A DNA stretch of 61,177 bases from Sporichthya sp. (GTDB lineage: Bacteria; Actinomycetota; Actinomycetes; Sporichthyales; Sporichthyaceae), in the NCBI RefSeq assembly GCF_013815995.1, contig NZ_JACDFE010000002.1, positions 1-61,177 of the forward strand. Direction: 5' to 3'. Positions 1 to 61,177 of the stretch are shown piece by piece. Each line of letters opens with the position of its first letter. Within the stretch, counting starts at the first letter, position 1. Under the pieces are notes generated by a model. The model made no database searches, was not told where the DNA came from, and saw only the letters and a program-made list of their open reading frames with translations. Position numbers and translations under genes: made by a program.

Positions 1-940
1 AGGCCAAGGCCTGCAGCGCAGCGTGGGCGGCGACGGTGGTGGCCAGCACGACGTCGCAGGGACGCACCGAGGCCGCGCGCGGGCTCGGGACGGCCAGTTG
101 AGCCGCCAGGTGCGGCCAGGCGCGGTCCCGGTCGGTCCGGGTCAGGTGGTGGCAGTGCAGGCACGAGGAGCGTCCTGGCACCACCAGTGGCCCGACCAGG
201 CCCTCGGTTTCCCGCAGCGCGGCCACCAGGTGCGGAATGCCGGCGCGCAGCAGGTCGTCCCCGACGCCGATCGCGGGTGGCAGGTCGGCGAGCACGACCA
301 GGTCCGGCACGCCGTCCTCGGCCGGGAAGGCGACCCCGGAGACCCGGGCGGCGGCCCGCGCCGCCGAAGGGCCGCGGGGGTGGCCCAGGTCGGTTCTGGT
401 CAGCCCGCCGGGGGCCAGGTCGGCGGGAGCGGTCGTTCCCTCGTCCAGGACGTCCACCCGGCCGACCCCGGCGGCGGTGAGCAGGCCTGCCAGGGTGGCG
501 CCGACGCGTCCGGCGCCCCGGACCTCGACGAGGGCGCACAGGCGTCGTCCCAGGGCGTCCTTGCCCGCGTCCGGGCCCGGGTGGGTGAGGGTCAGCGAGG
601 CCAGGTCGGGGGCGAGTTGGTCCCGGGCCGACAGCGGGACCTGTCGCCAGCCGCCGGGGGTGACGGCGGCGTCCTCGAGCAGGTCGGCGGTCGCCAGCAG
701 GCGCAGCAGGTCCGCGAGTCGCTCGACCGGGACGTCGAGGTCCGCCGCGAGCTCAGCCGGGTGGACGGAGCCGTCGAGGCGGTCCAGACAGCGGTCAAGG
801 GCGGCGTCGATGCCGGTGAGCAGCACGGCCCGGTCCGGATCGAGCCCGAACTGGACGGTCGACGGGCCACGCCGCAGGCGGGCCAGGCCCGTCTTCAGCC
901 GGGGGCGCCGCAGTTGCTCGTCGACCCGGGCTGCGCCCAC
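1..940 (-). CDS. ThiF/TOMM-type leader-binding or adenylyltransferase-like protein (partial)
   Basis: This gene is missing from the ORF track because it starts at GTG and runs off the left edge. My translation from GTG at 940 stays open for 313 codons. An N-terminal helical part (LLRLLATADLLED, winged-helix-like) is followed by a Rossmann-like stretch (VRGAGRVGATLAGLLTAAGVGRVDVLDEG, nucleotide-binding Gly motif GAGRVG) and a CLHCHH cysteine/histidine cluster. This order matches actinobacterial ThiF-family or TOMM precursor leader-peptide-binding proteins, which often sit beside DUF5679 and YgjP-type genes. A GGAGGG ribosome site precedes the start. No substrate peptide gene is visible nearby, and the C-terminus is outside the window, so the role is open. 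Confidence 0.75.
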   Translation of the reverse strand, partial: MGAARVDEQLRRPRLKTGLARLRRGPSTVQFGLDPDRAVLLTGIDAALDRCLDRLDGSVHPAELAADLDVPVERLADLLRLLATADLLEDAAVTPGGWRQVPLSARDQLAPDLASLTLTHPGPDAGKDALGRRLCALVEVRGAGRVGATLAGLLTAAGVGRVDVLDEGTTAPADLAPGGLTRTDLGHPRGPSAARAAARVSGVAFPAEDGVPDLVVLADLPPAIGVGDDLLRAGIPHLVAALRETEGLVGPLVVPGRSSCLHCHHLTRTDRDRAWPHLAAQLAVPSPRAASVRPCDVVLATTVAAHAALQALA

Positions 941-1046
941 GCCTCAACCCTCCGCACCGGGCCCCTATAGGGCCGAGGAGGGGAAGCTTGCCCCAGCCGG
1001 CGCCCCCGCGTCAGAACGCGGGGGCGGGCTGTGGATAAGCGGTGCT

Positions 1047-1205
1047 TCAGGCCTTGCCGAGAATGCGGTTGAGCTTGGTGCCACACACCTTGCAAATGCC
1101 CTGCGCCATGCGGCGGCCGGAGTCGCTGACCTTCACCTCGCCGGTGAAGTCGCGCTTCTCCTTGCACTTCACGCAGTACGCCTCGCCGGTGTAGCTCTCG
1201 CCCAT
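1047..1205 (-). CDS. DUF5679-type zinc-ribbon mini-protein
   Basis: A 52-residue protein starting at ATG 1205 (MGESYTGEAYCVKCKEKRDF). It has two CxxC pairs, CVKC and CKVCGTKL, about 30 residues apart, so it is expected to bind one zinc. The sequence fits the small DUF5679 family, common in Actinobacteria and of unknown function. The longer 80-residue ORF in the track begins upstream of the natural start and adds low-complexity residues. It lies about 100 bp upstream of the minus-strand ThiF-like gene and may share its transcript. Confidence 0.85.
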   Translation of the reverse strand: MGESYTGEAYCVKCKEKRDFTGEVKVSDSGRRMAQGICKVCGTKLNRILGKA

Positions 1206-1472
1206 GTCGGTCTCCCTCGGTGTCGTGGCCTGCGCCAGGCGCCGGCCGTGTCGGCGGTTGTCCGCGTCTTCCCCGCCGGACAGCGGCACACACTAGCCCC
1301 CGCTGAGCGTGCGCCACGCCAGTTGGGGGTGCGTCGCCACGCGGCGCGTCCCGTCAAATCGCCCAAAAGCGGACAAACCGGGGCGGTTGGCGTGAGAAAT
1401 ACCCCTCCTCCCTCACCCCTCAACCCGCGCCGCAGGCGTGCCCGCACCGCCCGCTTGCCGCCCGCCCACAGC

Positions 1473-1536
1473 CGCCGAAAGTGCAGAACCGCAGGCAAAA
1501 ACCGGCGAAAACACCTGCAGAAGTGCACTTTCGGCG
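1473..1536. repeat. 13-bp perfect inverted repeat, 38-nt spacer
   Basis: CGCCGAAAGTGCA at 1473-1485 is mirrored exactly by TGCACTTTCGGCG at 1524-1536. The repeat lies about 190 bp upstream of the M48 gene in the divergent spacer. It could be a paired operator or a folded leader. There is no T-run to suggest a terminator. Confidence 0.7.
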
Positions 1537-1563
1537 CAAGGTGGCGCGGGGGGCCGACCGGGT

Positions 1564-1572
1564 TGTGGACAA
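1564..1572 (-). promoter_or_regulatory. DnaA-box-like 9-mer
   Basis: TGTGGACAA is the exact reverse complement of the actinobacterial DnaA box TTGTCCACA. Another perfect 9-mer, TGTGGATAA (TTATCCACA reversed), lies at 1030-1038, and a near match TGTGGATTT lies near 1639. Only two perfect boxes are seen 530 bp apart and no dnaA or dnaN is nearby, so this is not an origin. A DnaA-titrating or regulatory role is possible, as is chance. Confidence 0.35.
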
Positions 1573-1727
1573 CCCTGTGGGAAACCTTCCCGGATTCTGG
1601 TGATCAAGGCGCTGAGCAGGGCTGACTTGGTCATGAGGGTGTGGATTTCTGGTCACGACTGTGGCGTCTGCCGATGCAAGGGGCTCCTGGCCGGTAGCGT
1701 CATGGATGTGACAGGTGAGGCTGGAGC

Positions 1728-2297
1728 ATGAGCTCGCGCCCCCGTGCCGCGGAGCCGGCCGAGGTCGCCTTCGACCAGGTCGAGGTACGGCGCAGCCCGC
1801 GTCGGCGCAGCACCGTGTCCGCCTACCGCGAGGACGGCCGCACTGTCGTCCTGATCCCGGCCCGGATGACCCGCGCCGATGAGCGGTACTGGGTCGAGGC
1901 GATGTTGGCCCGGCTGACCGCTCAAGAGGCCCGCGGCCGCCCCACCGACGCCGATCTGATGGCTCGGGCCCGCGAACTGTCCAATCGCTACCTGGAGGGC
2001 CGGGCGGTTCCGGTCTCGGTGCGTTGGGCCAACAACCAGGCCAACCGCTGGGGGTCCTGCACCCCGATCGATGCCACCATCCGGCTGTCCACCAAGCTGC
2101 GCGGGATGCCGCGCTACGTCGTGGACTACGTGCTGCTGCACGAGCTCGCGCACCTGATCGTCCCGGACCACAGCGCCGCGTTCTGGAAGCTGCTGGAGCC
2201 GTACCCGCGCACCGAGCGGGCCCGGGGCTACCTCGACGGCGTCTCCTCGGCCTCCGGCCTGGACCTGTCCGAAGATGCGGACCTCGTCGAGTCCTGA
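1728..2297 (+). CDS. YgjP-type M48 metallopeptidase
   Basis: A 189-residue protein with the zincin motif HELAHLIVPDH (HExxH near residue 140, third ligand His in the following DHSAAFW). It is preceded by the RWGSC stretch typical of the YgjP/DUF45 branch. These are small soluble zinc peptidases, and the E. coli member is poorly characterised. The start is ATG at 1728 behind a purine-rich stretch (GTGAGGCTGGAG). It is convergent with the PH-domain gene, with a tandem repeat between them. Confidence 0.88.
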   Translation: MSSRPRAAEPAEVAFDQVEVRRSPRRRSTVSAYREDGRTVVLIPARMTRADERYWVEAMLARLTAQEARGRPTDADLMARARELSNRYLEGRAVPVSVRWANNQANRWGSCTPIDATIRLSTKLRGMPRYVVDYVLLHELAHLIVPDHSAAFWKLLEPYPRTERARGYLDGVSSASGLDLSEDADLVES

Positions 2298-2311
2298 CCG
2301 GCCTGTCGCAA

Positions 2312-2376
2312 CGGATGACATCCGTTGCCTGTCGCTGCGGATGACATCCGTTGCCTGTCGCTGCGGATGCCATCCG
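2312..2376. repeat. 26-bp tandem repeat (2.5 copies) between convergent genes
   Basis: The unit CGGATGACATCCGTTGCCTG... occurs at 2312-2337 and 2338-2363, with a third partial, diverged copy (CGGATGCCATCCG) from 2364. Each unit contains the small palindrome CGGATGACATCCG, so RNA from either strand can form repeated hairpins. Its place just after the M48 stop and before the stop of the minus-strand PH-domain gene fits a bidirectional terminator. Confidence 0.7.
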
Positions 2377-2387
2377 TGGTGTGAGGG

Positions 2388-3047
2388 TCAGACGAGGCCG
2401 GCGGCGATGGCGCAGGCCACGGTCCACACCACGGCGAGGGCGACGCCTTCGGCGATGCCGTAGTCCGCGCGCGGGTGGATCACCGGATCGGTGGCGACGG
2501 CCCGCGGTCCCTCATCGGCCACCAGGGCGGACGCGGCGTAATCCTCCGACGGCCCGTCCCGGCCCGCCCGGCGGGCCGCCTCGGCGCGAATCAGGGCGAC
2601 CAGGGCGGTGGGGCGGCCCTCGCGGGTCATCGGGCCGGAGAAGGCAGGGCCGTAGACCAGCGCGCGCGTGCAGTCGCCGTCCGTCCCGACCACCTCGACG
2701 TAACCACCGCCGCGCGCGCCCTCGATGTCGGCCCAGGGCAGCGCGCAGGAGGAGAACGCGTTGTCCAGCAGCACCCCGGTCTCGTCGACGACGATCCGGG
2801 GGCGGAGCAGAAACCGCCGGATGCCGAAGAGCGCGGGGACGACGACCGCCCCGAACACCCACCGGTCCAGGAACGCGCGCCCGGTGCTGTTCTCCGGGCC
2901 GGGGTCGATCAGCACGACGACCGCCATCGTGCCGAAGACCAGTGCGAGGAAGAGCCCGGTCACCAGCGCGCCGGGCTGGCGCACCAGCACCCGTCCACCG
3001 GCGAGCGAGGAGGGGACCCGCCCCAGCCCGAGCACTGCGGTGGTCAT
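2388..3047 (-). CDS. PH-domain-like membrane protein
   Basis: A 219-residue protein starting at ATG 3047 (MTTAVLGLGRVP). Hydrophobic segments are GALVTGLFLALVFGTMAVVV, a weaker WVFGAVVVPALFG, and a C-terminal VALAVVWTVACAIAAGLV. Between them lies a bacterial PH-like region (RIVVDETGVLLDN...LPWADIEGARG), as in small actinobacterial membrane proteins. Function is unknown. The start overlaps the Nudix stop by four bases (ATGA), so both are in one operon with the Zincin_2 gene. Confidence 0.7.
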   Translation of the reverse strand: MTTAVLGLGRVPSSLAGGRVLVRQPGALVTGLFLALVFGTMAVVVLIDPGPENSTGRAFLDRWVFGAVVVPALFGIRRFLLRPRIVVDETGVLLDNAFSSCALPWADIEGARGGGYVEVVGTDGDCTRALVYGPAFSGPMTREGRPTALVALIRAEAARRAGRDGPSEDYAASALVADEGPRAVATDPVIHPRADYGIAEGVALAVVWTVACAIAAGLV

Positions 3048-3583
3048 CCTCCGCGCACCCGGGCCACCGCGGCGCGGGCGAGTCGGCGCACGGCGTCGTC
3101 GGTGGGTTCGGGCAGCGCCGCCGGGTCGAACCAGCCCAGCGAGATCGACTCCTCGCTGACCTTCTCGTGCGCGTCCGGGGTCGAGATCGCGACGTACATG
3201 ACGTCGAGGTGCGCCTCCGCGCCGCACGGCGCCGGGTGCCGGTCCAGCAGCACCGGGCCGGGCAGCAGGTAGAGCTCGTCGATGCCGGATTCCTCGCGGG
3301 TCTCGCGCAGCGCGGTGTCGGCCAGGGAGCTGTCGCCGTCCTCGGCGTGGCCGCCGAACTGCAGCCACTTCTTGGCCTTGGCGTGCAGGTTCAACAGCAC
3401 CCGGGTACCGGTCGGGTCGACGAGCATCGCGCTGCCGGTCAGGTGCGCGGGGCGGCTCTCCCGCGTCATCGCGTCGGGGTGCTCCGCGAGGTAGGCCAGG
3501 AACTCGTCACGCAGGGTCCGCTGCTGCGCATCGACGGGCTGATACTCCGTCAGAACACTGACGGCGTCGGCGTGCAGGTTCAC
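3044..3583 (-). CDS. Nudix hydrolase
   Basis: A 179-residue protein beginning at GTG 3583, overlapping the upstream stop by four bases. The Nudix helix reads GHAEDGDSSLADTALRETREESG. It keeps the core REtREEsG but is one residue longer than the textbook GX5EX7REUXEEXGU, a spacing I recall from other actinobacterial Nudix proteins. It probably hydrolyses a nucleoside-diphosphate-linked compound. The substrate cannot be told from sequence. The 257-residue ORF in the track starts too far upstream, inside the Zincin_2 gene. Confidence 0.85.
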   Translation of the reverse strand: MNLHADAVSVLTEYQPVDAQQRTLRDEFLAYLAEHPDAMTRESRPAHLTGSAMLVDPTGTRVLLNLHAKAKKWLQFGGHAEDGDSSLADTALRETREESGIDELYLLPGPVLLDRHPAPCGAEAHLDVMYVAISTPDAHEKVSEESISLGWFDPAALPEPTDDAVRRLARAAVARVRGG

Positions 3584-4929
3584 TTCTCGTCGGTGCCGGG
3601 GGAGTCGGGCGAGTCGCCCTCGGCGTCGGAACCGGGCATCTCGCCCTCCGGTGGCGCCTCGCCGAGGCTGCCGTCGAGCAGGCTGGAGATGTCGAGTTCC
3701 TTGCCGCTGACGAACGCAGCCGGGTCGTCCAGGTCCTCGGCGGTGGGCAGCAGGTCCGGGTGGGCCCAGATCGCGTCCCGACCGTCGATGCCGCGGGCCT
3801 CGGACAGGCGCTGCCACAGGTCGGCCGCCTCACGCAGCCGGCGCGGGCGCAGCTCCAAGCCGATCAGGGTGCCGAAGGTCTGCTCGGCCGGCCCGCCGGA
3901 GGCGCGGCGACGACGGATCGCCTCGCGCAACTGCGGCGCGGCGGCCAGATGCTCGGCGGCGGCGGAACCGGCGACCTCGTCGACCCATCCCTCGATCAGG
4001 GCGAGGATCGTTTCGAGGCGGGCCAGGGCGGCCTGCTGGGCGGGCGTGTTCTCCGGGGTGAACATGCCCTCGTTGAACGCCTCACCGATGGCCTGGGGGT
4101 TCATCGGGTCCAGGCCAGAGACGATCTCTTCCAGCTTGTCCATCTGCACCGAGATGCCGCCGGCGTAGGCCTCCACCGCGGACAGGACGTGCGTGCGCAG
4201 CCACGGCACGTGGGCGAACAGCCGCTGGTGCGCGGCCTCGCGCAGCGCCAGGTAGAGCCGGACCTGGTCGGCCGGTACCCCGAGGCCTTCGCCGAAGGCC
4301 GCGACGTTGGCCGGCACCAGGACCGCGCGGGCCGCCGGACCGAGCGGCAGCCCGATGTCGGTGGCGCCGAGCACCTCACCGGCCAGCGAGCCGAGCGCCT
4401 GCCCGACCTGGGCGCCGAACATCGCGCCGCCCATCTGCTTCATCATCCCGAGCAGCGGAGCGGCGGCGTCGCGCATCTCCTCGGGCAGCTGGGCCGGCAT
4501 CGCGCCGCCCATCGCCTCGACGACGCGGGTGGCCACCGGCTCGACGAGCTGCTTCCAGACCGCCAGCGTGTTCTCGATCCACTCCGCGCGGCTCCAGGCC
4601 AACGAGGCGTTCGCGCCGGCCGGCATCACCGTGAGCGGGTCCAGCCAGAGCTCGGCCAGGCGGATCGCCTCGTCGACCTCGTGGCGCTCGGCCGCGTTGA
4701 TCGACGGGTCGGGCCCGGCCGCGGCGACGGTCTTGCGGGCGGTGTCCTTGGCCAGATCCCAGTTCACCGGGCCGCCGCTGTAGGACAGCATCTGGCCGAG
4801 CTGGGTGAACATTGCGCCGAGCGCGTTGGGGTCGCCGCTGAACAGCGCGGAGAAGGGGTTGTCCGGGCCCGGACCCTTGTTGGGATCGTCGTCGCCGGGG
4901 GACATTCCGAAGCCGAAAGGCGTGCTCAT
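3580..4929 (-). CDS. Zinc-dependent metalloprotease-like protein (Zincin_2/DUF2342)
   Basis: A 449-residue protein. The N-terminus is Gly/Pro/Asp-rich, the middle is helical with MMKQMGGAMFGAQVGQALG and AREAAHQRLF-type sequence (REAAH near residue 230), and the C-terminus is acidic and disordered. The whole architecture matches the actinobacterial Zincin_2 family (PF10103). It is annotated as a metalloprotease, but I do not see a full HExxH in this copy, so activity is uncertain. First gene of the minus-strand run with Nudix and PH-domain genes, divergent from the epimerase gene. Confidence 0.8.
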   Translation of the reverse strand: MSTPFGFGMSPGDDDPNKGPGPDNPFSALFSGDPNALGAMFTQLGQMLSYSGGPVNWDLAKDTARKTVAAAGPDPSINAAERHEVDEAIRLAELWLDPLTVMPAGANASLAWSRAEWIENTLAVWKQLVEPVATRVVEAMGGAMPAQLPEEMRDAAAPLLGMMKQMGGAMFGAQVGQALGSLAGEVLGATDIGLPLGPAARAVLVPANVAAFGEGLGVPADQVRLYLALREAAHQRLFAHVPWLRTHVLSAVEAYAGGISVQMDKLEEIVSGLDPMNPQAIGEAFNEGMFTPENTPAQQAALARLETILALIEGWVDEVAGSAAAEHLAAAPQLREAIRRRRASGGPAEQTFGTLIGLELRPRRLREAADLWQRLSEARGIDGRDAIWAHPDLLPTAEDLDDPAAFVSGKELDISSLLDGSLGEAPPEGEMPGSDAEGDSPDSPGTDEK

Positions 4930-5027
4930 CGTGGGGAACCGTCCCGGTCAGGGATGATTGATGCCGTGACCCACGACATCGAGCCTGCGGTGCTCATGTC
5001 TTCCAACCTAGTCGGGCTTTCGCTGCG

Positions 5028-6131
5028 ATGAATCCGTCGCAGCCGCCGGTTCGCTCTGGGCGCACTGCCGCACGCTCGCAGACGCGTGCGGCGACCCCGC
5101 GCCGGACCCCGGCCCAGAAGCGCTGGACCTCGGCGCGGGCCGCCGGCGGACGGGGTACCGGCAAGGGCCTGGTCATCGCGATCACCGGCGCCGACACCGA
5201 TCTCGGGCGCGGCCTCGTGGCGCGTCTGACGGGGCATCCGGAGGTCGCGCAGCTGCGCCCGATCCCGGCCGGCGAGCCGCTGATGGCTGACCTGCTCGCC
5301 GGGGCCTCGGTGCTGGTGCACCTGGAGATTTCCTTCGCCGCCGAGCCGACCGTGGCCAACGTCCCGGTCGCGGCCGCGGCTCTCGACGCCGCCGGGCGCG
5401 CGGACGTGCCGCGGGTGGTGCTGTGCACGTCGGCCATGGTCTACGGCGCCGACGAGGCGAACCCGATGCCGCTGGACGAGGACGCCGCGTTGCGCGCCGC
5501 CCCGGAGCGCGGTCTGGTCGCCGAGCTGATGGAGATCGAGGACCTGGCCCGCGCCGCCCGGCCCTCCGGAGCGCCGGCGCTGACCGTGCTGCGCCCGGCG
5601 ATGCTGGTCGGGCACGGCACCGACACCGTGCTCACCCGGCACTTCGAGTCGACCCGCCTGCTGCACCTGCAGGGCGTGCGCCCGGCCTGGCAGTTCTGCC
5701 ACGTCGACGATTTGCTCGCCGCGCTCGAGTACGCCGCGCTGGGGAAGGTGTCCGGTGCGGTGACGGTCGGCTGCGAGGGCTGGCTGGAGCAGGAGGACGT
5801 CGAACTGATCGCCGGCATGCGACGGGTGACGCTGCCCTCGTCGCTGGCCTTCGGCGCCGCCGAGCGGCTCGGCCGCTTCGGCGTGGGCGGGGCGCCACCC
5901 AGCGAGCTGCGCTACGTCGCCTATCCGTGGGTGGTCTCCAGCGACCGGCTGCGCACCGCCGGCTGGCGGTCGGCCCACGACAACACCTCGGCGCTGCAGG
6001 CGATGCTTGCCGATCTCAGTGCCCGGCCCAGCGGCGGGCACCGGACCTCACTTGGCGCGGCGGGCGCGGCGGTGGCCATGATGGGGACGGCGGCGATCCT
6101 GCGCCAGGCCCGGAGAAGGAGACGCGCGTGA
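5028..6131 (+). CDS. NAD-dependent epimerase/dehydratase-type SDR
   Basis: A 367-residue extended SDR. A basic, disordered N-terminal 45 residues precedes the Rossmann motif TGADTDLG (near residue 54). Next come the strand VVLCTSAMVYGADEANPMP, with the usual S...Y pattern, and HVDDLLAALEYA, as in sugar-nucleotide epimerase-like proteins. Substrate is unknown. It is divergent from the Zincin_2 gene with about 100 bp between them, and about 70 bp upstream of moaE. Confidence 0.8.
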   Translation: MNPSQPPVRSGRTAARSQTRAATPRRTPAQKRWTSARAAGGRGTGKGLVIAITGADTDLGRGLVARLTGHPEVAQLRPIPAGEPLMADLLAGASVLVHLEISFAAEPTVANVPVAAAALDAAGRADVPRVVLCTSAMVYGADEANPMPLDEDAALRAAPERGLVAELMEIEDLARAARPSGAPALTVLRPAMLVGHGTDTVLTRHFESTRLLHLQGVRPAWQFCHVDDLLAALEYAALGKVSGAVTVGCEGWLEQEDVELIAGMRRVTLPSSLAFGAAERLGRFGVGGAPPSELRYVAYPWVVSSDRLRTAGWRSAHDNTSALQAMLADLSARPSGGHRTSLGAAGAAVAMMGTAAILRQARRRRRA

Positions 6132-6150
6132 GCGAGCGGAGCGAGCGAAC
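6127..6150 (+). repeat. GAGCGAGCG-type intergenic repeat
   Basis: The stretch GTGAGCGAGCGGAGCGAGCG directly follows the epimerase coding end. It encodes the familiar spurious peptide SERSER. Such elements recur between genes in many high-GC actinobacterial genomes. Only one copy is in this window, so its repeat nature rests on general knowledge. Confidence 0.4.
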
Positions 6151-6201
6151 CAGAGGTACCCGAATGCGGCCCCGCGAGGACGAAGTCCGTGGCGGTGACG
6201 C

Positions 6202-6627
6202 ATGAGCGACGCAGTTCGGTTGGTCGAGATCCGGGACGTCGACCTGGACCAGGCGGCGATCACTGCGGTGGTCCAGGACCCGGCCGCGGGCGGTTTCGCG
6301 GTGTACGTCGGCACGGTGCGCGACAACGACAACGACAAGAACGTCACCGGCCTGCAGTACTCGGCGCACCCGAGCGCCGAGGCCAAGATGCGCGAGATCT
6401 GCGAACGCATCGCCACCCAGCACGACGTGATCAGGGTGGCCGCGGTGCACCGGGTGGGCGACCTGCCGATCGGCGGGGTCGCCGTGGTCGTCGCGGTCTC
6501 CACCGGTCACCGAGGCGAGGCGTTCGCCGCCTGCAAGGACCTGATCGACACCCTCAAGGCCGAGACCCCGATCTGGAAGCACCAGATCTTCGCTGACGGG
6601 TCGACCGAATGGGTGGGCACGCCGTAA
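6202..6627 (+). CDS. moaE: Molybdopterin synthase catalytic subunit MoaE
   Basis: A 141-residue protein of full MoaE length. Recognisable blocks are GGFAVYVGTVRDNDNDKNVTGLQYSAHP, VAAVHRVGDLPIGGVAVVVAVS and ETPIWKHQIFADGSTEWVG. MoaE with MoaD puts the dithiolene sulfurs into precursor Z to make molybdopterin in the cytoplasm. The conserved lysine in PIWKHQ is present. No moaD is adjacent. Confidence 0.93.
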   Translation: MSDAVRLVEIRDVDLDQAAITAVVQDPAAGGFAVYVGTVRDNDNDKNVTGLQYSAHPSAEAKMREICERIATQHDVIRVAAVHRVGDLPIGGVAVVVAVSTGHRGEAFAACKDLIDTLKAETPIWKHQIFADGSTEWVGTP

Positions 6628-6684
6628 CCGCCATCCGGGTCGATGCTCCGCATCGGGCCAAGGCCTCTCACGTAGGGTCACCCC

Positions 6685-7743
6685 GTGCTGAACCGACTCG
6701 GGGCGCGCCAGGCGCGGACCGTCACCCTCTCCGTCACCGGGGTCCTGCTCCTGGTGATGGTGGCGTTTCTGCTGCTGCTGCCGGTGCCCTACGCCCGGCT
6801 CTCGCCCGGACCGGCCACCAACACCCTGGGTGAGGCCAACGGCAAGCCGCTGATCGTCATCACCGGGACGAAGACCTACCCCGACACCGGCAAGCTCGAC
6901 CTGACGACGGTCGCGATCAGCAACCCCGGCCACAACATGAGCCTGTTCGAGGCGATGCAGGGCTGGCTGCAGTCCGGCGTCGCCGTCGTCCCGCGCAACA
7001 CCATCTACCCGGACGACGTCTCGGCCGAGGACATCGAGGCGCGCAACGTCGAGGAGATGGCGCTCTCCCAGCAGCACGCCACTGCGGCGGCGCTCAAGGA
7101 ACTGAAGATCGCCCTGACCGCGCACACCGTGGTGGCCGCCCTCACCGAGGGCACCCCCGCCTTCGGCAAGCTGCAGGTCGCCGACCGGATCCAGAAGATC
7201 GACGGGGTGGCGGTGACCGGCCCGGCCCAGGTGGTGGAGCTGGTCCGCAAGCACAAGCCGGGGGAGAAGGTCACCTTCGTCGTCAACCGCAAGGGCGAGA
7301 AGGTCACCGAGACTCTCACCGCGGCGGCGAATCCGGACGACCCGGCGGTGCCGTTCGTCGGCATCACCCCGGACGTCTCGTATGAGTTCCCGTTCCAGGT
7401 GACGATTTCCTTGGACGACGTCGGCGGGCCCAGCGCCGGCCTGATGTTCGCCCTCGGGATCATCGAGCGCCTCACCGTCGAGGACATCACCGGCGGGCGG
7501 CACGTGGCCGGGACGGGCACGATCGAGGACGACGGCGTGGTCGGCAAGATCGGCGGCATCCAGATGAAGATCCTGGGCGCCAAGAAGGCCGGCGCGACGG
7601 TGTTCATGGTGCCGGCGGAGAACTGCCGGGAGGCGGCCGCGAGTGCGCCGAAGGGGATTGTGCTGGTCAAGGTCGACACCCTGGCCACCGCTGTGAAGGC
7701 GCTGGCCGCGATCCGCAACGGTGGGGACGTCCCCACCTGCTAG
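6685..7743 (+). CDS. YlbL-type membrane-anchored PDZ/Lon-like serine protease
   Basis: A 352-residue protein. One N-terminal membrane segment (LSVTGVLLLVMVAFLLLLPVPY), a PDZ domain (about residues 130-215, ALTEGTPAFGKLQVADRIQKIDG), and a Lon-type S16 domain. The S16 domain has the serine motif GGPSAGLMFALG and the lysine block VGKIGGIQMKILGAKKAG, so the Ser-Lys dyad is intact. It should face outward and cut membrane or secreted proteins. GTG start at 6685. It converges on the PPA1309-type gene with only six bases between stops. Confidence 0.92.
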   Translation: MLNRLGARQARTVTLSVTGVLLLVMVAFLLLLPVPYARLSPGPATNTLGEANGKPLIVITGTKTYPDTGKLDLTTVAISNPGHNMSLFEAMQGWLQSGVAVVPRNTIYPDDVSAEDIEARNVEEMALSQQHATAAALKELKIALTAHTVVAALTEGTPAFGKLQVADRIQKIDGVAVTGPAQVVELVRKHKPGEKVTFVVNRKGEKVTETLTAAANPDDPAVPFVGITPDVSYEFPFQVTISLDDVGGPSAGLMFALGIIERLTVEDITGGRHVAGTGTIEDDGVVGKIGGIQMKILGAKKAGATVFMVPAENCREAAASAPKGIVLVKVDTLATAVKALAAIRNGGDVPTC

Positions 7744-7749
7744 CTGGGG

Positions 7750-8418
7750 TCAGTGGCCGTGCCCGTGGCCGTGACCGTCGCCCTTGTCGTCGTCGTGGTT
7801 GCAGCCCGGGCCGTGCTCGTGGTCGGCCTGGGCGGCCCGCTCCTCGGCGAGCAGGACGCGCTCTTCGTCGGTCAGATCGGCCTCGTCGACCTCTTCGTAC
7901 TCGTACTCGGTGAAGGTCTCCAGCAGCGCCTCGAGCAGGCCGGGGGCCAGGTCCTGACCGAAGAGGACCTGCTCGTCGGAGTCGTTGGAGCGCATCCGCA
8001 GCGCGCAGTCCCGGTTGCCGTTGCGCAGCACGACCGCGACCAGGCGGATCTCCTCCCGGAGCGGGTGCGCGGCGACGTAGGCCGGCATCTCGGGGGAGTC
8101 GTGCGGGACCTCGACCTCGACCTCGGCGGGCAGCACCAGGCGCTCCACGGCGATGGCGCAGCCGGTGACCTGCTCGCCCCAGGTGATCTGGGCCAGCACC
8201 TCGTCCAGCGGTATGTCGGGCAGGTCCTCCTGCTCGACCGGGGTGAACGCCGGCGGTCGGTCGATGCCGAGGGACTTGAACTCCGCCATCAAGGAGGGCT
8301 CTTCGCGCAGCAGCACGGCCGTCTCGACCAGGGCGTAGAGCCGCGCCGGCTGATCCCAGCCGGCGGAGGCGACGTGGGATTCGATGTCCACCAGGGCGGT
8401 GTGGAGAAAGGGGTTCAC
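7750..8418 (-). CDS. PPA1309-type conserved actinobacterial protein with His-rich tail
   Basis: About 222 residues from GTG 8418 (VNPFLHTALVDIESHVASAGWDQPARLYALV); a second in-frame GTG at 8427 is equally possible. The body has WGEQVTGCAIAVERLVLPAE and LRNGNRDCALRMRSNDSDEQ, hallmark blocks of the PPA1309/PPA1309-like family next to the YlbL protease and UPF0182 genes. Function is unknown. The last 24 residues are Asp/His-rich (GDGHGHGHGH), a likely metal-binding tail. Confidence 0.85.
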   Translation of the reverse strand: MNPFLHTALVDIESHVASAGWDQPARLYALVETAVLLREEPSLMAEFKSLGIDRPPAFTPVEQEDLPDIPLDEVLAQITWGEQVTGCAIAVERLVLPAEVEVEVPHDSPEMPAYVAAHPLREEIRLVAVVLRNGNRDCALRMRSNDSDEQVLFGQDLAPGLLEALLETFTEYEYEEVDEADLTDEERVLLAEERAAQADHEHGPGCNHDDDKGDGHGHGHGH

Positions 8419-8530
8419 GGCGGCCACCCTAAGTGAGGCGGCGTCGGGAACCACAAGGACCGCCGGTAAGTTGCCCTGGCACGGCGTGATCAACAGCTGA
8501 GCAGGATCAAGCGGCGACAGGACGGCTGGC

Positions 8531-11500
8531 GTGACCTTTAATCCCCCCGAGTCCGGGCAACCCAGCCGGCGACCGTTCAGCACGGCCAGGAAGCGGCCCA
8601 AGGCGCTGATCCCGACGCTGGTCATCATGGTGCTGCTCGTCCTCGGCTTCGGCGTCTTCACCTCCTTCATCACCGACCTGCTGTGGTTCAAGTCGGTCGA
8701 CCACACTGAGGTCTTCACCACCCGGCTGACCACCCGGCTCGCGCTGTTCGCGGTGTTCGGGCTGTTGATGGCCGTGCTGGTGGTGCTGAACATCGTCGTC
8801 GCCTACCGGCTGCGCCCTGCCTTCCGGGGGATGTCCGCGGAGCAGCAGAACCTCGATCGCTACCGGGTGAGCATCGACCCGTACCGGGTCTGGCTGGTGA
8901 TCGGCGTCGGGCTGCTGCTCGGCATCCTGGCCGGCACCTCGGCGGCGGGGGAGTGGCGCACCTGGCTGCAGTGGCGGCACGGCACCGACTTCGGCGTCAA
9001 GGACCCGCAGTTCAACAGGGACGTCTCCTTCTACGTCTTCGATTACCCGTGGTGGCGTTTCGTCCTCGGCTTCTTCTTCGCCGTCACCCTGGTCGCGCTG
9101 CTGGCCGCCGTGGTCACGCACTACCTCTACGGCGGGCTGCGCCTGCAGACCCCGGGGGAGAAGTCGACCCCGGCCGCGCAGGCGCACATCTCGGTGCTGC
9201 TCGGGGTCTTCGTCCTGCTCAAGGCCGTCGCGTACTGGCTGGACCGGTACGGGTTGGCGGTGAACGGCGGCGGGTTCGAACGGGTCAGCGGCTGGACCGG
9301 TCTGCGCTATCGCGACGTGAACGCGCTGCTGCCGGCCAAGACGATCCTGGTCGGCATCGCGCTGATCTGCGCGGTGCTGTTCTTCGTCAACGTCTGGCGG
9401 CGGACCTGGATGCTGCCCGGCATCGGTCTCGGCCTGCTGATCCTGTCCGCGGTGCTGATCGGTGGGGTGTACCCGGCGATCGTGCAGCAGTTCAAGGTGC
9501 GCCCGTCCGAGGTGACCCGCGAGGCGCCGTACATCGACCGCAACATCCAGGCGACGCGGACGGCCTACGGCCTGGACGGCGCCGAGGTCACCGAGTACGA
9601 CGCGAAGACCACCGCGCTGGCCGGAGCGCTGCGCGGCAACGCCGACACCACGGCGAGCATCCGCCTGCTGGACCCGAACCTGATCTCCCCGACCTTCCAG
9701 CAGCAGCAGCAGATCCGCGGCTTCTACTCCTTCCCGGACACGCTGAACGTCGACCGCTACACGATCGACGGCAAGAAGGAGGACGTGGTCGCGGCCGTCC
9801 GCGAGCTGAACCTCAGCTCCATCCCGGCCGCACAGCGCAACTGGATCTCCGACCACCTGATCTACACCCACGGCTACGGCTTCGTGGCCGCGCGCGGCAA
9901 CACCGTCAACGTCGACGGCGAGCCGACCTACGTCTCCGCCGGGATTTCCGACACCAGCGTGCTCGGGGACTACGAGCCGCGGGTCTACTTCGGGGAGGAA
10001 TCCCCGGAGTACTCGATCGTCGGGCGCAGCGACGGGCAGAACCGCGAGTTCGACTACCCGGCCGACGCGCAGCCCAACGGCCAGGCCAACAACACCTACG
10101 CCGGCGAGGGCGGGGTGAAGATCGGCTCGTTCTGGAAGCAGCTGCTGTTCGCGGTGAAGTTCAAGGAGGAGAAGATCCTGCTCTCCTCCGACATCGACCC
10201 GGCCTCGAAGATCCTCTACATCCGGGACCCGCGTCAGCGCATCGAGAAGGTTGCGCCGTGGCTCACCCTGGACGGGGACCCGTACCCGGCGCTCGTGGAC
10301 GGCCGGATCCAATGGATCGTCGACGGCTACACCACCAGCGGCAACTATCCGTACGCCAGTCGCACGACCCTCGGTGAGGCGACCGAGACCACGCTGACCA
10401 CCGCGGACCGCCGGGTGATCGCGCCGCGGGACGAGGTCAACTACATCCGCAACTCGGTGAAGGCCACCGTGGATGCCTACGAAGGCTCGGTGAACCTCTA
10501 CACCTGGGACGAACAGGACCCGGTGCTGAAGACCTGGAAGAAGGCCTTCCCCGACGTGGTGAGGGACAAGTCCGAGATCCCCGCCGCGCTGCTCGGTCAC
10601 CTGCGCTACCCCGAAGACCTGTTCAAGGTGCAGCGCGAACTGCTCTCGCGCTATCACGTGACGGATGCTCAGACCTTCTACGGCCGCGCGGATTTCTGGC
10701 AGGTGCCGCGCGATCCGGGCACCGGTGACAGCCAGGCCGCGCTCGGCGTGAGCGGCGACCGCGAGGCGCAGCCGCCCTACTACCTGACCCTGCAGATGCC
10801 GGGCCAGACCGCGCCCGCGTTCTCGCTGACCACGGCGTTCGAGCCCAACCAGCGACAACAGTTGGCCGCCTTCATGGCGGTGAACGCCACACCCGGGCCG
10901 GACTACGGCAAGATCCGGGTCCTGCAGCTACCGCGAAATACCACGGTCCCGGGGCCGGGACAGGTACAGAACGCGATCAAGGCCGATCCCGCGGTCAACA
11001 ACGTCGTGCTCCCGCTGCGGGTCGGCAACAAGGTCACGTTCGGGAACCTGCTGACGCTGCCCGTGGGCGGCGGCCTGCTCTACGTCGAGCCGCTCTACGT
11101 GCAGGCCGCGACCGGTACCTCGTTCCCGCTGCTGCAGCAGGTGATCGTGTCCTTCGGGAGCAAGATCGCGATCGCGGAGACGCTCGAGAAGGCGCTCGAC
11201 CAGGTCTTCGAGGGCAACTCCGGCGCGGAGGTGCCCGTCGAGCCCGACAAGGGCAACGGGTCGGGAAGTGGGCAGAGCACCAACGCCCAACTCGCCGACG
11301 CCATCGCCGCCGCGCAGAAGGCCTACACCGACGGGCAGGCCGCTCTCGCCAAGGGCAACTTCGCCGAGTACGGCAAGCAGCAGGACAAGTTGGAGGCGGC
11401 GCTGACCCGCGCGGCCACCCTGCAGAACAAGAAGGCCGGTGGCGGTGCCGGAACGGTGCCGACCCCGACCCCGGTGCCCTCACCAACACCGGTCCCGAGC

Positions 11501-11539
11501 ACACCACCTGAAGAGACCCCGCCGGCCGGCAACACCTAA
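8531..11539 (+). CDS. UPF0182 family large membrane protein
   Basis: A 1002-residue protein, full length for the family. Seven hydrophobic segments lie in the first 320 residues (for example PTLVIMVLLVLGFGVFTSFI and MLPGIGLGLLILSAVLIGGV). A large outside domain of about 600 residues follows (ERVSGWTG, LRGNADTTASIRLLDPNLISPTF, YVEPLYVQA). The tail is Lys/Ala-rich and then Pro/Thr-rich. UPF0182 proteins are widespread in Actinobacteria and their function is not known. GTG start at 8531. It is divergent from the PPA1309-type gene and ends before a strong hairpin. Confidence 0.95.
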   Translation: MTFNPPESGQPSRRPFSTARKRPKALIPTLVIMVLLVLGFGVFTSFITDLLWFKSVDHTEVFTTRLTTRLALFAVFGLLMAVLVVLNIVVAYRLRPAFRGMSAEQQNLDRYRVSIDPYRVWLVIGVGLLLGILAGTSAAGEWRTWLQWRHGTDFGVKDPQFNRDVSFYVFDYPWWRFVLGFFFAVTLVALLAAVVTHYLYGGLRLQTPGEKSTPAAQAHISVLLGVFVLLKAVAYWLDRYGLAVNGGGFERVSGWTGLRYRDVNALLPAKTILVGIALICAVLFFVNVWRRTWMLPGIGLGLLILSAVLIGGVYPAIVQQFKVRPSEVTREAPYIDRNIQATRTAYGLDGAEVTEYDAKTTALAGALRGNADTTASIRLLDPNLISPTFQQQQQIRGFYSFPDTLNVDRYTIDGKKEDVVAAVRELNLSSIPAAQRNWISDHLIYTHGYGFVAARGNTVNVDGEPTYVSAGISDTSVLGDYEPRVYFGEESPEYSIVGRSDGQNREFDYPADAQPNGQANNTYAGEGGVKIGSFWKQLLFAVKFKEEKILLSSDIDPASKILYIRDPRQRIEKVAPWLTLDGDPYPALVDGRIQWIVDGYTTSGNYPYASRTTLGEATETTLTTADRRVIAPRDEVNYIRNSVKATVDAYEGSVNLYTWDEQDPVLKTWKKAFPDVVRDKSEIPAALLGHLRYPEDLFKVQRELLSRYHVTDAQTFYGRADFWQVPRDPGTGDSQAALGVSGDREAQPPYYLTLQMPGQTAPAFSLTTAFEPNQRQQLAAFMAVNATPGPDYGKIRVLQLPRNTTVPGPGQVQNAIKADPAVNNVVLPLRVGNKVTFGNLLTLPVGGGLLYVEPLYVQAATGTSFPLLQQVIVSFGSKIAIAETLEKALDQVFEGNSGAEVPVEPDKGNGSGSGQSTNAQLADAIAAAQKAYTDGQAALAKGNFAEYGKQQDKLEAALTRAATLQNKKAGGGAGTVPTPTPVPSPTPVPSTPPEETPPAGNT

Positions 11540-11557
11540 CGCGGCCGTCTGAAGCCG

Positions 11558-11605
11558 GGACGTCCGAACCATCGTGAGCTATCACGCTCGCCGGTTCGGA
11601 CGTCC
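11558..11605 (+). terminator. Hairpin after UPF0182 gene
   Basis: GGACGTCCGAACC at 11558-11570 pairs perfectly with GGTTCGGACGTCC at 11593-11605 (13-bp stem, 22-nt loop). It starts 18 bases after the stop codon. There is no T-run, as is common for actinobacterial terminators. It separates the protein gene from the tRNA gene. Confidence 0.7.
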
Positions 11606-11631
11606 TGGCCGTTAAGGCTCCGGCAACCGAT

Positions 11632-11661
11632 TTGCAGGGTGGTGTGCGCCGCCAGTAGCCT
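11632..11661 (+). promoter_or_regulatory. Probable tRNA-fMet promoter
   Basis: TTGCAG (-35-like, 11632) and TAGCCT (-10-like, 11656) are spaced by 18 bp and end 13 bases before the mature tRNA 5' end. This is a reasonable stable-RNA promoter for a high-GC host. It is a visual match only. Confidence 0.45.
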
Positions 11662-11674
11662 GAGGACACACCGA

Positions 11675-11751
11675 CGCGGGGTGGAGCAGTTCGGTAGCTC
11701 GCTGGGCTCATAACCCAGAGGTCGTAGGTTCAAATCCTACCCCCGCTACCA
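11675..11751 (+). tRNA. Initiator tRNA-fMet (CAU)
   Basis: A 77-nt cloverleaf with encoded CCA. The anticodon loop is CTCATAA, the anticodon stem carries the GGG/CCC pairs of initiators, and the T-arm reads GTAGG TTCAAAT CCTAC. The acceptor stem pairs from positions 2 to 7, while 1-72 is C against U. A mismatched 1-72 pair is the signature of bacterial initiator tRNA. Its 3' half doubles as the left attachment repeat of the island, so integration left the gene whole. Confidence 0.97.
11706..11749 (+). repeat. attL: left 44-bp direct repeat (tRNA 3' half)
   Basis: This 44-bp stretch, from the anticodon arm (GCTCATAACCC) to CCCCGCTAC, is repeated without a mismatch at 59509-59552. A tRNA 3' end duplicated at the two edges of a large accessory block is the standard mark of tyrosine-recombinase integration. 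The left copy lies in the complete tRNA. Confidence 0.92.
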
Positions 11752-11765
11752 CGTTTCCGCAGGTC

Positions 11766-11799
11766 AGGGCCATGATCACGAAATTGTGATCGTGGCCCT
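11766..11799 (+). terminator. 14-bp hairpin just after the tRNA
   Basis: AGGGCCATGATCAC (11766-11779) pairs with GTGATCGTGGCCCT (11786-11799) over 14 bp with one G-T wobble and a 6-base GAAATT loop. It begins 15 bases after the tRNA CCA and could end tRNA transcription. Being on the island side of attL, it may instead be a protein-binding site for integration. Confidence 0.65.
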
Positions 11800-11804
11800 T
11801 GATC

Positions 11805-11826
11805 GTTGGTCAGCAGTTGGTCAGCA
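11805..11826 (+). repeat. Tandem 11-bp repeat near attL
   Basis: GTTGGTCAGCA occurs twice back to back (11805-11815 and 11816-11826), about 56 bp inside the island from attL. Short direct repeats at this distance from a core site resemble integrase arm-binding sites. No equivalent was found beside attR. Confidence 0.5.
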
Positions 11827-12131
11827 TACTTTCGCGACACGCCGATGTGGACCGTCCTGGACTGGTAGGGACGGCGGCGGACGAGGACCTTCATCGGGTC
11901 GCGTCGGCGGCGCGACGTCGATTTCTCCGGGCCACGGTTCGAGGCCGGGCGCTAACCGGGCTCGACGCATTCGAGGGGGCGAAGTTGACTGTGGCCTGCG
12001 GGCGACGGACTGGCGACGGATGGCGAAGGTCCTGCCCGATCCAAGGGAGCAGTGGGTATTTGCTCGGTCCTTGAGGCTCGTGAAGGGTGCGGCCTGGAGG
12101 GGTCTGTTGATGCGCCCCGTGGCGGGGGGCC

Positions 12132-12160
12132 TTGACGCCCGAAGGCTTAAATATATTATG
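12132..12160 (+). promoter_or_regulatory. AT-box 1: promoter/operator of the ALDH-ferredoxin unit
   Basis: TTAAATATATTATG (12147-12160) is one of nine AT-rich elements of the island. Reversed, it reads CATAATATATTTAA, nearly identical to AT-box 7. Here TTGACG (12132) and TATTAT (12154) form a good sigma-70-like promoter with a 16-bp spacer, so the box overlaps the -10 site. Confidence 0.65.
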
Positions 12161-12212
12161 TGTCAACGCTCGCCGGACGGCCGGGCGCACTCGGCGGACG
12201 AGGGGCACAGCG

Positions 12213-13682
12213 GTGGATCGACGCGCTGAACTATTCATCGGCGGCCGGTGGGTCAAGCCGCAGTCCGACCAGGTGATCGAGGTCTTCTCCCCGGCGACCG
12301 AGGAGCTGATCGGCGAAGTCCCTGAGGGCAGCCCCGCGGACATCGACGCGGCGGTGACATCGGCCCGGGTAGCTGTAGACGGCGACTGGGGGCGCAGCTC
12401 CGCGGCGGAACGCGCCGCGGTCCTGGCTCGGTTCACCGAGGAACTCTCGAAGCGGATGGACGACATCGTCACCGCCCAGGTCTCGGAGCAGGGCGCGCCG
12501 GTATCTCAGGTCGCAGCCGTCGGCTCCGGGCCCTCGCTGGACGTGATCAGGTACTACACGAAGCTGGCGGCCGAACTCATCGCCGAGGAGGTTCGTGAGG
12601 GGAGCGGCGGGCGCAGCCTGATCCGGCGCGTCCCCGTAGGTGTCGTCGGCGCGATCGTTCCCTGGAACGGCGCGTGGCCCCTCGCGATCTTCAAGCTCGC
12701 ACCGGCAATGGCGGCCGGGTGCTCCGTGGTGGTCAAGCCTCCGCCGGAGACGCCGCTCAGCCCCAACTTGATGGCCGAGGCGGCCGCAGCCGCCGGGGTC
12801 CCCGAAGGTGTGCTGAGTGTCGTGCCCGGGGGCGCGGAGGTAGGGGAGCACCTCGTCTCGCACACCGGTGTGGACAAGGTTTCCTTCACCGGTTCCGACG
12901 CGGTCGGCAAGAAGATCGCCGCCATCTGCGGAGGTCGGCTCCGGTCGACCGTTCTTGAGCTCGGCGGAAAGTCCGCCGCCATCGTCCTCGAGGACGCCGA
13001 CCTCGCCTCCACGGTCGGCGGGCTAGCTTTGAACTCGTACGTGAACAACGGCGAAGGCTGCATGTCCGACACACGAATCCTCGTGCCCCGGTCCCGACAC
13101 GACGAGTTCGTCGAAGCGTTCGGGGCGATGGCCAGTTCTCTCAAGGTCGGCGATCCGTTCGATCCGACGACGTTCATCGGCCCGCTCATTTCCGAGCGGC
13201 AGCGCGACCGTGTCGAGGGCTACATCTTCTCCGGTGTGGAGCAGGGAGCGACCCTCGTCACCGGTGGCCGGCGCCCGGCGCACTTGGCTAAGGGCTGGTT
13301 CGTAGAGCCGACCGTCTTCGCCAACGTCGACAACTCGATGAGGATCGCCCGAGAGGAAATCTTCGGCCCTGTCGTTTCGATCATCGCCTACTCCGACGAA
13401 GCGGAAGCGGTGGCGATCAGCAACGACAGCGACTACGGGCTCGGCGGCTCGATCTGGTCAAGCGATGTCGACCACGCCCTCGCGCTGTCGGCGCAGGTGC
13501 GGACCGGAATCATGGCCATTAATGGGTTCGGGTTCCAGGAATGCTCGCCCTTCGGCGGCATGAAGAACTCCGGGCTGGGCTGGGAGATGGGGCCGGAGGG
13601 GCTGAACGAATACCTCGCCCTCCAGTCGATTCTTCTCGGGGCCGGGTCGTTCGCCCGGCACGCCGACCTTCCGACGAGGTAG
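12213..13682 (+). CDS. Aldehyde dehydrogenase
   Basis: A 489-residue NAD(P)-dependent aldehyde dehydrogenase that turns an aldehyde intermediate into the acid. It has the N-terminal ELFIGGRWV, the cofactor motif SFTGSDAVG, the general-base glutamate in LELGGKS and the nucleophile in [11 protein letters not shown]. The track start at 12132 would place AT-box 1 inside the coding region. GTG 12213 ([13 protein letters not shown]) sits eight bases after GAGGGG and gives the normal family N-terminus. It is followed seven bases later by the ferredoxin gene. Confidence 0.9.
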
Positions 13683-13689
13683 TCGCACC

Positions 13690-14016
13690 GTGACCTATGT
13701 GATCGCTGAGCCTTGCGTCGACGTCCTCGACAAGTCCTGTCTCGAGGAATGCCCGGTCGACTGCATCTACGAGGGCGAGCGGATGCTCTACATCCATCCG
13801 GACGAGTGCGTCGATTGTGGCGCCTGCGAGCCGGCGTGTCCCATGGAGGCGGTCTTCTACGAGGACGACGTCCCGGGGGAGTGGAGCATGTTCAGCCAGA
13901 ACGGCCATGCCTTCTTCCGGGACCTGGGATCCCTGGGTGGCGCGTCGAAGGCCGGCAGGTTGGAGCACGATCCTCAGTGGATCAAAGACCTCCCACGGCC
14001 CTCCGAAGTCGTCTGA
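13690..14016 (+). CDS. Seven-iron ferredoxin (FdxA type)
   Basis: A 108-residue electron carrier. The N-terminal motif [16 protein letters not shown] has the C-x7-C-x3-CP spacing of a [3Fe-4S] site, and [12 protein letters not shown] binds a [4Fe-4S] cluster. Such ferredoxins feed actinobacterial P450s. As it shares a transcript with the aldehyde dehydrogenase and there are four P450s in the island, it is a natural redox partner for some of them. GTG start. Confidence 0.9.
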
Positions 14017-14101
14017 ACAAGGGCGTTCACAGCTCCCCGCAGGTGCTATCCGGGCCACCGTGACCCATTGCACAAATCGACGCAGATGGTACTGTGGGGA
14101 C

Positions 14102-14120
14102 ACATAGAATATACAATGTA
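14102..14120 (+). promoter_or_regulatory. AT-box 2: in front of the ABC importer operon
   Basis: ACATAGAATATACAATGTA is a dyad with arms ACAT/ATGT around an AATATAC core, the weakest of the nine matches to AATATAT. It lies 18 bp before the ATG of the binding-protein gene, so it overlaps the promoter or ribosome-site region. Confidence 0.55.
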
Positions 14121-14138
14121 CGAAAGGTAGGCGCCGGG

Positions 14139-15629
14139 ATGAGCGCTCGGCAGACGTCGCAGATGGGCTTCCAGTCGGCGCGGGTGCGCGGACGCATGGT
14201 GGCGGTGATCGCCGTCGTCGCGATGGTCTCCACCGGATGCGCAACGAGGTTGTCCCAGGACGAGATCCGCGCAGCCGCCGGCACCACGACGGTGACGGAG
14301 GACTCTGGCTCGCAGGACGCACAGGTCGGCGCCACCGGTACAGGAGCAGCCGACCCGGCAACGTCGGGGACGGCGACGCCCGGCGCCGGGGCGGTTGGAG
14401 GCGGCTCAGTTGGGACCGCCACGACGGAATCTGGATCAGCTGGCGCGGGCTCCACTGCGGCCGCAGGTTCCAAGGGATCGGGCTCGAAGGGTGGCGCACC
14501 GGCTCCCGGATCGACGGGTGCCGGCGCCCAGGCTCCGGCCATCGCGAACAAGTCCCTGATCAAGGTCGGGAACATCGGGCCGTACAGCGGCGTGCTGGGT
14601 GGCATCTTCGGCGACATCCCGGCTTCGCTGCAGGTTTGGGCGAAGTGGACCAACGCCAACGGCGGGCTGAACGGGCACCCCGTTCAGGTCATCACCGCGG
14701 ACACCGGCGGTGACCCGTCGAAGGCGCTGACCCTCGCGAAGAACATGGTCGAGGGGGAAGGCGTCATCGCCTTTGTCAACAACTTTCTGCTCTTCGAGTT
14801 CGAGTCCATCTCCAACTACGCCGCCTCGAAGGGCGTCCCGCTCATCGGTGGTGACCTGTCGAACCCGGCCTGGACGACCTCGCCCATCGCTTTCCCCCAG
14901 GGCGGCTCCTTCGAAGCCCAGATGAAGATCGGGACGCAGAAGCTGGTGGAGATCGGCGGTCCGAAGATCGCCACGCTCTACTGCATCGAGGTCGCGTTCG
15001 TGTGCAAGGCCAACAACGAGCTGATTCACAAGTGGGCCGCGAAGGTTGGCGCCGACATTGTGTACAACGCCCCGGTCTCCCTCACGGCGCCCAGCTACAC
15101 CTCGACCTGCATCAACGCGAAGAACTCCGGGGCCTCCGGGATCTGGATCCTGGCCGAGGGAGCCAGCGTCGCCCGCTTCGTCCGCGACTGTGCGGCTCAG
15201 GGTTACAAGCCGAACTTCGCGATGGTCGGGCTGGCGTCGCCGGCCGTGCCGAGCGAGCCGAACCTGGCGGGTGCGATCATCCCCAGTCCGGTCTTTCCTT
15301 CGGTCGTCTCGAGCACCCCGGCGACCGCTGCCTTTCACACCGCCCTCGGCAAGTACGCCTCGTACCTTCTGGGCCGGTTGAACGGTGAGATCTCCAACGC
15401 ATGGACCGCTGGGCAGCTGGCGCTGGCCGGGGCGAAGTACCTCAGCGACAAGCCGACCGGTACCGAATGGCTCAAGGGACTACGCGAGTTGAAGAAGGAA
15501 ACCCTGGGCGGGCTGACTATCCCGCTGACGTTCACCAGTGGCCGCTACGAGGCCCCACTTTGTGTGTTCTTCCAGGGTATCGAGAACGGGCGCTACACCG
15601 CCCCCCAGGGCCTCAAGACCAGCTGCTGA
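14139..15629 (+). CDS. ABC importer substrate-binding lipoprotein (branched-chain amino acid type)
   Basis: A 496-residue binding protein of the LivK/Peripla_BP_6 type. A basic start and hydrophobic segment (VAVIAVVAMVSTGC) end in a lipobox-like cysteine. Next comes a linker of about 90 residues rich in Gly, Ala, Ser and Thr, then the binding domain from KVGNIGPYSGVLGGIFGD. The long linker would hold the domain away from the membrane, perhaps through the cell envelope. Start chosen at ATG 14139; the track start lies upstream of AT-box 2. First gene of an eight- to nine-gene transport unit. In such catabolic islands the ligand is often a carboxylate or lipid-like molecule rather than an amino acid. 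Confidence 0.88.
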   Translation: MSARQTSQMGFQSARVRGRMVAVIAVVAMVSTGCATRLSQDEIRAAAGTTTVTEDSGSQDAQVGATGTGAADPATSGTATPGAGAVGGGSVGTATTESGSAGAGSTAAAGSKGSGSKGGAPAPGSTGAGAQAPAIANKSLIKVGNIGPYSGVLGGIFGDIPASLQVWAKWTNANGGLNGHPVQVITADTGGDPSKALTLAKNMVEGEGVIAFVNNFLLFEFESISNYAASKGVPLIGGDLSNPAWTTSPIAFPQGGSFEAQMKIGTQKLVEIGGPKIATLYCIEVAFVCKANNELIHKWAAKVGADIVYNAPVSLTAPSYTSTCINAKNSGASGIWILAEGASVARFVRDCAAQGYKPNFAMVGLASPAVPSEPNLAGAIIPSPVFPSVVSSTPATAAFHTALGKYASYLLGRLNGEISNAWTAGQLALAGAKYLSDKPTGTEWLKGLRELKKETLGGLTIPLTFTSGRYEAPLCVFFQGIENGRYTAPQGLKTSC

Positions 15630-15643
15630 CCGAGGAGACGACG

Positions 15644-15940
15644 GTGGAGATCGGCAAGTGGCTCAAGCTGCAGTGGGACCGCGTGGCCGCGTGGGTGTGC
15701 ATCGGTGTCGGTGCACTCGCCCTGATCGTCGGCTGGGTCGGCGTCAGTGGTGCCGCCTATATGGCGAACGCGATGCCGTACCTGATCTCGGGCGGCATCG
15801 GCGGCATGTTCCTACTCGGCCTCGGTGGGATGCTTTGGCTCTCCGCGGATCTGCGCGACGAGTGGTACAAGCTCGACAGCCTCGAGCGCAGCGTGAATCG
15901 CCAGCATGAGGAGTTGTTGGTAGCCGAGGACGCGCGGTGA
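15644..15940 (+). CDS. Small two-helix membrane protein
   Basis: A 98-residue protein from GTG 15644 (VEIGKWLKLQWDRVAAWVC). Two membrane helices (VAAWVCIGVGALALIVGWVGV and YLISGGIGGMFLLGLGGMLWL) are followed by a charged tail (DEWYKLDSLERSVNRQHEELL) that may be coiled coil. No family recognised. It lies between the binding protein and the permease, overlaps the next gene by four bases, and so is probably an accessory part of the importer. The longer track ORF reaches into the preceding gene. Confidence 0.7.
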   Translation: MEIGKWLKLQWDRVAAWVCIGVGALALIVGWVGVSGAAYMANAMPYLISGGIGGMFLLGLGGMLWLSADLRDEWYKLDSLERSVNRQHEELLVAEDAR

Positions 15941-16509
15941 GGGGGTCGTCCGTAGCCGCCCGATCCCGGCCGCGCCAAGCGCCGCCAACCTCGGTCGCCC
16001 CTGACATCGGGCCTGATCTGCGCGGTCCCGCGCACCTGGTCCGCCCCGCCGACCTTGCGTCGGCGACGGTCCACCACCTCCCCTGGAACCGGGCGGACCT
16101 CCTCCGGTGGGCTGTGCCCACGGCTGTTGGTGCGGTCCTGTGCATCGTGGCGTGGGCCATCTCCTCCGGACAGGCTCGCGAGTCGGACCAGGCAGGTCCG
16201 CTGTTCCTGGCCATCGTCGCGCTCATGGTCAGCGGCATCAGCCACGCCCTGTGGCTACTGCGGGGACGCCGTGCCGTGGGTGAGCGCCAGCGCGAACTGT
16301 GCACCGAGGCCAGGCTGCTGCGGCCACGGGATCGGGTCGCTCCGCCGGCGGCGATCCTGCAGGGGGCTGTTGCAGTGCTGGTGACTCCGGGGGCGAGCTT
16401 CATTCATCGCTTCGAATGCACCTTCGTCGCGAACCGCCCGGTCCGCCACACGTCGAAGGCGGAGGCGACGGAATCCGGCATGATGCCGTGCGGGGTGTGC
16501 AAGCCGTGA
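15937..16509 (+). CDS. Membrane protein with Cys/His C-terminal module
   Basis: A 190-residue protein. A Pro/Arg-rich N-terminus is followed by two membrane segments (WAVPTAVGAVLCIVAWAISS and LFLAIVALMVSGISHALWLL). The C-terminal 40 residues (FIHRFECTF...GMMPCGVCKP) resemble the H..C...PCxxCxP zinc-binding modules found at the ends of Ada-like and many actinobacterial membrane proteins. It overlaps both neighbours by four bases and is cotranscribed with the importer. Function unknown; a metal-bound regulatory or assembly part is possible. Confidence 0.65.
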   Translation: MRGSSVAARSRPRQAPPTSVAPDIGPDLRGPAHLVRPADLASATVHHLPWNRADLLRWAVPTAVGAVLCIVAWAISSGQARESDQAGPLFLAIVALMVSGISHALWLLRGRRAVGERQRELCTEARLLRPRDRVAPPAAILQGAVAVLVTPGASFIHRFECTFVANRPVRHTSKAEATESGMMPCGVCKP

Positions 16510-18542
16510 GCGCAACCGCTTCTGCGCGTGCGCGGAAAGCCGGGCCGTTGGCCGATCACCGGCCGGCCGTTCTCGCCGCGCTGCCTGCCATAGCTGTCCT
16601 CGTCATCGGCATCCCGTGGGTTCAAGCCAACCACCTCTGGCCCTTCGTGGTCACCGGTGTGACCGACGGTTCCATCTACGCACTGGCCGCGCTGGGTCTG
16701 GTCCTCACCTTCAAGACCTCGGGCGTGTTCAACTTTGCCATCGGTGCGCAGGCCGCGGCATCGGCGTACGTCTTCTACAGCTTCCGCGTCGATGCGGGCA
16801 TGCCCTGGCCCATCGCGGCCCTGCTGTCGCTGTTGCTCGTTGGCGTCGTCGGTTCACTAGTCCTGGAACGGTTGGCATTGTGGCTGGCGGAGGCGCCGGC
16901 GGTTCGACGCGTGGTCGCCACGATCGGCCTCCTCGTGTTGCTGCAGTCGCTGCTGACAGGCCTATACGGCACGGCCACCATCGCGTTCGACGACTTCCTG
17001 CCGACCGGTCTTGTCGAGATCGGCTCGGTCAACGTCGGCGTGAACCAGATGATTGTGGTGGCGCTGGCCATCGTTGCGACCATCGGGCTGTTCCTCTTCT
17101 TCAAGTCCACCCGCCTGGGCATCAGCATGCAGGCCGTCGTCGACGACTCCAACCTGCTGGCCCTGCAGGGCACGAACCCGGTGAAGGTTCGTCGCTATGC
17201 CTGGGCAATCGGTTCTTCGTTCGTGTCGATCTCCGGCATGCTGGTGGCGCCCGCGATCGGGATCGACGTCAACCAATTGCTCGTGCTGTTTATTGCGGCC
17301 TTCGGGGCGGCGGCGGTTGCTTCCTTCTCAAGCTTGCCGCTGGCTTTCGCGTCAGCGATGGTCATCGGTGTCTCGATGAACCTGCTCGCCAGTCAGCTGA
17401 CCTCGAACCAGAACCTGACGATCTCGGCGTTCTACACCCAGGTTCCGTTCCTGGTTCTGGTCGCCGCGCTGGCCTTGCTACCGCCTCGCCGGTTGGTCGA
17501 GCGCGGGGCCCGGCGCGTCCGGCGCGCCCGGCCGATCCGGGCCTTCCCCCGGCAGGCCGTGTACGGGACCACCGCCACCGTTGTGGCCGTGGCGCTCTTG
17601 ATCCCCGATCTGGTTGGTCCTGGTGACCTGACGCAGTACACGACCGGGGTCGGCTTCGTCGTGATCTTCATGTCGCTCGGGCTACTGCTGTGGACTTCGG
17701 GCCAGATCTCGCTGTGCCACATGGCCTTCGCGGCCGTCGGTGCCACGTCGTTCGCGCACGCCCAGCACAACGGAGTGCCCTGGCTGCTGGCCATGCTGTT
17801 CGCCGTCGCTGTCACGGTGCCCGTCGGGGCGATTGTCGCGATCCCTTCGTTCCGTCTCACCGGGACCTACCTCGCGGTCATTACCTTCGGCGTCGGCCTG
17901 CTGTTCCAGAAGTTGCTCTACGGCACCTTCTTGATGTTCGGGAAGTTCGACAACCAGCAGGTCACGCGGCCCGACGCGCTCAACATGTCCGGCGACCGGG
18001 GCTACTACTACCTGTCCTTGGCCGTGGCCGGGGTCTGTGCGCTGGCCGTGGTCGCGGTCCGGCGCAGCCGGCTGGGACGTCTCCTGCGTGGGCTGGCCGA
18101 TTCGCCCGTTGCCCTGGACGCGCACGGTGCCAACACCCGGCTCACTCGGCTGTTCGTGTTCTGCATCTCCGCTGCCATGGCCGCGGTGGGCGGGGTGCTG
18201 ATCGCGGGAGTCACCACCTCGGCCAGCGGGAACCCCAGTGGCTCGTTCGGGTACTTCAACTCCCTCGTGATGGTCGCGGTGCTGACCTTTTGTGGCCGGC
18301 AGCCGCTGCTCTCCCCGATCGCGGCCGCCTTCCTGTTCGTGGTGCTCAAGATCTATCCGCCGTTCGACAGCGGATTCTTCGTGGACTATCAGGGCGTGTT
18401 CTTCGGGGCGCTCGCGCTGGCGGTCGCCGTCGTTCCCGGTATCGCCAGGGTGCAGCCGAGTCGGCGCGGTGCGCTGCGCACGCCGGAGGGTGGGCCCGTC
18501 CGGGCACGCCGCGACCTGCAGTTGCGAGGTGCTTGGGTATGA
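16506..18542 (+). CDS. Fused LivH-LivM branched-chain-type ABC permease
   Basis: A 678-residue fusion. Residues about 20-320 are a LivH-like permease (GVTDGSIYALAALGLVLTFKTSGVFNFA, then AVVDDSNLLALQGTNPVKVRR). Residues about 330-650 are a LivM-like permease (LLLWTSGQISLCHMAFAAVG, then the ATPase-coupling loop LADSPVALDAHGAN). The two are normally separate proteins. GTG 16506 overlaps the previous stop. The track ORF begins 207 bases too early. With the next two ATPases it forms a full importer in the membrane. Confidence 0.88.
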   Translation: MSATASARARKAGPLADHRPAVLAALPAIAVLVIGIPWVQANHLWPFVVTGVTDGSIYALAALGLVLTFKTSGVFNFAIGAQAAASAYVFYSFRVDAGMPWPIAALLSLLLVGVVGSLVLERLALWLAEAPAVRRVVATIGLLVLLQSLLTGLYGTATIAFDDFLPTGLVEIGSVNVGVNQMIVVALAIVATIGLFLFFKSTRLGISMQAVVDDSNLLALQGTNPVKVRRYAWAIGSSFVSISGMLVAPAIGIDVNQLLVLFIAAFGAAAVASFSSLPLAFASAMVIGVSMNLLASQLTSNQNLTISAFYTQVPFLVLVAALALLPPRRLVERGARRVRRARPIRAFPRQAVYGTTATVVAVALLIPDLVGPGDLTQYTTGVGFVVIFMSLGLLLWTSGQISLCHMAFAAVGATSFAHAQHNGVPWLLAMLFAVAVTVPVGAIVAIPSFRLTGTYLAVITFGVGLLFQKLLYGTFLMFGKFDNQQVTRPDALNMSGDRGYYYLSLAVAGVCALAVVAVRRSRLGRLLRGLADSPVALDAHGANTRLTRLFVFCISAAMAAVGGVLIAGVTTSASGNPSGSFGYFNSLVMVAVLTFCGRQPLLSPIAAAFLFVVLKIYPPFDSGFFVDYQGVFFGALALAVAVVPGIARVQPSRRGALRTPEGGPVRARRDLQLRGAWV

Positions 18543-19345
18543 CGACTGGGCAACTTCCGGACCTGACTGTCGAGAATCTGACGGTCCGTTTCGGTGGCCT
18601 GACGGCCGTGAACAACGTCTCCCTAACTGCGGGCTCCGGAAGCATCACCGGGATGCTCGGCCCAAACGGTGCGGGCAAGACGACGACGTTCAACGCCTGC
18701 ACCGGTGTGGTACCGGCGTGGGCTGGAACGCTCCACCTCGGCGACTGCCGTCTGAACGGCCGCTCCACGGCGTCGCGGGCCGCGCACGGGCTGGGTAGGA
18801 CCTTCCAGCGCATGGAGCTGTTCGACTCGATGACGGTCCGGGAGAACGTTGCGCTTGGGCCCGAGGCCGCCATGTCCGCCCGGCGCCCCTGGGGCCAGTT
18901 GTTCTGCCCGGCGAAGGAGGCCCGGGAAATCAGGTCCCGAACGTCCACCGCGATCGACCTGTGCGGGCTGGGTGCACTCGCGAACCGGACGAGCGGCGAC
19001 CTCTCGACCGGCCAACGTCGTCTGGTGGAACTGGCCCGAGCGATCGCCAGCCCGTTCCGCTTTCTGCTCCTGGACGAGCCCTCATCCGGACTGGATGTGC
19101 AGGAGACCGAGCAGTTCGGCGCGATCCTGCGAACCTTCGTCGCCGAGACCGGCATCGGGGTCCTCCTGGTGGAACACGACATGGCACTGGTGGCGGACGT
19201 GTGCACCTACATTCACGTGCTCGATTTCGGTTGCAAGATCTTCGAGGGGACGACCGCCGAAACGATGTCTTCCGACATCGTCCGCGCGGCCTATTTAGGC
19301 TCCGAGGGCGTTTCGGCGGCAGCGGAAGGTCTGGCCCATGCTTGA
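18539..19345 (+). CDS. ABC importer ATPase, LivG type
   Basis: A 268-residue ATPase. Walker A GPNGAGKTT, a signature reading LSTGQRRLVELAR (third-position Gly replaced by Thr) and Walker B FLLLDEPSSGLD, with the LivG-type insertion between. ATG 18539 overlaps the permease stop by four bases; the long track ORF in this frame runs antiparallel to sense within the permease and is not real upstream of this point. It energises the fused permease. Confidence 0.9.
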   Translation: MTTGQLPDLTVENLTVRFGGLTAVNNVSLTAGSGSITGMLGPNGAGKTTTFNACTGVVPAWAGTLHLGDCRLNGRSTASRAAHGLGRTFQRMELFDSMTVRENVALGPEAAMSARRPWGQLFCPAKEAREIRSRTSTAIDLCGLGALANRTSGDLSTGQRRLVELARAIASPFRFLLLDEPSSGLDVQETEQFGAILRTFVAETGIGVLLVEHDMALVADVCTYIHVLDFGCKIFEGTTAETMSSDIVRAAYLGSEGVSAAAEGLAHA

Positions 19346-20030
19346 GCTTTCCGGGATCGTCGCCGGCTACGACTCCGCAGTGGTCCTGCGGAACGTGGAC
19401 CTCGTCGTTCCTCCCGGAGCCGTGGTGGCGCTGCTCGGACCAAACGGCGCCGGGAAGACCACGCTGCTACGGGTTGCTTCTGGCCTGTTGGCACCGACCG
19501 AGGGTCGAGTGCTCGTCGAAGGCAAGGACATGACTGGCTCGGCCCCATATCGCCTCGCCGCTGCGGGTGTCTGCCACATCCCCGAAGGCCGCGGAATATT
19601 TCCTGCACTATCGGTCGCGGAGAACCTTCGCCTGCAGACGCCGCCGGGTGGCGGTCGTATGGCCGAACGGGCAGTCGAAGTGTTCCCGCGCCTGGGTGAA
19701 CGGATGTCCCAGCTGGCCGGGACCCTCAGCGGCGGCGAGCAGCAGATGTTGGCGCTTGCTCGCGCATATCTGTGTAACCCCAAGCTCGTGCTTCTCGATG
19801 AAGTGTCGATGGGTCTCGCTCCCAAGATCGTCGACGAGATCTTCGAGTACCTGCACACCCTGGCAGCCCAGGGGACGGCGATGCTCCTGGTCGAGCAATA
19901 CGTCGGCAAGGCACTCGCGCTGGCCGATTACGTGCATATCCTCAAGCGCGGTCGCATCAATTTTGCGGGCGAACCATGCGAGATCGGAGAAGAGATGGTT
20001 GCGGAGTCCTACTTGGGGGTCGGGGCATGA
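19338..20030 (+). CDS. ABC importer ATPase, LivF type
   Basis: A 230-residue ATPase of standard LivF length. It has Walker A GPNGAGKTT, signature LSGGEQQMLALAR, Walker B LVLLDEVSMGLAP and the switch His replaced in LVEQYVGKALALADYVHIL, as is usual for LivF. It overlaps LivG by eight bases and the following secreted-protein gene by four. Confidence 0.92.
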   Translation: MLELSGIVAGYDSAVVLRNVDLVVPPGAVVALLGPNGAGKTTLLRVASGLLAPTEGRVLVEGKDMTGSAPYRLAAAGVCHIPEGRGIFPALSVAENLRLQTPPGGGRMAERAVEVFPRLGERMSQLAGTLSGGEQQMLALARAYLCNPKLVLLDEVSMGLAPKIVDEIFEYLHTLAAQGTAMLLVEQYVGKALALADYVHILKRGRINFAGEPCEIGEEMVAESYLGVGA

Positions 20031-21340
20031 TCTCGTCGAACTTGGGCTCCACACGAAGCGTGGCCCGGGCGGTGGCTATTCCAGCGGCCGCCTTGCTCGG
20101 GTTCGTCGGCTTGGGGTCGTCCATCGCGAAGGCCGACTCCCCGGCCGTTATCGAGAACTACACCTTGAGCGCCCAGGCCCAAAGCCTTCAGTTCCTGATC
20201 ACCGTTCCCCAGGCGCCGCTGGTCTCCACCTACGAGGCCGGCGCCTATGGATCGTCGGCCAGGATCGACAGCCTGGGAACGAGCTTCGCGGACGCGGGCG
20301 CCCCCTACTCGCCGCTGGCCAACTCCTTGCCGGGCACTGTCAACGGCGTCGGATCGGGCTCGCTTCCGCCGCTGCCCCCCCTGCCGGGTTACGTCTCCGC
20401 GAGCTCACCGGACCGCCCCGCGGACAATCAGTCGCAGGGTGTGTACGCGATCAAGGCGCACGCCGAGCCTGAGCGCGCCGAAGGAAGCGTGGCTATGGGT
20501 GGTGCGCTCGCCGCGAGTGAGCACTCGACGATGTTCTCCTCCGCGAGAACCTTGGTGAACCCCGATGGCAGCCTGGGCATCGTGGCCTCGGCCGGAGCCG
20601 ATCTACTCAACCTCGGCGGACTGGTCGACATCGGCAACGTCAGTTCGATCGCGACCATGAGCAAACGGGCCGGCGAAGCCCCGGTCTACGAGGTGATCAC
20701 CAAACTCGGCACCGTGACGGCAGCCGGAACTGGCTTCGGCGCCGAGCACGCGCTTACCCCGGACATGATCGACTCGCTGAACGCGTCGCTGAAGGAGTCC
20801 GGGATAACGCTGAGGTTCCTTCCGGCGACCTATGTCTACTCCGACGGCTCTACCAACACCGGGTCGCCCCAGCGGGGCAAGGCCATCCAGTCCCTCAACT
20901 CCGGCGGCCTGCAGATCGACATTGCGCGAGAGATCAAGGATCTCGGCCTGGTGGTCACCTCCACGACCCTGGGCCAGGTCTTCCTTTCGGCCACCGCGGA
21001 TGACGCGGGTGCCGGTTCGGCTCTCGCGCCGGGGGTCCTGGACGGTTTGGGTGGTGGACCGGAATCCGGCAGCCCGGCGAGCGTGCCCGGCGCGGTTGCT
21101 GACGGAATCGGCCTACTGCCCAACACAATCGGGGGTCTCCCACCGACCGCCGAGCTCGCCACGGCGCCGTCGGCCGTAACTGGTGCAGCACCGAACGCCG
21201 TGCTGTCGGCGGCGTCAGCGTTCGGGCTGGGCTCCGCGGAGCTCCTGTACGGCCTGCTCGCACTCGCGGCGGTCCTCGCTCTGGTCGGCACGCAACTCGT
21301 GGGATTCCTCGCTGTCCGTCTCGGAAGGACCTCGGCATGA
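20027..21340 (+). CDS. Secreted, C-terminally anchored protein linked to the importer
   Basis: A 437-residue protein of no recognised family. A signal-like N-terminus (VARAVAIPAAALLGFVGLGS) is followed by an outside domain of about 350 residues rich in Ser, Gly and beta-type strands (ENYTLSAQAQSLQFLITVPQ). A C-terminal membrane segment (LLYGLLALAAVLALVGTQLV) ends with a short basic tail. This is the layout of a surface protein tethered in the membrane. ATG 20027 overlaps livF, so it is translationally coupled to the importer and may help deliver a poorly soluble substrate. Confidence 0.7.
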   Translation: MISSNLGSTRSVARAVAIPAAALLGFVGLGSSIAKADSPAVIENYTLSAQAQSLQFLITVPQAPLVSTYEAGAYGSSARIDSLGTSFADAGAPYSPLANSLPGTVNGVGSGSLPPLPPLPGYVSASSPDRPADNQSQGVYAIKAHAEPERAEGSVAMGGALAASEHSTMFSSARTLVNPDGSLGIVASAGADLLNLGGLVDIGNVSSIATMSKRAGEAPVYEVITKLGTVTAAGTGFGAEHALTPDMIDSLNASLKESGITLRFLPATYVYSDGSTNTGSPQRGKAIQSLNSGGLQIDIAREIKDLGLVVTSTTLGQVFLSATADDAGAGSALAPGVLDGLGGGPESGSPASVPGAVADGIGLLPNTIGGLPPTAELATAPSAVTGAAPNAVLSAASAFGLGSAELLYGLLALAAVLALVGTQLVGFLAVRLGRTSA

Positions 21341-21828
21341 CCCGTATCCATCTGCGAAGCGCGCTGCTGGTGGGCTGTGCGTCGGCCCTGATCGTCGGGG
21401 CCGTCGCGCCCGGAGCTTCGGCGGCCGCGCTCGACCCGGCTGAGTCGGGCGATGCCGCCGTGGTGACGCCGACGCTGCGCATGTTCGACTTCGGGGCGAC
21501 CGTGGGACTGCCGTTGATGTGTGCGCTCGGAGGGTCGATCCTCCTGGCGGGCGGTGGTCAGTTCGGCGCGGCGGAAGCCATGTCGCCCTTCAGCACCCAA
21601 CTCAACGACGGCTGCGCAGCGATTTCGACCGAGGGCCATAACCAACTCACCGCCGGGATCGAGAGCAGCAGCCAGTTCAGCGCCATCAATCCCGTCGTCA
21701 ACCCGGGAATCGACGCTCTCGCCGAGGGCAGCCGGAAGGCTGGCGAGGACTACGGTCCGTCGATTGCCCCGTTCGGGCCTACGGTCGCGGAGTTCGGTCG
21801 CACCCTGTCGTTCTTCAAGGGTTCGTGA
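21337..21828 (+). CDS. Small secreted protein linked to the importer
   Basis: A 163-residue protein. The signal peptide (RSALLVGCASALIVGAVAPGASA) is followed by a mature part with one hydrophobic stretch (GLPLMCALGGSILLAGGG), two cysteines (MCALG and DGCAAI) and an Ala/Ser/Pro-rich end. No family recognised. It overlaps the anchored protein gene by four bases, so the two may act as a pair outside the cell. Confidence 0.65.
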   Translation: MTRIHLRSALLVGCASALIVGAVAPGASAAALDPAESGDAAVVTPTLRMFDFGATVGLPLMCALGGSILLAGGGQFGAAEAMSPFSTQLNDGCAAISTEGHNQLTAGIESSSQFSAINPVVNPGIDALAEGSRKAGEDYGPSIAPFGPTVAEFGRTLSFFKGS

Positions 21829-21835
21829 CCGCACG

Positions 21836-22942
21836 GTGAAGGCGGCAATTCTCGAAGACCCTGCCGGCGGCGAACTCCGGATCACCGATCTGCAGATTGA
21901 CCGCCCCGCGGCCAGGGAGGTCCTGATCCGCAACGTCGGGGTCGGGCTGTGTCACAGCGATCTGAACTATCTCGACGACCCGAAGACGCTCGCGCTGACG
22001 CCTGTGGGTGTGCAGTTGCCGGTTCTGTTGGGCCATGAATGCGCCGGGGTCGTCGAGGCGGTGGGCGCCGACGTCACCTACGTGCGATCCGGCGATCACG
22101 TCATCACGTACCCCGCGCAGTTCTGTGGTGAGTGCGAGTTCTGCCTCCGTGGCATTCCGACGCTGTGTCGGCAGAGCCCGGGCCCCAGACCCGCGGACGC
22201 ACCGCATCGGCTGACGTTGCCGGACGGGACCCGGGTCGGTCAGTTCTCGAACCTCGGCGGATTCGCTGAACTGCTGCTGGTCCACGAGCACGCCGTGGTG
22301 AAGATCGACCCGGAATACCCACTCGATCGCGCGGCTGTCCTGAGTTGTGGTGTCGCAACCGGGCTCGGGTCGGTTCTGAACGCGGCCCAGGTGCGGCCCG
22401 GATCCACGGTTGCCGTGCTCGGATGCGGAGGCGTCGGGCTGGCGGCGATCCAGGGCGCCCGGGTAGCCGGTGCCCGTCGCATCGTGGCCATCGACACCTC
22501 GGCCGCGAAGCTGCGTACGGCGGAGGCGATGGGCGCCACCGACTCGGTCGACGCCTCGAGTGGGGACGTCGTCGCGCAGGTCCTGGAACTCACCGGCGGT
22601 GGGGTCGACTACTCCTTCGAGGCGGTCGGCCTCAAATCTGCCGCTGAGCAGAGCTTCTGCATGCTCCGACCCGGTGGCCTCGCGACGATCATCGGCATCG
22701 GCACCGGGCAGCGCCCCGAGTTCGACATGCGGATGTTCATCCCCGGCCGCAAGATCCAGGGCGCGGCGATGGGCGCCAACCGATTCCGCACCGACCTGCC
22801 GTACTTCATCGACCTGGACCGGCAAGGCCGGATCGACGTGGCCGGCATCGTGGAGAAGCACATCGCGCTTGAGGACATCAACACCGGCTTTGCGACCATG
22901 CGCGAGGGCGGCCTCAACGGCCGCTGGGTGGTCATGTTCTAG
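21836..22942 (+). CDS. Zinc-dependent alcohol dehydrogenase
   Basis: A 368-residue medium-chain alcohol dehydrogenase. Catalytic zinc ligands are in GLCHSDLNYL and GHECAGVVE, structural zinc cysteines in CGECEFCLRGIPTLC, and the cofactor motif is VLGCGGVGLAAIQGA. It probably oxidises a hydroxylated intermediate from a P450. GTG 21836 is chosen over the track start, which lies in the previous gene. Last gene of the importer unit and convergent with the SDR. A paralogue lies at 57140. Confidence 0.9.
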   Translation: MKAAILEDPAGGELRITDLQIDRPAAREVLIRNVGVGLCHSDLNYLDDPKTLALTPVGVQLPVLLGHECAGVVEAVGADVTYVRSGDHVITYPAQFCGECEFCLRGIPTLCRQSPGPRPADAPHRLTLPDGTRVGQFSNLGGFAELLLVHEHAVVKIDPEYPLDRAAVLSCGVATGLGSVLNAAQVRPGSTVAVLGCGGVGLAAIQGARVAGARRIVAIDTSAAKLRTAEAMGATDSVDASSGDVVAQVLELTGGGVDYSFEAVGLKSAAEQSFCMLRPGGLATIIGIGTGQRPEFDMRMFIPGRKIQGAAMGANRFRTDLPYFIDLDRQGRIDVAGIVEKHIALEDINTGFATMREGGLNGRWVVMF

Positions 22943-22954
22943 GGCTTCTAGGGC

Positions 22955-23803
22955 CTACTGCTGCGATTCGCCCGTCAACGCCTGCGGAAAGAAGGCGGCC
23001 ACGGTGGTGCTGAACCCGCCGCCGTCGGCGACGATGACCTCGCCGTTCACGAACGAAGCCAGGTCCGAGTTGAGGAACAGGTGCACCTGCGCCACCTCAA
23101 GGGGGTCGCAGATCGGGTAGTTGGCCGTACCGAACTCGCGCAGCTTCCGCGTCGGGAGCGGGGGAGGCGCCGCTGCGGAAGCTGCCTGGGGGATCCCGTA
23201 GTTCTCGGTGATGTTGGTGCTCATTCCACCCGGGGCAACGCAGTTCACCCTGATCCGATCCGGCGCGAGCTCGGTCGCGAAGTACGACGTCATCACGTTG
23301 GTGGCCCGCTTGGTGGCGGTGTACACGCCCCGCTTGATCCCGCCCATGGTGTACACGCCGGACACCGCGCTGGTGGAGGTCATCGAGCCACCGCCGGCCC
23401 GACGTATTGCCGGCGCCGCGTACTTGAACGCCCGCCAGATGCCGAGGAAGTTCACGTCGAAGACCAGGCGCATCTCGTCGTCGTCCACGTCTTCCAGATG
23501 CTTCTGCGGACCAGCGATGCCCGCGTTGGCCACCATGATGTCGAGCTTTCCGTAGGTGTCCTCCGCCATCTGCACCACCGCCCGGACCTCGTCGGCCACG
23601 GCGACGTTGGTGTGCAGGTAGGTAGCACCACCGCCGCGCTTCTCAATTGCCTGCACAGTTTCCGCACCGCGCTGATCGTGGACGTCGGCAACCACGACCT
23701 TGGCCCCGTGTTCCGCGAACAACTCGGCCGTGGCTCGGCCAAGACCCGAGGCGCCGCCAGTGATGACCGCGACCCGGCCCTCCAACAGATGGGCATGCGT
23801 CAC
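22955..23803 (-). CDS. Short-chain dehydrogenase/reductase
   Basis: A 282-residue classical SDR with the cofactor motif TGGASGLG and the active site Ser (TSAVSG) and YTATK. It shares its unusual C-terminal end (VHLFLNSDLASFVNGEV, ...FFPQAL) with the SDR at 25515, so the two are paralogues flanking the BVMO-like gene. It overlaps the BVMO-like start region by four bases. Likely job: interconverting an alcohol and the ketone used by that monooxygenase. Confidence 0.88.
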   Translation of the reverse strand: MTHAHLLEGRVAVITGGASGLGRATAELFAEHGAKVVVADVHDQRGAETVQAIEKRGGGATYLHTNVAVADEVRAVVQMAEDTYGKLDIMVANAGIAGPQKHLEDVDDDEMRLVFDVNFLGIWRAFKYAAPAIRRAGGGSMTSTSAVSGVYTMGGIKRGVYTATKRATNVMTSYFATELAPDRIRVNCVAPGGMSTNITENYGIPQAASAAAPPPLPTRKLREFGTANYPICDPLEVAQVHLFLNSDLASFVNGEVIVADGGGFSTTVAAFFPQALTGESQQ

Positions 23804-25473
23804 CCGGTGCTCCCTTCGGCGTCAGGTTCGCTGAGTTCGAAGCCCTCGTAGTCGGCGCGCACGATGTCTTCGCACCGTTCGCGATAGCTGAACAGGCCGC
23901 CGAAGTACGGCATGAAGACCCGCTTCTTGCCGGGGATGTTTGCCCCGAGGAACCAGGAGTTGCAGCTGTCCGCTTCCATGATCGTGCTGTTCACCAGCGT
24001 CGCCGCATAGCTGGTCCACTCGTCGGCCGCGCCCGGCCGGGGCTCGATCACCCGGCAGCCCTTGTCGCGCAGGTACTCCAGGGCGCCGGCGATGAACTCC
24101 ACGTGTTGCTCGATCGACTGGAACATGTTGCTGCGGACCGAGGGGCTGCCGGGCCCGCTGACGGTGAACAGATTCGGGAAGCCCTCCACCTGAAGGCCCA
24201 GGTACGTCACCGGACCTTCGGCGGCCCAGAACTCGCGGAGCGTGCGACCTCCCCGGCCGGTGATGTCCATGCGGGTGAGGGCGCCTGTCATCGCGTCGAA
24301 GCCAGTGGCGAAGACCAGGACGTCGAGCTCGAAAAAGTCCTGCTCGGTTTGGATGCCGGCGGGTTCGATCGAGGTGATGGCGCCCTTCTTGAGGTCGACC
24401 AGGTGGACGTTCTCGCGGTTGAAGGACTGGTAGTACCCGTTCTCGATGATGACCCGCTTGCAGCCGACCGGGTAGGTGGGGATCAGCGCCGCGGCGGTCT
24501 CGGGATCGACCACGACCCGCCTGATCAATTCGGCGTACATCTCCCCGGCATAGGCGTTGGCTTCCAGGTTCTCCAGCACATCGGCCCAGGACCACGGAGC
24601 GTCCCAGCCCAACTCGTCGATCGCCTGGCGGCGTTCCTCCGGGGTGGAGTCCACGACTCTCTTGGTCAGGGGAGGGGAGCCCGGGGTCGGCAGGATCGGG
24701 AAGTAGATGGTGCCCGCGAAGGAGGCCCGTTCCTGAGCCCGCACGTCGGCGTAGCCCGCCTTCATCTGTTCCCATTCCGGCTGCGCCAGCGCGCGGTTGG
24801 GAGACGGGCGGGTGTACGCGGCCGAACGCTGCATCACGTAGAGGTCGGCGGCCTGCTCAGCGATGACGGGGATGGCCTGCACGCCCGAGGACCCGGTGCC
24901 GACCACGGCGACGCGCTTGCCGGTGAAGTCGAAGCCCTGGGCCGGGAAGCGACTGGTGTACAGGATCTGACCGGCGAAGGTCTCCAGCCCCGGGATGGGC
25001 GGTGCCAACGGTTCGGACAGGCAGCCAGTCGCGCAGACGACGAACTGCGCGGCGAATTCGTCGCCGGCTTCTGTTCTGACGGTCCAACAGGCGCCGGAGT
25101 CGTCGTAGGTCAGCGCCGTCACGCGGGTGTTCAGCTGGATGTGCCGCCTGATGTCCAACCGGTCCGCGACGAAGTTGAGGTACCGCTCCAGCTCCGGTTG
25201 GTCGGCCATGGTCTCGGACCAGTCCCAGGACTGCTGAATGTCGTCGGAGAAGCTGTACGAGAACTCGATGCTCTGGATGTCGACGCGGCACCCGGGATAG
25301 CGATTCCAGTACCAGGTACCACCGACCCCATCGCCCGCCTCGAGCGCTTGCACGCTGAAGCCGAGCCCTCGCAGCTTGTGGACGGCGTAGATCCCGGCAA
25401 TGCCGGCGCCAATGACAATGACATCCAGGGCTTGCGGCGGAGCCGAGTGCTCATCGGTGTCTGGCACTGCCAC
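23800..25473 (-). CDS. Baeyer-Villiger-like FAD monooxygenase (atypical fingerprint)
   Basis: A 557-residue flavoprotein with FAD motif GAGIAGIYAVHKL, the BVMO-type block GGTWYWNRYPGCRVD and NADPH motif VVGTGSSGVQ. Such enzymes insert oxygen next to a ketone to give an ester or lactone. The fingerprint normally reads FxGxxxHxxxWP; here it is FAGQILYTSRFP, with Tyr in place of His and Phe in place of Trp. It lies between two related SDRs in a minus-strand unit behind AT-box 3. Other group B flavin monooxygenases remain possible. Confidence 0.82.
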   Translation of the reverse strand: MAVPDTDEHSAPPQALDVIVIGAGIAGIYAVHKLRGLGFSVQALEAGDGVGGTWYWNRYPGCRVDIQSIEFSYSFSDDIQQSWDWSETMADQPELERYLNFVADRLDIRRHIQLNTRVTALTYDDSGACWTVRTEAGDEFAAQFVVCATGCLSEPLAPPIPGLETFAGQILYTSRFPAQGFDFTGKRVAVVGTGSSGVQAIPVIAEQAADLYVMQRSAAYTRPSPNRALAQPEWEQMKAGYADVRAQERASFAGTIYFPILPTPGSPPLTKRVVDSTPEERRQAIDELGWDAPWSWADVLENLEANAYAGEMYAELIRRVVVDPETAAALIPTYPVGCKRVIIENGYYQSFNRENVHLVDLKKGAITSIEPAGIQTEQDFFELDVLVFATGFDAMTGALTRMDITGRGGRTLREFWAAEGPVTYLGLQVEGFPNLFTVSGPGSPSVRSNMFQSIEQHVEFIAGALEYLRDKGCRVIEPRPGAADEWTSYAATLVNSTIMEADSCNSWFLGANIPGKKRVFMPYFGGLFSYRERCEDIVRADYEGFELSEPDAEGSTG

Positions 25474-25514
25474 CTAATCCTTGTGTGGTTCACCTGCGGC
25501 GACGGGTGGGCGGT

Positions 25515-26348
25515 CTATTCGTCCAACGTGAGGGCTTTGGGAAACGCCCAGGCCATCGTTGTGTCGAAGCCGCCGGCGTCGGCAAGGATCACCTGTCCGT
25601 TGACGAACGAGGCGAGGTCGGAGTTCAGGAACAGGTGCACTTGCGCGACTTCGTGCGGCTCGCAGATCGGGAACATCGACTCGCCGTACACGCGCTTCGG
25701 GCGGCTGGGCACGCGATCCATCGCTGCGCGCTCCTCGGGCGTGAGGGGGTAGCTCTCGCTGATGTTGGTGCTCATCCCACCGGCGGCAACGCAGTTCACC
25801 CGGATTCGGTCCTTCGCGAGCTCGACGGCGAAGTACGACGTCGCCGCGTTGACCGCGGCCTTGGTCGAGGAGTAGGGCCCCCGCCGGATCCCACCCAGGG
25901 TCTGTACCCCACCGAGTGAGCTGGTCGTGGTCATCGATCCGCCGCCGGCCCGGCGGATGGCCGGCACCGCGTACTTCAGGCACCGCCACACGCCGAAGAA
26001 GTTGACCTCAAACACGTGGCGGAAGTCCTCATCCTCGATGTCCTCGAGGTTGCCGATCGGGCCGGAGATGCCGGCATTGGCGACCATCACGTCGAGCTTG
26101 CCGTAGGTGTCTTCGGCGCACTCGACCACGGCGCGGACGTCGGCCGAGAGGGCGACGTCGGTGCGCAGATAGACCGCCTCGCCGCCGGCCGCCTCGACTG
26201 CCTTCACAGTCCCGGCCCCACGGTCGTCGTTGACGTCGGCGATGACCACCTTGGCGCCGTGGGCAGCGAAGATCTCCACCGTGGCCCGGCCCAGGCCCGA
26301 GGCGCCGCCGGTGACGACAGCAACCTTGTCCTGCATCAGCTTGGTCAT
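25515..26348 (-). CDS. Short-chain dehydrogenase/reductase
   Basis: A 277-residue classical SDR from ATG 26348 (MTKLMQDKVAVVTGG), with TGGASGLG, the Ser in TSSLGG and YSSTK. The 425-residue track ORF reads through the promoter and is too long. First gene of the minus-strand unit SDR, BVMO-like, SDR that starts at AT-box 3. Paralogue of the SDR at 22955. Confidence 0.9.
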   Translation of the reverse strand: MTKLMQDKVAVVTGGASGLGRATVEIFAAHGAKVVIADVNDDRGAGTVKAVEAAGGEAVYLRTDVALSADVRAVVECAEDTYGKLDVMVANAGISGPIGNLEDIEDEDFRHVFEVNFFGVWRCLKYAVPAIRRAGGGSMTTTSSLGGVQTLGGIRRGPYSSTKAAVNAATSYFAVELAKDRIRVNCVAAGGMSTNISESYPLTPEERAAMDRVPSRPKRVYGESMFPICEPHEVAQVHLFLNSDLASFVNGQVILADAGGFDTTMAWAFPKALTLDE

Positions 26349-26371
26349 CGATCTTCCTCCAGGCCCAGCGA

Positions 26372-26389
26372 CAATATAAAATATATTAG
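26372..26389. promoter_or_regulatory. AT-box 3: divergent SDR/BVMO and SnoaL units
   Basis: CAATATAAAATATATTAG lies between the minus-strand SDR start (24 bp away) and the SnoaL-like start (55 bp away). The reversed core reads TCTAATATATTTTA. One box could control both directions. Confidence 0.7.
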
Positions 26390-26444
26390 ATCCCCCGGAA
26401 GTGGGGGTCAACATTCCATCCAGCGCGTACGCAAGGGGAGCGGC

Positions 26445-26864
26445 ATGAGCGGGGAAGCGGTCATTCGGCAGTACCTGGAAGCGATCTCCACGTTCGACAC
26501 GGAAGCCCTCGCTGCGATCGTGGCCGAGGACGCCAGTATCCAGGTGCCCTTCGCCCCTCCGGGCATGGCCGACCGTCACGAAGGGCGAGCGGCGATCCTG
26601 GAGCTGGTCGGCGGCTACGGCCAGATGATCGACACCCTCAACTTGACGGTCACCGAGGTAGAAGCCCTCGCTCGCCCCGACGAGTACGTCGCGCTGTACC
26701 AGAGCGACGCTTGGATCAAGCCGACCGGGTTGCCCTACAAGAACTTTTACATCGCCAGATTCACGCTGCGCGACGGCCAGGTACTGCGTCACGTCGAGTA
26801 CCTCGACACGTTGGTGATGGCGACCGCCCTCGGCGCCACCATCTCCATGCCCGGTGCCGGCTGA
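26445..26864 (+). CDS. SnoaL-like/nuclear transport factor 2-fold protein
   Basis: A 139-residue protein from ATG 26445 (MSGEAVIRQYLEAISTFDTEAL). The layout AVIRQYLEAIS, DASIQVPFAP, RHEGRAAI, then YIARFTLRDGQVLRHVEYLDT is that of the SnoaL/NTF2 cone fold. These small proteins include isomerases, epoxide hydrolases and ketosteroid isomerase-like enzymes. Activity cannot be assigned. The start behind GGGGAG is far better than the track start at 26016. Confidence 0.8.
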   Translation: MSGEAVIRQYLEAISTFDTEALAAIVAEDASIQVPFAPPGMADRHEGRAAILELVGGYGQMIDTLNLTVTEVEALARPDEYVALYQSDAWIKPTGLPYKNFYIARFTLRDGQVLRHVEYLDTLVMATALGATISMPGAG

Positions 26865-26871
26865 GCGGGAG

Positions 26872-28068
26872 CTACCTCTGGACGCTGACGGCGCCCGTCC
26901 ACGGAGCGCGCTGACTGGCGAGCTGCCGGTACGGCCGCAGTTCGCGGGCCATGTTGCACGAGACTGCGCCGATCACCGTCGAATCCGCGACGAAGATCGC
27001 GACGAAGGCCCGCGCCTGGAGCTCGCCTTCCACGACCACCATGTCGGCCGTTCCGCCGACCAGCCCGTAGGCCTGGATCTTGTGGTCGTAGTGGTCGGTC
27101 CAGAAGTACGGGGTGGGCGTGAACGGCTCGTTGCGGCCGAGTAGGTTCCGGGCGGCCGACCGCCCTTGTTCGGCGGCGTTGTTGCGGTGTTCCAGACGGA
27201 GGCGGCGGCCGTAGCCGACGTGGTCCCACTCGCAAACGTCGCCGGCCGCGAACACCTTCGGGAACGCCTCGTTGAACTCGTTGGCCAGGACCCCGTTGCC
27301 GAGGGCGACGCCACTGCTGCGGAGCCACTCGATGTTGGGGATGGCGCCGGCGGCGACCAGCACGACATCCGCGGGAATCACGGAGCCGTCGGGCAGAGTC
27401 ACGGCATCCACCCGCCCGCCGGCCGCACGGAAGGACAGTCCATCAACGCCGAACCGGACGGCGACGCCCTCGTCGGTGTGGATGTTGCAGAGCAGCGCCC
27501 CGAGCGCATTGCCCAGAGTCCGCGTCATCGCCGCCGGAGCGGCCTCGAGCACGGTGACGTCCAGTCCCATCCGCCGCGCGGAGCCGGCCGCCTCCAGGCC
27601 GAGTACGCCGGCTCCGATCACCACCAGGTGCGAGGACTGAACGAGATCGTCGCGAAGCGCGAGGGCGTCGTCGAGGGTCCGAAGGACATGGACGCCCGCA
27701 GGGCGCTCGCTCGTGATCTCCCGCGCGCGTACGCCGGTGGCGATGATCAGGCCGTCGCAGCGGAGGTCGTAGCCCGAGTCCAAGGACAGGCACCAGTCAC
27801 GCGGCCGGAACTCCGTCGCAGCGGTGTTCTGGTGCCAGGTGAGATCGAGGTCGGCGTACTCCTGCTCGGTTCGCAGATCGGCGCGGTCGAGTCCCCAGGT
27901 CCCGGCCAGGATCTGCTTCGACAGCGGCGGTCGGTCGTAGGGGGAGTGCTTCTCTGCGCCGACGAGGTGAATCGGGCCCTCGAAGCCCTCGCGCCGCAGT
28001 TCCTCGGCGGCGCTCACGCCGGCAAGCCCGGCGCTCACGATGGCGATCTCCCGCGGCGCGGTGTCCAC
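26872..28068 (-). CDS. FAD-dependent ferredoxin reductase (BphA4-like)
   Basis: A 398-residue NAD(P)H-ferredoxin reductase. It has the FAD region IVSAGLAGVSAAEEL, SPYDRPPLSKQ, the second dinucleotide motif VVIGAGVLGLEAAG and C-terminal FAD contact VFAAGDVCEW. The first glycine of the FAD GxGxxG motif is Ser (VSAGLAG). It should pass electrons to the ferredoxins and so to the P450s. GTG start at 28068, divergent from the hydrolase across AT-box 4. Confidence 0.88.
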   Translation of the reverse strand: MDTAPREIAIVSAGLAGVSAAEELRREGFEGPIHLVGAEKHSPYDRPPLSKQILAGTWGLDRADLRTEQEYADLDLTWHQNTAATEFRPRDWCLSLDSGYDLRCDGLIIATGVRAREITSERPAGVHVLRTLDDALALRDDLVQSSHLVVIGAGVLGLEAAGSARRMGLDVTVLEAAPAAMTRTLGNALGALLCNIHTDEGVAVRFGVDGLSFRAAGGRVDAVTLPDGSVIPADVVLVAAGAIPNIEWLRSSGVALGNGVLANEFNEAFPKVFAAGDVCEWDHVGYGRRLRLEHRNNAAEQGRSAARNLLGRNEPFTPTPYFWTDHYDHKIQAYGLVGGTADMVVVEGELQARAFVAIFVADSTVIGAVSCNMARELRPYRQLASQRAPWTGAVSVQR

Positions 28069-28092
28069 TCAGCCTCCCGACCTGGGATTGAC

Positions 28093-28110
28093 GTATATAA
28101 TATATAGTAT
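28093..28110. promoter_or_regulatory. AT-box 4: divergent reductase and hydrolase units
   Basis: GTATATAATATATAGTAT, the longest uninterrupted A/T run of the set with a TATAAT inside, lies between the GTG of the reductase (24 bp away) and the hydrolase gene (78 bp away). Confidence 0.7.
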
Positions 28111-28187
28111 GGCTCACTTCCCACGGCGCTCCTCAACGGGGGAGGCTGAGCGCAGACCACCCCGACCCAGACGAGGTCACAAGAACG

Positions 28188-29189
28188 ATGGACGTGAAGC
28201 TCGACCCCGCGCTCGTCGAGGCGCTGCGGGCGATCCGGGAGGTCCTTCCGGATCCGCGCGGTGATCGCTTCATCGAACAGCTGCGCCGGATGGCCGCGGC
28301 CGGGCGTCCGGATCTGGAGAGCCTCCGCTCGGGAGGCCGCGTGCTGGTCGATGAGCTCGCGATTCCGGGGCCGGCCGCCGGCACCACGCTGAACGTGCTG
28401 TGGCTCCGACCCGCGCGCGCCCAGTCCTCGCCAGTTCCGGCCGTGTACTTCCTGCACCCCGGGGGAATGATCGCCGGAGACAGCCGAACCGGCGCGGGCA
28501 TCCTCATCGACTTCGTGTTGCGGCTCGGCGTGCAGGCGGTGTCGGTCGAATACCGGCTGGCACCCGAGAATCCCTTCCCAGCTCCGCTCGAGGACGCGTT
28601 CGCGGGACTGGAGTGGCTGGCCCGCAACGCAACTCCGCTCGGCGTCGACGCGACGCGGATCGTCGTCGCGGGGGCGAGCGCCGGCGGACACCTCGCGGCG
28701 GGACTCGCCATGATGGCGCGCGACCGCCACACCCCGGCTGTGCGTGGCCTGGTGCTCATCGCCCCGATGCTGGACGACCGCGGCGGGCAGGCCGCACCCT
28801 TGGACGTGGGTCGTGAGGGCACCTGGGGTGTCGATGCGAACCGGGTTGCCTGGGACGCCGTGCTTGGCAATGCCCGCGGCGGCTCCCGGCTCCCGGACTA
28901 CGCGGTACCGGCGCGCGCCGACCTGGCCGGGCTGCCGCCCACGTTCCTCGACGTCGGGTCGGCCGAACTGTTCCACGACGAGACCGTCGAGTTCTCTGCC
29001 GGCCTGCGCAGAGCCGGGGTGCCCACCGAACTGCGCGTGTGGCCAGGCGGCTTCCACGGTTTCGACTGGTCGGTCCCCGGTGCGCCGATCTCGCTGGAGG
29101 CGAAGTCCGCCCGCGTGCGGTGGCTCGCCGAGTTGCTCGACCTTGCTGATGAAGCTGATGAGGTTCGGAATGAAGGGACGCAGAACTGA
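28188..29189 (+). CDS. Alpha/beta hydrolase (hormone-sensitive-lipase type)
   Basis: A 333-residue esterase or lactonase. The oxyanion motif is HPGGM (instead of HGGG), the nucleophile is in GASAGG, the acid is in DVGSAELFHDE and the histidine is in GGFHGFDW. It could open the ester or lactone made by the BVMO-like enzyme. Its stop overlaps the start of the aldehyde dehydrogenase (TGATG). Confidence 0.9.
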   Translation: MDVKLDPALVEALRAIREVLPDPRGDRFIEQLRRMAAAGRPDLESLRSGGRVLVDELAIPGPAAGTTLNVLWLRPARAQSSPVPAVYFLHPGGMIAGDSRTGAGILIDFVLRLGVQAVSVEYRLAPENPFPAPLEDAFAGLEWLARNATPLGVDATRIVVAGASAGGHLAAGLAMMARDRHTPAVRGLVLIAPMLDDRGGQAAPLDVGREGTWGVDANRVAWDAVLGNARGGSRLPDYAVPARADLAGLPPTFLDVGSAELFHDETVEFSAGLRRAGVPTELRVWPGGFHGFDWSVPGAPISLEAKSARVRWLAELLDLADEADEVRNEGTQN

Positions 29190-30685
29190 TGGCTCCAGGC
29201 GATCTTGACCCGAAGTACACGACGAAGTTCCTCGGGCCCGAGCCCAAGCAGCTGCTGATCGGCGGTAAGTGGGTCGACTCGGCCTCAGGCCGGACCTTCG
29301 AAACAGTCAACCCGTCGACCGGGACGGTGATCGCGCGCCTGGCCGAGGCCGACGCACGGGATGCGGATCTGGCGGTTGCCGCGGCCCGCGCCGCGTTCAC
29401 CGGACCGTGGGCTCGCTTCAAGCCCAAGGACCGACAGCGTGTCCTTCTGCAGTTGGCCGACCTGGTCGAGGCCAACCTCGCTGAGCTCTATTACCTCGAC
29501 TCGGTGGACATGGGTGCCCCGATCAGCCGCGCCGCTGGGTACCAGTTCTCCGTCGATGTGCTGCGGTTCGCCGCGGGAGCCGCGATGCGCATCCAGGGCG
29601 AGACGGTGAACAACTCCGTCGCGGTTGCGGACCTGTTTTCCTTCACGCTGAAGGAGCCGGTCGGCGTCGTCGCGTCGATCATTCCCTGGAACGGTCCCCT
29701 GGTTTCCTCGATTGCCAAGATCGCGCCGGTGCTCGCGACGGGCTGCACGATGGTGCTCAAGCCGGCGGAGGAGGCATGCATCTCGCCGCTTCGGCTCGGC
29801 GAGCTGATGGCGCAGTTGGATCTGCCCGACGGAGTCGTCAACATTCTCACCGGCTTCGGCGAGGCGGGCGCCGCGCTGACCGAACATCCGGACGTCGACA
29901 AGGTCGCTTTCACCGGCTCGACCGCAACGGGGCAGCAGATCGTGCGGGCCGCGTCGGGGAACCTGAAGCGGCTCACTCTCGAACTTGGCGGGAAGTCGCC
30001 CGACGTCGTGTTCGCTGACGCCGACCTGGCCAGTGCGGTGCCCGGAGCCGCGATGGGCGTGTTCCGCAACACGGGACAGGTCTGCTGCGCCGGCACCCGG
30101 GTGTACGTCGAACGCCCCGTCTATGACGAGTTCGTCGAGCGGCTTTCCCGCTTCTCCGAGGCGCTGCGGGTCGGCGACAGCCTGGATCCGGAGACGGAGA
30201 TCGGCCCCATCGTGTCCGCCCGTCAGCTGGATCAGGTGCTGAACTATCTGGACGTCGGCCGGTCCGAGGGCGCCCGCCCTACCTCGGGCGGTGCACGCAT
30301 CACCGAGGGTGGCCTGGCCAACGGCTACTTCGTGGCGCCGACCGTCTTCGCCGACGTGCAGGACGACATGCGTATCGCCCGGGAAGAGATTTTTGGCCCG
30401 GTCGCCTCGATTCTGCCATTCGACGACGTCGAGGATGTCGTCGTGCGGGCCAACGACACCCAGTTCGGACTGGGGGCGGGGGTGTGGACCCGTGATCTCG
30501 GCACCGCACACCGGATGGCGCGGGCGCTGCGCAGCGGTGTGGTGTGGGTCAACACCTACGGGAACTTCGATCCGGCGATGCCCTTCGGCGGCGCGAAGAT
30601 GAGTGGGTGGGGCAGCGAGTACAGCGATCACGGGCTCGACGAGTACCTCTACCTCAAGGCTGTCTGGATGGGCGTCGGAAACTGA
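29189..30685 (+). CDS. Aldehyde dehydrogenase
   Basis: A 498-residue aldehyde dehydrogenase with LLIGGKWVDSASG, cofactor motif AFTGSTATG, glutamate in LELGGKSPD and nucleophile in NTGQVCCAG. It is translationally coupled to the hydrolase, which fits oxidation of an aldehyde released after ring or ester cleavage. Second of two such enzymes in the island. Confidence 0.92.
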   Translation: MAPGDLDPKYTTKFLGPEPKQLLIGGKWVDSASGRTFETVNPSTGTVIARLAEADARDADLAVAAARAAFTGPWARFKPKDRQRVLLQLADLVEANLAELYYLDSVDMGAPISRAAGYQFSVDVLRFAAGAAMRIQGETVNNSVAVADLFSFTLKEPVGVVASIIPWNGPLVSSIAKIAPVLATGCTMVLKPAEEACISPLRLGELMAQLDLPDGVVNILTGFGEAGAALTEHPDVDKVAFTGSTATGQQIVRAASGNLKRLTLELGGKSPDVVFADADLASAVPGAAMGVFRNTGQVCCAGTRVYVERPVYDEFVERLSRFSEALRVGDSLDPETEIGPIVSARQLDQVLNYLDVGRSEGARPTSGGARITEGGLANGYFVAPTVFADVQDDMRIAREEIFGPVASILPFDDVEDVVVRANDTQFGLGAGVWTRDLGTAHRMARALRSGVVWVNTYGNFDPAMPFGGAKMSGWGSEYSDHGLDEYLYLKAVWMGVGN

Positions 30686-30718
30686 CGAGGCGTCACCCAA
30701 TCGAAAGGTAAGACAAGA

Positions 30719-31681
30719 ATGGCCGGAATCACGGTGCTCACCAGATCGGCGACCACCTTCAAGGCGGACTCCAGCATCGACGAGGAGGCGTATCGAGCGC
30801 ACCTGCAGCGGTTGGTCGACGCCCGTCTCGGCGTCTATCTAGCCAGTGGCGGATCGGGGGAGGGGTACGCCCTTGCGGACTCCGAGTTGTGCCGGCTGTA
30901 CGAGATCGGCGTCGACGCCTGCAAAGGGCAGGTGCCGGTCTACGCGAACCCCCCGGAGGGTCATACCGCGACCGAGACGATTCGTCAGGCGCAGATGGCC
31001 GTCGCGGCCGGCGTGGAAGCGGTGTGCATCTACGGACCGGCCGGTCGGCATGACTACAAGCCGAACGCCGTGGAGTACGCGCGTCATCTGGACACGGTGC
31101 TGGGGGCGGTCGACCACCCTGTTGCGTTGTCACCCAACCCGTGGGCCACCAACGGGTTCCGTCCATCCGCTCGGCTGTTCGCCGAGATTTGCAACCGCCA
31201 CGAGAACGTCGAGGTGGTCAATCTGAATTTGGCCAGCCTGGAGGACTCGTACCTGATCCAGCTCAACGACCTGCTCACCCGCGATGGGATTCGCGTCTAC
31301 GTGCCGATTCGCGGCTCGTTCCACACCCTGGGGCTCGGTGCGGCCGGGTTACTGGGCAATCACGCCAATGTCATCCCGCGCACGTTCCGCCACTACATCG
31401 ATCTGTATGAGGCGGCCAAGTACGACGAGATGAATAGCGTGTACGCCGACATCCGGCGCTTCGACAAGTTCACCAACTACTGGGGCGGTTCGCCGCTGTG
31501 GATCAAGATGGCGATGCGCGTGCTCAAGCTGCCGGGCGCTGCCGGTGGTGTCCGCGCGCCGTTCGTGCTTCCGGGCGCGGACCAGCTGGCGAAGTTCACC
31601 ACCGGACTACTGGCGCTGCGCAATCCCGAGATCGACGAGATGGCGCGGGCTGCAGGCCTTGAGGTGCCCGAGCGAGGCTGA
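30719..31681 (+). CDS. Dihydrodipicolinate synthase-family protein lacking the usual Schiff-base lysine
   Basis: A 320-residue TIM-barrel protein. The family motif is kept as ASGGSGEGYAL, and PVYANPP and PNPWATNG follow in family order. Where the family has the Schiff-base lysine (IKEASGD), the aligned strand reads VVNLNLASLED; where it has the catalytic tyrosine (YNxPxR), it reads LSPNP. By eye, both key residues are missing. It may be a non-aldolase lyase or a hydratase-aldolase relative. Third gene of the hydrolase-ALDH unit. Confidence 0.78.
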   Translation: MAGITVLTRSATTFKADSSIDEEAYRAHLQRLVDARLGVYLASGGSGEGYALADSELCRLYEIGVDACKGQVPVYANPPEGHTATETIRQAQMAVAAGVEAVCIYGPAGRHDYKPNAVEYARHLDTVLGAVDHPVALSPNPWATNGFRPSARLFAEICNRHENVEVVNLNLASLEDSYLIQLNDLLTRDGIRVYVPIRGSFHTLGLGAAGLLGNHANVIPRTFRHYIDLYEAAKYDEMNSVYADIRRFDKFTNYWGGSPLWIKMAMRVLKLPGAAGGVRAPFVLPGADQLAKFTTGLLALRNPEIDEMARAAGLEVPERG

Positions 31682-31685
31682 GCCG

Positions 31686-32537
31686 TCAGCTCTCGTGGTC
31701 CGCCGCGGACGGGTACCCGGTCGGGGCCCCGCCGTGGGCCTGGTGCATGAAGCCGACCATCTCGTAGGCGACGGAGGCATCGAGCGACCGGTTGAGTTGA
31801 TCCTTGACCCGCGCGTTCACGATCCGCTTCGTCCACCCCAACGCATACGGCGGTCGTGCCAGTAGCTCGCGTACGAACGAGTCGCATATGTCGTCGAGTT
31901 CGTCGGCCTTGACGGCCCGGTTGATGACCCCGGCGCGGGCCAGCTCGAGCCCGGTGCGGCGTCGCGAGAGCATCAGGTACTCCTTGGCCAGCGGCGGTGA
32001 CATGGACATCGGGACCAGCGCACCGGCACCGTCCCCGGGAGCGACGCCCCATTCCAGGCCGATCGGACCCCGGCCGTCCGTCGTGTATACGTCGCCCATG
32101 CTCAGGTGCATGTCCGTGATCATCGAGTCCTCACGGGCCAGGATCAGGTCGCAGGCGAACATGACGCTCTGTCCGAATCCGACGGCGTCGCCGTTGACCT
32201 TGGCGACGATGGGGATCTCCAGATCGACCATCGTCTGGATCGTGTGGGTCAGCCCCATGAAGATCGACCACTGCCCTGCCGGGGTCGTGGCCCGGGAGCT
32301 GCTCGCACTGTGGCCCTGCTCGGGGCGCGGTGGAGAGACGATGAACTCGCCGTCCTCGGCGCCGGTGAGGACGATGACCCGAACCGAGTAGTCATGGCGA
32401 AGCTGGTCGAGGAAGAGCCCAAGCTCGCGATGGAGATCACCGCCGACCGCCGCCGAGTGCGATTCCCGCAAAGGGACGACCTTGATCGTCAGAACCGGTC
32501 CGTCGCGCTCGACGATCAGCGTGGGGAAGTCAGCCAT
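31686..32537 (-). CDS. Enoyl-CoA hydratase/isomerase family protein
   Basis: A 283-residue crotonase. The first oxyanion region (LTGAEDGEFIVSPP) is atypical; the second is VNGDAVGFGQSVMFACDLI. Then comes SMGDVYTTDGRGPIG and the C-terminal helix. It probably hydrates or cleaves a CoA thioester. The first half of the active site is poorly conserved, so the reaction is uncertain. Last gene of a minus-strand unit starting at AT-box 5. Confidence 0.8.
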   Translation of the reverse strand: MADFPTLIVERDGPVLTIKVVPLRESHSAAVGGDLHRELGLFLDQLRHDYSVRVIVLTGAEDGEFIVSPPRPEQGHSASSSRATTPAGQWSIFMGLTHTIQTMVDLEIPIVAKVNGDAVGFGQSVMFACDLILAREDSMITDMHLSMGDVYTTDGRGPIGLEWGVAPGDGAGALVPMSMSPPLAKEYLMLSRRRTGLELARAGVINRAVKADELDDICDSFVRELLARPPYALGWTKRIVNARVKDQLNRSLDASVAYEMVGFMHQAHGGAPTGYPSAADHES

Positions 32538-32593
32538 GGCCTCACACTCTCCTGCCCGGGGCTCATGGTGATAGCGCCGCGCCCCGAAGGGGG

Positions 32594-33691
32594 TCAGTCC
32601 TCGTCGGCCAGCCGCGAAAGCCGCTCGACCGTGTCGGCCAGCTCGACCGCCATCTGGTTCACGACGTCGCGGCTCGTGGTCACCTTGTTCAAGCGACCGA
32701 TGACCTGGCCGGCGGCCGTCCCCAGCAGCTCGAAGCGCCGATTCTGCTTCATGGTCTCCATGGCGTTCTGCACCGCGAGACCTTGCAGGGGCATCGGCAG
32801 CGCAGCTGGTGCCCCCGGGCGCAGCCAGGCCTCATTCCAGGGCGTGCGCAGGAATCGCACCGGCTTGCCGCTGGTGAACTTGCTCCGGACGGTGTCGCCG
32901 GCGGTGGCCGCGATCAACATGTCGCGAACGATCGGGTCCACCTCGCTCTCCACCGTGGTCATCCAGACGGACCCGCACCACACACCTTCGGCGCCCAGGG
33001 CCAGCGCGGCGGCCAGCTGCCGGCCGCCGCCGATGCCACCGGCGGCCACCACGGGGATGCCGGGAACGGCGTCGACGATGTCGGGGACGAGCACCATCGT
33101 CGAGATGTCGCCGGTGTGACCCGCGGCCTCGGTGCCCACCGCGACGATGATGTCGGTGCCGGCCTCGGCCTGCTTGGTCGCGTGCCGCACGCTGCCGGCC
33201 ATTCCCATGACCTGCATGCCGAATCCGTGGGCGCGATCCCGTACATCGGCCGGGGCCGGGCCGAGCGCGCTGGCGATGAAGGCCACCCGGTCCGCGTGTG
33301 TGAACGCGACCTCGAGCAAATCCCGCGCCTGGTTGTGCGTCGCGGTGATGCCGCCGTAGGTGGTGAGCTTCACCGGTTCGTTAGGGAGGCCGAACTCCGC
33401 GAGCAGCTTGTCGACGTACTCGGTGACCTCCGCGGGGATCTGTGCCTTGAGCGCGCCCAAGTCGCCTTCGGTCCGGGAGGCCGGGATCAGGACGTCGACC
33501 CCGTATCGACCGCCGTCGGTGTTCTCGTCCAGCCAGGTGAGCTCGATGTCCAGCTCCTCGGGCGTGTAGCGCTGCGCGCCGAAGACACCCATGCCTCCGG
33601 CGCGGGTCACGGCCGCCACGACATCCCGGCAATGGCTGAACGCCAGGATTGGGTACTCGATGTTGAGCCGTCGACAGATCTCGGTACGCAC
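32594..33691 (-). CDS. Nitronate monooxygenase-like FMN protein
   Basis: A 365-residue FMN TIM-barrel. It has SHCRDVVAAVTRAGGMGVFGA at the start, VGTEAAGH and the phosphate-binding VVAAGGIGGGRQLAAALALGAEGVWCG at the end. This is the 2-nitropropane dioxygenase/NPD family, which includes flavin-dependent enoyl reductases and oxidases. In a CoA-catabolic island, a reductase role on an unsaturated intermediate is as likely as nitronate oxidation. Confidence 0.85.
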   Translation of the reverse strand: MRTEICRRLNIEYPILAFSHCRDVVAAVTRAGGMGVFGAQRYTPEELDIELTWLDENTDGGRYGVDVLIPASRTEGDLGALKAQIPAEVTEYVDKLLAEFGLPNEPVKLTTYGGITATHNQARDLLEVAFTHADRVAFIASALGPAPADVRDRAHGFGMQVMGMAGSVRHATKQAEAGTDIIVAVGTEAAGHTGDISTMVLVPDIVDAVPGIPVVAAGGIGGGRQLAAALALGAEGVWCGSVWMTTVESEVDPIVRDMLIAATAGDTVRSKFTSGKPVRFLRTPWNEAWLRPGAPAALPMPLQGLAVQNAMETMKQNRRFELLGTAAGQVIGRLNKVTTSRDVVNQMAVELADTVERLSRLADED

Positions 33692-33739
33692 GGGTTCTCC
33701 GGTTTCGCGATCAAGGCGGGTCGAGCAGTCAGGGAGTGG

Positions 33740-34510
33740 CTACGCCGGCACTCGTGTCCCGTGGAGAACGTCATCTCCCGCGGTGGACTTCGATGCCTCT
33801 GCGTCTGCGCTGGCGTCCAGGAGTTGCTTCTTCAGCGAACCTAGGAGGAGACAGGACGTGACGATGAGCCAGGTGGCGAAGGTAATGAGCGGAATGTAGA
33901 AGACGAAGAGTCCACGCCAGGCGAACGGGCCGGACTTGAAGAGGAATGCGAGAGCGCCGGCCTCGAACAAGGTGGCCAGCCACAGGCTGTAGTAGCCGTA
34001 CCACCTCGGGAACGGTGAGTGATCTGCGACCGGGGCCCTCAGGCTCACCACGCCCACCGCGACAAACCCGAAGATGTAGAACTGGTCGGTGGTGAAGAAC
34101 GTGAGCACGCCGAGCTGATGCAGCATCGCGGTCGCATCGGCGGCACGTTCGGGGGCGAATGCGGCGGTGCCGAAAAAAATGGGCGGCAGGGCAAGGAAAA
34201 TCGACGTCAGAGCCCCGCTCACGATCGTCACGATGGACCAGACCGGGTAGCCCTTCTCGTGCCGTCCGACCTGAATCCCCAGCACGATGAAGAGCGGCAC
34301 GAGGAACGCCGCGGTCCAGGACGCCACGGTCGCGCCGAGTTTGATGCTCGTGTCCCGCTCCAAGTACCAGTTCTTGACCTGCTCGGAGGACCAGCCGGCC
34401 GGCGGCGGCGGCACCATCTGCCACAAGAAGATCATGCTGAACGCGTACACGAGAGTGAAGCCGATCGACCACCAGACCAATGCGATCTGGCTGCGCACCG
34501 GAAACGTCAT
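33740..34510 (-). CDS. Multi-pass membrane protein
   Basis: A 256-residue protein with about six membrane segments (for example ALVWWSIGFTLVYAFSMIFLW, YGYYSLWLATLFEAGALAFLF and LFVFYIPLITFATWLIVTSCL). No family is recognised. Proteins of this kind appear next to catabolic CoA genes in other actinobacteria and may aid uptake. First gene of the unit behind AT-box 5. Confidence 0.65.
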   Translation of the reverse strand: MTFPVRSQIALVWWSIGFTLVYAFSMIFLWQMVPPPPAGWSSEQVKNWYLERDTSIKLGATVASWTAAFLVPLFIVLGIQVGRHEKGYPVWSIVTIVSGALTSIFLALPPIFFGTAAFAPERAADATAMLHQLGVLTFFTTDQFYIFGFVAVGVVSLRAPVADHSPFPRWYGYYSLWLATLFEAGALAFLFKSGPFAWRGLFVFYIPLITFATWLIVTSCLLLGSLKKQLLDASADAEASKSTAGDDVLHGTRVPA

Positions 34511-34543
34511 CGGGGCTCCCTCTCGGTTCGGGTCTAGCGCTAC

Positions 34544-34564
34544 CGCAACATTATATATTTTGCG
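34544..34564 (-). promoter_or_regulatory. AT-box 5: membrane protein-NPD-crotonase unit
   Basis: A 21-bp element with inverted ends CGCAA and TTGCG around a TTATATATTTT core, 34 bp before the ATG at 34510 on the minus strand. The other neighbour ends here (CoA-transferase stop at 34603), so only one unit is served. Confidence 0.7.
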
Positions 34565-34602
34565 TGGGAATCCGAAAGACCCCGGTTCGGGCCGACGCGC
34601 GA

Positions 34603-35790
34603 CTACGTCGGGGGCTCTGCGTTGACTGCGGTGCCGGCGGCCAGCAACGACGCGATTTCCTCAGCTCCGAGCACAGCGCTCAACACCGCGATCGTGTGCT
34701 CGCCCAGCCGGGGCACCCGTAGGTCGCGTTCCGGCCGTGAGCCGTCGAAGCGCCAAGGCGCCCGGACCAGGTTGAGGTTGTCCGGGGCCTGGGTGAACAT
34801 CTCCAACAACTTCACCTGCGGCAGTTCGGTGACCTCAGCGAGGTCCAGCACGGGCGCGAACGGAACATCGGCCCCGGTCAGCGCCGCATCCCAGGTTGCG
34901 CTCGATCGCGACCGGAAGGCCGGCGCGATCTGCTCGCGGAGCGCGACGTAATTGCGGACCCGGTCTGGGTAGGTCACGTAGTCCGGGTCGGTAAGCAGGT
35001 CCTCGCGCCCGATCACGGTGACGAGTCGTCCCCAGAAGTTCTGGGATGACGACAGGTGCAGCGTGAACTTGCCGCCGTCGGCGGTCGTGACCACGAAGCT
35101 CTGTGCCTGCGGGTGACGCGCTTCTCGCTTGGGTGCTCGCCCGAGCTCCGAGAGCTGGGTCATAGCGTCGATCGTGATCGTGGAGATGCCTTCCAGCATG
35201 GAGGTGTCGACGTCCCCGCCGGCGCCGGTCCGGGATCGGCCGTTCAGGGCGGCCAGCACGCCGGTCGCCGTCACCAGCCCGGTGATGAGGTCGGCCAAAC
35301 AGGTACCGGTGAGCCGCTCGTCAGCTTCGTCGTTGAGCAGTGAGTACAGGCCGCCGTAGCTCTGGCCGACGCTGTCGTAGGCAGGTCGCGCGGCCAGCGG
35401 GCCTTCGGCTCCGAAGCCGGTGACCGAGACCTGGATCAGTTGAGCGTTGAGTTCCCGCATGGCCGTTCGCCCCAACCCGAGGGTGTCGAGTCGGCCGGGT
35501 CGCAAGTTGTCCAGGAGCACGTCACTGGTGGCGATCAGCTTGCGTACCGCGCGATTGCCGTCGACATGGCGCAGGTCGATCGCCACGCTTCGCTTACCGG
35601 AGTTGTACTGCGCGAAGTAGGGGCTGCGGTCGTTGAGGTTGCGCCGGAACGCGTCGCCGCCCTCGGGCTGCTCGATCTTGATGACCTCGGCGCCGAGGCT
35701 GCACAGCAAGGAGGTGGCGTAGGGCGCCGCGATGTATCCGCCGATCTCGATCACGCGGATGCCGGCCAGGGGCGAGGCGCTGGCGCTCAC
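34603..35790 (-). CDS. CaiB/BaiF (class III) CoA-transferase
   Basis: A 395-residue protein from GTG 35790 (VSASASPLAGIRVIEIGGYIAAPYAT), overlapping the SDR by four bases. It has typical class III sequence (LGAEVIKIEQPEGGD, NSGKRSVAIDL, and GGDVDTSMLEG carrying the catalytic Asp). It moves CoA between a donor acyl-CoA and the pathway acid. The 594-residue track ORF runs on through the SDR gene in another frame. Confidence 0.9.
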   Translation of the reverse strand: MSASASPLAGIRVIEIGGYIAAPYATSLLCSLGAEVIKIEQPEGGDAFRRNLNDRSPYFAQYNSGKRSVAIDLRHVDGNRAVRKLIATSDVLLDNLRPGRLDTLGLGRTAMRELNAQLIQVSVTGFGAEGPLAARPAYDSVGQSYGGLYSLLNDEADERLTGTCLADLITGLVTATGVLAALNGRSRTGAGGDVDTSMLEGISTITIDAMTQLSELGRAPKREARHPQAQSFVVTTADGGKFTLHLSSSQNFWGRLVTVIGREDLLTDPDYVTYPDRVRNYVALREQIAPAFRSRSSATWDAALTGADVPFAPVLDLAEVTELPQVKLLEMFTQAPDNLNLVRAPWRFDGSRPERDLRVPRLGEHTIAVLSAVLGAEEIASLLAAGTAVNAEPPT

Positions 35791-36575
35791 AGCGTCGTCG
35801 CCGTACCGCCGTCGACCGGCAGGACCACGCCAGTGACGTACGCGCCGGCTCGCGAGGCCAGGTACAGGGTGGTGCCGACCATGTCCGAATCCTGGACGAA
35901 TCGTTTGATGGGAGTGCGCGCCAACATCGACTCCGCTCCGCGTGTTTCCAACGTCCCCTTGAGCATCTTGCTCGGATACATGCCGGGCGCAATGGCGTTG
36001 ACGGTGATGTTGTGGGCAGCGAGGTCGCGCGCGAGGTGACGGGTCAGATGATGTACGGCCGCTTTCGACGCGGAGTACGCGTACGTCGGGTGGCTGGGGA
36101 CATGCAGTCCGTCGATGGAACCCACGTTGATGATCCGGGCGGGGTCCTCGGGGGTGCCGGCCTTCTCCAATAGCGGCAGCAGTTCGCGCACCAGGAAGAA
36201 GACGCCCTTGACGTTGAGATCGAAGACCTTGTCCCAGCCCTCCTCGGGATACTCCGAGAGCGGCGCGGACCACAGCGCGCCCGCGTTGTTCACGATGAGG
36301 TCGATTTTCGGCTCGCGCAGCGCGATCTGCCGGGCGAGTTCCTCGCACCCGTCCAGGGTGCCGAGGTGGGCCGGGAGCGCGGTGCAATCGCCCCAGCGGA
36401 GCATCTCGCTGGCCGCCTCCTGGCAGACCTGAGCATCACGCGCGCTGATGTATACCTTCGCGCCGGCGCGCACCAGACCCTCGGCGATCCCGCGCCCGAT
36501 CCCGCGGCTCCCGCCGGTGACGAGGGCAACCTTGCCCCGCAGACCGAACAGGTCCTGCACCCAGCTCTGGTCCAT
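35787..36575 (-). CDS. Short-chain dehydrogenase/reductase
   Basis: A 262-residue SDR with TGGSRGIG, NNAG, the Ser in NVGSID and YSASK, ending in VVLPVDGGTATTL. Fits a 3-hydroxyacyl-CoA or alcohol dehydrogenase. Middle gene of the minus-strand unit LLM, SDR, CoA-transferase behind AT-box 6. Confidence 0.9.
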   Translation of the reverse strand: MDQSWVQDLFGLRGKVALVTGGSRGIGRGIAEGLVRAGAKVYISARDAQVCQEAASEMLRWGDCTALPAHLGTLDGCEELARQIALREPKIDLIVNNAGALWSAPLSEYPEEGWDKVFDLNVKGVFFLVRELLPLLEKAGTPEDPARIINVGSIDGLHVPSHPTYAYSASKAAVHHLTRHLARDLAAHNITVNAIAPGMYPSKMLKGTLETRGAESMLARTPIKRFVQDSDMVGTTLYLASRAGAYVTGVVLPVDGGTATTL

Positions 36576-36612
36576 CCACTCTCACCTTTCACGGCTCCGA
36601 AGATCGGAGCAG

Positions 36613-37518
36613 TCACATGTCGGCGCGTTCGGCGACGCGACGCAGCACCTCGATGGCCGGCCCCGGACCGCCCGACTCGTACGGCATCTCCAGGATGAGC
36701 TCGCTGAAGCCCAGCGCCGCGTACCGGTCGAGGCCGGCCGCATCGATCGCGCCGGATTCCGGGTCGGGTCCCGGTCCGGGCTTGGCGACCAGGCGCAGCT
36801 CGCTGAAGTCGCGACCGGCCGCGTCGCACGCGGCGCGCAAAGCGTCGACCAACGGTGGCAACGCGTCCAGCGGTTGCTTGGCCGGAAGCCAGCCGTCACA
36901 GACCGCCGCGACCAGTCGCAGCGCGGCCGGACTCACGCCGCCCCACAGGAACTCCAACGGGCCGGGCCCCGGCGGGAGCAGGGTGAACGGAGTGAGGGTC
37001 GGGACGTTGTCGGGGCCCCGCACCGTGAAGTCGGCCCCGCCGTCGCGGTACAGCTCGCGGATCGTGCCGATCGCTGAGCGCGCCGCCGACGCCCGCTTCT
37101 CGAACGGGGCCCCGATCGCGTCGTACTCCTCACGCAACCAGCCGCTGCCGACGCCGAGGCTGATCGGGCGTTCGGTCAGCCAGGACAGGCTGGTGAGTTG
37201 CTTGGCCAGCAGCACGGGGTTGCGCAACGGCAGGATCAGGACGCTTGTCCCGATACGCATGGTGGGCGGAAGTCGCGCCGACAGCCAGCCGAGGGTCAGC
37301 AGGGGATCGAGCCACGGCGTCTCGGCCGAGAACGGCACCGATCCGCCCGCGGTGTGCGGATACGAGGACTCAGTCCGGCGCGGCAGCACGACGTGGTCGC
37401 CCAGCCACAGCGACCGGTAGCCCAGGCCGTGGGCCTCTTCACAGACCGCGAACAGGTCCGCGGGCGTGAGCGATGCGGTGGGCATCGGCAAGCGGATCCC
37501 GAGCGATGGGCGTCTCAC
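36613..37518 (-). CDS. LLM-class F420-dependent oxidoreductase
   Basis: A 301-residue luciferase-like TIM-barrel protein. It has GIRLPMPTASLTPADLFAVCEEAHGLGYRSLWLGDHVVLP, GTSVLILPLRNPVLLAKQL and ISLGVGSGWLREEYDAIG, the typical pattern of F420- or FMN-dependent actinobacterial members. It may oxidise or reduce a pathway alcohol or enoyl compound. First gene after AT-box 6 on the minus strand. Confidence 0.88.
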   Translation of the reverse strand: MRRPSLGIRLPMPTASLTPADLFAVCEEAHGLGYRSLWLGDHVVLPRRTESSYPHTAGGSVPFSAETPWLDPLLTLGWLSARLPPTMRIGTSVLILPLRNPVLLAKQLTSLSWLTERPISLGVGSGWLREEYDAIGAPFEKRASAARSAIGTIRELYRDGGADFTVRGPDNVPTLTPFTLLPPGPGPLEFLWGGVSPAALRLVAAVCDGWLPAKQPLDALPPLVDALRAACDAAGRDFSELRLVAKPGPGPDPESGAIDAAGLDRYAALGFSELILEMPYESGGPGPAIEVLRRVAERADM

Positions 37519-37560
37519 AGTCGTCGGCCGCTTCTCTGATTGCCTGCCATCCGGTTGTGG

Positions 37561-37575
37561 TGATAATATATCATG
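37561..37575. promoter_or_regulatory. AT-box 6: divergent LLM and CitE-like units
   Basis: TGATAATATATCATG contains perfect arms TGATA/TATCA around a three-base centre. It sits 43 bp from the LLM start and 30 bp from the CitE-like start, so it controls the largest plus-strand unit (eight genes) and one of three genes on the other strand. Confidence 0.75.
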
Positions 37576-37604
37576 CTAAATCCACGATAGATCACGGAGA
37601 ATCG

Positions 37605-38495
37605 GTGAAGCTGCTGCGTTCCCTCCTGTTCGTCCCCGGGCACCGTGCTGCGACCTGGGGCGCAAAGGGGGTGGCCAGCGGCGCGGACGCACTGATCTTC
37701 GACCTCGAAGACTCGGTGCCGGCCGACCTGAAGGCGCAGGGCCGGCGCACCGTTGCCGCGGCCGTTCAGGAACTTCGCGGTCAGCACCCGAATCTCGGTC
37801 TCTACGTCCGGCTGAACTCCTTGGACAGCGGCCTGGTCGCCGACGACCTCGAGGCCGTCGGCGTGGCCGGACTCGACGGGTTCGTGCTGCCCAAGACCTA
37901 CGGCCCGCTCGACGTCGTGCGCTTCGATGCGCTGGTCGCGGAGGCCGAGCGCCGGGCCGGCCTGCCCGAGCAATCGCTCGAATACATCCTGGCGTTGGAG
38001 ACCGCGGAGGCCTACGCGACGTGCGACCAGCTCGCCACCGCCTCGCCTCGGGTGGCCACCCTGTTCGCCGGGACGGCGCGTGACGCTGATGTCGCGCGCT
38101 CCGTCGGCTTCCGGTTCACTCCCGGCGGCCTCGAGACCTTGTACCTGCGGAGCAAGGCTCTGCTCGCCACCCGGGCGGCGGGCCTGGAGCACCCTCTGAT
38201 CGGGCTCTGGCAGGACATCCACGACCTCGAGGGATGCCGCCAGTTCGCGTTCGATAATCGCGGCCTCGGCTACCGCGGTCAGGTGGTCATCCATCCGTCG
38301 CACGTCCCTGTGGTCAATGAGGTGTTCTCGCCGTCTGCGGCAGAGGTCGACTTCTACGAGGGCATGATCCAGGCCTTCGAGGTGGCGGAGCGCGACGGCA
38401 TCGCGGCGATCGACTACGCCGGCCAACACATCGACTATGCCCACATCAAGACGGCGCGTGAAGTCGTGGCCCTCAGCCAGAGGCTGTCGGTATGA
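37605..38495 (+). CDS. CitE/HpcH-type CoA ester lyase (aldolase family)
   Basis: A 296-residue protein from GTG 37605 (VKLLRSLLFVPGHRAATWGAKG). It has FDLEDSVPADLK, which carries metal-binding acids, and GYRGQVVIHPSHVPVVNEVF. The family includes citrate lyase beta, malyl-CoA and beta-methylmalyl-CoA lyases. With a MaoC hydratase overlapping by four bases, it looks like the familiar mesaconyl/methylmalyl-type pair that splits a hydroxy-dicarboxyl-CoA. The exact substrate is unknown. Confidence 0.88.
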   Translation: MKLLRSLLFVPGHRAATWGAKGVASGADALIFDLEDSVPADLKAQGRRTVAAAVQELRGQHPNLGLYVRLNSLDSGLVADDLEAVGVAGLDGFVLPKTYGPLDVVRFDALVAEAERRAGLPEQSLEYILALETAEAYATCDQLATASPRVATLFAGTARDADVARSVGFRFTPGGLETLYLRSKALLATRAAGLEHPLIGLWQDIHDLEGCRQFAFDNRGLGYRGQVVIHPSHVPVVNEVFSPSAAEVDFYEGMIQAFEVAERDGIAAIDYAGQHIDYAHIKTAREVVALSQRLSV

Positions 38496-38968
38496 CCGGT
38501 CTCTACTACGAGGAGTGCGAGCCGGGCCTCGTCTTCGACCATGCGATCCGACGGACAGTCACCGAGACCGACAACACGCTGTTCTGCGCGCTGACCCTCA
38601 ACACCGCGGCCGTCCACCTGGACGAGGAGTACGCCAAGGGCACCGTGTTCGGCCAGCGGCTCGTCAACAGCCTGTACCTGCTCGGACTGGTCACCGGCAT
38701 CAGCGTCCCCGAGACCACCCAAGGCACCACCCTGGCCAATCTCGGCTTCGAGGACGTCCGGTTTCCCAAGCCGGTCTTCCACGGCGACACCATCCACGTC
38801 CGCACCGAGATCCTCGACCGGCGAATCTCGTCGAGCCGGACCGACTCGGGCATCGTGCGGTGGCGGCACTTCGGAATGAATCAGCGCGACGAGATTGTGT
38901 GCGACTGCCGGCGGGTGGCGCTGATGTACTACCGGGAGCCCCAACCCGTGACCGCAGGCGGCGGCTGA
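38492..38968 (+). CDS. MaoC-like hydratase (mesaconyl-CoA hydratase type)
   Basis: A 158-residue hot-dog protein. The active site TETDNTLFCALTLNTAAVHLDEEYA carries Asn and His five apart (NTAAVH), as in the mesaconyl-CoA hydratase-like branch. GTVFGQRLVNSLYLLGL follows. It should hydrate a double bond for the preceding lyase, overlapping it by four bases, and overlaps the next gene (TGATG). Confidence 0.88.
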   Translation: MTGLYYEECEPGLVFDHAIRRTVTETDNTLFCALTLNTAAVHLDEEYAKGTVFGQRLVNSLYLLGLVTGISVPETTQGTTLANLGFEDVRFPKPVFHGDTIHVRTEILDRRISSSRTDSGIVRWRHFGMNQRDEIVCDCRRVALMYYREPQPVTAGGG

Positions 38969-40986
38969 TGCGCGGCTCCAACTTGTTCGCCACGGCGGAC
39001 GGGGCGACCTGGCTGCCGTCCCAAAAGGACCTTGAGCGCAGCCGGTTGCGTGCGGCCATGGAGTCGTGGGGCTACGACGATGTGGCCGCCCTGCACCAGG
39101 CCTCGGTCGATGATCCGCAGTGGTTCTGGCCGGCTGTGGCGGCGGACCTGGGCATCGAGTTCAGCTCGCCCTTCCACATGGTCCGCGACGACTCGGCCGG
39201 TCCCGAGTTCCCGCGCTGGTTCGTCGGAGCCACCTTCAACATCGTCGACTCGTGCGTCGAGCGGCACGCGATCGCGTCCTACGCGGACAAGCCGGCCGTC
39301 TGTTTCGAGGGTGACGCCGGGCAGTACCGGGAGATCAGCCACCGCATGCTGGCCGCCGAAGTGCATCGCGTCGCCGACGCGTTCGCCGAGCTCGGCGTGC
39401 GGAAGGGGGATTGCGTCGGCCTATTCCTGCCGGCGGTGCCTGAAGCCGCTGTCGCGTTCCTGGCCTGTGCCCGCTTGGGCGCGATCGCCGTGCCGATGTT
39501 CTCCGGCTACGGCGCCGGTCCGGTCGCCGATCGCCTCAACGACTGCGCCGCCGTCCTGCTGGTGACGGCCGACCACACGACCCGGCGCGGTCGACCGGTC
39601 GAGATGAAGGCGATTGCAGACGAGGCGCTGCTGCGCGCCCCCGGCGTGCGCACGGTGGTCGTGGTCCCGGCCGGCGAGCCCCGGTCCGACGCGATGGTGG
39701 CCGGTCGCGACCTCTGGTGGGGGGAGCTCCAACCGCTGCAGCGCAGTGCCGCCGCCGAGCGGCTGGACCCGAACCACCCGCTGATGATCATGTACACGTC
39801 CGGCACGACCGGTCGCCCCAAGGGCATCGTGCACTCGCACGTCGGATACCTGCTGAAAGCGGCATTGGACTTCGGGTACGCGTTCGATCTTCAGACCGAC
39901 GACGTCCTGTCGTGGATCGCGGATCTGGGATGGAACCTGGCGCCGCTGATGATCGTCGGCGGGCTGCACCTCGGATCGACGATCGTGCTGATTGAAGGTG
40001 TGCCGGACTATCCGACCCCCGACCGGATCTGGGAGATCGCCCGGCGCCGCAATGCGACCGTGCAGGGCCTGGCCCCGACCGCGGCCCGGATCCTGCAGAC
40101 GCAGACCGAAGGATTCCAGCCGGGGTTGCCGCTCAGCCTGCGGGCCTTCGTCTCCACCGGTGAGGCCTGGGACAGCACCTCGTGGACCTGGCTCTTCGCG
40201 ACCGTCGGCCAGCGCCGGCTGCCGATCCTCAACTACACCGGCGGGACCGAGGTCGGCGGCGGAATCCTTTCTGGCTACACGATCCTGCCGCATCGGGGGC
40301 CCAGCTTCTGCGGTCCGCTGCTGGGCATGGACGTCGCGGTTCTCGACCCGACCGGGGACCCGACCGTCGGAGGGCCCGGCGAACTCGCGCTGCTGAACAC
40401 CTGGCCGGGCATCGCCCTCGGGTTCTGGCACGACGACGAGCGGTTTCTCTCGACGTACTGGCGGCAGTTCCCGGGCACCTGGGTGCACGGCGACCTGGCC
40501 CAGCTGAGCCCTGACGGGTACTGGGACATCCTCGGTCGGAGCGACGACACGATGAAGATCGCCGGTCGGCGGGTGGGGCCCGGCGAGGTCGAGTCCGCCC
40601 TCCTGGCCGCGCCCGGGGTGAAGGACGCCGCAGTCGTGGGCGTTCCCGACGACGTGCGCGGCCAGCGCATCGTGGCCTTCCTGGTGCCCAAGGACCTCGC
40701 GGCGTTGGAGCTGAAGGTCGTGGAGGAGCAGGTCGCGCAACGGATCGGTCGCTCTCTCGTCCCGAGTGCTCTGCACCTGGTGAGCGGACTTCCGAAGACG
40801 AAGAACGGCAAGACCATGCGGCGCACGATCCGAGCGCGGTACCTCGGCGAGGCACTGGGAGACCTGACCGCGCTGGATGCAGCAACGCCGGTGGAGCAAA
40901 TACCGGTCCTAACAGAACTGTCCGCCACCGGCCGTCCGAGCTCGGGCGTGACCGGCAAGAGCGACGGCTACGGGAGAACTACATGA
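38968..40986 (+). CDS. AMP-forming acyl-CoA synthetase (acetoacetyl-CoA synthetase-like)
   Basis: A 672-residue ligase from ATG 38968 (MRGSNLFATADGATWLPSQKD). The ATP motif is MYTSGTTGRPKG, then YTGGTEVGGG, GRSDDTMKIAGRRVGPGEVE and the catalytic Lys in TKNGKTMRR. The long N-terminus and WFVGATFNIVD match the AACS/acetyl-CoA synthetase-like branch. It activates a pathway acid to its CoA thioester. The track start, 177 codons upstream, lies in the previous genes. Confidence 0.92.
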   Translation: MRGSNLFATADGATWLPSQKDLERSRLRAAMESWGYDDVAALHQASVDDPQWFWPAVAADLGIEFSSPFHMVRDDSAGPEFPRWFVGATFNIVDSCVERHAIASYADKPAVCFEGDAGQYREISHRMLAAEVHRVADAFAELGVRKGDCVGLFLPAVPEAAVAFLACARLGAIAVPMFSGYGAGPVADRLNDCAAVLLVTADHTTRRGRPVEMKAIADEALLRAPGVRTVVVVPAGEPRSDAMVAGRDLWWGELQPLQRSAAAERLDPNHPLMIMYTSGTTGRPKGIVHSHVGYLLKAALDFGYAFDLQTDDVLSWIADLGWNLAPLMIVGGLHLGSTIVLIEGVPDYPTPDRIWEIARRRNATVQGLAPTAARILQTQTEGFQPGLPLSLRAFVSTGEAWDSTSWTWLFATVGQRRLPILNYTGGTEVGGGILSGYTILPHRGPSFCGPLLGMDVAVLDPTGDPTVGGPGELALLNTWPGIALGFWHDDERFLSTYWRQFPGTWVHGDLAQLSPDGYWDILGRSDDTMKIAGRRVGPGEVESALLAAPGVKDAAVVGVPDDVRGQRIVAFLVPKDLAALELKVVEEQVAQRIGRSLVPSALHLVSGLPKTKNGKTMRRTIRARYLGEALGDLTALDAATPVEQIPVLTELSATGRPSSGVTGKSDGYGRTT

Positions 40987-42146
40987 CGCTGACCTCAGAG
41001 TCGGATCTCGAGCTGATTCGCAAGACCGTGCGTGGTCTCGCCAATCGCTTCACCCTCGACTACTGGCGAGAGAAAGACCAGACCGGTACGTACCCCTGGG
41101 AGTTCATCCGCGCCTTCGCCGAAGGCGGATGGATGGGCGCAATGATCCCGGAGGAGTACGGCGGCCTCGGCCTCGGACTCACCGAGTCGGGCGTCATGCT
41201 TCACGAGATCGCGCTCTCCGGCGCGGGAACCGGCGGAGTGTCCGCCATCCACTTCTCGGTCTTCCCCTCGGGCCCGATCCTGCGGCACGGATCCGAGGAG
41301 ATGAAGCGGACGTACCTGCCTGAGCTCGCAGCGGGCCGGCTGCTGATGGCCTTCGGCGTCTCGGAACCCGACGCCGGATTCGACACCTCCCGAATCTCGA
41401 CGCGGGCGGTCCGTGAGGGCGGCAAGTGGCACATCACCGGGCGGAAGGTGTGGATCACCAATGCCCAGAACGCGCACCGCCTCCTCCTGCTGGCCCGCAC
41501 CTCGCCGCGCAACGAGGAGCGCCCGCTCGACGGCATGACGCTCTTCTTCACCGACCTCAACCGTGACCGCATCGATGTCCGCGAAATCGAGAAGCTCGGC
41601 CGGGCGTGCGTGGACTCGAACGAGTTGTTCATCGACGATCTCGTGGTGGGAGACGAGGACGTCATCGGTGAGGTGGGCAAGGGATTTCGCTACCTGCTCG
41701 ACGGCCTCAACCCGGAACGGATTGTCGTCGGGATGGAGCAGACCGGGCTGGGCCGGTGCGCACTCGGCCTCGCCGTCGACTACGCGAACCAGCGCGTGGT
41801 GTTCGACCGTCCGATCGGCAAGAACCAGGCGATCGCTCACCCGCTGGCCGACTCCTGGATCCGGCTGCACGCGGCCGAGCGGGTCGCCATGCACGCAGCC
41901 GCGCTCTTCGATCAGAACCTGCCCTGCGGGCCGGAGGCGAACGCGGCCAAGTTCCTCGGCAGCGAGGCGGGCTTCGAGGCCTGTGACCGTGCGATGCAGA
42001 CGTTCGGGAGCTTCTCCTACTCGAAGGAGTTCCACATCGAACGGCTCTGGCGGGAATCCCGGTTGCTGAAGATCGCGCCCGTCTCCCAGGAGATGGTGCT
42101 GAACTTCGTCGCTACCAACGTGCTCGGCCTCCCGAAGTCCTACTGA
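40983..42146 (+). CDS. Acyl-CoA dehydrogenase
   Basis: A 387-residue flavoprotein with FAEGGWMGAMIPEEYGGLGLGL, the FAD block LLMAFGVSEPDAGFDTSRIST, KVWITNAQNAHRLLLLART and the C-terminal MQTFGSFSYSKEFHIERLWRESR. It makes the 2,3-double bond in an acyl-CoA. It overlaps the ligase by four bases and is followed by the SDR and crotonase of the same beta-oxidation-like set. Confidence 0.93.
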   Translation: MTLTSESDLELIRKTVRGLANRFTLDYWREKDQTGTYPWEFIRAFAEGGWMGAMIPEEYGGLGLGLTESGVMLHEIALSGAGTGGVSAIHFSVFPSGPILRHGSEEMKRTYLPELAAGRLLMAFGVSEPDAGFDTSRISTRAVREGGKWHITGRKVWITNAQNAHRLLLLARTSPRNEERPLDGMTLFFTDLNRDRIDVREIEKLGRACVDSNELFIDDLVVGDEDVIGEVGKGFRYLLDGLNPERIVVGMEQTGLGRCALGLAVDYANQRVVFDRPIGKNQAIAHPLADSWIRLHAAERVAMHAAALFDQNLPCGPEANAAKFLGSEAGFEACDRAMQTFGSFSYSKEFHIERLWRESRLLKIAPVSQEMVLNFVATNVLGLPKSY

Positions 42147-42152
42147 GTCCGC

Positions 42153-42932
42153 GTGACGAGCAATGCGCCGGCGCCGGCGCTCGATCCCGCCCGGCTGCTG
42201 CAGAGTCAGATCGCGGTCGTCACCGGTGCCGCACAGGGCATCGGTGAAGCGATTGCCCGCAGGTTCGCGCAGCACGGCGCGCACGTCGTCCTCGTCGACC
42301 TCAATCGGGACGCGTTGGAGCTTCTCGCCCTCGACCTGGCCTCCGGCCCCGGGAGCGCTTCGGTCGTGTGCGCCGATGTGAGCTCGCCGGAGGACCACGA
42401 AACGGTGCATGCGCACTGCCGCGACGACCTCGGCGGCGTGCACGTCCTGGTCAACAACGCCGGCATCAATCGCGATGCCTATCTGCCGAAGATGTCGCTC
42501 GCGGACTTCGACCAGGTCATCTCGGTGAGCCTGCGCGGGGCCTGGCTGGGAATCCGCACCTTGTCGCCGCTCATGCGCGCCGGGTCCGGTGGCTCGATCG
42601 TCAATATGTCCTCGCTGGCCGGGAAGATCGGCAACCCGGGCCAGACCAACTACTCGGCCGCGAAGGCCGGGCTGATCGGCCTGACCAAGGCCGCGGCCAA
42701 GGAACTCGGCGGGTTCGGCATTCGCGTGAACGCCGTTCAGCCGGGGCTGATTCGGACCGCAATGACCGAGCGGATGAAGCCGGAGGTGTGGCAGGCGAAG
42801 GAGGCCGAGGTGCCACTTGGTCGCGCCGGAACCCCGGACGAAGTGGCCGCCGCGGTCCTGTTCCTCGCCTCCCCGATGGGTGGCTACATCAGCGGAGCTG
42901 TGCTGGAGGTCAGTGGTGGCCGTGGCATCTAA
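42153..42932 (+). CDS. Short-chain dehydrogenase/reductase (FabG-like)
   Basis: A 259-residue SDR with TGAAQGIG, NNAGINRD, Ser in NMSSLAG, YSAAK and the C-terminal SGAVLEVSGGRGI. Fits a 3-hydroxyacyl-CoA dehydrogenase or ketoacyl reductase. GTG start, six bases after the dehydrogenase stop. Confidence 0.92.
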   Translation: MTSNAPAPALDPARLLQSQIAVVTGAAQGIGEAIARRFAQHGAHVVLVDLNRDALELLALDLASGPGSASVVCADVSSPEDHETVHAHCRDDLGGVHVLVNNAGINRDAYLPKMSLADFDQVISVSLRGAWLGIRTLSPLMRAGSGGSIVNMSSLAGKIGNPGQTNYSAAKAGLIGLTKAAAKELGGFGIRVNAVQPGLIRTAMTERMKPEVWQAKEAEVPLGRAGTPDEVAAAVLFLASPMGGYISGAVLEVSGGRGI

Positions 42933-42946
42933 ACGAGAGGTAGACC

Positions 42947-43750
42947 ATGCTCGCTCGGTACAAGGAGTTTGACCGTCTCCGCTTCGAGAACCCCAGCCCG
43001 GGCGTCCTGGAGCTGGTGTTCGAAGGCCCTGGCCTGAATGCGGTGGACGAAGAGATGCATCGCCAGCTGCCGGAGATCTGGCCGGTCATCGACAAGGATC
43101 CGGAAGTCCGGTGCGTCCTGGTCCGCGGTGAGGGCAAGGCGTTCTCGGCCGGCGGAAGTTTCGATCTGATTGATGCTCAGATCAACGACTATGCGGTGCG
43201 CGTGCGGGTCCTTAGGGAGTCGCGGGATCTGTTCTACAACGTGATCAATTGCTCGAAGCCGATCATCTCCGCCATCCACGGCCCCGCTGTCGGTGCCGGC
43301 CTGGTGGTGGCCTTGCTCGCCGACATCTCGATCGCCGCGACCGACGCCCGGATCATCGATGGACACACTCGCCTCGGCGTTACGGCCGGGGACCACGCCG
43401 CGATGGTGTGGCCGCTGCTGTGCGGGATGGCGAAGGCGAAGTACTACCTGCTGACCTGCAAGGAGATGTCCGGGGCGGAAGCCGAACGCATCGGCATCAT
43501 CTCGTTGGCGGTGGAGCGCGAGGAGTTGTTCGGCACCGCGCGCACGATTGCGGCCGACCTCAGTATGGGAGCGCAGGAAGCCATCCGGTGGACGAAGTTC
43601 TCGCTGAACAACTGGTACCGGGCGCAAGGTCCGATCTTCGAGGCGTCGCTCGGCCTTGAGTTCCTCGGCTTCGGTGGTCCTGAGGTTCGCGAAGGCGTCG
43701 CCGCTCACCGGGAGCGCCGGGCCCCGGTGTTCGTCCCGGATGCGGGATGA
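42947..43750 (+). CDS. Enoyl-CoA hydratase
   Basis: A 267-residue crotonase. The oxyanion loop [11 protein letters not shown] and the core [22 protein letters not shown] are canonical. [18 protein letters not shown] follows. It should add water to the enoyl-CoA made by the adjacent dehydrogenase. Preceded by GAGAGGT and overlapping the next gene by four bases. Confidence 0.92.
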
Positions 43751-45180
43751 CCTCACCTGCTGGGGTTCAGGTGCGGGTAGCGGGCGCCAAGTCGATCAGT
43801 GAGTTGCTCTTCGCCCCCGCCAGCATCGCCATCGTGGGTGCCTCGAACGACCCGGCGAAGCTCTCCGGTCGCCCGCTCGACTACCTGCGCACCTTCGGGT
43901 TCGCCGGCTCGGTGTACGCCGTCAATCCGTTGCGCCCCGAGGTGCAGGGCATCGCGACCTACCCGAGCGTGACGGCGATCGGAGCGCCAGTCGACCTTGC
44001 GGTCATCGTGGTTCCCGCCGGCCTGGTGCCTGCGGCCGTGGCGGATTGCGCCCAGGCCCGCGTCGGCGTTGCCATCGTCTTCGCGTCGGGGTTCGCCGAG
44101 GCCGCCGCCGGGGGCGCCGACCTGCAGAGCGAGGTCGACGCGGCGATGGCCGGGTCGTCCCTGCGGTTGCTCGGGCCGAACTGTCTCGGATCCTTCGCGC
44201 TGCCGGCGAAGGCCTTCGCGACGTTCTCCTCGGCGTTCGACGAGGCAACGGCGGTGGTGGACGAGCCGATCGCGCTGGTCACCCAGAGCGGCGCGGTCGG
44301 CACGTTCATCTACAGCACCTTCGCGCGCCTAGGCGGCGGCGTGCGCTACTTCGCCAACCCGGGCAACGAAGCCGACCTGACTGTTCCAGATCTCCTGCTC
44401 GATCTGGCCGGCCGCGACGACGTCGACATCCTCGCCGGTCACCTCGAGGGTTTGCGTCGTCCGGACGTGCTCCGGGAAGCCGCGGCCACGGCCCGGGCGG
44501 CCGACAAGCCGATGATCCTGATCAAGGCCGGCCGGACCCCGGAGGGTGGCCGGGCCGTGGCCGCCCACACCGCTTCGGATCCCGGTGATGACGAGGCCTT
44601 CGCCGAACTGGCCCGGGCCGAGGGCATCGTGCGGGTCGACGGCATGGAGTCGATGGTCGACACGCTGCTGGTCTTCCGGCCGCGCCGGCGCGCTGGTGGC
44701 CGCCGGGTCACGATGGTCACCCAGAGCGGCGGGGCCGGCGCGCTGGCTGCTGATGCGACGGTCCATGAAGGCCTGGACCTGGCTCCCTGGTCGGCGTCCG
44801 ATCGTCGCGGGCTCGAGCAGTGCCTACCGGCTTTCGGCTCCGCCCAGAACCCGATCGATGTCACCGGCCGGTTGCTCACCGACCCCGCGCTGCTGCAGCG
44901 GGTGCTCGCCGAGGTCGTGGCGCATGATTCGACGGACGTCGTCCTCGTCCTGCTCGGCAACTCCGACCGGGGCGCCGACGTCATCGTCGAAGGTCTCACC
45001 CGCGCCTACGAGTCCACCGTCAAGCCGTTCGTGGCGGTGTGGACCGGGGGCAATGGATGGGCGCGCCAGGAACTCCTCCGGCTCGGAGTCCCGACGTACA
45101 CCGATCCGACCCGGGCCGTCCGGGCGATCGGGCACCTGGTGAGATTCAGCGAGAGCCGAGCGTCCGGAGTTCGGGGCTGA
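43747..45180 (+). CDS. NDP-forming acyl-CoA synthetase alpha-like protein, no ATP-grasp
   Basis: A 477-residue protein with a CoA-binding domain ([21 protein letters not shown]) and succinyl-CoA-ligase-like domains carrying [11 protein letters not shown] and the phospho-histidine candidate in AVAAHTAS. The C-terminal ATP-grasp domain of the full enzymes is absent, and no separate beta subunit lies next to it. The relative at 51894 has the whole layout. It may be an alpha subunit that borrows a beta partner, or a CoA-binding protein with another job. Confidence 0.83.
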
Positions 45181-46730
45181 TGCCGGAGCTGGAGCAAGTG
45201 GACGTTCTCATCCTCGGCTGCGGTGCGGCCGGTGTCGCGGCCGCTTTGGCGGCCCGCCGAGCCGGCGCCGAAGTAGCGATGATCGAGCACCAAGCCGAGG
45301 ACCGGCACACGCCCAACACGCGGATGTCCGGCGGCTGGTTGATGACCCTGACCGATGAGGTCGCCGGCCGTGGCTACCTGACGGAATGCGCACAGGGTCT
45401 GGTCGAGGACGACCTCATCGCCGGATGGGCCCGGGGCGCGGTGTCCTTGCCGACGGAGCTCAAGGCGCTGGGCGTCGACCTCGAGCTCGCCGACACGGCG
45501 ACGTGGGGACTCTCCCGGCTGGATGTGGAGAAGGACAGCTGGGCCGAGCACGCCGAGATCCCGGGCGCCGATTCGGTCCGGGTCTGGCGGACCGTGACCG
45601 ACCTTCCGTCCACCTGCCCGGCGGCCGGCGGGCTGGCGACGGCCACGGGCACCGTCCTCGGTGGCGAGGCGTTGTACCGCGGACTCATGCACGCGGTCCG
45701 GGCTGCCGGGGTGGAGGTGCGGTGGGGGATCGAGCCGATCTCTCTGATTCTGCGCCAGACCGCGGATGGCACAACGGTGGCCGGCATTCGGTGGCTCGAG
45801 GGCGGAACCGTGCGCGAACTCCGCGCCCGGGGCGGAGTCATCCTGGCCACCGGTGGGTTCGGAGCCGGTCGGGACCTGATCCGGGAGTTCCTGTCCGTCC
45901 CGAACACCCGCTTCTACGGCAACCCGGGCAACGACGGCAGCGGACTCAAGCTGGCCATGTCGGCCGGGGCGGCGTTGGCGCGGATGAATCGCATGGTGGG
46001 TCGCGGCGTGATGAGCTTCCCGCTTGCCGACGGCGTAGAGCTCGGCTTCATGGTCATCATGAAGGGCGGCGGCTATGTCATCTGTGACGACCAGGGCGCC
46101 CGGTACGCCGATGAGTACGACCAGGCGATGCAGCAGCATTCCTTCTTCCACCACATGCAGCACGTGGATCCGCACACCCATCGGTACAGCCGCTCGCCGT
46201 CGTTCTACGTCTTCGACGAGCGCCGTCGGCAGTCGGGTCCGCTGACCTACCAGGACCGGGGCGCCTGCGGTGTGGGCCTCTACGACTGGAGCTCGGACAA
46301 CCAGCGCGAGATCGACGCCGGATGGATCTCGGTGGGTCCGACGCCGGCGGCCGCGGCGGCCGCGGCGGGCGCCGGTTCACCGGAGGCGTTCGAGGCGGCC
46401 ATCGCCGAATACAACCGCGGCTGCCAGGCCGGGAGCGACTCGTTCGGGCGTCCCGCTGACACGCTGATCGCGCTGGACCAGCCGCCGTACTACTGCGTGC
46501 CGCTCTACATCGGTGGTCCCTACGTGACCGGGGGACCACAACGGAACGCCGAGGGCCAGGTTCTCGGCGTGCGCGGCGGACCGGTGCCGGGTCTGTTCAG
46601 TGGCGGGGAACTGGGACAGGCGATCGGGCTGCTCTACCCGGCTCAGGGCGCCTCGATCTCCGAGGCCTGGTGCAGCGGAGCCATCGCCGGTGCTTCGGCC
46701 GCACGAGCAGCTGGTGACTCGCGCCGGTAG
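45180..46730 (+). CDS. FAD-dependent dehydrogenase (fumarate reductase/KstD-like)
   Basis: A 516-residue flavoprotein from ATG 45180 ([26 protein letters not shown]). FAD motif GCGAAG, then RGGVILATGGFGAGRDLIREF, NPGNDGSGLKLAMSAGA and the C-terminal GLFSGGELGQAIGLLYPAQGASIS. This family includes 3-ketosteroid dehydrogenases and fumarate reductase-like enzymes. It probably desaturates a ring next to a carbonyl, though reduction is possible. Last gene of the unit that began at AT-box 6. Confidence 0.85.
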   Translation: MPELEQVDVLILGCGAAGVAAALAARRAGAEVAMIEHQAEDRHTPNTRMSGGWLMTLTDEVAGRGYLTECAQGLVEDDLIAGWARGAVSLPTELKALGVDLELADTATWGLSRLDVEKDSWAEHAEIPGADSVRVWRTVTDLPSTCPAAGGLATATGTVLGGEALYRGLMHAVRAAGVEVRWGIEPISLILRQTADGTTVAGIRWLEGGTVRELRARGGVILATGGFGAGRDLIREFLSVPNTRFYGNPGNDGSGLKLAMSAGAALARMNRMVGRGVMSFPLADGVELGFMVIMKGGGYVICDDQGARYADEYDQAMQQHSFFHHMQHVDPHTHRYSRSPSFYVFDERRRQSGPLTYQDRGACGVGLYDWSSDNQREIDAGWISVGPTPAAAAAAAGAGSPEAFEAAIAEYNRGCQAGSDSFGRPADTLIALDQPPYYCVPLYIGGPYVTGGPQRNAEGQVLGVRGGPVPGLFSGGELGQAIGLLYPAQGASISEAWCSGAIAGASAARAAGDSRR

Positions 46731-46748
46731 ACCCTGGCGCAGATTAGG

Positions 46749-46763
46749 CATAATATATTTATG
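46749..46763 (+). promoter_or_regulatory. AT-box 7: in front of the P450 trio
   Basis: CATAATATATTTATG has perfect arms CATAA/TTATG around TATAT. It lies 24 bp before GTG 46788, so it overlaps the promoter -10 region. It is the cleanest palindrome of the nine. Confidence 0.75.
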
Positions 46764-46787
46764 ATCCGCCGCCGTAGGAGGCATTCC

Positions 46788-48128
46788 GTGAGCAGCAGCG
46801 ACCTGGCGCCGACCCCGGGCACCACGTGTCCTGTGGAGAGGATCGACATCACGTGCCCGGTGGAGAAGATCGCTGGCCTTGCGGACGCGTTCGCGACGCT
46901 GCGGTCGAAGGATGTCCTGCACTCGGCGGCAATCTGGTCTGCTGCCCACCGGGACCCGACCCCCGAGGCGCTCACCTGCCTGCGCGAGTACACCGACAAC
47001 GTCATCACCTTCGCCAACGGGGAGTCCCACCGCGGTCGTCGGCGCCTGCTGAACCAGCTGGTCCGCCCGGAAGCGATCGACGTCATCCGCGACACCATCG
47101 TCCTGCCGAGGTCGCGAGAGCTGCTCCAGCGACTGGCTACCGGGCCGGACGCCGAGGGCCGGTACCGCTTCGACCTCGTGACCTTCTGCGAGCGAGTGTT
47201 CCTGCACTTCTCCGCGAAGTTCATCGGCTTCGTCGGGACCGAAACCGACGAGCAGATGGAACGTCTGCGGGGGTGCGTCGGGCCGCTGTCGGGCGCCGTC
47301 GCCTCTGCGTTCTACAAGGATCGGGCCGGCATCTTGGCCGCGGCTGCCGAGGCCAAGGCCCGCTACATCGAGGAGTTCTACCTCCCCTCGCTGGCCGCCG
47401 CGCGGGCCGCCCTCGCCGACCGTCCGGCGGATGAGTCGGGCGCCGTCGAGCCGCCGCGGAACTTCATGGAGATCGTCGCTAGTGGCGTGCATGCCGAATG
47501 GGACGACGAGGCGCTGGCCATCCGGGACTCCGTCCTGCTGTTCTCGGCGAGCGTCGGATCGAGCACGCAGACCATCGTGAATGCCGTCGCGGGCCTGACC
47601 ACCTGGTTCGCCGAGCACCCCGAGGACTACGAGCAGAGCACGGACTACAACTTCCTCCTCGATGCGATCCAGGAGGCGCTGCGCCTGAACTCCCCGTTCT
47701 CGCCCTACGTCACCCGGGTCGCAGCCCGCGAAGCCGTCGTCGGAGAGCACACGCTGGCCGAGGGTCAGGAGATCCACGTCTATCTGCCGACCGCGGGTCA
47801 GGATCCCTCGGTGTGGGGCCCCGACGCAGCGGCCTTCAACCCGCGGCGACCAACCCCCGAGGGCTGGAACCGCCACGGAATCGCCTTCAGCGCCGGCCCG
47901 CACCAGTGCCTGGGTCAGCGGGTGGTTCTCGGTAGCGACGGCACCGGCGGGGCGCACGTCCGCGTTCTGCAGACCCTGTACCGCGCGGGCGTGCAACCGG
48001 ATCCGGACAGCCCGCCGAAGTCGATCGAGCGGGTGGTGCGGGAGCAGCCCGACCCGTTCGAGGTGGACCTGAAGCGCTGGACGTCGTACCCGGTCGTGCT
48101 CGACGACCTCGACCCGACCGACTCCTGA
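46788..48128 (+). CDS. Divergent cytochrome P450 (trio member 1)
   Basis: A 446-residue P450. Cys374 lies in the haem motif FSAGPHQCLGQ and the K-helix ExxR is EALR (296-299). The I-helix (about 246-262) reads SVLLFSASVGSSTQT, so the usual acid of AGxDT is missing. After the haem Cys comes GQRVVLGSDGTGGAH instead of the usual GxxLAR. GTG 46788, six bases after AGGAGG, is preferred to ATG 46761, which is inside AT-box 7. First of three tandem paralogues overlapping or abutting each other. Confidence 0.88.
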   Translation: MSSSDLAPTPGTTCPVERIDITCPVEKIAGLADAFATLRSKDVLHSAAIWSAAHRDPTPEALTCLREYTDNVITFANGESHRGRRRLLNQLVRPEAIDVIRDTIVLPRSRELLQRLATGPDAEGRYRFDLVTFCERVFLHFSAKFIGFVGTETDEQMERLRGCVGPLSGAVASAFYKDRAGILAAAAEAKARYIEEFYLPSLAAARAALADRPADESGAVEPPRNFMEIVASGVHAEWDDEALAIRDSVLLFSASVGSSTQTIVNAVAGLTTWFAEHPEDYEQSTDYNFLLDAIQEALRLNSPFSPYVTRVAAREAVVGEHTLAEGQEIHVYLPTAGQDPSVWGPDAAAFNPRRPTPEGWNRHGIAFSAGPHQCLGQRVVLGSDGTGGAHVRVLQTLYRAGVQPDPDSPPKSIERVVREQPDPFEVDLKRWTSYPVVLDDLDPTDS

Positions 48129-49465
48129 TGGCCAACAGAAAATTCGATCCCGAAGTCGACGTCGAGCCACTCACGTCGTGCCCGGCTTTCGCCGTGGACG
48201 GCTGGGACGACGTGGTCGCCACGCTCCGGTCCAAGGACATCGTTCATTCCGCCGCGATCCTGGCCGGCGCGCACCGCGACCCGGAGCCAGGCGGACAGGG
48301 CGAGGTCTGCCTCCGCGAATTCATCGGCAACGCCCTGACGTTCTCGAACGGCGACTCCCATCGCACCCGCCGCCGGGTACTGAACCAACTGGTCCGGCCG
48401 GCCGCGCTGGACGTGTTTCGGGACGAGGTCATCGCGCCGGAGGCGGCAGCGCTGCTGCCCCGCGTTATCCACGGACCGGGCGAGGACGGCAAATACCGAC
48501 TCGACCTGATCAAGTTCTGCGACCGGGTCTTCCTCCACTTCGCCGCGAAGTTCATCGGGCTGGTGGACATCGACACCGACGAGCGGATGGAGCGGCTCCG
48601 GGAGTGCGTCACCCCGCTGTCCAACGCCGTCACCTCAGTGTTCTACAAGGACCGCGCGGCGATCATTGCGCAGGCGCTCGAGGCCAAGGACCAGTACCTG
48701 AAGGAGTTCTACCTCCCCTCGCTGGAAGCGCAGCGCGAGTGGCGGGCCGGCACCGACGGGCGGATCCCCGACGACCTGCCGATGAACTTCCTGCAGCTCG
48801 TGCTCGAGGGTTCGGACCCGCAGTACGCGGATCAGGACCTGGCCATCCGTGACTCGGTGATCCTGTTCGTCGGATCGGTCGCCTCCAGCACGATGGCCAT
48901 CGTCAACACGGTGGCGGACCTGGCCGGCTGGTTCGCCGAACATCCCGAGGACCACGAGCGCCGGACCGACTATGGGTTCCTGTTCGACGCGTTGCAGGAG
49001 TCGTTGCGGCTGCGCTCGCCGTTCTCGCCGTATGTGTTCCGGATGGCCCGTCGCGACACCTCGATCGGTGGTGAGCCGGTCCAGGAGGGCCAGGAGCTCC
49101 ATGTGTCCATCCCGCGCGCCGATCGTGACCCGAGCGTGTGGGGGCCCGACGCGGCCCGATTCAACCCGCGGCGTGAGGTGCCCGAGGATGTCCGCCGGTA
49201 CGGCATCGCATTCGGGGTCGGGGAGCACCTGTGCCTGGGCCAGCGCGTGGTCATGGGCAGTGACGGCACCGGCGGCTCGCACGTTCGGGTCCTGCAGTTG
49301 CTCTACGCCGCCGGGGTCCGGCCGGACCCGGACAATCCACCGGCCGTGATCGAGCGGGCCGACACCGGCGCGAAGTCGGACGGGCTCGACCTGCCGCGCT
49401 GGTACGACTTCCCCGCTGTGCTTGAGGACTGGACGCCGGCTCAGGCCGAGGCGGCGCGCCCATGA
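48128..49465 (+). CDS. Divergent cytochrome P450 (trio member 2)
   Basis: A 445-residue paralogue of trio member 1, starting at the last base of its stop. Haem Cys369 in FGVGEHLCLGQ, ExxR as ESLR, I-helix SVILFVGSVASSTMA with no acid, and the same RVVMGSDGTGGSH insert. The N-terminal LTSCPAFAV and LRSKD blocks are shared by all three. Substrate unknown. Confidence 0.88.
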   Translation: MANRKFDPEVDVEPLTSCPAFAVDGWDDVVATLRSKDIVHSAAILAGAHRDPEPGGQGEVCLREFIGNALTFSNGDSHRTRRRVLNQLVRPAALDVFRDEVIAPEAAALLPRVIHGPGEDGKYRLDLIKFCDRVFLHFAAKFIGLVDIDTDERMERLRECVTPLSNAVTSVFYKDRAAIIAQALEAKDQYLKEFYLPSLEAQREWRAGTDGRIPDDLPMNFLQLVLEGSDPQYADQDLAIRDSVILFVGSVASSTMAIVNTVADLAGWFAEHPEDHERRTDYGFLFDALQESLRLRSPFSPYVFRMARRDTSIGGEPVQEGQELHVSIPRADRDPSVWGPDAARFNPRREVPEDVRRYGIAFGVGEHLCLGQRVVMGSDGTGGSHVRVLQLLYAAGVRPDPDNPPAVIERADTGAKSDGLDLPRWYDFPAVLEDWTPAQAEAARP

Positions 49466-49478
49466 GATGGAGGACCCG

Positions 49479-50831
49479 ATGAGCATCCAAGACGACGACG
49501 AGGTGGTCGCGCCGCTCACGTCCTGCCCCGTGGCGCATGTCCGCGGCTCGGCGGCGGCGACGGCTGCGCTGCGCTCGAAGGACCTGCGGAACTCGGACCA
49601 GATGTGGGCCGGGATCTTCCACCAGCCCGGCGTGGAGTCCGAGACCTGCTTGCGTGAGTTCGTGAAGAACGACATCACGTTCACCAATGGGGAAGCCCAT
49701 CGGACCCGGCGCAAGCTGCTCAATCAACTGGTCCGACCTGCCGCCCTGGACCTATTCCGCGACGAGATCCTCGAGCCCCAGTCGGTCACCCTGCTGCCGC
49801 GCTTCGTCACCGGTCCGGATGCCGACGGCCGCTACCGGGCCAACCTCAACCCGTTTTGCGACCGGCTCTTTCTGCACTTCGCGGCGAAGTTCGTCGGCCT
49901 GGTCGGGCTCGACACGGACGACCAGATGGAGCGGCTACGGACGCTCGTCAGCCCGATCACGGCGGCCTTCAGCTCGGCGTTCTACGACAACCGCGCCGAG
50001 ATCCACGCGGCGGCGCTGGATGCCAAGGCGAAGTACATCGAGGAGTACTACTACCCGTCCCTGGAGGCGCAGAGGCTGGCGCTGAAGGAGAAGGACGCCG
50101 CCGGTCCGGACGCTGATCCGGAGCCGATGAACTTCCTGCAGTTGGTGGCCAGCGGAGCGCACCCGGACTACCTGGATGAGCAGCAGGCCATCCGCGAGTC
50201 GCTCATCCTGTTCAACGCATCGGTCGGGACCAGCACCCAGACGATCATCAACTGCGTCGCGGACCTGAGTGCCTGGTTGGAAGAGCACCCCGGGGACCGG
50301 GTTCGGTGCGAGGACGACAAGTTCCTGTTCGCCGCCATGGAAGAGTCCTTGCGGCTGCGGTCTCCGTTCGCCCCGTATCTCTTCCGGCTGGCGGCCCGCG
50401 ATACCCGGATCGGCGATCAGGATGTGATCAAGGGTCAGGAAGTTCATATCTCGATCCCGGCCGCGAACCGGGACACCGCGGTCTGGGGTCCCGATGCGGC
50501 GGCCTTCAACCCGCTCCGCACGACGCCGGGTGATCTGCGGGCCTACGGACTCGGCTTCAGCGTCGGGCCGCACCAATGCCTGGGACAGCGGGTCGTGATG
50601 GGCAGCGACGGAACGGGGGGCGCCCACCTGCGCGTGCTGTCCCGGCTCTTCGCGGTCGGCGTGCGTCCCGATCCCGACAACCCGCCGGCCATCCTGCCGC
50701 GCTCGGCGAAGGTCGTACAGCCGACCGACGATGCAGGCGAGCCGATCGATGTGGTGCGCTGGACGTCGTTCCCGGTGGTGTTCGATCGGTGGGACCCCCA
50801 GGCCGAAGCGGCCAATGCCACGGCTCCCTGA
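49479..50831 (+). CDS. Divergent cytochrome P450 (trio member 3)
   Basis: A 450-residue paralogue from ATG 49479 (MSIQDDDEVVAPLTSCP), eight bases after GGAGGA. Haem Cys367 in FSVGPHQCLGQ, ExxR as ESLR, I-helix SLILFNASVGTSTQT without an acid, and RVVMGSDGTGGAH after the cysteine. The C-terminus is longer (QPTDDAGEPIDVVRW). Its stop is followed 14 bases later by the MaoC-N-type gene. Confidence 0.88.
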   Translation: MSIQDDDEVVAPLTSCPVAHVRGSAAATAALRSKDLRNSDQMWAGIFHQPGVESETCLREFVKNDITFTNGEAHRTRRKLLNQLVRPAALDLFRDEILEPQSVTLLPRFVTGPDADGRYRANLNPFCDRLFLHFAAKFVGLVGLDTDDQMERLRTLVSPITAAFSSAFYDNRAEIHAAALDAKAKYIEEYYYPSLEAQRLALKEKDAAGPDADPEPMNFLQLVASGAHPDYLDEQQAIRESLILFNASVGTSTQTIINCVADLSAWLEEHPGDRVRCEDDKFLFAAMEESLRLRSPFAPYLFRLAARDTRIGDQDVIKGQEVHISIPAANRDTAVWGPDAAAFNPLRTTPGDLRAYGLGFSVGPHQCLGQRVVMGSDGTGGAHLRVLSRLFAVGVRPDPDNPPAILPRSAKVVQPTDDAGEPIDVVRWTSFPVVFDRWDPQAEAANATAP

Positions 50832-50845
50832 GAAGAGGAACGACC

Positions 50846-51427
50846 ATCCCTGATTTCTCGTGGGCCGAGCGCGACGACTGGGAGCGGGCCTGGGACCCGC
50901 TGGTGGCGCAGATCGGGCAGGACTTCTCCGAGGGCTCGTACGACGCCCTCGACGCCATCGAGGCGGGCGCGGTCCGGCGGTTTCTTGAGCCGTTGGAGTT
51001 CGACTGTCCGCTGCATGTCGACGAGCAGGTCGCCGCGGCCCACGGCTATGCGGGGATCATCGCGCCGTACAGCGGCCTGGCGACGTGGATCTCGGCCGGG
51101 CTGTGGAACTCGGGCGACGAGCCGATCTATGCCGGGGCCGACCGCAATGCGCACCCGCGCTGGCGGGTGAATCCGTACCCCACGCCAGGGCCGGACATCA
51201 ACGGACGCACGGCCACCGACCTTCAGTACGACTACGTGCGGCCGTTCGCCGTGGGGGACAAGCTGCGTTCCTGCGGGCGGATCCTGACCTCCGTCACCCC
51301 CAAGGAGACACGAGTCGGCCGCGGCGCTTTCTTGACCTGGGAGTCGAAGGTCGTCAACCAGGTGGACGCGCTGATCGCCGAGGTCCACTTCGGGGTCTAC
51401 AACTACGTCGCCCGCGTGCGCGGGTAG
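50846..51427 (+). CDS. MaoC-N-type hot-dog protein (non-catalytic partner), unusual start
   Basis: A 193-residue protein by my reading (IPDFSWAERDDWERAWDPLVAQIGQ...). It matches the N-terminal FAS1-type MaoC domain, with no D-x4-H pair. No ATG, GTG or TTG gives the expected N-terminus: the best ribosome site (AGAAGAGGA) is followed by ATC at 50846. It may start at ATC, at CTG just before, or at a later GTG, so the start is tentative. It is followed 11 bases later by the catalytic MaoC gene, as in heterodimeric hydratases. Confidence 0.7.
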   Translation: MPDFSWAERDDWERAWDPLVAQIGQDFSEGSYDALDAIEAGAVRRFLEPLEFDCPLHVDEQVAAAHGYAGIIAPYSGLATWISAGLWNSGDEPIYAGADRNAHPRWRVNPYPTPGPDINGRTATDLQYDYVRPFAVGDKLRSCGRILTSVTPKETRVGRGAFLTWESKVVNQVDALIAEVHFGVYNYVARVRG

Positions 51428-51438
51428 CGGGAGCAGAC

Positions 51439-51897
51439 ATGGCGGACTGGACGTCCCAGCGGTACTGGGAGGACGTGGCGGAGGGCGACAGCCTGCCCGC
51501 GCTGGGCTTCCCGCTGTCCGTGCACCGGCTCATCGTGGCCGCCGGCGCGAGCAAGGACTTCGCGCAGATTCATCACAACACCGAGGTTGCCCGGGCACAG
51601 GGCGCCGGTGACATGTACGCGAGCAACGTGCTGCTGCTCGGTATGTGGGAGCGCGTCGTCCGCGAGTACATCGGTCTGGACGGCGTGATCGTGCGCATCG
51701 GACCGCTGCGGATGAAGCAGTTCGCGACGGCGGGCGAGACGGTGACGGTGCGGGCGAGCGTGACCAGGAAGTGGAGCGAGGACGATCGCGCTCTGGTGGA
51801 GATCGCCCTGCGTTCCGAGATCTCGACCGGCGATGCCGTGACCGGTGTAGTTCGGGTCGCACTGCCGCGGAGAACGCCCGTGGCGCAGACGCCGTGA
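51439..51897 (+). CDS. MaoC-type enoyl-CoA hydratase, catalytic subunit
   Basis: A 152-residue hot-dog protein from ATG 51439 (MADWTSQRYWEDVAEGDSLPAL). The hydratase motif D-x4-H is present in SKDFAQIHHN. Paired with the preceding gene, it resembles heterodimeric MaoC hydratases that act on bulky CoA substrates such as steroid side chains. Its stop overlaps the next GTG by four bases. Confidence 0.85.
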   Translation: MADWTSQRYWEDVAEGDSLPALGFPLSVHRLIVAAGASKDFAQIHHNTEVARAQGAGDMYASNVLLLGMWERVVREYIGLDGVIVRIGPLRMKQFATAGETVTVRASVTRKWSEDDRALVEIALRSEISTGDAVTGVVRVALPRRTPVAQTP

Positions 51898-54062
51898 CCA
51901 TCCGGTCCGGCTCAACCGAAGGCGGGTCTCGCGGCGTGGATACGACCAAGGCACTGGACGCGATCATCAATCCGAGTTCGGTCTGCATCATCGGGGCTAC
52001 TGAGGGCACCCGGATGTCGGGCCGATCGCTGACGCACCTTCTCGCCCACGGCTACGGCGGCGAGATCTACCTGGTCAATCCCCGACGCCAGGAGGTGGCA
52101 GGCCGGGTCTGCTACCCCTCGGTGGCGGCATTGCCCGAGGTGCCGGACACCGCGATCATCGTCAGTCCCGCCGCCACCGTGCTGCCCGTGCTGCGGGAGT
52201 GCGCCGAGCGGGGCATCCGGACGGCGACGGTGGTGGCGGCCGGGCTGACCGAAGGTGCGGCGGGCGCCGACGCGGAGCAGTTCCGGACGGCGCTTCGCGC
52301 CACCCTCGATGAGACCGGGATGCGGATCCTCGGCCCCAATACGCCTGGCCTGGTGAACCTTCGCGCGAAGTACGCCCCGCGCGCCGCCTCCCTCGGCCCG
52401 GCCGACACGATGGTTGCCGGAAACCTGGGCATCGTGTCCCAGAGCGGTGCCCTCGGCCTGACCGCGTTGAACAAGGCCGTGCTACACGGCGTGGGTGTCC
52501 ACGCTGTCGTGCACACCGGCAACCAGTTCGACATCGACGTGTGGGATGTCGCGGAGTACTTCCTCCAGGACGACCGCGTCGAGATCATCGCGATGGTCAT
52601 CGAAGGCTTCAAGGACCCCGACCGGTTCCTGGCCGTCGCCGCGGCCGCGCGGGAGGCGCGCAAGCCGATCCTCCTGTTGAAGGTGGGGACGTCCCGGGCC
52701 GGCGCCGCGGTCGTCACCACCCACTCCGGTGCCCTCGCGGGTGAGGCGGCGGTGCATCGCTCCGTGCTGGCCCAGGCGAACGTCGTGCAGGTCGACGACA
52801 TCGATCAGCTGTGGGAGGTCGCCCAGCTCTTCCAGCGATGGGGAGTTCCGCGCGCGCCGATCCGGCGGCTGGCCGTGGCGGCGTTGTCCGGAGGCGAAGC
52901 CGCGATCGCCGCGGACATCGCCGAAGCGAGCGGCTTCGAGCTCCCGCCGCTGTCGTCGGCCACCGTGGCGAAGCTGGAGCCGCTGTTCTCTTTCGCCGAG
53001 TTCGGCAACCCCTTCGACATCACCGCTCAGTTCACCTCCGATCCCTCGCTGATCGACAGCACGCTGTCGGCGCTGGCCGCGGACTCCAACTTCGACGCCC
53101 TGCTCGTCACGCTGTCGAACATGCCGCCCAACGCGGCGACTGATCTGATCGCGACCTGGATCGCCGACCACGCCGAGGACGCCCGACCGGTGGGTGTGGC
53201 CTCCCGGGTCGTGTCCAGCTACGCCCTTCCCACCCGACTCGAGTGGGCGGCTGGGCAGGTGCCGGTGCTCGAAGGTTGCGAACGCTTCGTCGGAGCACTG
53301 CGGCTCTACAGCGACTACGCCGGCAGCCTGGCGGATCGACTCGACCGCCACGTCCGGCGGCGGTCGCAGTCCTGCCAGCACCACGGTGGCGATGGAGCGT
53401 TGGCGGCGGCGCCGCGCATCCTGGGCTATTGGGAGTCGCGCCAGATCCTGGGCGAGCTCGACCTGCCCTTCAACAACGCGGCCATCGTGGCGACGGCCGC
53501 GGATGCCGAGGCGGCGGCATCGCGGATGACGATGCCGGTCACGGTCAAGGCCAGTTCCGTCGACATCGTGCACAAGGCCGCTGTGGGTGCCGTCCACGAC
53601 CTCGTCCCCAGCGCAGCCGAGGTGGGCACGATTGCCGCGGGCATGCTGGCGCGCTGGTGGCCCTCCGGTCCGCCCGCTGTCGCCGCGGGGGAGGGCGTCA
53701 TCGTGGAAGGCTTCGTGCAGTCGCGGCTAGCGGTCTTCGTCGGATGTCGACGCGATCCGGAGTTCGGGCCGATGGTGCTCTTCGGCCTGGGTGGCAGCTA
53801 TGCCGAGGCTTATGGCGACGTACTCAGCGTGCCGTGGCCGAGCGCGGCGGACGAGTTGCCGGTGTTGGTCGAGCGGTCGCGGATCGGTGGGTTGCTCGGA
53901 CGGCTCGCGTCATCGGCGGTGGGCGAACTCGTCCGCCACCTGAGCACGGTGGGTGAGTGGTTCGCCGAACATCCAGACGTCGAGTCGGTGGACCTCAACC
54001 CGCTGCTGGTCAACGGTTCCGGAGAGGGGTGTTTCGTCGACGCCCGGGTTGCGCTCTTCTGA
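51894..54062 (+). CDS. NDP-forming acyl-CoA synthetase, full length
   Basis: A 722-residue enzyme. CoA-binding domain (VCIIGATEGTRMSGRSL), succinyl-CoA-ligase domains with VSQSGALGLTAL and the phospho-histidine in VTTHSGALAG, then a C-terminal ATP-grasp half (PVTVKASSVDIVHKAAVGAV, VEGFVQSRLAVFVGCRRD, DLNPLLV). It makes an acyl-CoA from acid and CoA with ATP or GTP. GTG 51894 overlaps the MaoC stop; a second GTG at about 51936 is possible. Confidence 0.9.
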   Translation: MTIRSGSTEGGSRGVDTTKALDAIINPSSVCIIGATEGTRMSGRSLTHLLAHGYGGEIYLVNPRRQEVAGRVCYPSVAALPEVPDTAIIVSPAATVLPVLRECAERGIRTATVVAAGLTEGAAGADAEQFRTALRATLDETGMRILGPNTPGLVNLRAKYAPRAASLGPADTMVAGNLGIVSQSGALGLTALNKAVLHGVGVHAVVHTGNQFDIDVWDVAEYFLQDDRVEIIAMVIEGFKDPDRFLAVAAAAREARKPILLLKVGTSRAGAAVVTTHSGALAGEAAVHRSVLAQANVVQVDDIDQLWEVAQLFQRWGVPRAPIRRLAVAALSGGEAAIAADIAEASGFELPPLSSATVAKLEPLFSFAEFGNPFDITAQFTSDPSLIDSTLSALAADSNFDALLVTLSNMPPNAATDLIATWIADHAEDARPVGVASRVVSSYALPTRLEWAAGQVPVLEGCERFVGALRLYSDYAGSLADRLDRHVRRRSQSCQHHGGDGALAAAPRILGYWESRQILGELDLPFNNAAIVATAADAEAAASRMTMPVTVKASSVDIVHKAAVGAVHDLVPSAAEVGTIAAGMLARWWPSGPPAVAAGEGVIVEGFVQSRLAVFVGCRRDPEFGPMVLFGLGGSYAEAYGDVLSVPWPSAADELPVLVERSRIGGLLGRLASSAVGELVRHLSTVGEWFAEHPDVESVDLNPLLVNGSGEGCFVDARVALF

Positions 54063-54118
54063 GCTGCGCGTTGTGCGCGGCCTCACGCGTGGCGTGGCAC
54101 CTGTTATCCGACCCGAAC

Positions 54119-54132
54119 CTAATATATAATGC
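54119..54132 (+). promoter_or_regulatory. AT-box 8: in front of the GntR/FCD regulator
   Basis: CTAATATATAATGC with core AATATAT, 30 bp before GTG 54162. The same box as in front of the catabolic genes, so the regulator probably controls itself. Confidence 0.7.
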
Positions 54133-54161
54133 GAGCATTTCCCTGCGTAGAGAGGACTGCC

Positions 54162-54926
54162 GTGAGCGTCGAGATCTCCTCCGGCCGCTTCACTCGCGAC
54201 CAGCTTCCGGAACAGGTCGCGGCCTACGTGCGCGAACTGATCGTGTCCGGCGAGGTGCGGCCGGGCGAGTTCGTGCGGATGGAACCCATCACGAAAGCGA
54301 TGGGCGTCAGCAACACCCCCGTGCGCGAAGGCTTGCTGGTCCTGCGCAACGAAGGCTTCGTGGAGTTGGTTCCGCGCCGCGGTTTCGTGGTCGCGAAGTT
54401 CACGCGTCAGGATGTGCGTGATCTGTTCTGGGTTCAGGGCATGGTCGCCGGTGAACTCGCAGCGCGCGCCGCCAAGATCGTGACCGAGGAAGAGCTGGCG
54501 GACCTGTCCGACCTGCTCGACCAGTACGAGCGTGCTGTCAACGAAAGCGCGGGCGATCAAGTAGCACGCCTAGGGCACAGCTTTCACCGTCGGATCAACA
54601 TCGCGGCGGATTCTGATCGGCTGACGCTGTTGCTCGGATCGGTCGTCAAGCATCTGACGAACCGCTTCTACGCGGCCATCGAGGGCCACGTCGACGCGAC
54701 TCTGCAGGATCACCCGGCGATCCTGGACGCGCTGCGCAAGCGCAAGCCCGAGGAGGCGCGTCGACTCATGGAGACCCACATCCTCGCCGGCGCGGACCGG
54801 CTGATCGCGTCGCTCGAGGAGCAGGGTCTCTGGACCGACGATGGCGAGGTCAAGGCCGCGGGTCGGAGTGTCGCGTCGGTCGCGTCCGCGAACGGCCGCG
54901 CCCCTCGACGCCGGACCTCGGGCTGA
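54162..54926 (+). CDS. GntR-family regulator with FCD domain
   Basis: A 254-residue regulator. The N-terminal winged helix is LPEQVAAYVRELIVSGEVRPGEF, EPITKAMGVSNTPVREGLLVLRNEGFVELVPRRGF. The FCD ligand domain (about 85-225) has the metal-type His pattern in GHSFHRRINIAAD and ETHILAG. FCD regulators usually bind organic acids or CoA-linked ligands and act as repressors. GTG 54162 after GAGAGGA is preferred to ATG 54129, which is inside AT-box 8. It is the only recognisable regulator gene in the island. Confidence 0.92.
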   Translation: MSVEISSGRFTRDQLPEQVAAYVRELIVSGEVRPGEFVRMEPITKAMGVSNTPVREGLLVLRNEGFVELVPRRGFVVAKFTRQDVRDLFWVQGMVAGELAARAAKIVTEEELADLSDLLDQYERAVNESAGDQVARLGHSFHRRINIAADSDRLTLLLGSVVKHLTNRFYAAIEGHVDATLQDHPAILDALRKRKPEEARRLMETHILAGADRLIASLEEQGLWTDDGEVKAAGRSVASVASANGRAPRRRTSG

Positions 54927-54938
54927 GGTCCGGCCGCG

Positions 54939-55814
54939 CTACCAGTCGGCGAAGAAGGACGACGCCTCCGTGAGGACGGCATCCATCCCCAGATCACCGA
55001 GGAAGAGCTGGCTGTAGGCGAGCACCTGGGCTGCCTGTTCCTTGGTCACTCCGAAGTGCCGCGCCATGTACAGGGCTCGGCGCAGGGCGTCCGGCTGTTT
55101 CCAACAGGCCGCGAGCTGCACCTGGCACAACGCGATGAACTGCGTCGGCAGCGCCCCGGAAAAGCTCGTCTCGAACCGGGCACGGAAGCCGATCAACGCC
55201 AGCGGGAAGTGCTCGCCGAAGAAGGCAACGTACGGCGGCACCTCCCCCTGCACCCTCTCGTGCCACCGCGTGATCGCGGCGATGTCGGCCGGGTCCACCT
55301 CGGTGGCGCCGTCGTAGTCCTCGAAGTCCACGCCACTGCGGAATGCCTCGCTGTCGGAAGCCCATCCCTGCGGCCAGGGCAGTCCGGGGCCGTCATCGGC
55401 GGGGGACCAGCTCGCCAGCAGTGGCTGACACACACGCGCCGCCGTGGCCATCCCACTCATGCCGGAGTGCAACCAGGCCATCGAGAGGATGTCGGCGACT
55501 TCGTCCCGTCGGCCACCGATGCGCTTGGCCAGGAACAGGTCGGCGGCGATCCCTTCGGGGTAGCCGATCACCGTGTTGTAGTGGCCGGCGATCATCGAAC
55601 ACACCGGGGGATTGGGCATGCCGGAGGCCAGTCCCATGCCCTGGGTCACGATGTCGGCGACGAGACGGAACCGCTTGAGGGTGTCGGGCCGCAGGTCGTG
55701 CATCATCGGGATGAAGCCGAAGACCTCGTCGAGCTTGCCCGGACCCAGCAGGGCGTCGTAGCGCCCGACGAGCCCGGTCCACTCCTGGTCGCTGAAGCTG
55801 GTTGTCCAGTCCAT
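54939..55814 (-). CDS. AhpD-like helical protein
   Basis: A 291-residue, mostly helical soluble protein with two similar halves (GKLDEVFGFIPMMHDLRPDTLKRF and LGDLGMDAVLTEASSFFADW). It has tempting carboxymuconolactone-decarboxylase/AhpD-like segments but no clear CxxC. I do not recognise the family firmly. It is divergent from the fourth P450 across AT-box 9 and convergent with the regulator. Confidence 0.55.
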   Translation of the reverse strand: MDWTTSFSDQEWTGLVGRYDALLGPGKLDEVFGFIPMMHDLRPDTLKRFRLVADIVTQGMGLASGMPNPPVCSMIAGHYNTVIGYPEGIAADLFLAKRIGGRRDEVADILSMAWLHSGMSGMATAARVCQPLLASWSPADDGPGLPWPQGWASDSEAFRSGVDFEDYDGATEVDPADIAAITRWHERVQGEVPPYVAFFGEHFPLALIGFRARFETSFSGALPTQFIALCQVQLAACWKQPDALRRALYMARHFGVTKEQAAQVLAYSQLFLGDLGMDAVLTEASSFFADW

Positions 55815-55858
55815 CGGCGTGCGCCTTCCCGGATCGTTCGGGGACCTTGCCCGTCCCG

Positions 55859-55880
55859 GTCATATCATATATTTTGTGAC
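55859..55880. promoter_or_regulatory. AT-box 9: divergent helical-protein and P450-ADH units
   Basis: A 22-bp element beginning GTCATATCATATATTTTG and ending TGAC, with arms GTCA/TGAC and the reversed core AATATAT. It lies 45 bp from the minus-strand ATG and 57 bp from the P450 ATG. Confidence 0.7.
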
Positions 55881-55936
55881 TGCTGCCCGGCGCGATCGTC
55901 GGTTTGCGAGGACGCTGAGGCTCGGAAGGACGCCGG

Positions 55937-57124
55937 ATGGTTGCCCAAGAGGAGTTCGATCACGTCGCGTTAGCCGGTGAGGTGGACCCCTACGCCATCG
56001 TGCGCGGACTGCGGGAGCAGTGCCCGGTTGCGCACTCCTCGCAGTACGGAGGGTTCTACGCGTTCACGCGTTTCGAGGACGTGTGGAACGCCGCGCTGGA
56101 CACCGCGGCCTGGTCCTCAGCCGAGAACGGGGCCACGATTCCCCGGTACTCCCCGATCAACCTGTTGCCGATCGAGTGCGATCCACCCGACCACTCGGTC
56201 TACCGCCGGATGTTCCTGCCGCTCATGTCCAGGTCGGCCTTGGCGCCCCTCGAGTCGCGGATGCTGGAGGTCGTCAACGACCTGCTCGATGAGGTCATCG
56301 AGCGCGGTGAGTGCGACCTCGTGGGAGATGTGCTGTTCCCGATGGCGACCGTCGGGCTTTCGCACCTGTACGGGCTCGACCCGGAGCAGACCGAGAAGAT
56401 CGAGCGCAGCGCGGTGAACGCCCTCAAGCTCGGCGGTCCCGAAGCTGCCATGCCGTTGTTCATGGCGTTCGCCGAGCTCGTGGGCCAGCGTCGGGCGCAA
56501 CCGGGCGAAGACATTCCCAGCATGCTCATCGCCGCTCGGGTCGACGGCGAGCCGATCCCGGAGCAGGACCTCATCGGGGCGTGCGTCTCGGTGTTCTCTG
56601 CCGGCTTCGACACCGTGGTCAGCGCGTGCGCGCACTCCTTCGACCTGCTGGAGTCGAATCCCGACCAGCGGGCGTGGCTCATCGAGGACCCGAGCCGGAT
56701 TCCCAACGCGATGGAAGAACTGCTGCGCTACGTGTCCCCGCTGCCCGGACTGGCCCGCACGGCGACCGCTGATCTCGAAGTGGGGGACTGCAAGATTCCC
56801 AAGGGCGACCGGGCGATGTTGATGTTCCTGGCGGCGAATCACGACCCCGAGCAGTACCCCGAACCCGAGAAACTGCAGCTGGATCGCAACGCCTCGAAGC
56901 ACGTCGCCTTCGGTGCCGGGCCGCATCGCTGCCTCGGTGCCCCGCTCGGTCGGCTGGAGCTCGAGGCCGCCCTGCGCGTGGTTCTCACCCGCATCCCGGA
57001 CTACACGATTCCTGATCGCTCGAAGGTCGTCCGCGTCGGCGGCGTGACCCGCACGGTGACGTCCCTGCCCATCAGCTTCACCCCAGGCCCTCGGCTCAAG
57101 CCGCCGGCCGCCAATGTCGGCTGA
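55937..57124 (+). CDS. Cytochrome P450 (canonical)
   Basis: A 395-residue bacterial P450. The I-helix FSAGFDTVVSA has the usual acid and threonine, ExxR is EELLR and the haem Cys332 lies in FGAGPHRCLGAPLGRLELE. It follows the textbook pattern, unlike the trio. It is 15 bases from the NDMA-type alcohol dehydrogenase, which suggests hydroxylation followed by oxidation. ATG 55937 after GGAAGGA. Confidence 0.93.
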   Translation: MVAQEEFDHVALAGEVDPYAIVRGLREQCPVAHSSQYGGFYAFTRFEDVWNAALDTAAWSSAENGATIPRYSPINLLPIECDPPDHSVYRRMFLPLMSRSALAPLESRMLEVVNDLLDEVIERGECDLVGDVLFPMATVGLSHLYGLDPEQTEKIERSAVNALKLGGPEAAMPLFMAFAELVGQRRAQPGEDIPSMLIAARVDGEPIPEQDLIGACVSVFSAGFDTVVSACAHSFDLLESNPDQRAWLIEDPSRIPNAMEELLRYVSPLPGLARTATADLEVGDCKIPKGDRAMLMFLAANHDPEQYPEPEKLQLDRNASKHVAFGAGPHRCLGAPLGRLELEAALRVVLTRIPDYTIPDRSKVVRVGGVTRTVTSLPISFTPGPRLKPPAANVG

Positions 57125-57139
57125 ACGAGGAGTCTGGCT

Positions 57140-58258
57140 GTGAAGTCAAAGGCGTCGATCCTGCGCTCATCCCCGGGGGAGTACGAGTCGGCTGTCGTCG
57201 AACTCGACACTCCGCATCAGCACGAGGTGCTGGTGCGCCTGGTCGCATCCGGGTTGTGCCACTCCGACGACCACGTTGCCAAGGGCGACCTGATCCCGCC
57301 GCTGCTGCCGTTCTGTGGCGGTCACGAGGGTGCCGGAGTTGTGGAGGAGGTCGGGTCGGCCGTCGTCGGCCTGGCGCCCGGTGACCACGTCGTCTTCTCG
57401 TTCATCCCCAGCTGTGGCCGGTGCCGCTACTGCGCGCGGGGGCAGCAGAACCTGTGCAACAACGGCCTGCACGCCTTCACCGGCGAGCGGCTCGAAGAGC
57501 CCGGCAGCTTCCGGATGACGCTGGACGGTGCGCCGGTCGCCCAACTCGCCTCGGCCTCCACGTTCTCGGAGTACACGCTGGTCGATCAGCGATCGCTGGT
57601 GAAGGTGCCCGAGGAGTACGACCTCACGAAGATCTGCCTGCTGGGCTGTGCGGTGGGCACCGGGTGGGGAGCGGCCGTGAACTCGGCCGCCGTCCGGCCT
57701 GGCGACACCGTGATCGTGATGGGCGTCGGTGGGATCGGAATCAACGCCGTCCAAGGCGCCGCCAACGCGGGCGCCCTGCACGTCATCGCGGTCGATCCAG
57801 TGGAGTTCAAGCGGGAGAAGGCGCTGGAGCTCGGGGCGACGAAAGCGTTCGGCAACATGGCCGAGGCGGCGGACTTCGCGCGGAGCGTCACCGACGGCCA
57901 GGGCGCGGACTCCTCGATCGTCACCGTCGGCGTCACGACGGGTGAGCACATCGCGGAGGCCTTCGCCGCGATCGGTAAGGGCGGGACGACGGTCGTGACC
58001 GGCATCGGCCCGATGACCGCCGTGGGAATCCCGGTCTCCGCCGTTGATCTGACGCTCAATCAGAAGCGCCTACAGGGGTCGTTGTACGGCGCCTGTGCAC
58101 CCAGCGCCGATGTGCACCAGCAGCTCGCCCTATACCGCAGCGGCAAGCTGAAGCTGGATGAGCTCATCACGACGACGTACAAGATCGATGAGATCTCCAA
58201 GGCCTACGAGGACCTGCACGCCGGCAAGAACATTCGTGGCGTTGTGCTGTTCGACTGA
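57140..58258 (+). CDS. NDMA-dependent-type zinc alcohol dehydrogenase
   Basis: A 372-residue zinc alcohol dehydrogenase. [26 protein letters not shown], structural cysteines [15 protein letters not shown] and cofactor motif [14 protein letters not shown]. The sequence closely follows the mycofactocin-linked, NDMA-dependent class of actinobacterial alcohol dehydrogenases, whose NAD stays bound and is reoxidised by an outside acceptor. No mycofactocin genes are in the window. GTG start after GAGGAG. Confidence 0.88.
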
Positions 58259-58291
58259 CCGTCGCCCGATGAACGAAGAAGAGGACCCGTC

Positions 58292-58615
58292 GTGGAGAGT
58301 AAACCGTTGACCGAGCACGAGATCGGTCCTGTGGACGATGTGAAGCCGGGCTTCCTGCGACAGGTCTCCGTCGACGGCGTCGGCCTGTGTGTCGGCCGAC
58401 TGATGGACGGCACCTTGTTCGCGGTCGATGAGATGTGCACCCACGAGGAGGTGTCTCTCGTCGACGGCTACGTGGACGGTGACGAGGTCGAGTGTCCCGC
58501 GCACGGCTCTCGGTTCGACGTCCGAACCGGAGCCGTCACCGGAGAGCCGGCGCGTGTGCCTGTGCGCTGCTTCGCGCTCCGCGTCGAGGGCGAGAAGACG
58601 TTCGTCGCACTGTAG
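58292..58615 (+). CDS. Rieske-type [2Fe-2S] ferredoxin
   Basis: A 107-residue electron carrier. The cluster ligands are CTHEE (CxH) and CPAHG (CxxH) in a domain of BphA3 size. It would accept electrons from the reductase at 26872. No Rieske oxygenase alpha subunit is visible, so its partner is probably the P450 two genes upstream. GTG start after GAAGAGGA. Confidence 0.9.
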   Translation: MESKPLTEHEIGPVDDVKPGFLRQVSVDGVGLCVGRLMDGTLFAVDEMCTHEEVSLVDGYVDGDEVECPAHGSRFDVRTGAVTGEPARVPVRCFALRVEGEKTFVAL

Positions 58616-58652
58616 GGCTCCTTCTCCCACGATGAGCAGGAAGCGGACACGA

Positions 58653-59351
58653 GTGGACAGCACAATGCACGTTCCAGCGTCGTCGACGGCGCTCTGGATC
58701 GCCGACGACGTCGCGCTGCTCTTGCAGGATGCCAGCACCGGCCGGTGTGTGGTGTCGCCGCAGGAGCGGAGGGCGTGCCTGGGTGCAGCGGTGTTGCTCG
58801 ACCTGATCCTCGGCGGGAGCCTGCGGTTGGCCGGGACGGCCATGATCCCGACCGGCGAACGCGGCGAAGGCGCGGCCGACGTGCGGCCGGCGGCGCACGC
58901 ACTCGTTCTCGGATCGCTGTCACGGCGTGCGCTCACCCCTCGACGTGCCATCCAAATGCATGGTGGTCGGGCGGCACGGCTGGTCTTGGAGAGGCTCGTG
59001 GCGGACGGCCACCTCGCCCTGCGCGCCGGGGCAAGCTCCTGGTTCGCCACCGAGCGCCGTTGGTACCCACTCCACGACCGCGCCGCGAGGGTCCGCGATC
59101 GCTTCGGCGACGCGCTGGCAGCGGGTCAGCCGGCGGACCATGCAACCGGGGCTTTGTTGGCCGTGGTGAACGGCGCCGGCCTGGTACCGGTGATCCTGGG
59201 GGCCAGGTCTCCTGCTTCGGCGCAGGCCGCATGCGACGTGGAGGAAGCGGTGTTTCGAGGATCAGGCCTTGGTCCGGATGTCGCGGCGGTGAGGGTAGCC
59301 CTGGCGGCCGAGATCGAGCGGGCGACCGTCGGTCGCCTGCCGATCCTGTGA
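58653..59351 (+). CDS. GPP34 (Golgi phosphoprotein 3) family protein
   Basis: A 232-residue protein. The segments ALWIADDVALLLQDASTG, AAVLLDLILGGSLRL and VLERLVADGHLAL...RWYPLHD are those of actinobacterial GPP34-domain proteins, related to yeast Vps74 and human GOLPH3, which bind phosphoinositide lipids. Bacterial function is unknown. GTG 58653 (VDSTMHVPASS) is chosen; ATG 58632 and 58665 are also in frame. It starts 37 bases after the Rieske gene at the island edge and seems unrelated to catabolism. Confidence 0.78.
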   Translation: MDSTMHVPASSTALWIADDVALLLQDASTGRCVVSPQERRACLGAAVLLDLILGGSLRLAGTAMIPTGERGEGAADVRPAAHALVLGSLSRRALTPRRAIQMHGGRAARLVLERLVADGHLALRAGASSWFATERRWYPLHDRAARVRDRFGDALAAGQPADHATGALLAVVNGAGLVPVILGARSPASAQAACDVEEAVFRGSGLGPDVAAVRVALAAEIERATVGRLPIL

Positions 59352-59508
59352 CGACCCATCCGACGGTAGCGGACGGGCCTCACCCCGACGTTGCGATGGG
59401 ATTCGCTCACGTCGCTTTCTCTACGCCAGTGTCAGGTCAGGGGCCGTTCGTGGAGCTGTTCTGTACCGAGATCCTGCAGTTGCTCCCGCACCTACCGTTG
59501 TGACGCCC

Positions 59509-59552
59509 GCTCATAACCCAGAGGTCGTAGGTTCAAATCCTACCCCCGCTAC
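59509..59552 (+). repeat. attR: right 44-bp tRNA-fMet repeat
   Basis: Perfect copy of 11706-11749 (GCTCATAACCC ... CCCCGCTAC). There is no 5' half, so it is not a second tRNA gene. It forms the right end of the island. The antisense reading of this repeat gives the end GVGFEPTTSGL of the truncated recombinase. Confidence 0.92.
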
Positions 59553-60032
59553 GACCCGCAGTCCGGTCTGAACAGCGAGGAGCAGCAGAGCGTGGTCGCG
59601 TCGGCCTTCCCAGCGGGCGCGGTCCGGGGCGGCGAGCAGCGCGTCGACCTCGCCGGGTGAGAGGTAGGTGACGACGGCGCGCTGGCAGCGCTTCGGCGGT
59701 ATCGCCAGCACGTGTGCGATCACCGATGCGTGTTCGGGGTGACGCAGCGCAGCGAAACGGAACAGCGAGTGCACCGCGGCCAGGCGGGCGTTGCGGGTCC
59801 GGGCGCTGTTGTGGCGGTCGCGTTCGAGGTGGTCCAGGAACGCGCCGATCATCGCGGCGTCGAGGTCGCCGATCTCCAGGGTGTGGGGGGCTTTGCCGGT
59901 GCGGTCGTGGACGAAGCTCAGCAGCAGCCGGAACGTGTCGCGGTAGGCGAGCACGGTGTGTGGGCTGACCCGGCGCTGGGCGATCAGCCGGTCGGTGAAG
60001 AAGGCCTGCAGGGTCGGGGCGAGGAGGGTCAT
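59511..60032 (-). pseudogene. Tyrosine recombinase C, cut off by attR
   Basis: Starts at ATG 60032 (MTLLAPTLQAFFTDRLIAQRRVSPHT), overlapping recombinase B by four bases. The core-binding domain (LAYRDTFRLLLSF) and the first catalytic block LLLLAVQTGLR, with the first active-site Arg, are present. Sequence then switches to VVAGVGFEPTTSGL, which is simply antisense tRNA. The HxxR motif and the catalytic Tyr are lost, so it cannot work. The cut lies exactly at the edge of attR. Confidence 0.88.
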
Positions 60033-60955
60033 GCCGGGCCCCCGAAGCTGGCTTCGAGCCGCGCGGCGGCCAGCGCGAGGAGTTCGGGTGCCGCGGTGAG
60101 GTACCAGTAGGTGGCGGCGGGGTCGACGTGACCGAGGTAGGTCGACAGGGCCGGCATCCGGGCCTGCACGTCTTGGCCGTCGCGGTACCAACCGAGCAGG
60201 GTCGCCACCGCAAAGGAATGGCGCATGTCATGAATGCGCGGACGGGACCCCACCGCCCGCTCCTCGATGCCGGCCTCATGCAGCAGCCGACGGAAGATCG
60301 GCTGGACGGTGGCGTGGCACAGTCGCGCCCCTGATACCGAAACGAAGAAGCTTGCCGTCTTCGGCGACGGGCACAGGCTCTCGCGCCGTAGGTCGTACTC
60401 ACGCAGGGCGTCCAGGGTGCTGGCATGCAGGGGAAGCTGGCGGGACTTGCCGAATTTGGTCTCCCGCACGAGCAGGCGCCGCCCGGCCCAGTCGATGTCA
60501 TCGCGGTCCAGGCGCATCGCCTCCCCGCCCCGCATCCCGGTGCAGGCCAGCAGAGCGATCAGCGTCGCGAACGTCGCCGAGCGCAATGGGCCAGGCAGGT
60601 CCCGGGCCGCGGTGATCAACGCCGCGATGTCGGCCTCGGAATACAGGTAGGGCGTGGCGCGATGGGCCCGGCCCGGCAGCAGGTCCGTCGGCGGAACCTC
60701 GGCGGCGGCGTCGATGGTCTGTAGGTAGCGGGCGAATTGGCGCACCACACCGAGTCGCTGGTTGATCCAGACCGGACTCGCGCCCGCGGGCAGGCCCGCC
60801 CACGCGAGCGCGACCTCGATGGTGACCGTCTCGATTCCGGCGCGGGCGGTGAAGACCGCGAAGTCGGCGAGCAGACGCCCCGGCGCTTCCAGCTTGAACC
60901 CCAGCGCGCGGCGTATCGCCAGGTAGGCCTCGACATGGTCGCTCAGCGCGGTCAT
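60029..60955 (-). CDS. Tyrosine recombinase B
   Basis: A 308-residue site-specific recombinase with the full active site: Arg in CTGMRGGEAMRL, Lys in RETKFGKSRQL, HxxR in HDMRHSFA, and LGHVDPAATYWYL with the Tyr nucleophile. It starts at ATG 60955 and overlaps both neighbours by four bases. It is the only one of the three visible in full. Confidence 0.9.
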   Translation of the reverse strand: MTALSDHVEAYLAIRRALGFKLEAPGRLLADFAVFTARAGIETVTIEVALAWAGLPAGASPVWINQRLGVVRQFARYLQTIDAAAEVPPTDLLPGRAHRATPYLYSEADIAALITAARDLPGPLRSATFATLIALLACTGMRGGEAMRLDRDDIDWAGRRLLVRETKFGKSRQLPLHASTLDALREYDLRRESLCPSPKTASFFVSVSGARLCHATVQPIFRRLLHEAGIEERAVGSRPRIHDMRHSFAVATLLGWYRDGQDVQARMPALSTYLGHVDPAATYWYLTAAPELLALAAARLEASFGGPA

Positions 60956-61177
60956 GACCGCGCCTGCGGCCACGGCCGGGCCAGCACCGCGAGGGCGGTT
61001 CCGTCGACCTTGGCGTAGATCGCGGTGGTGAGCGCCCTGGCGTGGCGAAGGACCTGACCGACTTCGGTGAGGTCCGCCCCGGAGCGCAGCAACTCACTCG
61101 CCGTCGTGTGGCGCAGCCGGTGCGCACCGCAGGGCGCGACCCCGGCGCGGTGGCAGGCGCGCCGCACGACCGCGGAC
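60952..61177 (-). CDS. Tyrosine recombinase A (C-terminal part)
   Basis: The gene runs off the right edge. The visible end has HRLRHTTASELL (HxxR motif), GQVLRHARALTTAIYAKVD with the catalytic Tyr, and the tail PWPQARS. It is upstream of B on the minus strand with a four-base overlap. Three tyrosine recombinases in a row is the layout of recombinase-in-trio (RIT) elements. Confidence 0.85.
   Translation of the reverse strand, partial: SAVVRRACHRAGVAPCGAHRLRHTTASELLRSGADLTEVGQVLRHARALTTAIYAKVDGTALAVLARPWPQARS

Follow-up and report, generated by a model that had tools for sequence, protein, structure and literature searches.

A deep clade of cytochrome P450s, represented by three tandem genes in the 61,177-nucleotide stretch of Sporichthya sp. 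DNA analyzed here (the window; contig NZ_JACDFE010000002.1), is distinguished in sequence comparisons by an I-helix whose acidic residue is absent from the canonical site, with an Asp or Glu ten residues earlier, and by an L-helix whose beginning is altered and rich in Gly. These traits mark the clade and are not private to the trio, and part of the clade travels with a gene for a Rieske-type ferredoxin. On balance, the three enzymes are likely to be O2- and NAD(P)H-dependent, class-I-like monooxygenases of alicyclic catabolism fed by such a ferredoxin.

The trio lies on the forward strand as T1 (46788–48128), T2 (48128–49465), and T3 (49479–50831). The best start for T1 is the GTG at 46788, preceded by AGGAGG, in a frame that is open from 46761; T2 begins on the last base of T1, so that start and stop codons share one nucleotide, and T3 begins with the ATG at 49479. 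An earlier note on this DNA had given these coordinates correctly, along with the reading frames, the I-helix strings, ExxR, the haem cysteine, and the RVV(L/M)GSDGTGG segment that follows the cysteine in all three proteins. Pairwise identity within the trio is 55–58%, against ~25% to the fourth P450 of the island (55937–57124, forward strand), which, with its AGFDT motif, is indeed ordinary. An N-terminal CP that had been listed among the marks of the trio is present, although the fourth P450 has it too. Pfam p450 (PF00067) matches all four proteins, with scores of 56–64 bits for the trio against a cut-off of 22.8, the best-matched stretch of the trio being the C-terminal part only. The FxxGxHxCxG loop of the haem cysteine and the ExxR motif, which mark membership of PF00067, are found in the trio, and motif inspection finds the haem cysteine, ExxR, and the C-helix HxxxR in all of the family P450s checked. 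T2 matches its closest solved structures with E ~6e-12, and the PDB matches shown for an AlphaFold model of T3 are P450s, though at a TM of only ~0.45; that model is weak (pLDDT 61, pTM 0.65, built from five sequences), and its side chains are not placeable. The P450-derived glycosyltransferase activators (TIGR04515) were rejected as an assignment (33–46 bits against a cut-off of 343, with the haem cysteine present in the trio). A scan for promoters and terminators gave no signal above chance. Judged from their sequences, the three proteins, which arose by tandem duplication, are probably catalytically intact P450s that have diverged in the substrate or the position they act on.

Textbook accounts of P450s assign the proton relay to the acid-alcohol pair of the I-helix. 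At the site where P450s have (A/G)Gx(D/E)T, the trio reads ASVGSS, GSVASS, and ASVGTS, within FSASVGSSTQT (47541–47573) in T1, FVGSVASSTMA (48866–48898) in T2, and FNASVGTSTQT (50211–50243) in T3. The acid position is thus taken by Gly or Ala while the alcohol that follows it, Ser or Thr, is kept, leaving half of the Asp/Glu-Thr pair of canonical monooxygenases. In an independent, profile-based alignment with TamI, a P450 of solved structure, the family Gly falls opposite the Glu of GGHETT, which bears out the missing acid at this site. With residues numbered from the first Ala or Gly of the I-helix motif, so that the canonical acid is +3, an Asp or Glu occupies this position in none of 24 clade members versus 27 of the 32 ordinary P450s that could be aligned from the same genome, the single source of the comparison set; the other five have His (four) or Ala (one). 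The loss, earlier described as specific, therefore separates the trio from the fourth island P450 without being unique to it. The wider clade reads AG(A/S)H(S/T)(S/T) or similar.

What the earlier description of an acid-less I-helix had missed is an Asp or Glu at −7, ten residues before the canonical site, which is present in 23 of the 24 clade members and in none of the 32 ordinary P450s. In the trio this residue is an Asp in T1 (47526–47528) and T2 (48851–48853) and a Glu in T3 (50196–50198). By helix periodicity, its place would be just short of three turns up the helix from the canonical site, on a face close by. Whether an acid might reach the site from elsewhere in space was assessed by sequence alone. 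A misaligned copy of the acidic residue that normally caps the I-helix was considered as an explanation and dismissed, since in most clade members the −7 acid comes in addition to an acid close to the cap (at −12 in 15 of 24); in the ordinary P450s, the cap acid is at −11 in 30 of 32. In the structure of DoxA (PMC12979805), the substrate pocket is closed at its far end by the residue that, by our transfer of the numbering, occupies the neighboring −8 position, so that the −7 acid could belong to a proton path or bind substrate. Both this clade-specific acid and the Rieske ferredoxin neighbor described below lie beyond the content of the earlier note.

The second change follows the haem cysteine (47907–47909 in T1), where GSDGTGG lies at 47931–47951 in T1, 49256–49276 in T2, and 50601–50621 in T3. 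The segment had been taken for an insert; it is there, but it amounts to only ~2 extra net residues, the rest being a Gly-rich rewriting of the first part of the L-helix. Across the wider clade this Gly-rich segment is 2–13 residues long, and the low-confidence AlphaFold model has two pieces of helix (368–374 and 382–392) divided by it. The change and the Rieske neighbor are not strictly coupled, since the wider clade carries the former without the latter.

That these proteins form a distinct P450 group, as had been surmised, is supported by phylogeny, and the group goes deeper than had been noticed. With the I-helix and post-cysteine columns masked, the 24 acid-less proteins fall on one side of a branch with support of 100/100, against 30 ordinary P450s, all drawn from the trio's own genome. 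Within the clade, a Rieske-linked subfamily of 14, including the trio and members from Sphingobium, Amycolatopsis, and Mycolicibacterium, has support of 100/99, as does the trio itself, whose monophyly identifies it as a local tandem expansion; relatives are mostly single genes. They occur elsewhere in the trio's own genome (on contig C54), in two congeneric species, within the same family, and in other actinobacterial genomes, as well as in Amycolatopsis sp. GM8 and Mycolicibacterium sp. CBMA 234, and they are plasmid-borne in Sphingobium, Novosphingobium, Paracoccus, and Streptantibioticus. A pattern scan for the close family in 85,462 genomes returned only two loci, an undercount, as the patterns miss the Sphingobium members. 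Relatives are also rare in samples of the phylum, the class, and the Mycobacteriaceae, with one positive genome among 251 of the family of the Mycolicibacterium member, and the viral contigs searched contain none. This rare and patchy distribution suggests horizontal transfer of clade members.

P450 systems are classed in part by the type of their ferredoxin. Among the relative loci, which were chosen by P450 similarity and not by ferredoxin, a Rieske ferredoxin gene lies directly with a family P450 at L025, L026, L028, L035, L084, L085, and L088. On the Sphingobium plasmid pTK2 (L084), the P450 (9932–11281) and the Rieske gene (11278–11610) overlap by 4 bases and are followed by a diflavin reductase gene; the order is the same on pMI1, again with a 4-base overlap, and a second, separate family P450 on pTK2 overlaps a Rieske gene of its own. 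In Amycolatopsis and Mycolicibacterium, Rieske gene, reductase, and P450 occur together, the reductase being typed as BphA4-like in Amycolatopsis. In two species of the window's own genus, the P450 is directly adjoined by a Rieske gene. In three genomes (G397, G754, and G755), a small Rieske gene lies no more than 3 kb from three of the four family P450s, whereas none lies within 5 kb of the ordinary P450s among those listed (roughly 140–150, the weakest matches being cut from the list), a link with a Fisher p of ~1e-5 in which positions were compared by eye and gene numbers are approximate. At the loci L030 and L031, no Rieske gene was found within the ~10 kb examined per side. The P450-linked Rieske proteins form no single clade in their tree, which gives no support to the idea that they are one P450-specific lineage. 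An experimental precedent for electron flow from such a protein to a P450 is the Rieske-type ferredoxin SpFdx4, reported as the natural partner of the P450 DoxA (PMC12979805).

In the window, a single-domain Rieske [2Fe-2S] ferredoxin (58292–58615, forward strand) is the candidate electron donor, and an HcaD/BphA4-like ferredoxin reductase (26875–28068, reverse strand) is the candidate reductase for it. The Rieske gene is 7.5 kb from the trio and comes after the ordinary P450 and, as read from its sequence, a Zn-type alcohol dehydrogenase (57140–58258, forward strand), so that it may serve that P450 instead. A rather unlikely reading goes further and holds the family to be ordinary monooxygenases that use any [2Fe-2S], 3Fe-4S, or 4Fe-4S ferredoxin, tolerate the loss of the acid, and have a Rieske neighbor that serves another enzyme. 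It draws on the five ordinary P450s that also dispense with the acid, on a 4Fe4S/7Fe-type ferredoxin in the window (13690–14013), and on the window's genus, where a Fer2-type ferredoxin that could be the donor directly follows the P450. Against it stand the overlap of Rieske frames with two different family P450s on the Sphingobium plasmids and the ordinary P450s listed without such a link; moreover, the surroundings of the Rieske gene in the window, L025, and L026 showed no Rieske oxygenase α subunit.

The setting of the trio is that of a catabolic island. Upstream lies a FAD-binding dehydrogenase resembling 3-ketosteroid and oxocyclohexanecarboxylate dehydrogenases (45039–46730), and T3 is followed by a MaoC/FAS1-type dehydratase domain protein (50753–51427, start uncertain), a second MaoC/HadB-like protein (51427–51897), and an ADP-forming acyl-CoA ligase (open frame 51645–54062, with a later true start), all on the forward strand. 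Counting these, the island encodes a ketosteroid-dehydrogenase-like flavoprotein, MaoC-type proteins, and acyl-CoA ligases, along with hydratases, an acyl-CoA dehydrogenase, aldehyde and alcohol dehydrogenases, an esterase, and a flavin monooxygenase that looks like a Baeyer-Villiger enzyme. Such a gene set is expected for the degradation of alicyclic rings, and from this content we infer that the island serves catabolism of alicyclic, terpenoid- or steroid-like, compounds. The ring-dehydrogenase-like gene upstream could also be taken to favor a special reaction of the trio, such as desaturation, C–C cleavage, or ring contraction through an altered proton path, over plain hydroxylation, and an acid-less pocket does favor the peroxo species in some P450s. 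This interpretation is improbable.

For the favored assignment as Rieske-fed monooxygenases, electrons would pass from NAD(P)H to the HcaD/BphA4-type reductase, then to the Rieske ferredoxin, and finally to the P450, with the ferredoxin docking on a proximal face reshaped by the L-helix change. Protons would reach the Fe-O2 unit via the retained Ser or Thr and a chain of waters that the Gly makes room for and that perhaps ends at the new I-helix acid, unless that acid binds substrate instead.

Use of peroxide, as peroxygenases or other peroxide-driven P450s, had been put forward earlier and is very improbable. The lost acid does recall CYP152 (PMC5818669), but those enzymes have Arg-Pro in place of the acid-alcohol pair and an altered cysteine loop, whereas the family keeps the alcohol and a normal FGxGxHxCxG loop, and genes for a ferredoxin and a ferredoxin reductase or diflavin reductase are co-encoded beside relatives; peroxide use is disfavored on these grounds. 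Least probable of all is the suggestion that the trio acts as an obligate heterotrimeric complex or that one or two of its members are non-catalytic helpers, for which the tandem layout of three open frames might speak but which finds no support: the three form a single recent clade that arose by duplication, all of them have Cys and ExxR, and relatives are mostly single genes.

A more far-reaching proposal than Rieske-fed monooxygenase activity, tentative but possible, is that oxygen activation and electron supply have been remodeled jointly in this clade, with the carboxylate moved nearly three turns earlier and the L-helix reshaped for a dedicated Rieske-type ferredoxin. If true, this would constitute a new class of P450 redox system in Actinomycetota and Pseudomonadota. 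A natural clade with the acid elsewhere on the helix, part of it traveling with a Rieske ferredoxin, makes ideas about both the proton relay and the ferredoxin class testable, with the swap of two residues and one partner. The clade further points to a so far unexploited group of P450s for the breakdown of alicyclic compounds.

The family shares with class I bacterial P450s the haem-thiolate signature, ExxR, and, in relatives, a co-encoded ferredoxin and FAD reductase, but differs from them in the missing I-helix acid, the shifted acid, the Gly-rich break of the L-helix, and the Rieske type of the ferredoxin. The candidate electron chain is drawn from the same families as the BphA3/HcaC Rieske ferredoxins and BphA4/HcaD reductases of ring-hydroxylating dioxygenases, in which the terminal enzyme is a Rieske oxygenase, whereas here it would be a P450. 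CYP51 and some other P450s have His at the acid position; the wider clade, with AG(A/S)H(S/T)(S/T), resembles them in this, and the trio differs with Gly or Ala. The CYP152 peroxygenases BSβ and OleT likewise lack the I-helix acid, but they use H2O2 instead of a redox partner, and their diagnostic Arg-Pro (PMC5818669) occurs in no clade member, the trio having Gly/Ala-Ser/Thr. In the DoxA system, with SpFdx4 and SpFdR3, the ferredoxin that supplies the P450 is of the Rieske type (Cys2His2), as proposed here; DoxA nonetheless keeps its Asp264-Thr265 pair, and its ferredoxin gene lies in a suf cluster and not beside the P450 (PMC12979805).

Single-copy relatives of the three tandem P450s, found at six loci (L025, L026, L027, L028, L030 and L031), sit in a conserved catabolic cluster whose Amidohydro_2 proteins share 86-89% identity. 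The other members, which unlike Amidohydro_2 are named from a reading of their sequences, are aldehyde dehydrogenases, MmgE/PrpD-like proteins and luciferase-family proteins. In the window, a single stretch (23803-30682) carries a flavin (Baeyer-Villiger-like) monooxygenase, an SDR, an HcaD-like ferredoxin reductase, an Abhydrolase_3 esterase and an aldehyde dehydrogenase, a gene set that looks like a cyclic-ketone degradation block.

Elsewhere in the same genome, contig C374 encodes a Rieske ferredoxin (L108, 5853-6164) whose nearest kin is the P450-linked Rieske protein of the same genus, and the adjoining SDR resembles that beside the same-genus Rieske-linked P450; C374 itself yielded no P450. 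The 4Fe4S/7Fe-type ferredoxin encoded at 13690-14013 of the window is a further electron-donor candidate.

The drop in G+C from 0.73 (window 1-6000) to about 0.67 (window 10000-60000) is consistent with acquisition of the island. Mutually overlapping tyrosine recombinase-like frames occupy the minus strand at the island edge (59511-61127).

The wider P450 clade also includes a tandem pair in genome G397 (L021 and L023, C1:1195553-1197879); in each of the two, His stands in for the acid (AGAHTT, AGSHST). A further member (L086, I-helix VAAHTS) lies within an unannotated region of a Streptantibioticus cattleyicolor plasmid, where the adjoining genes look biosynthetic.
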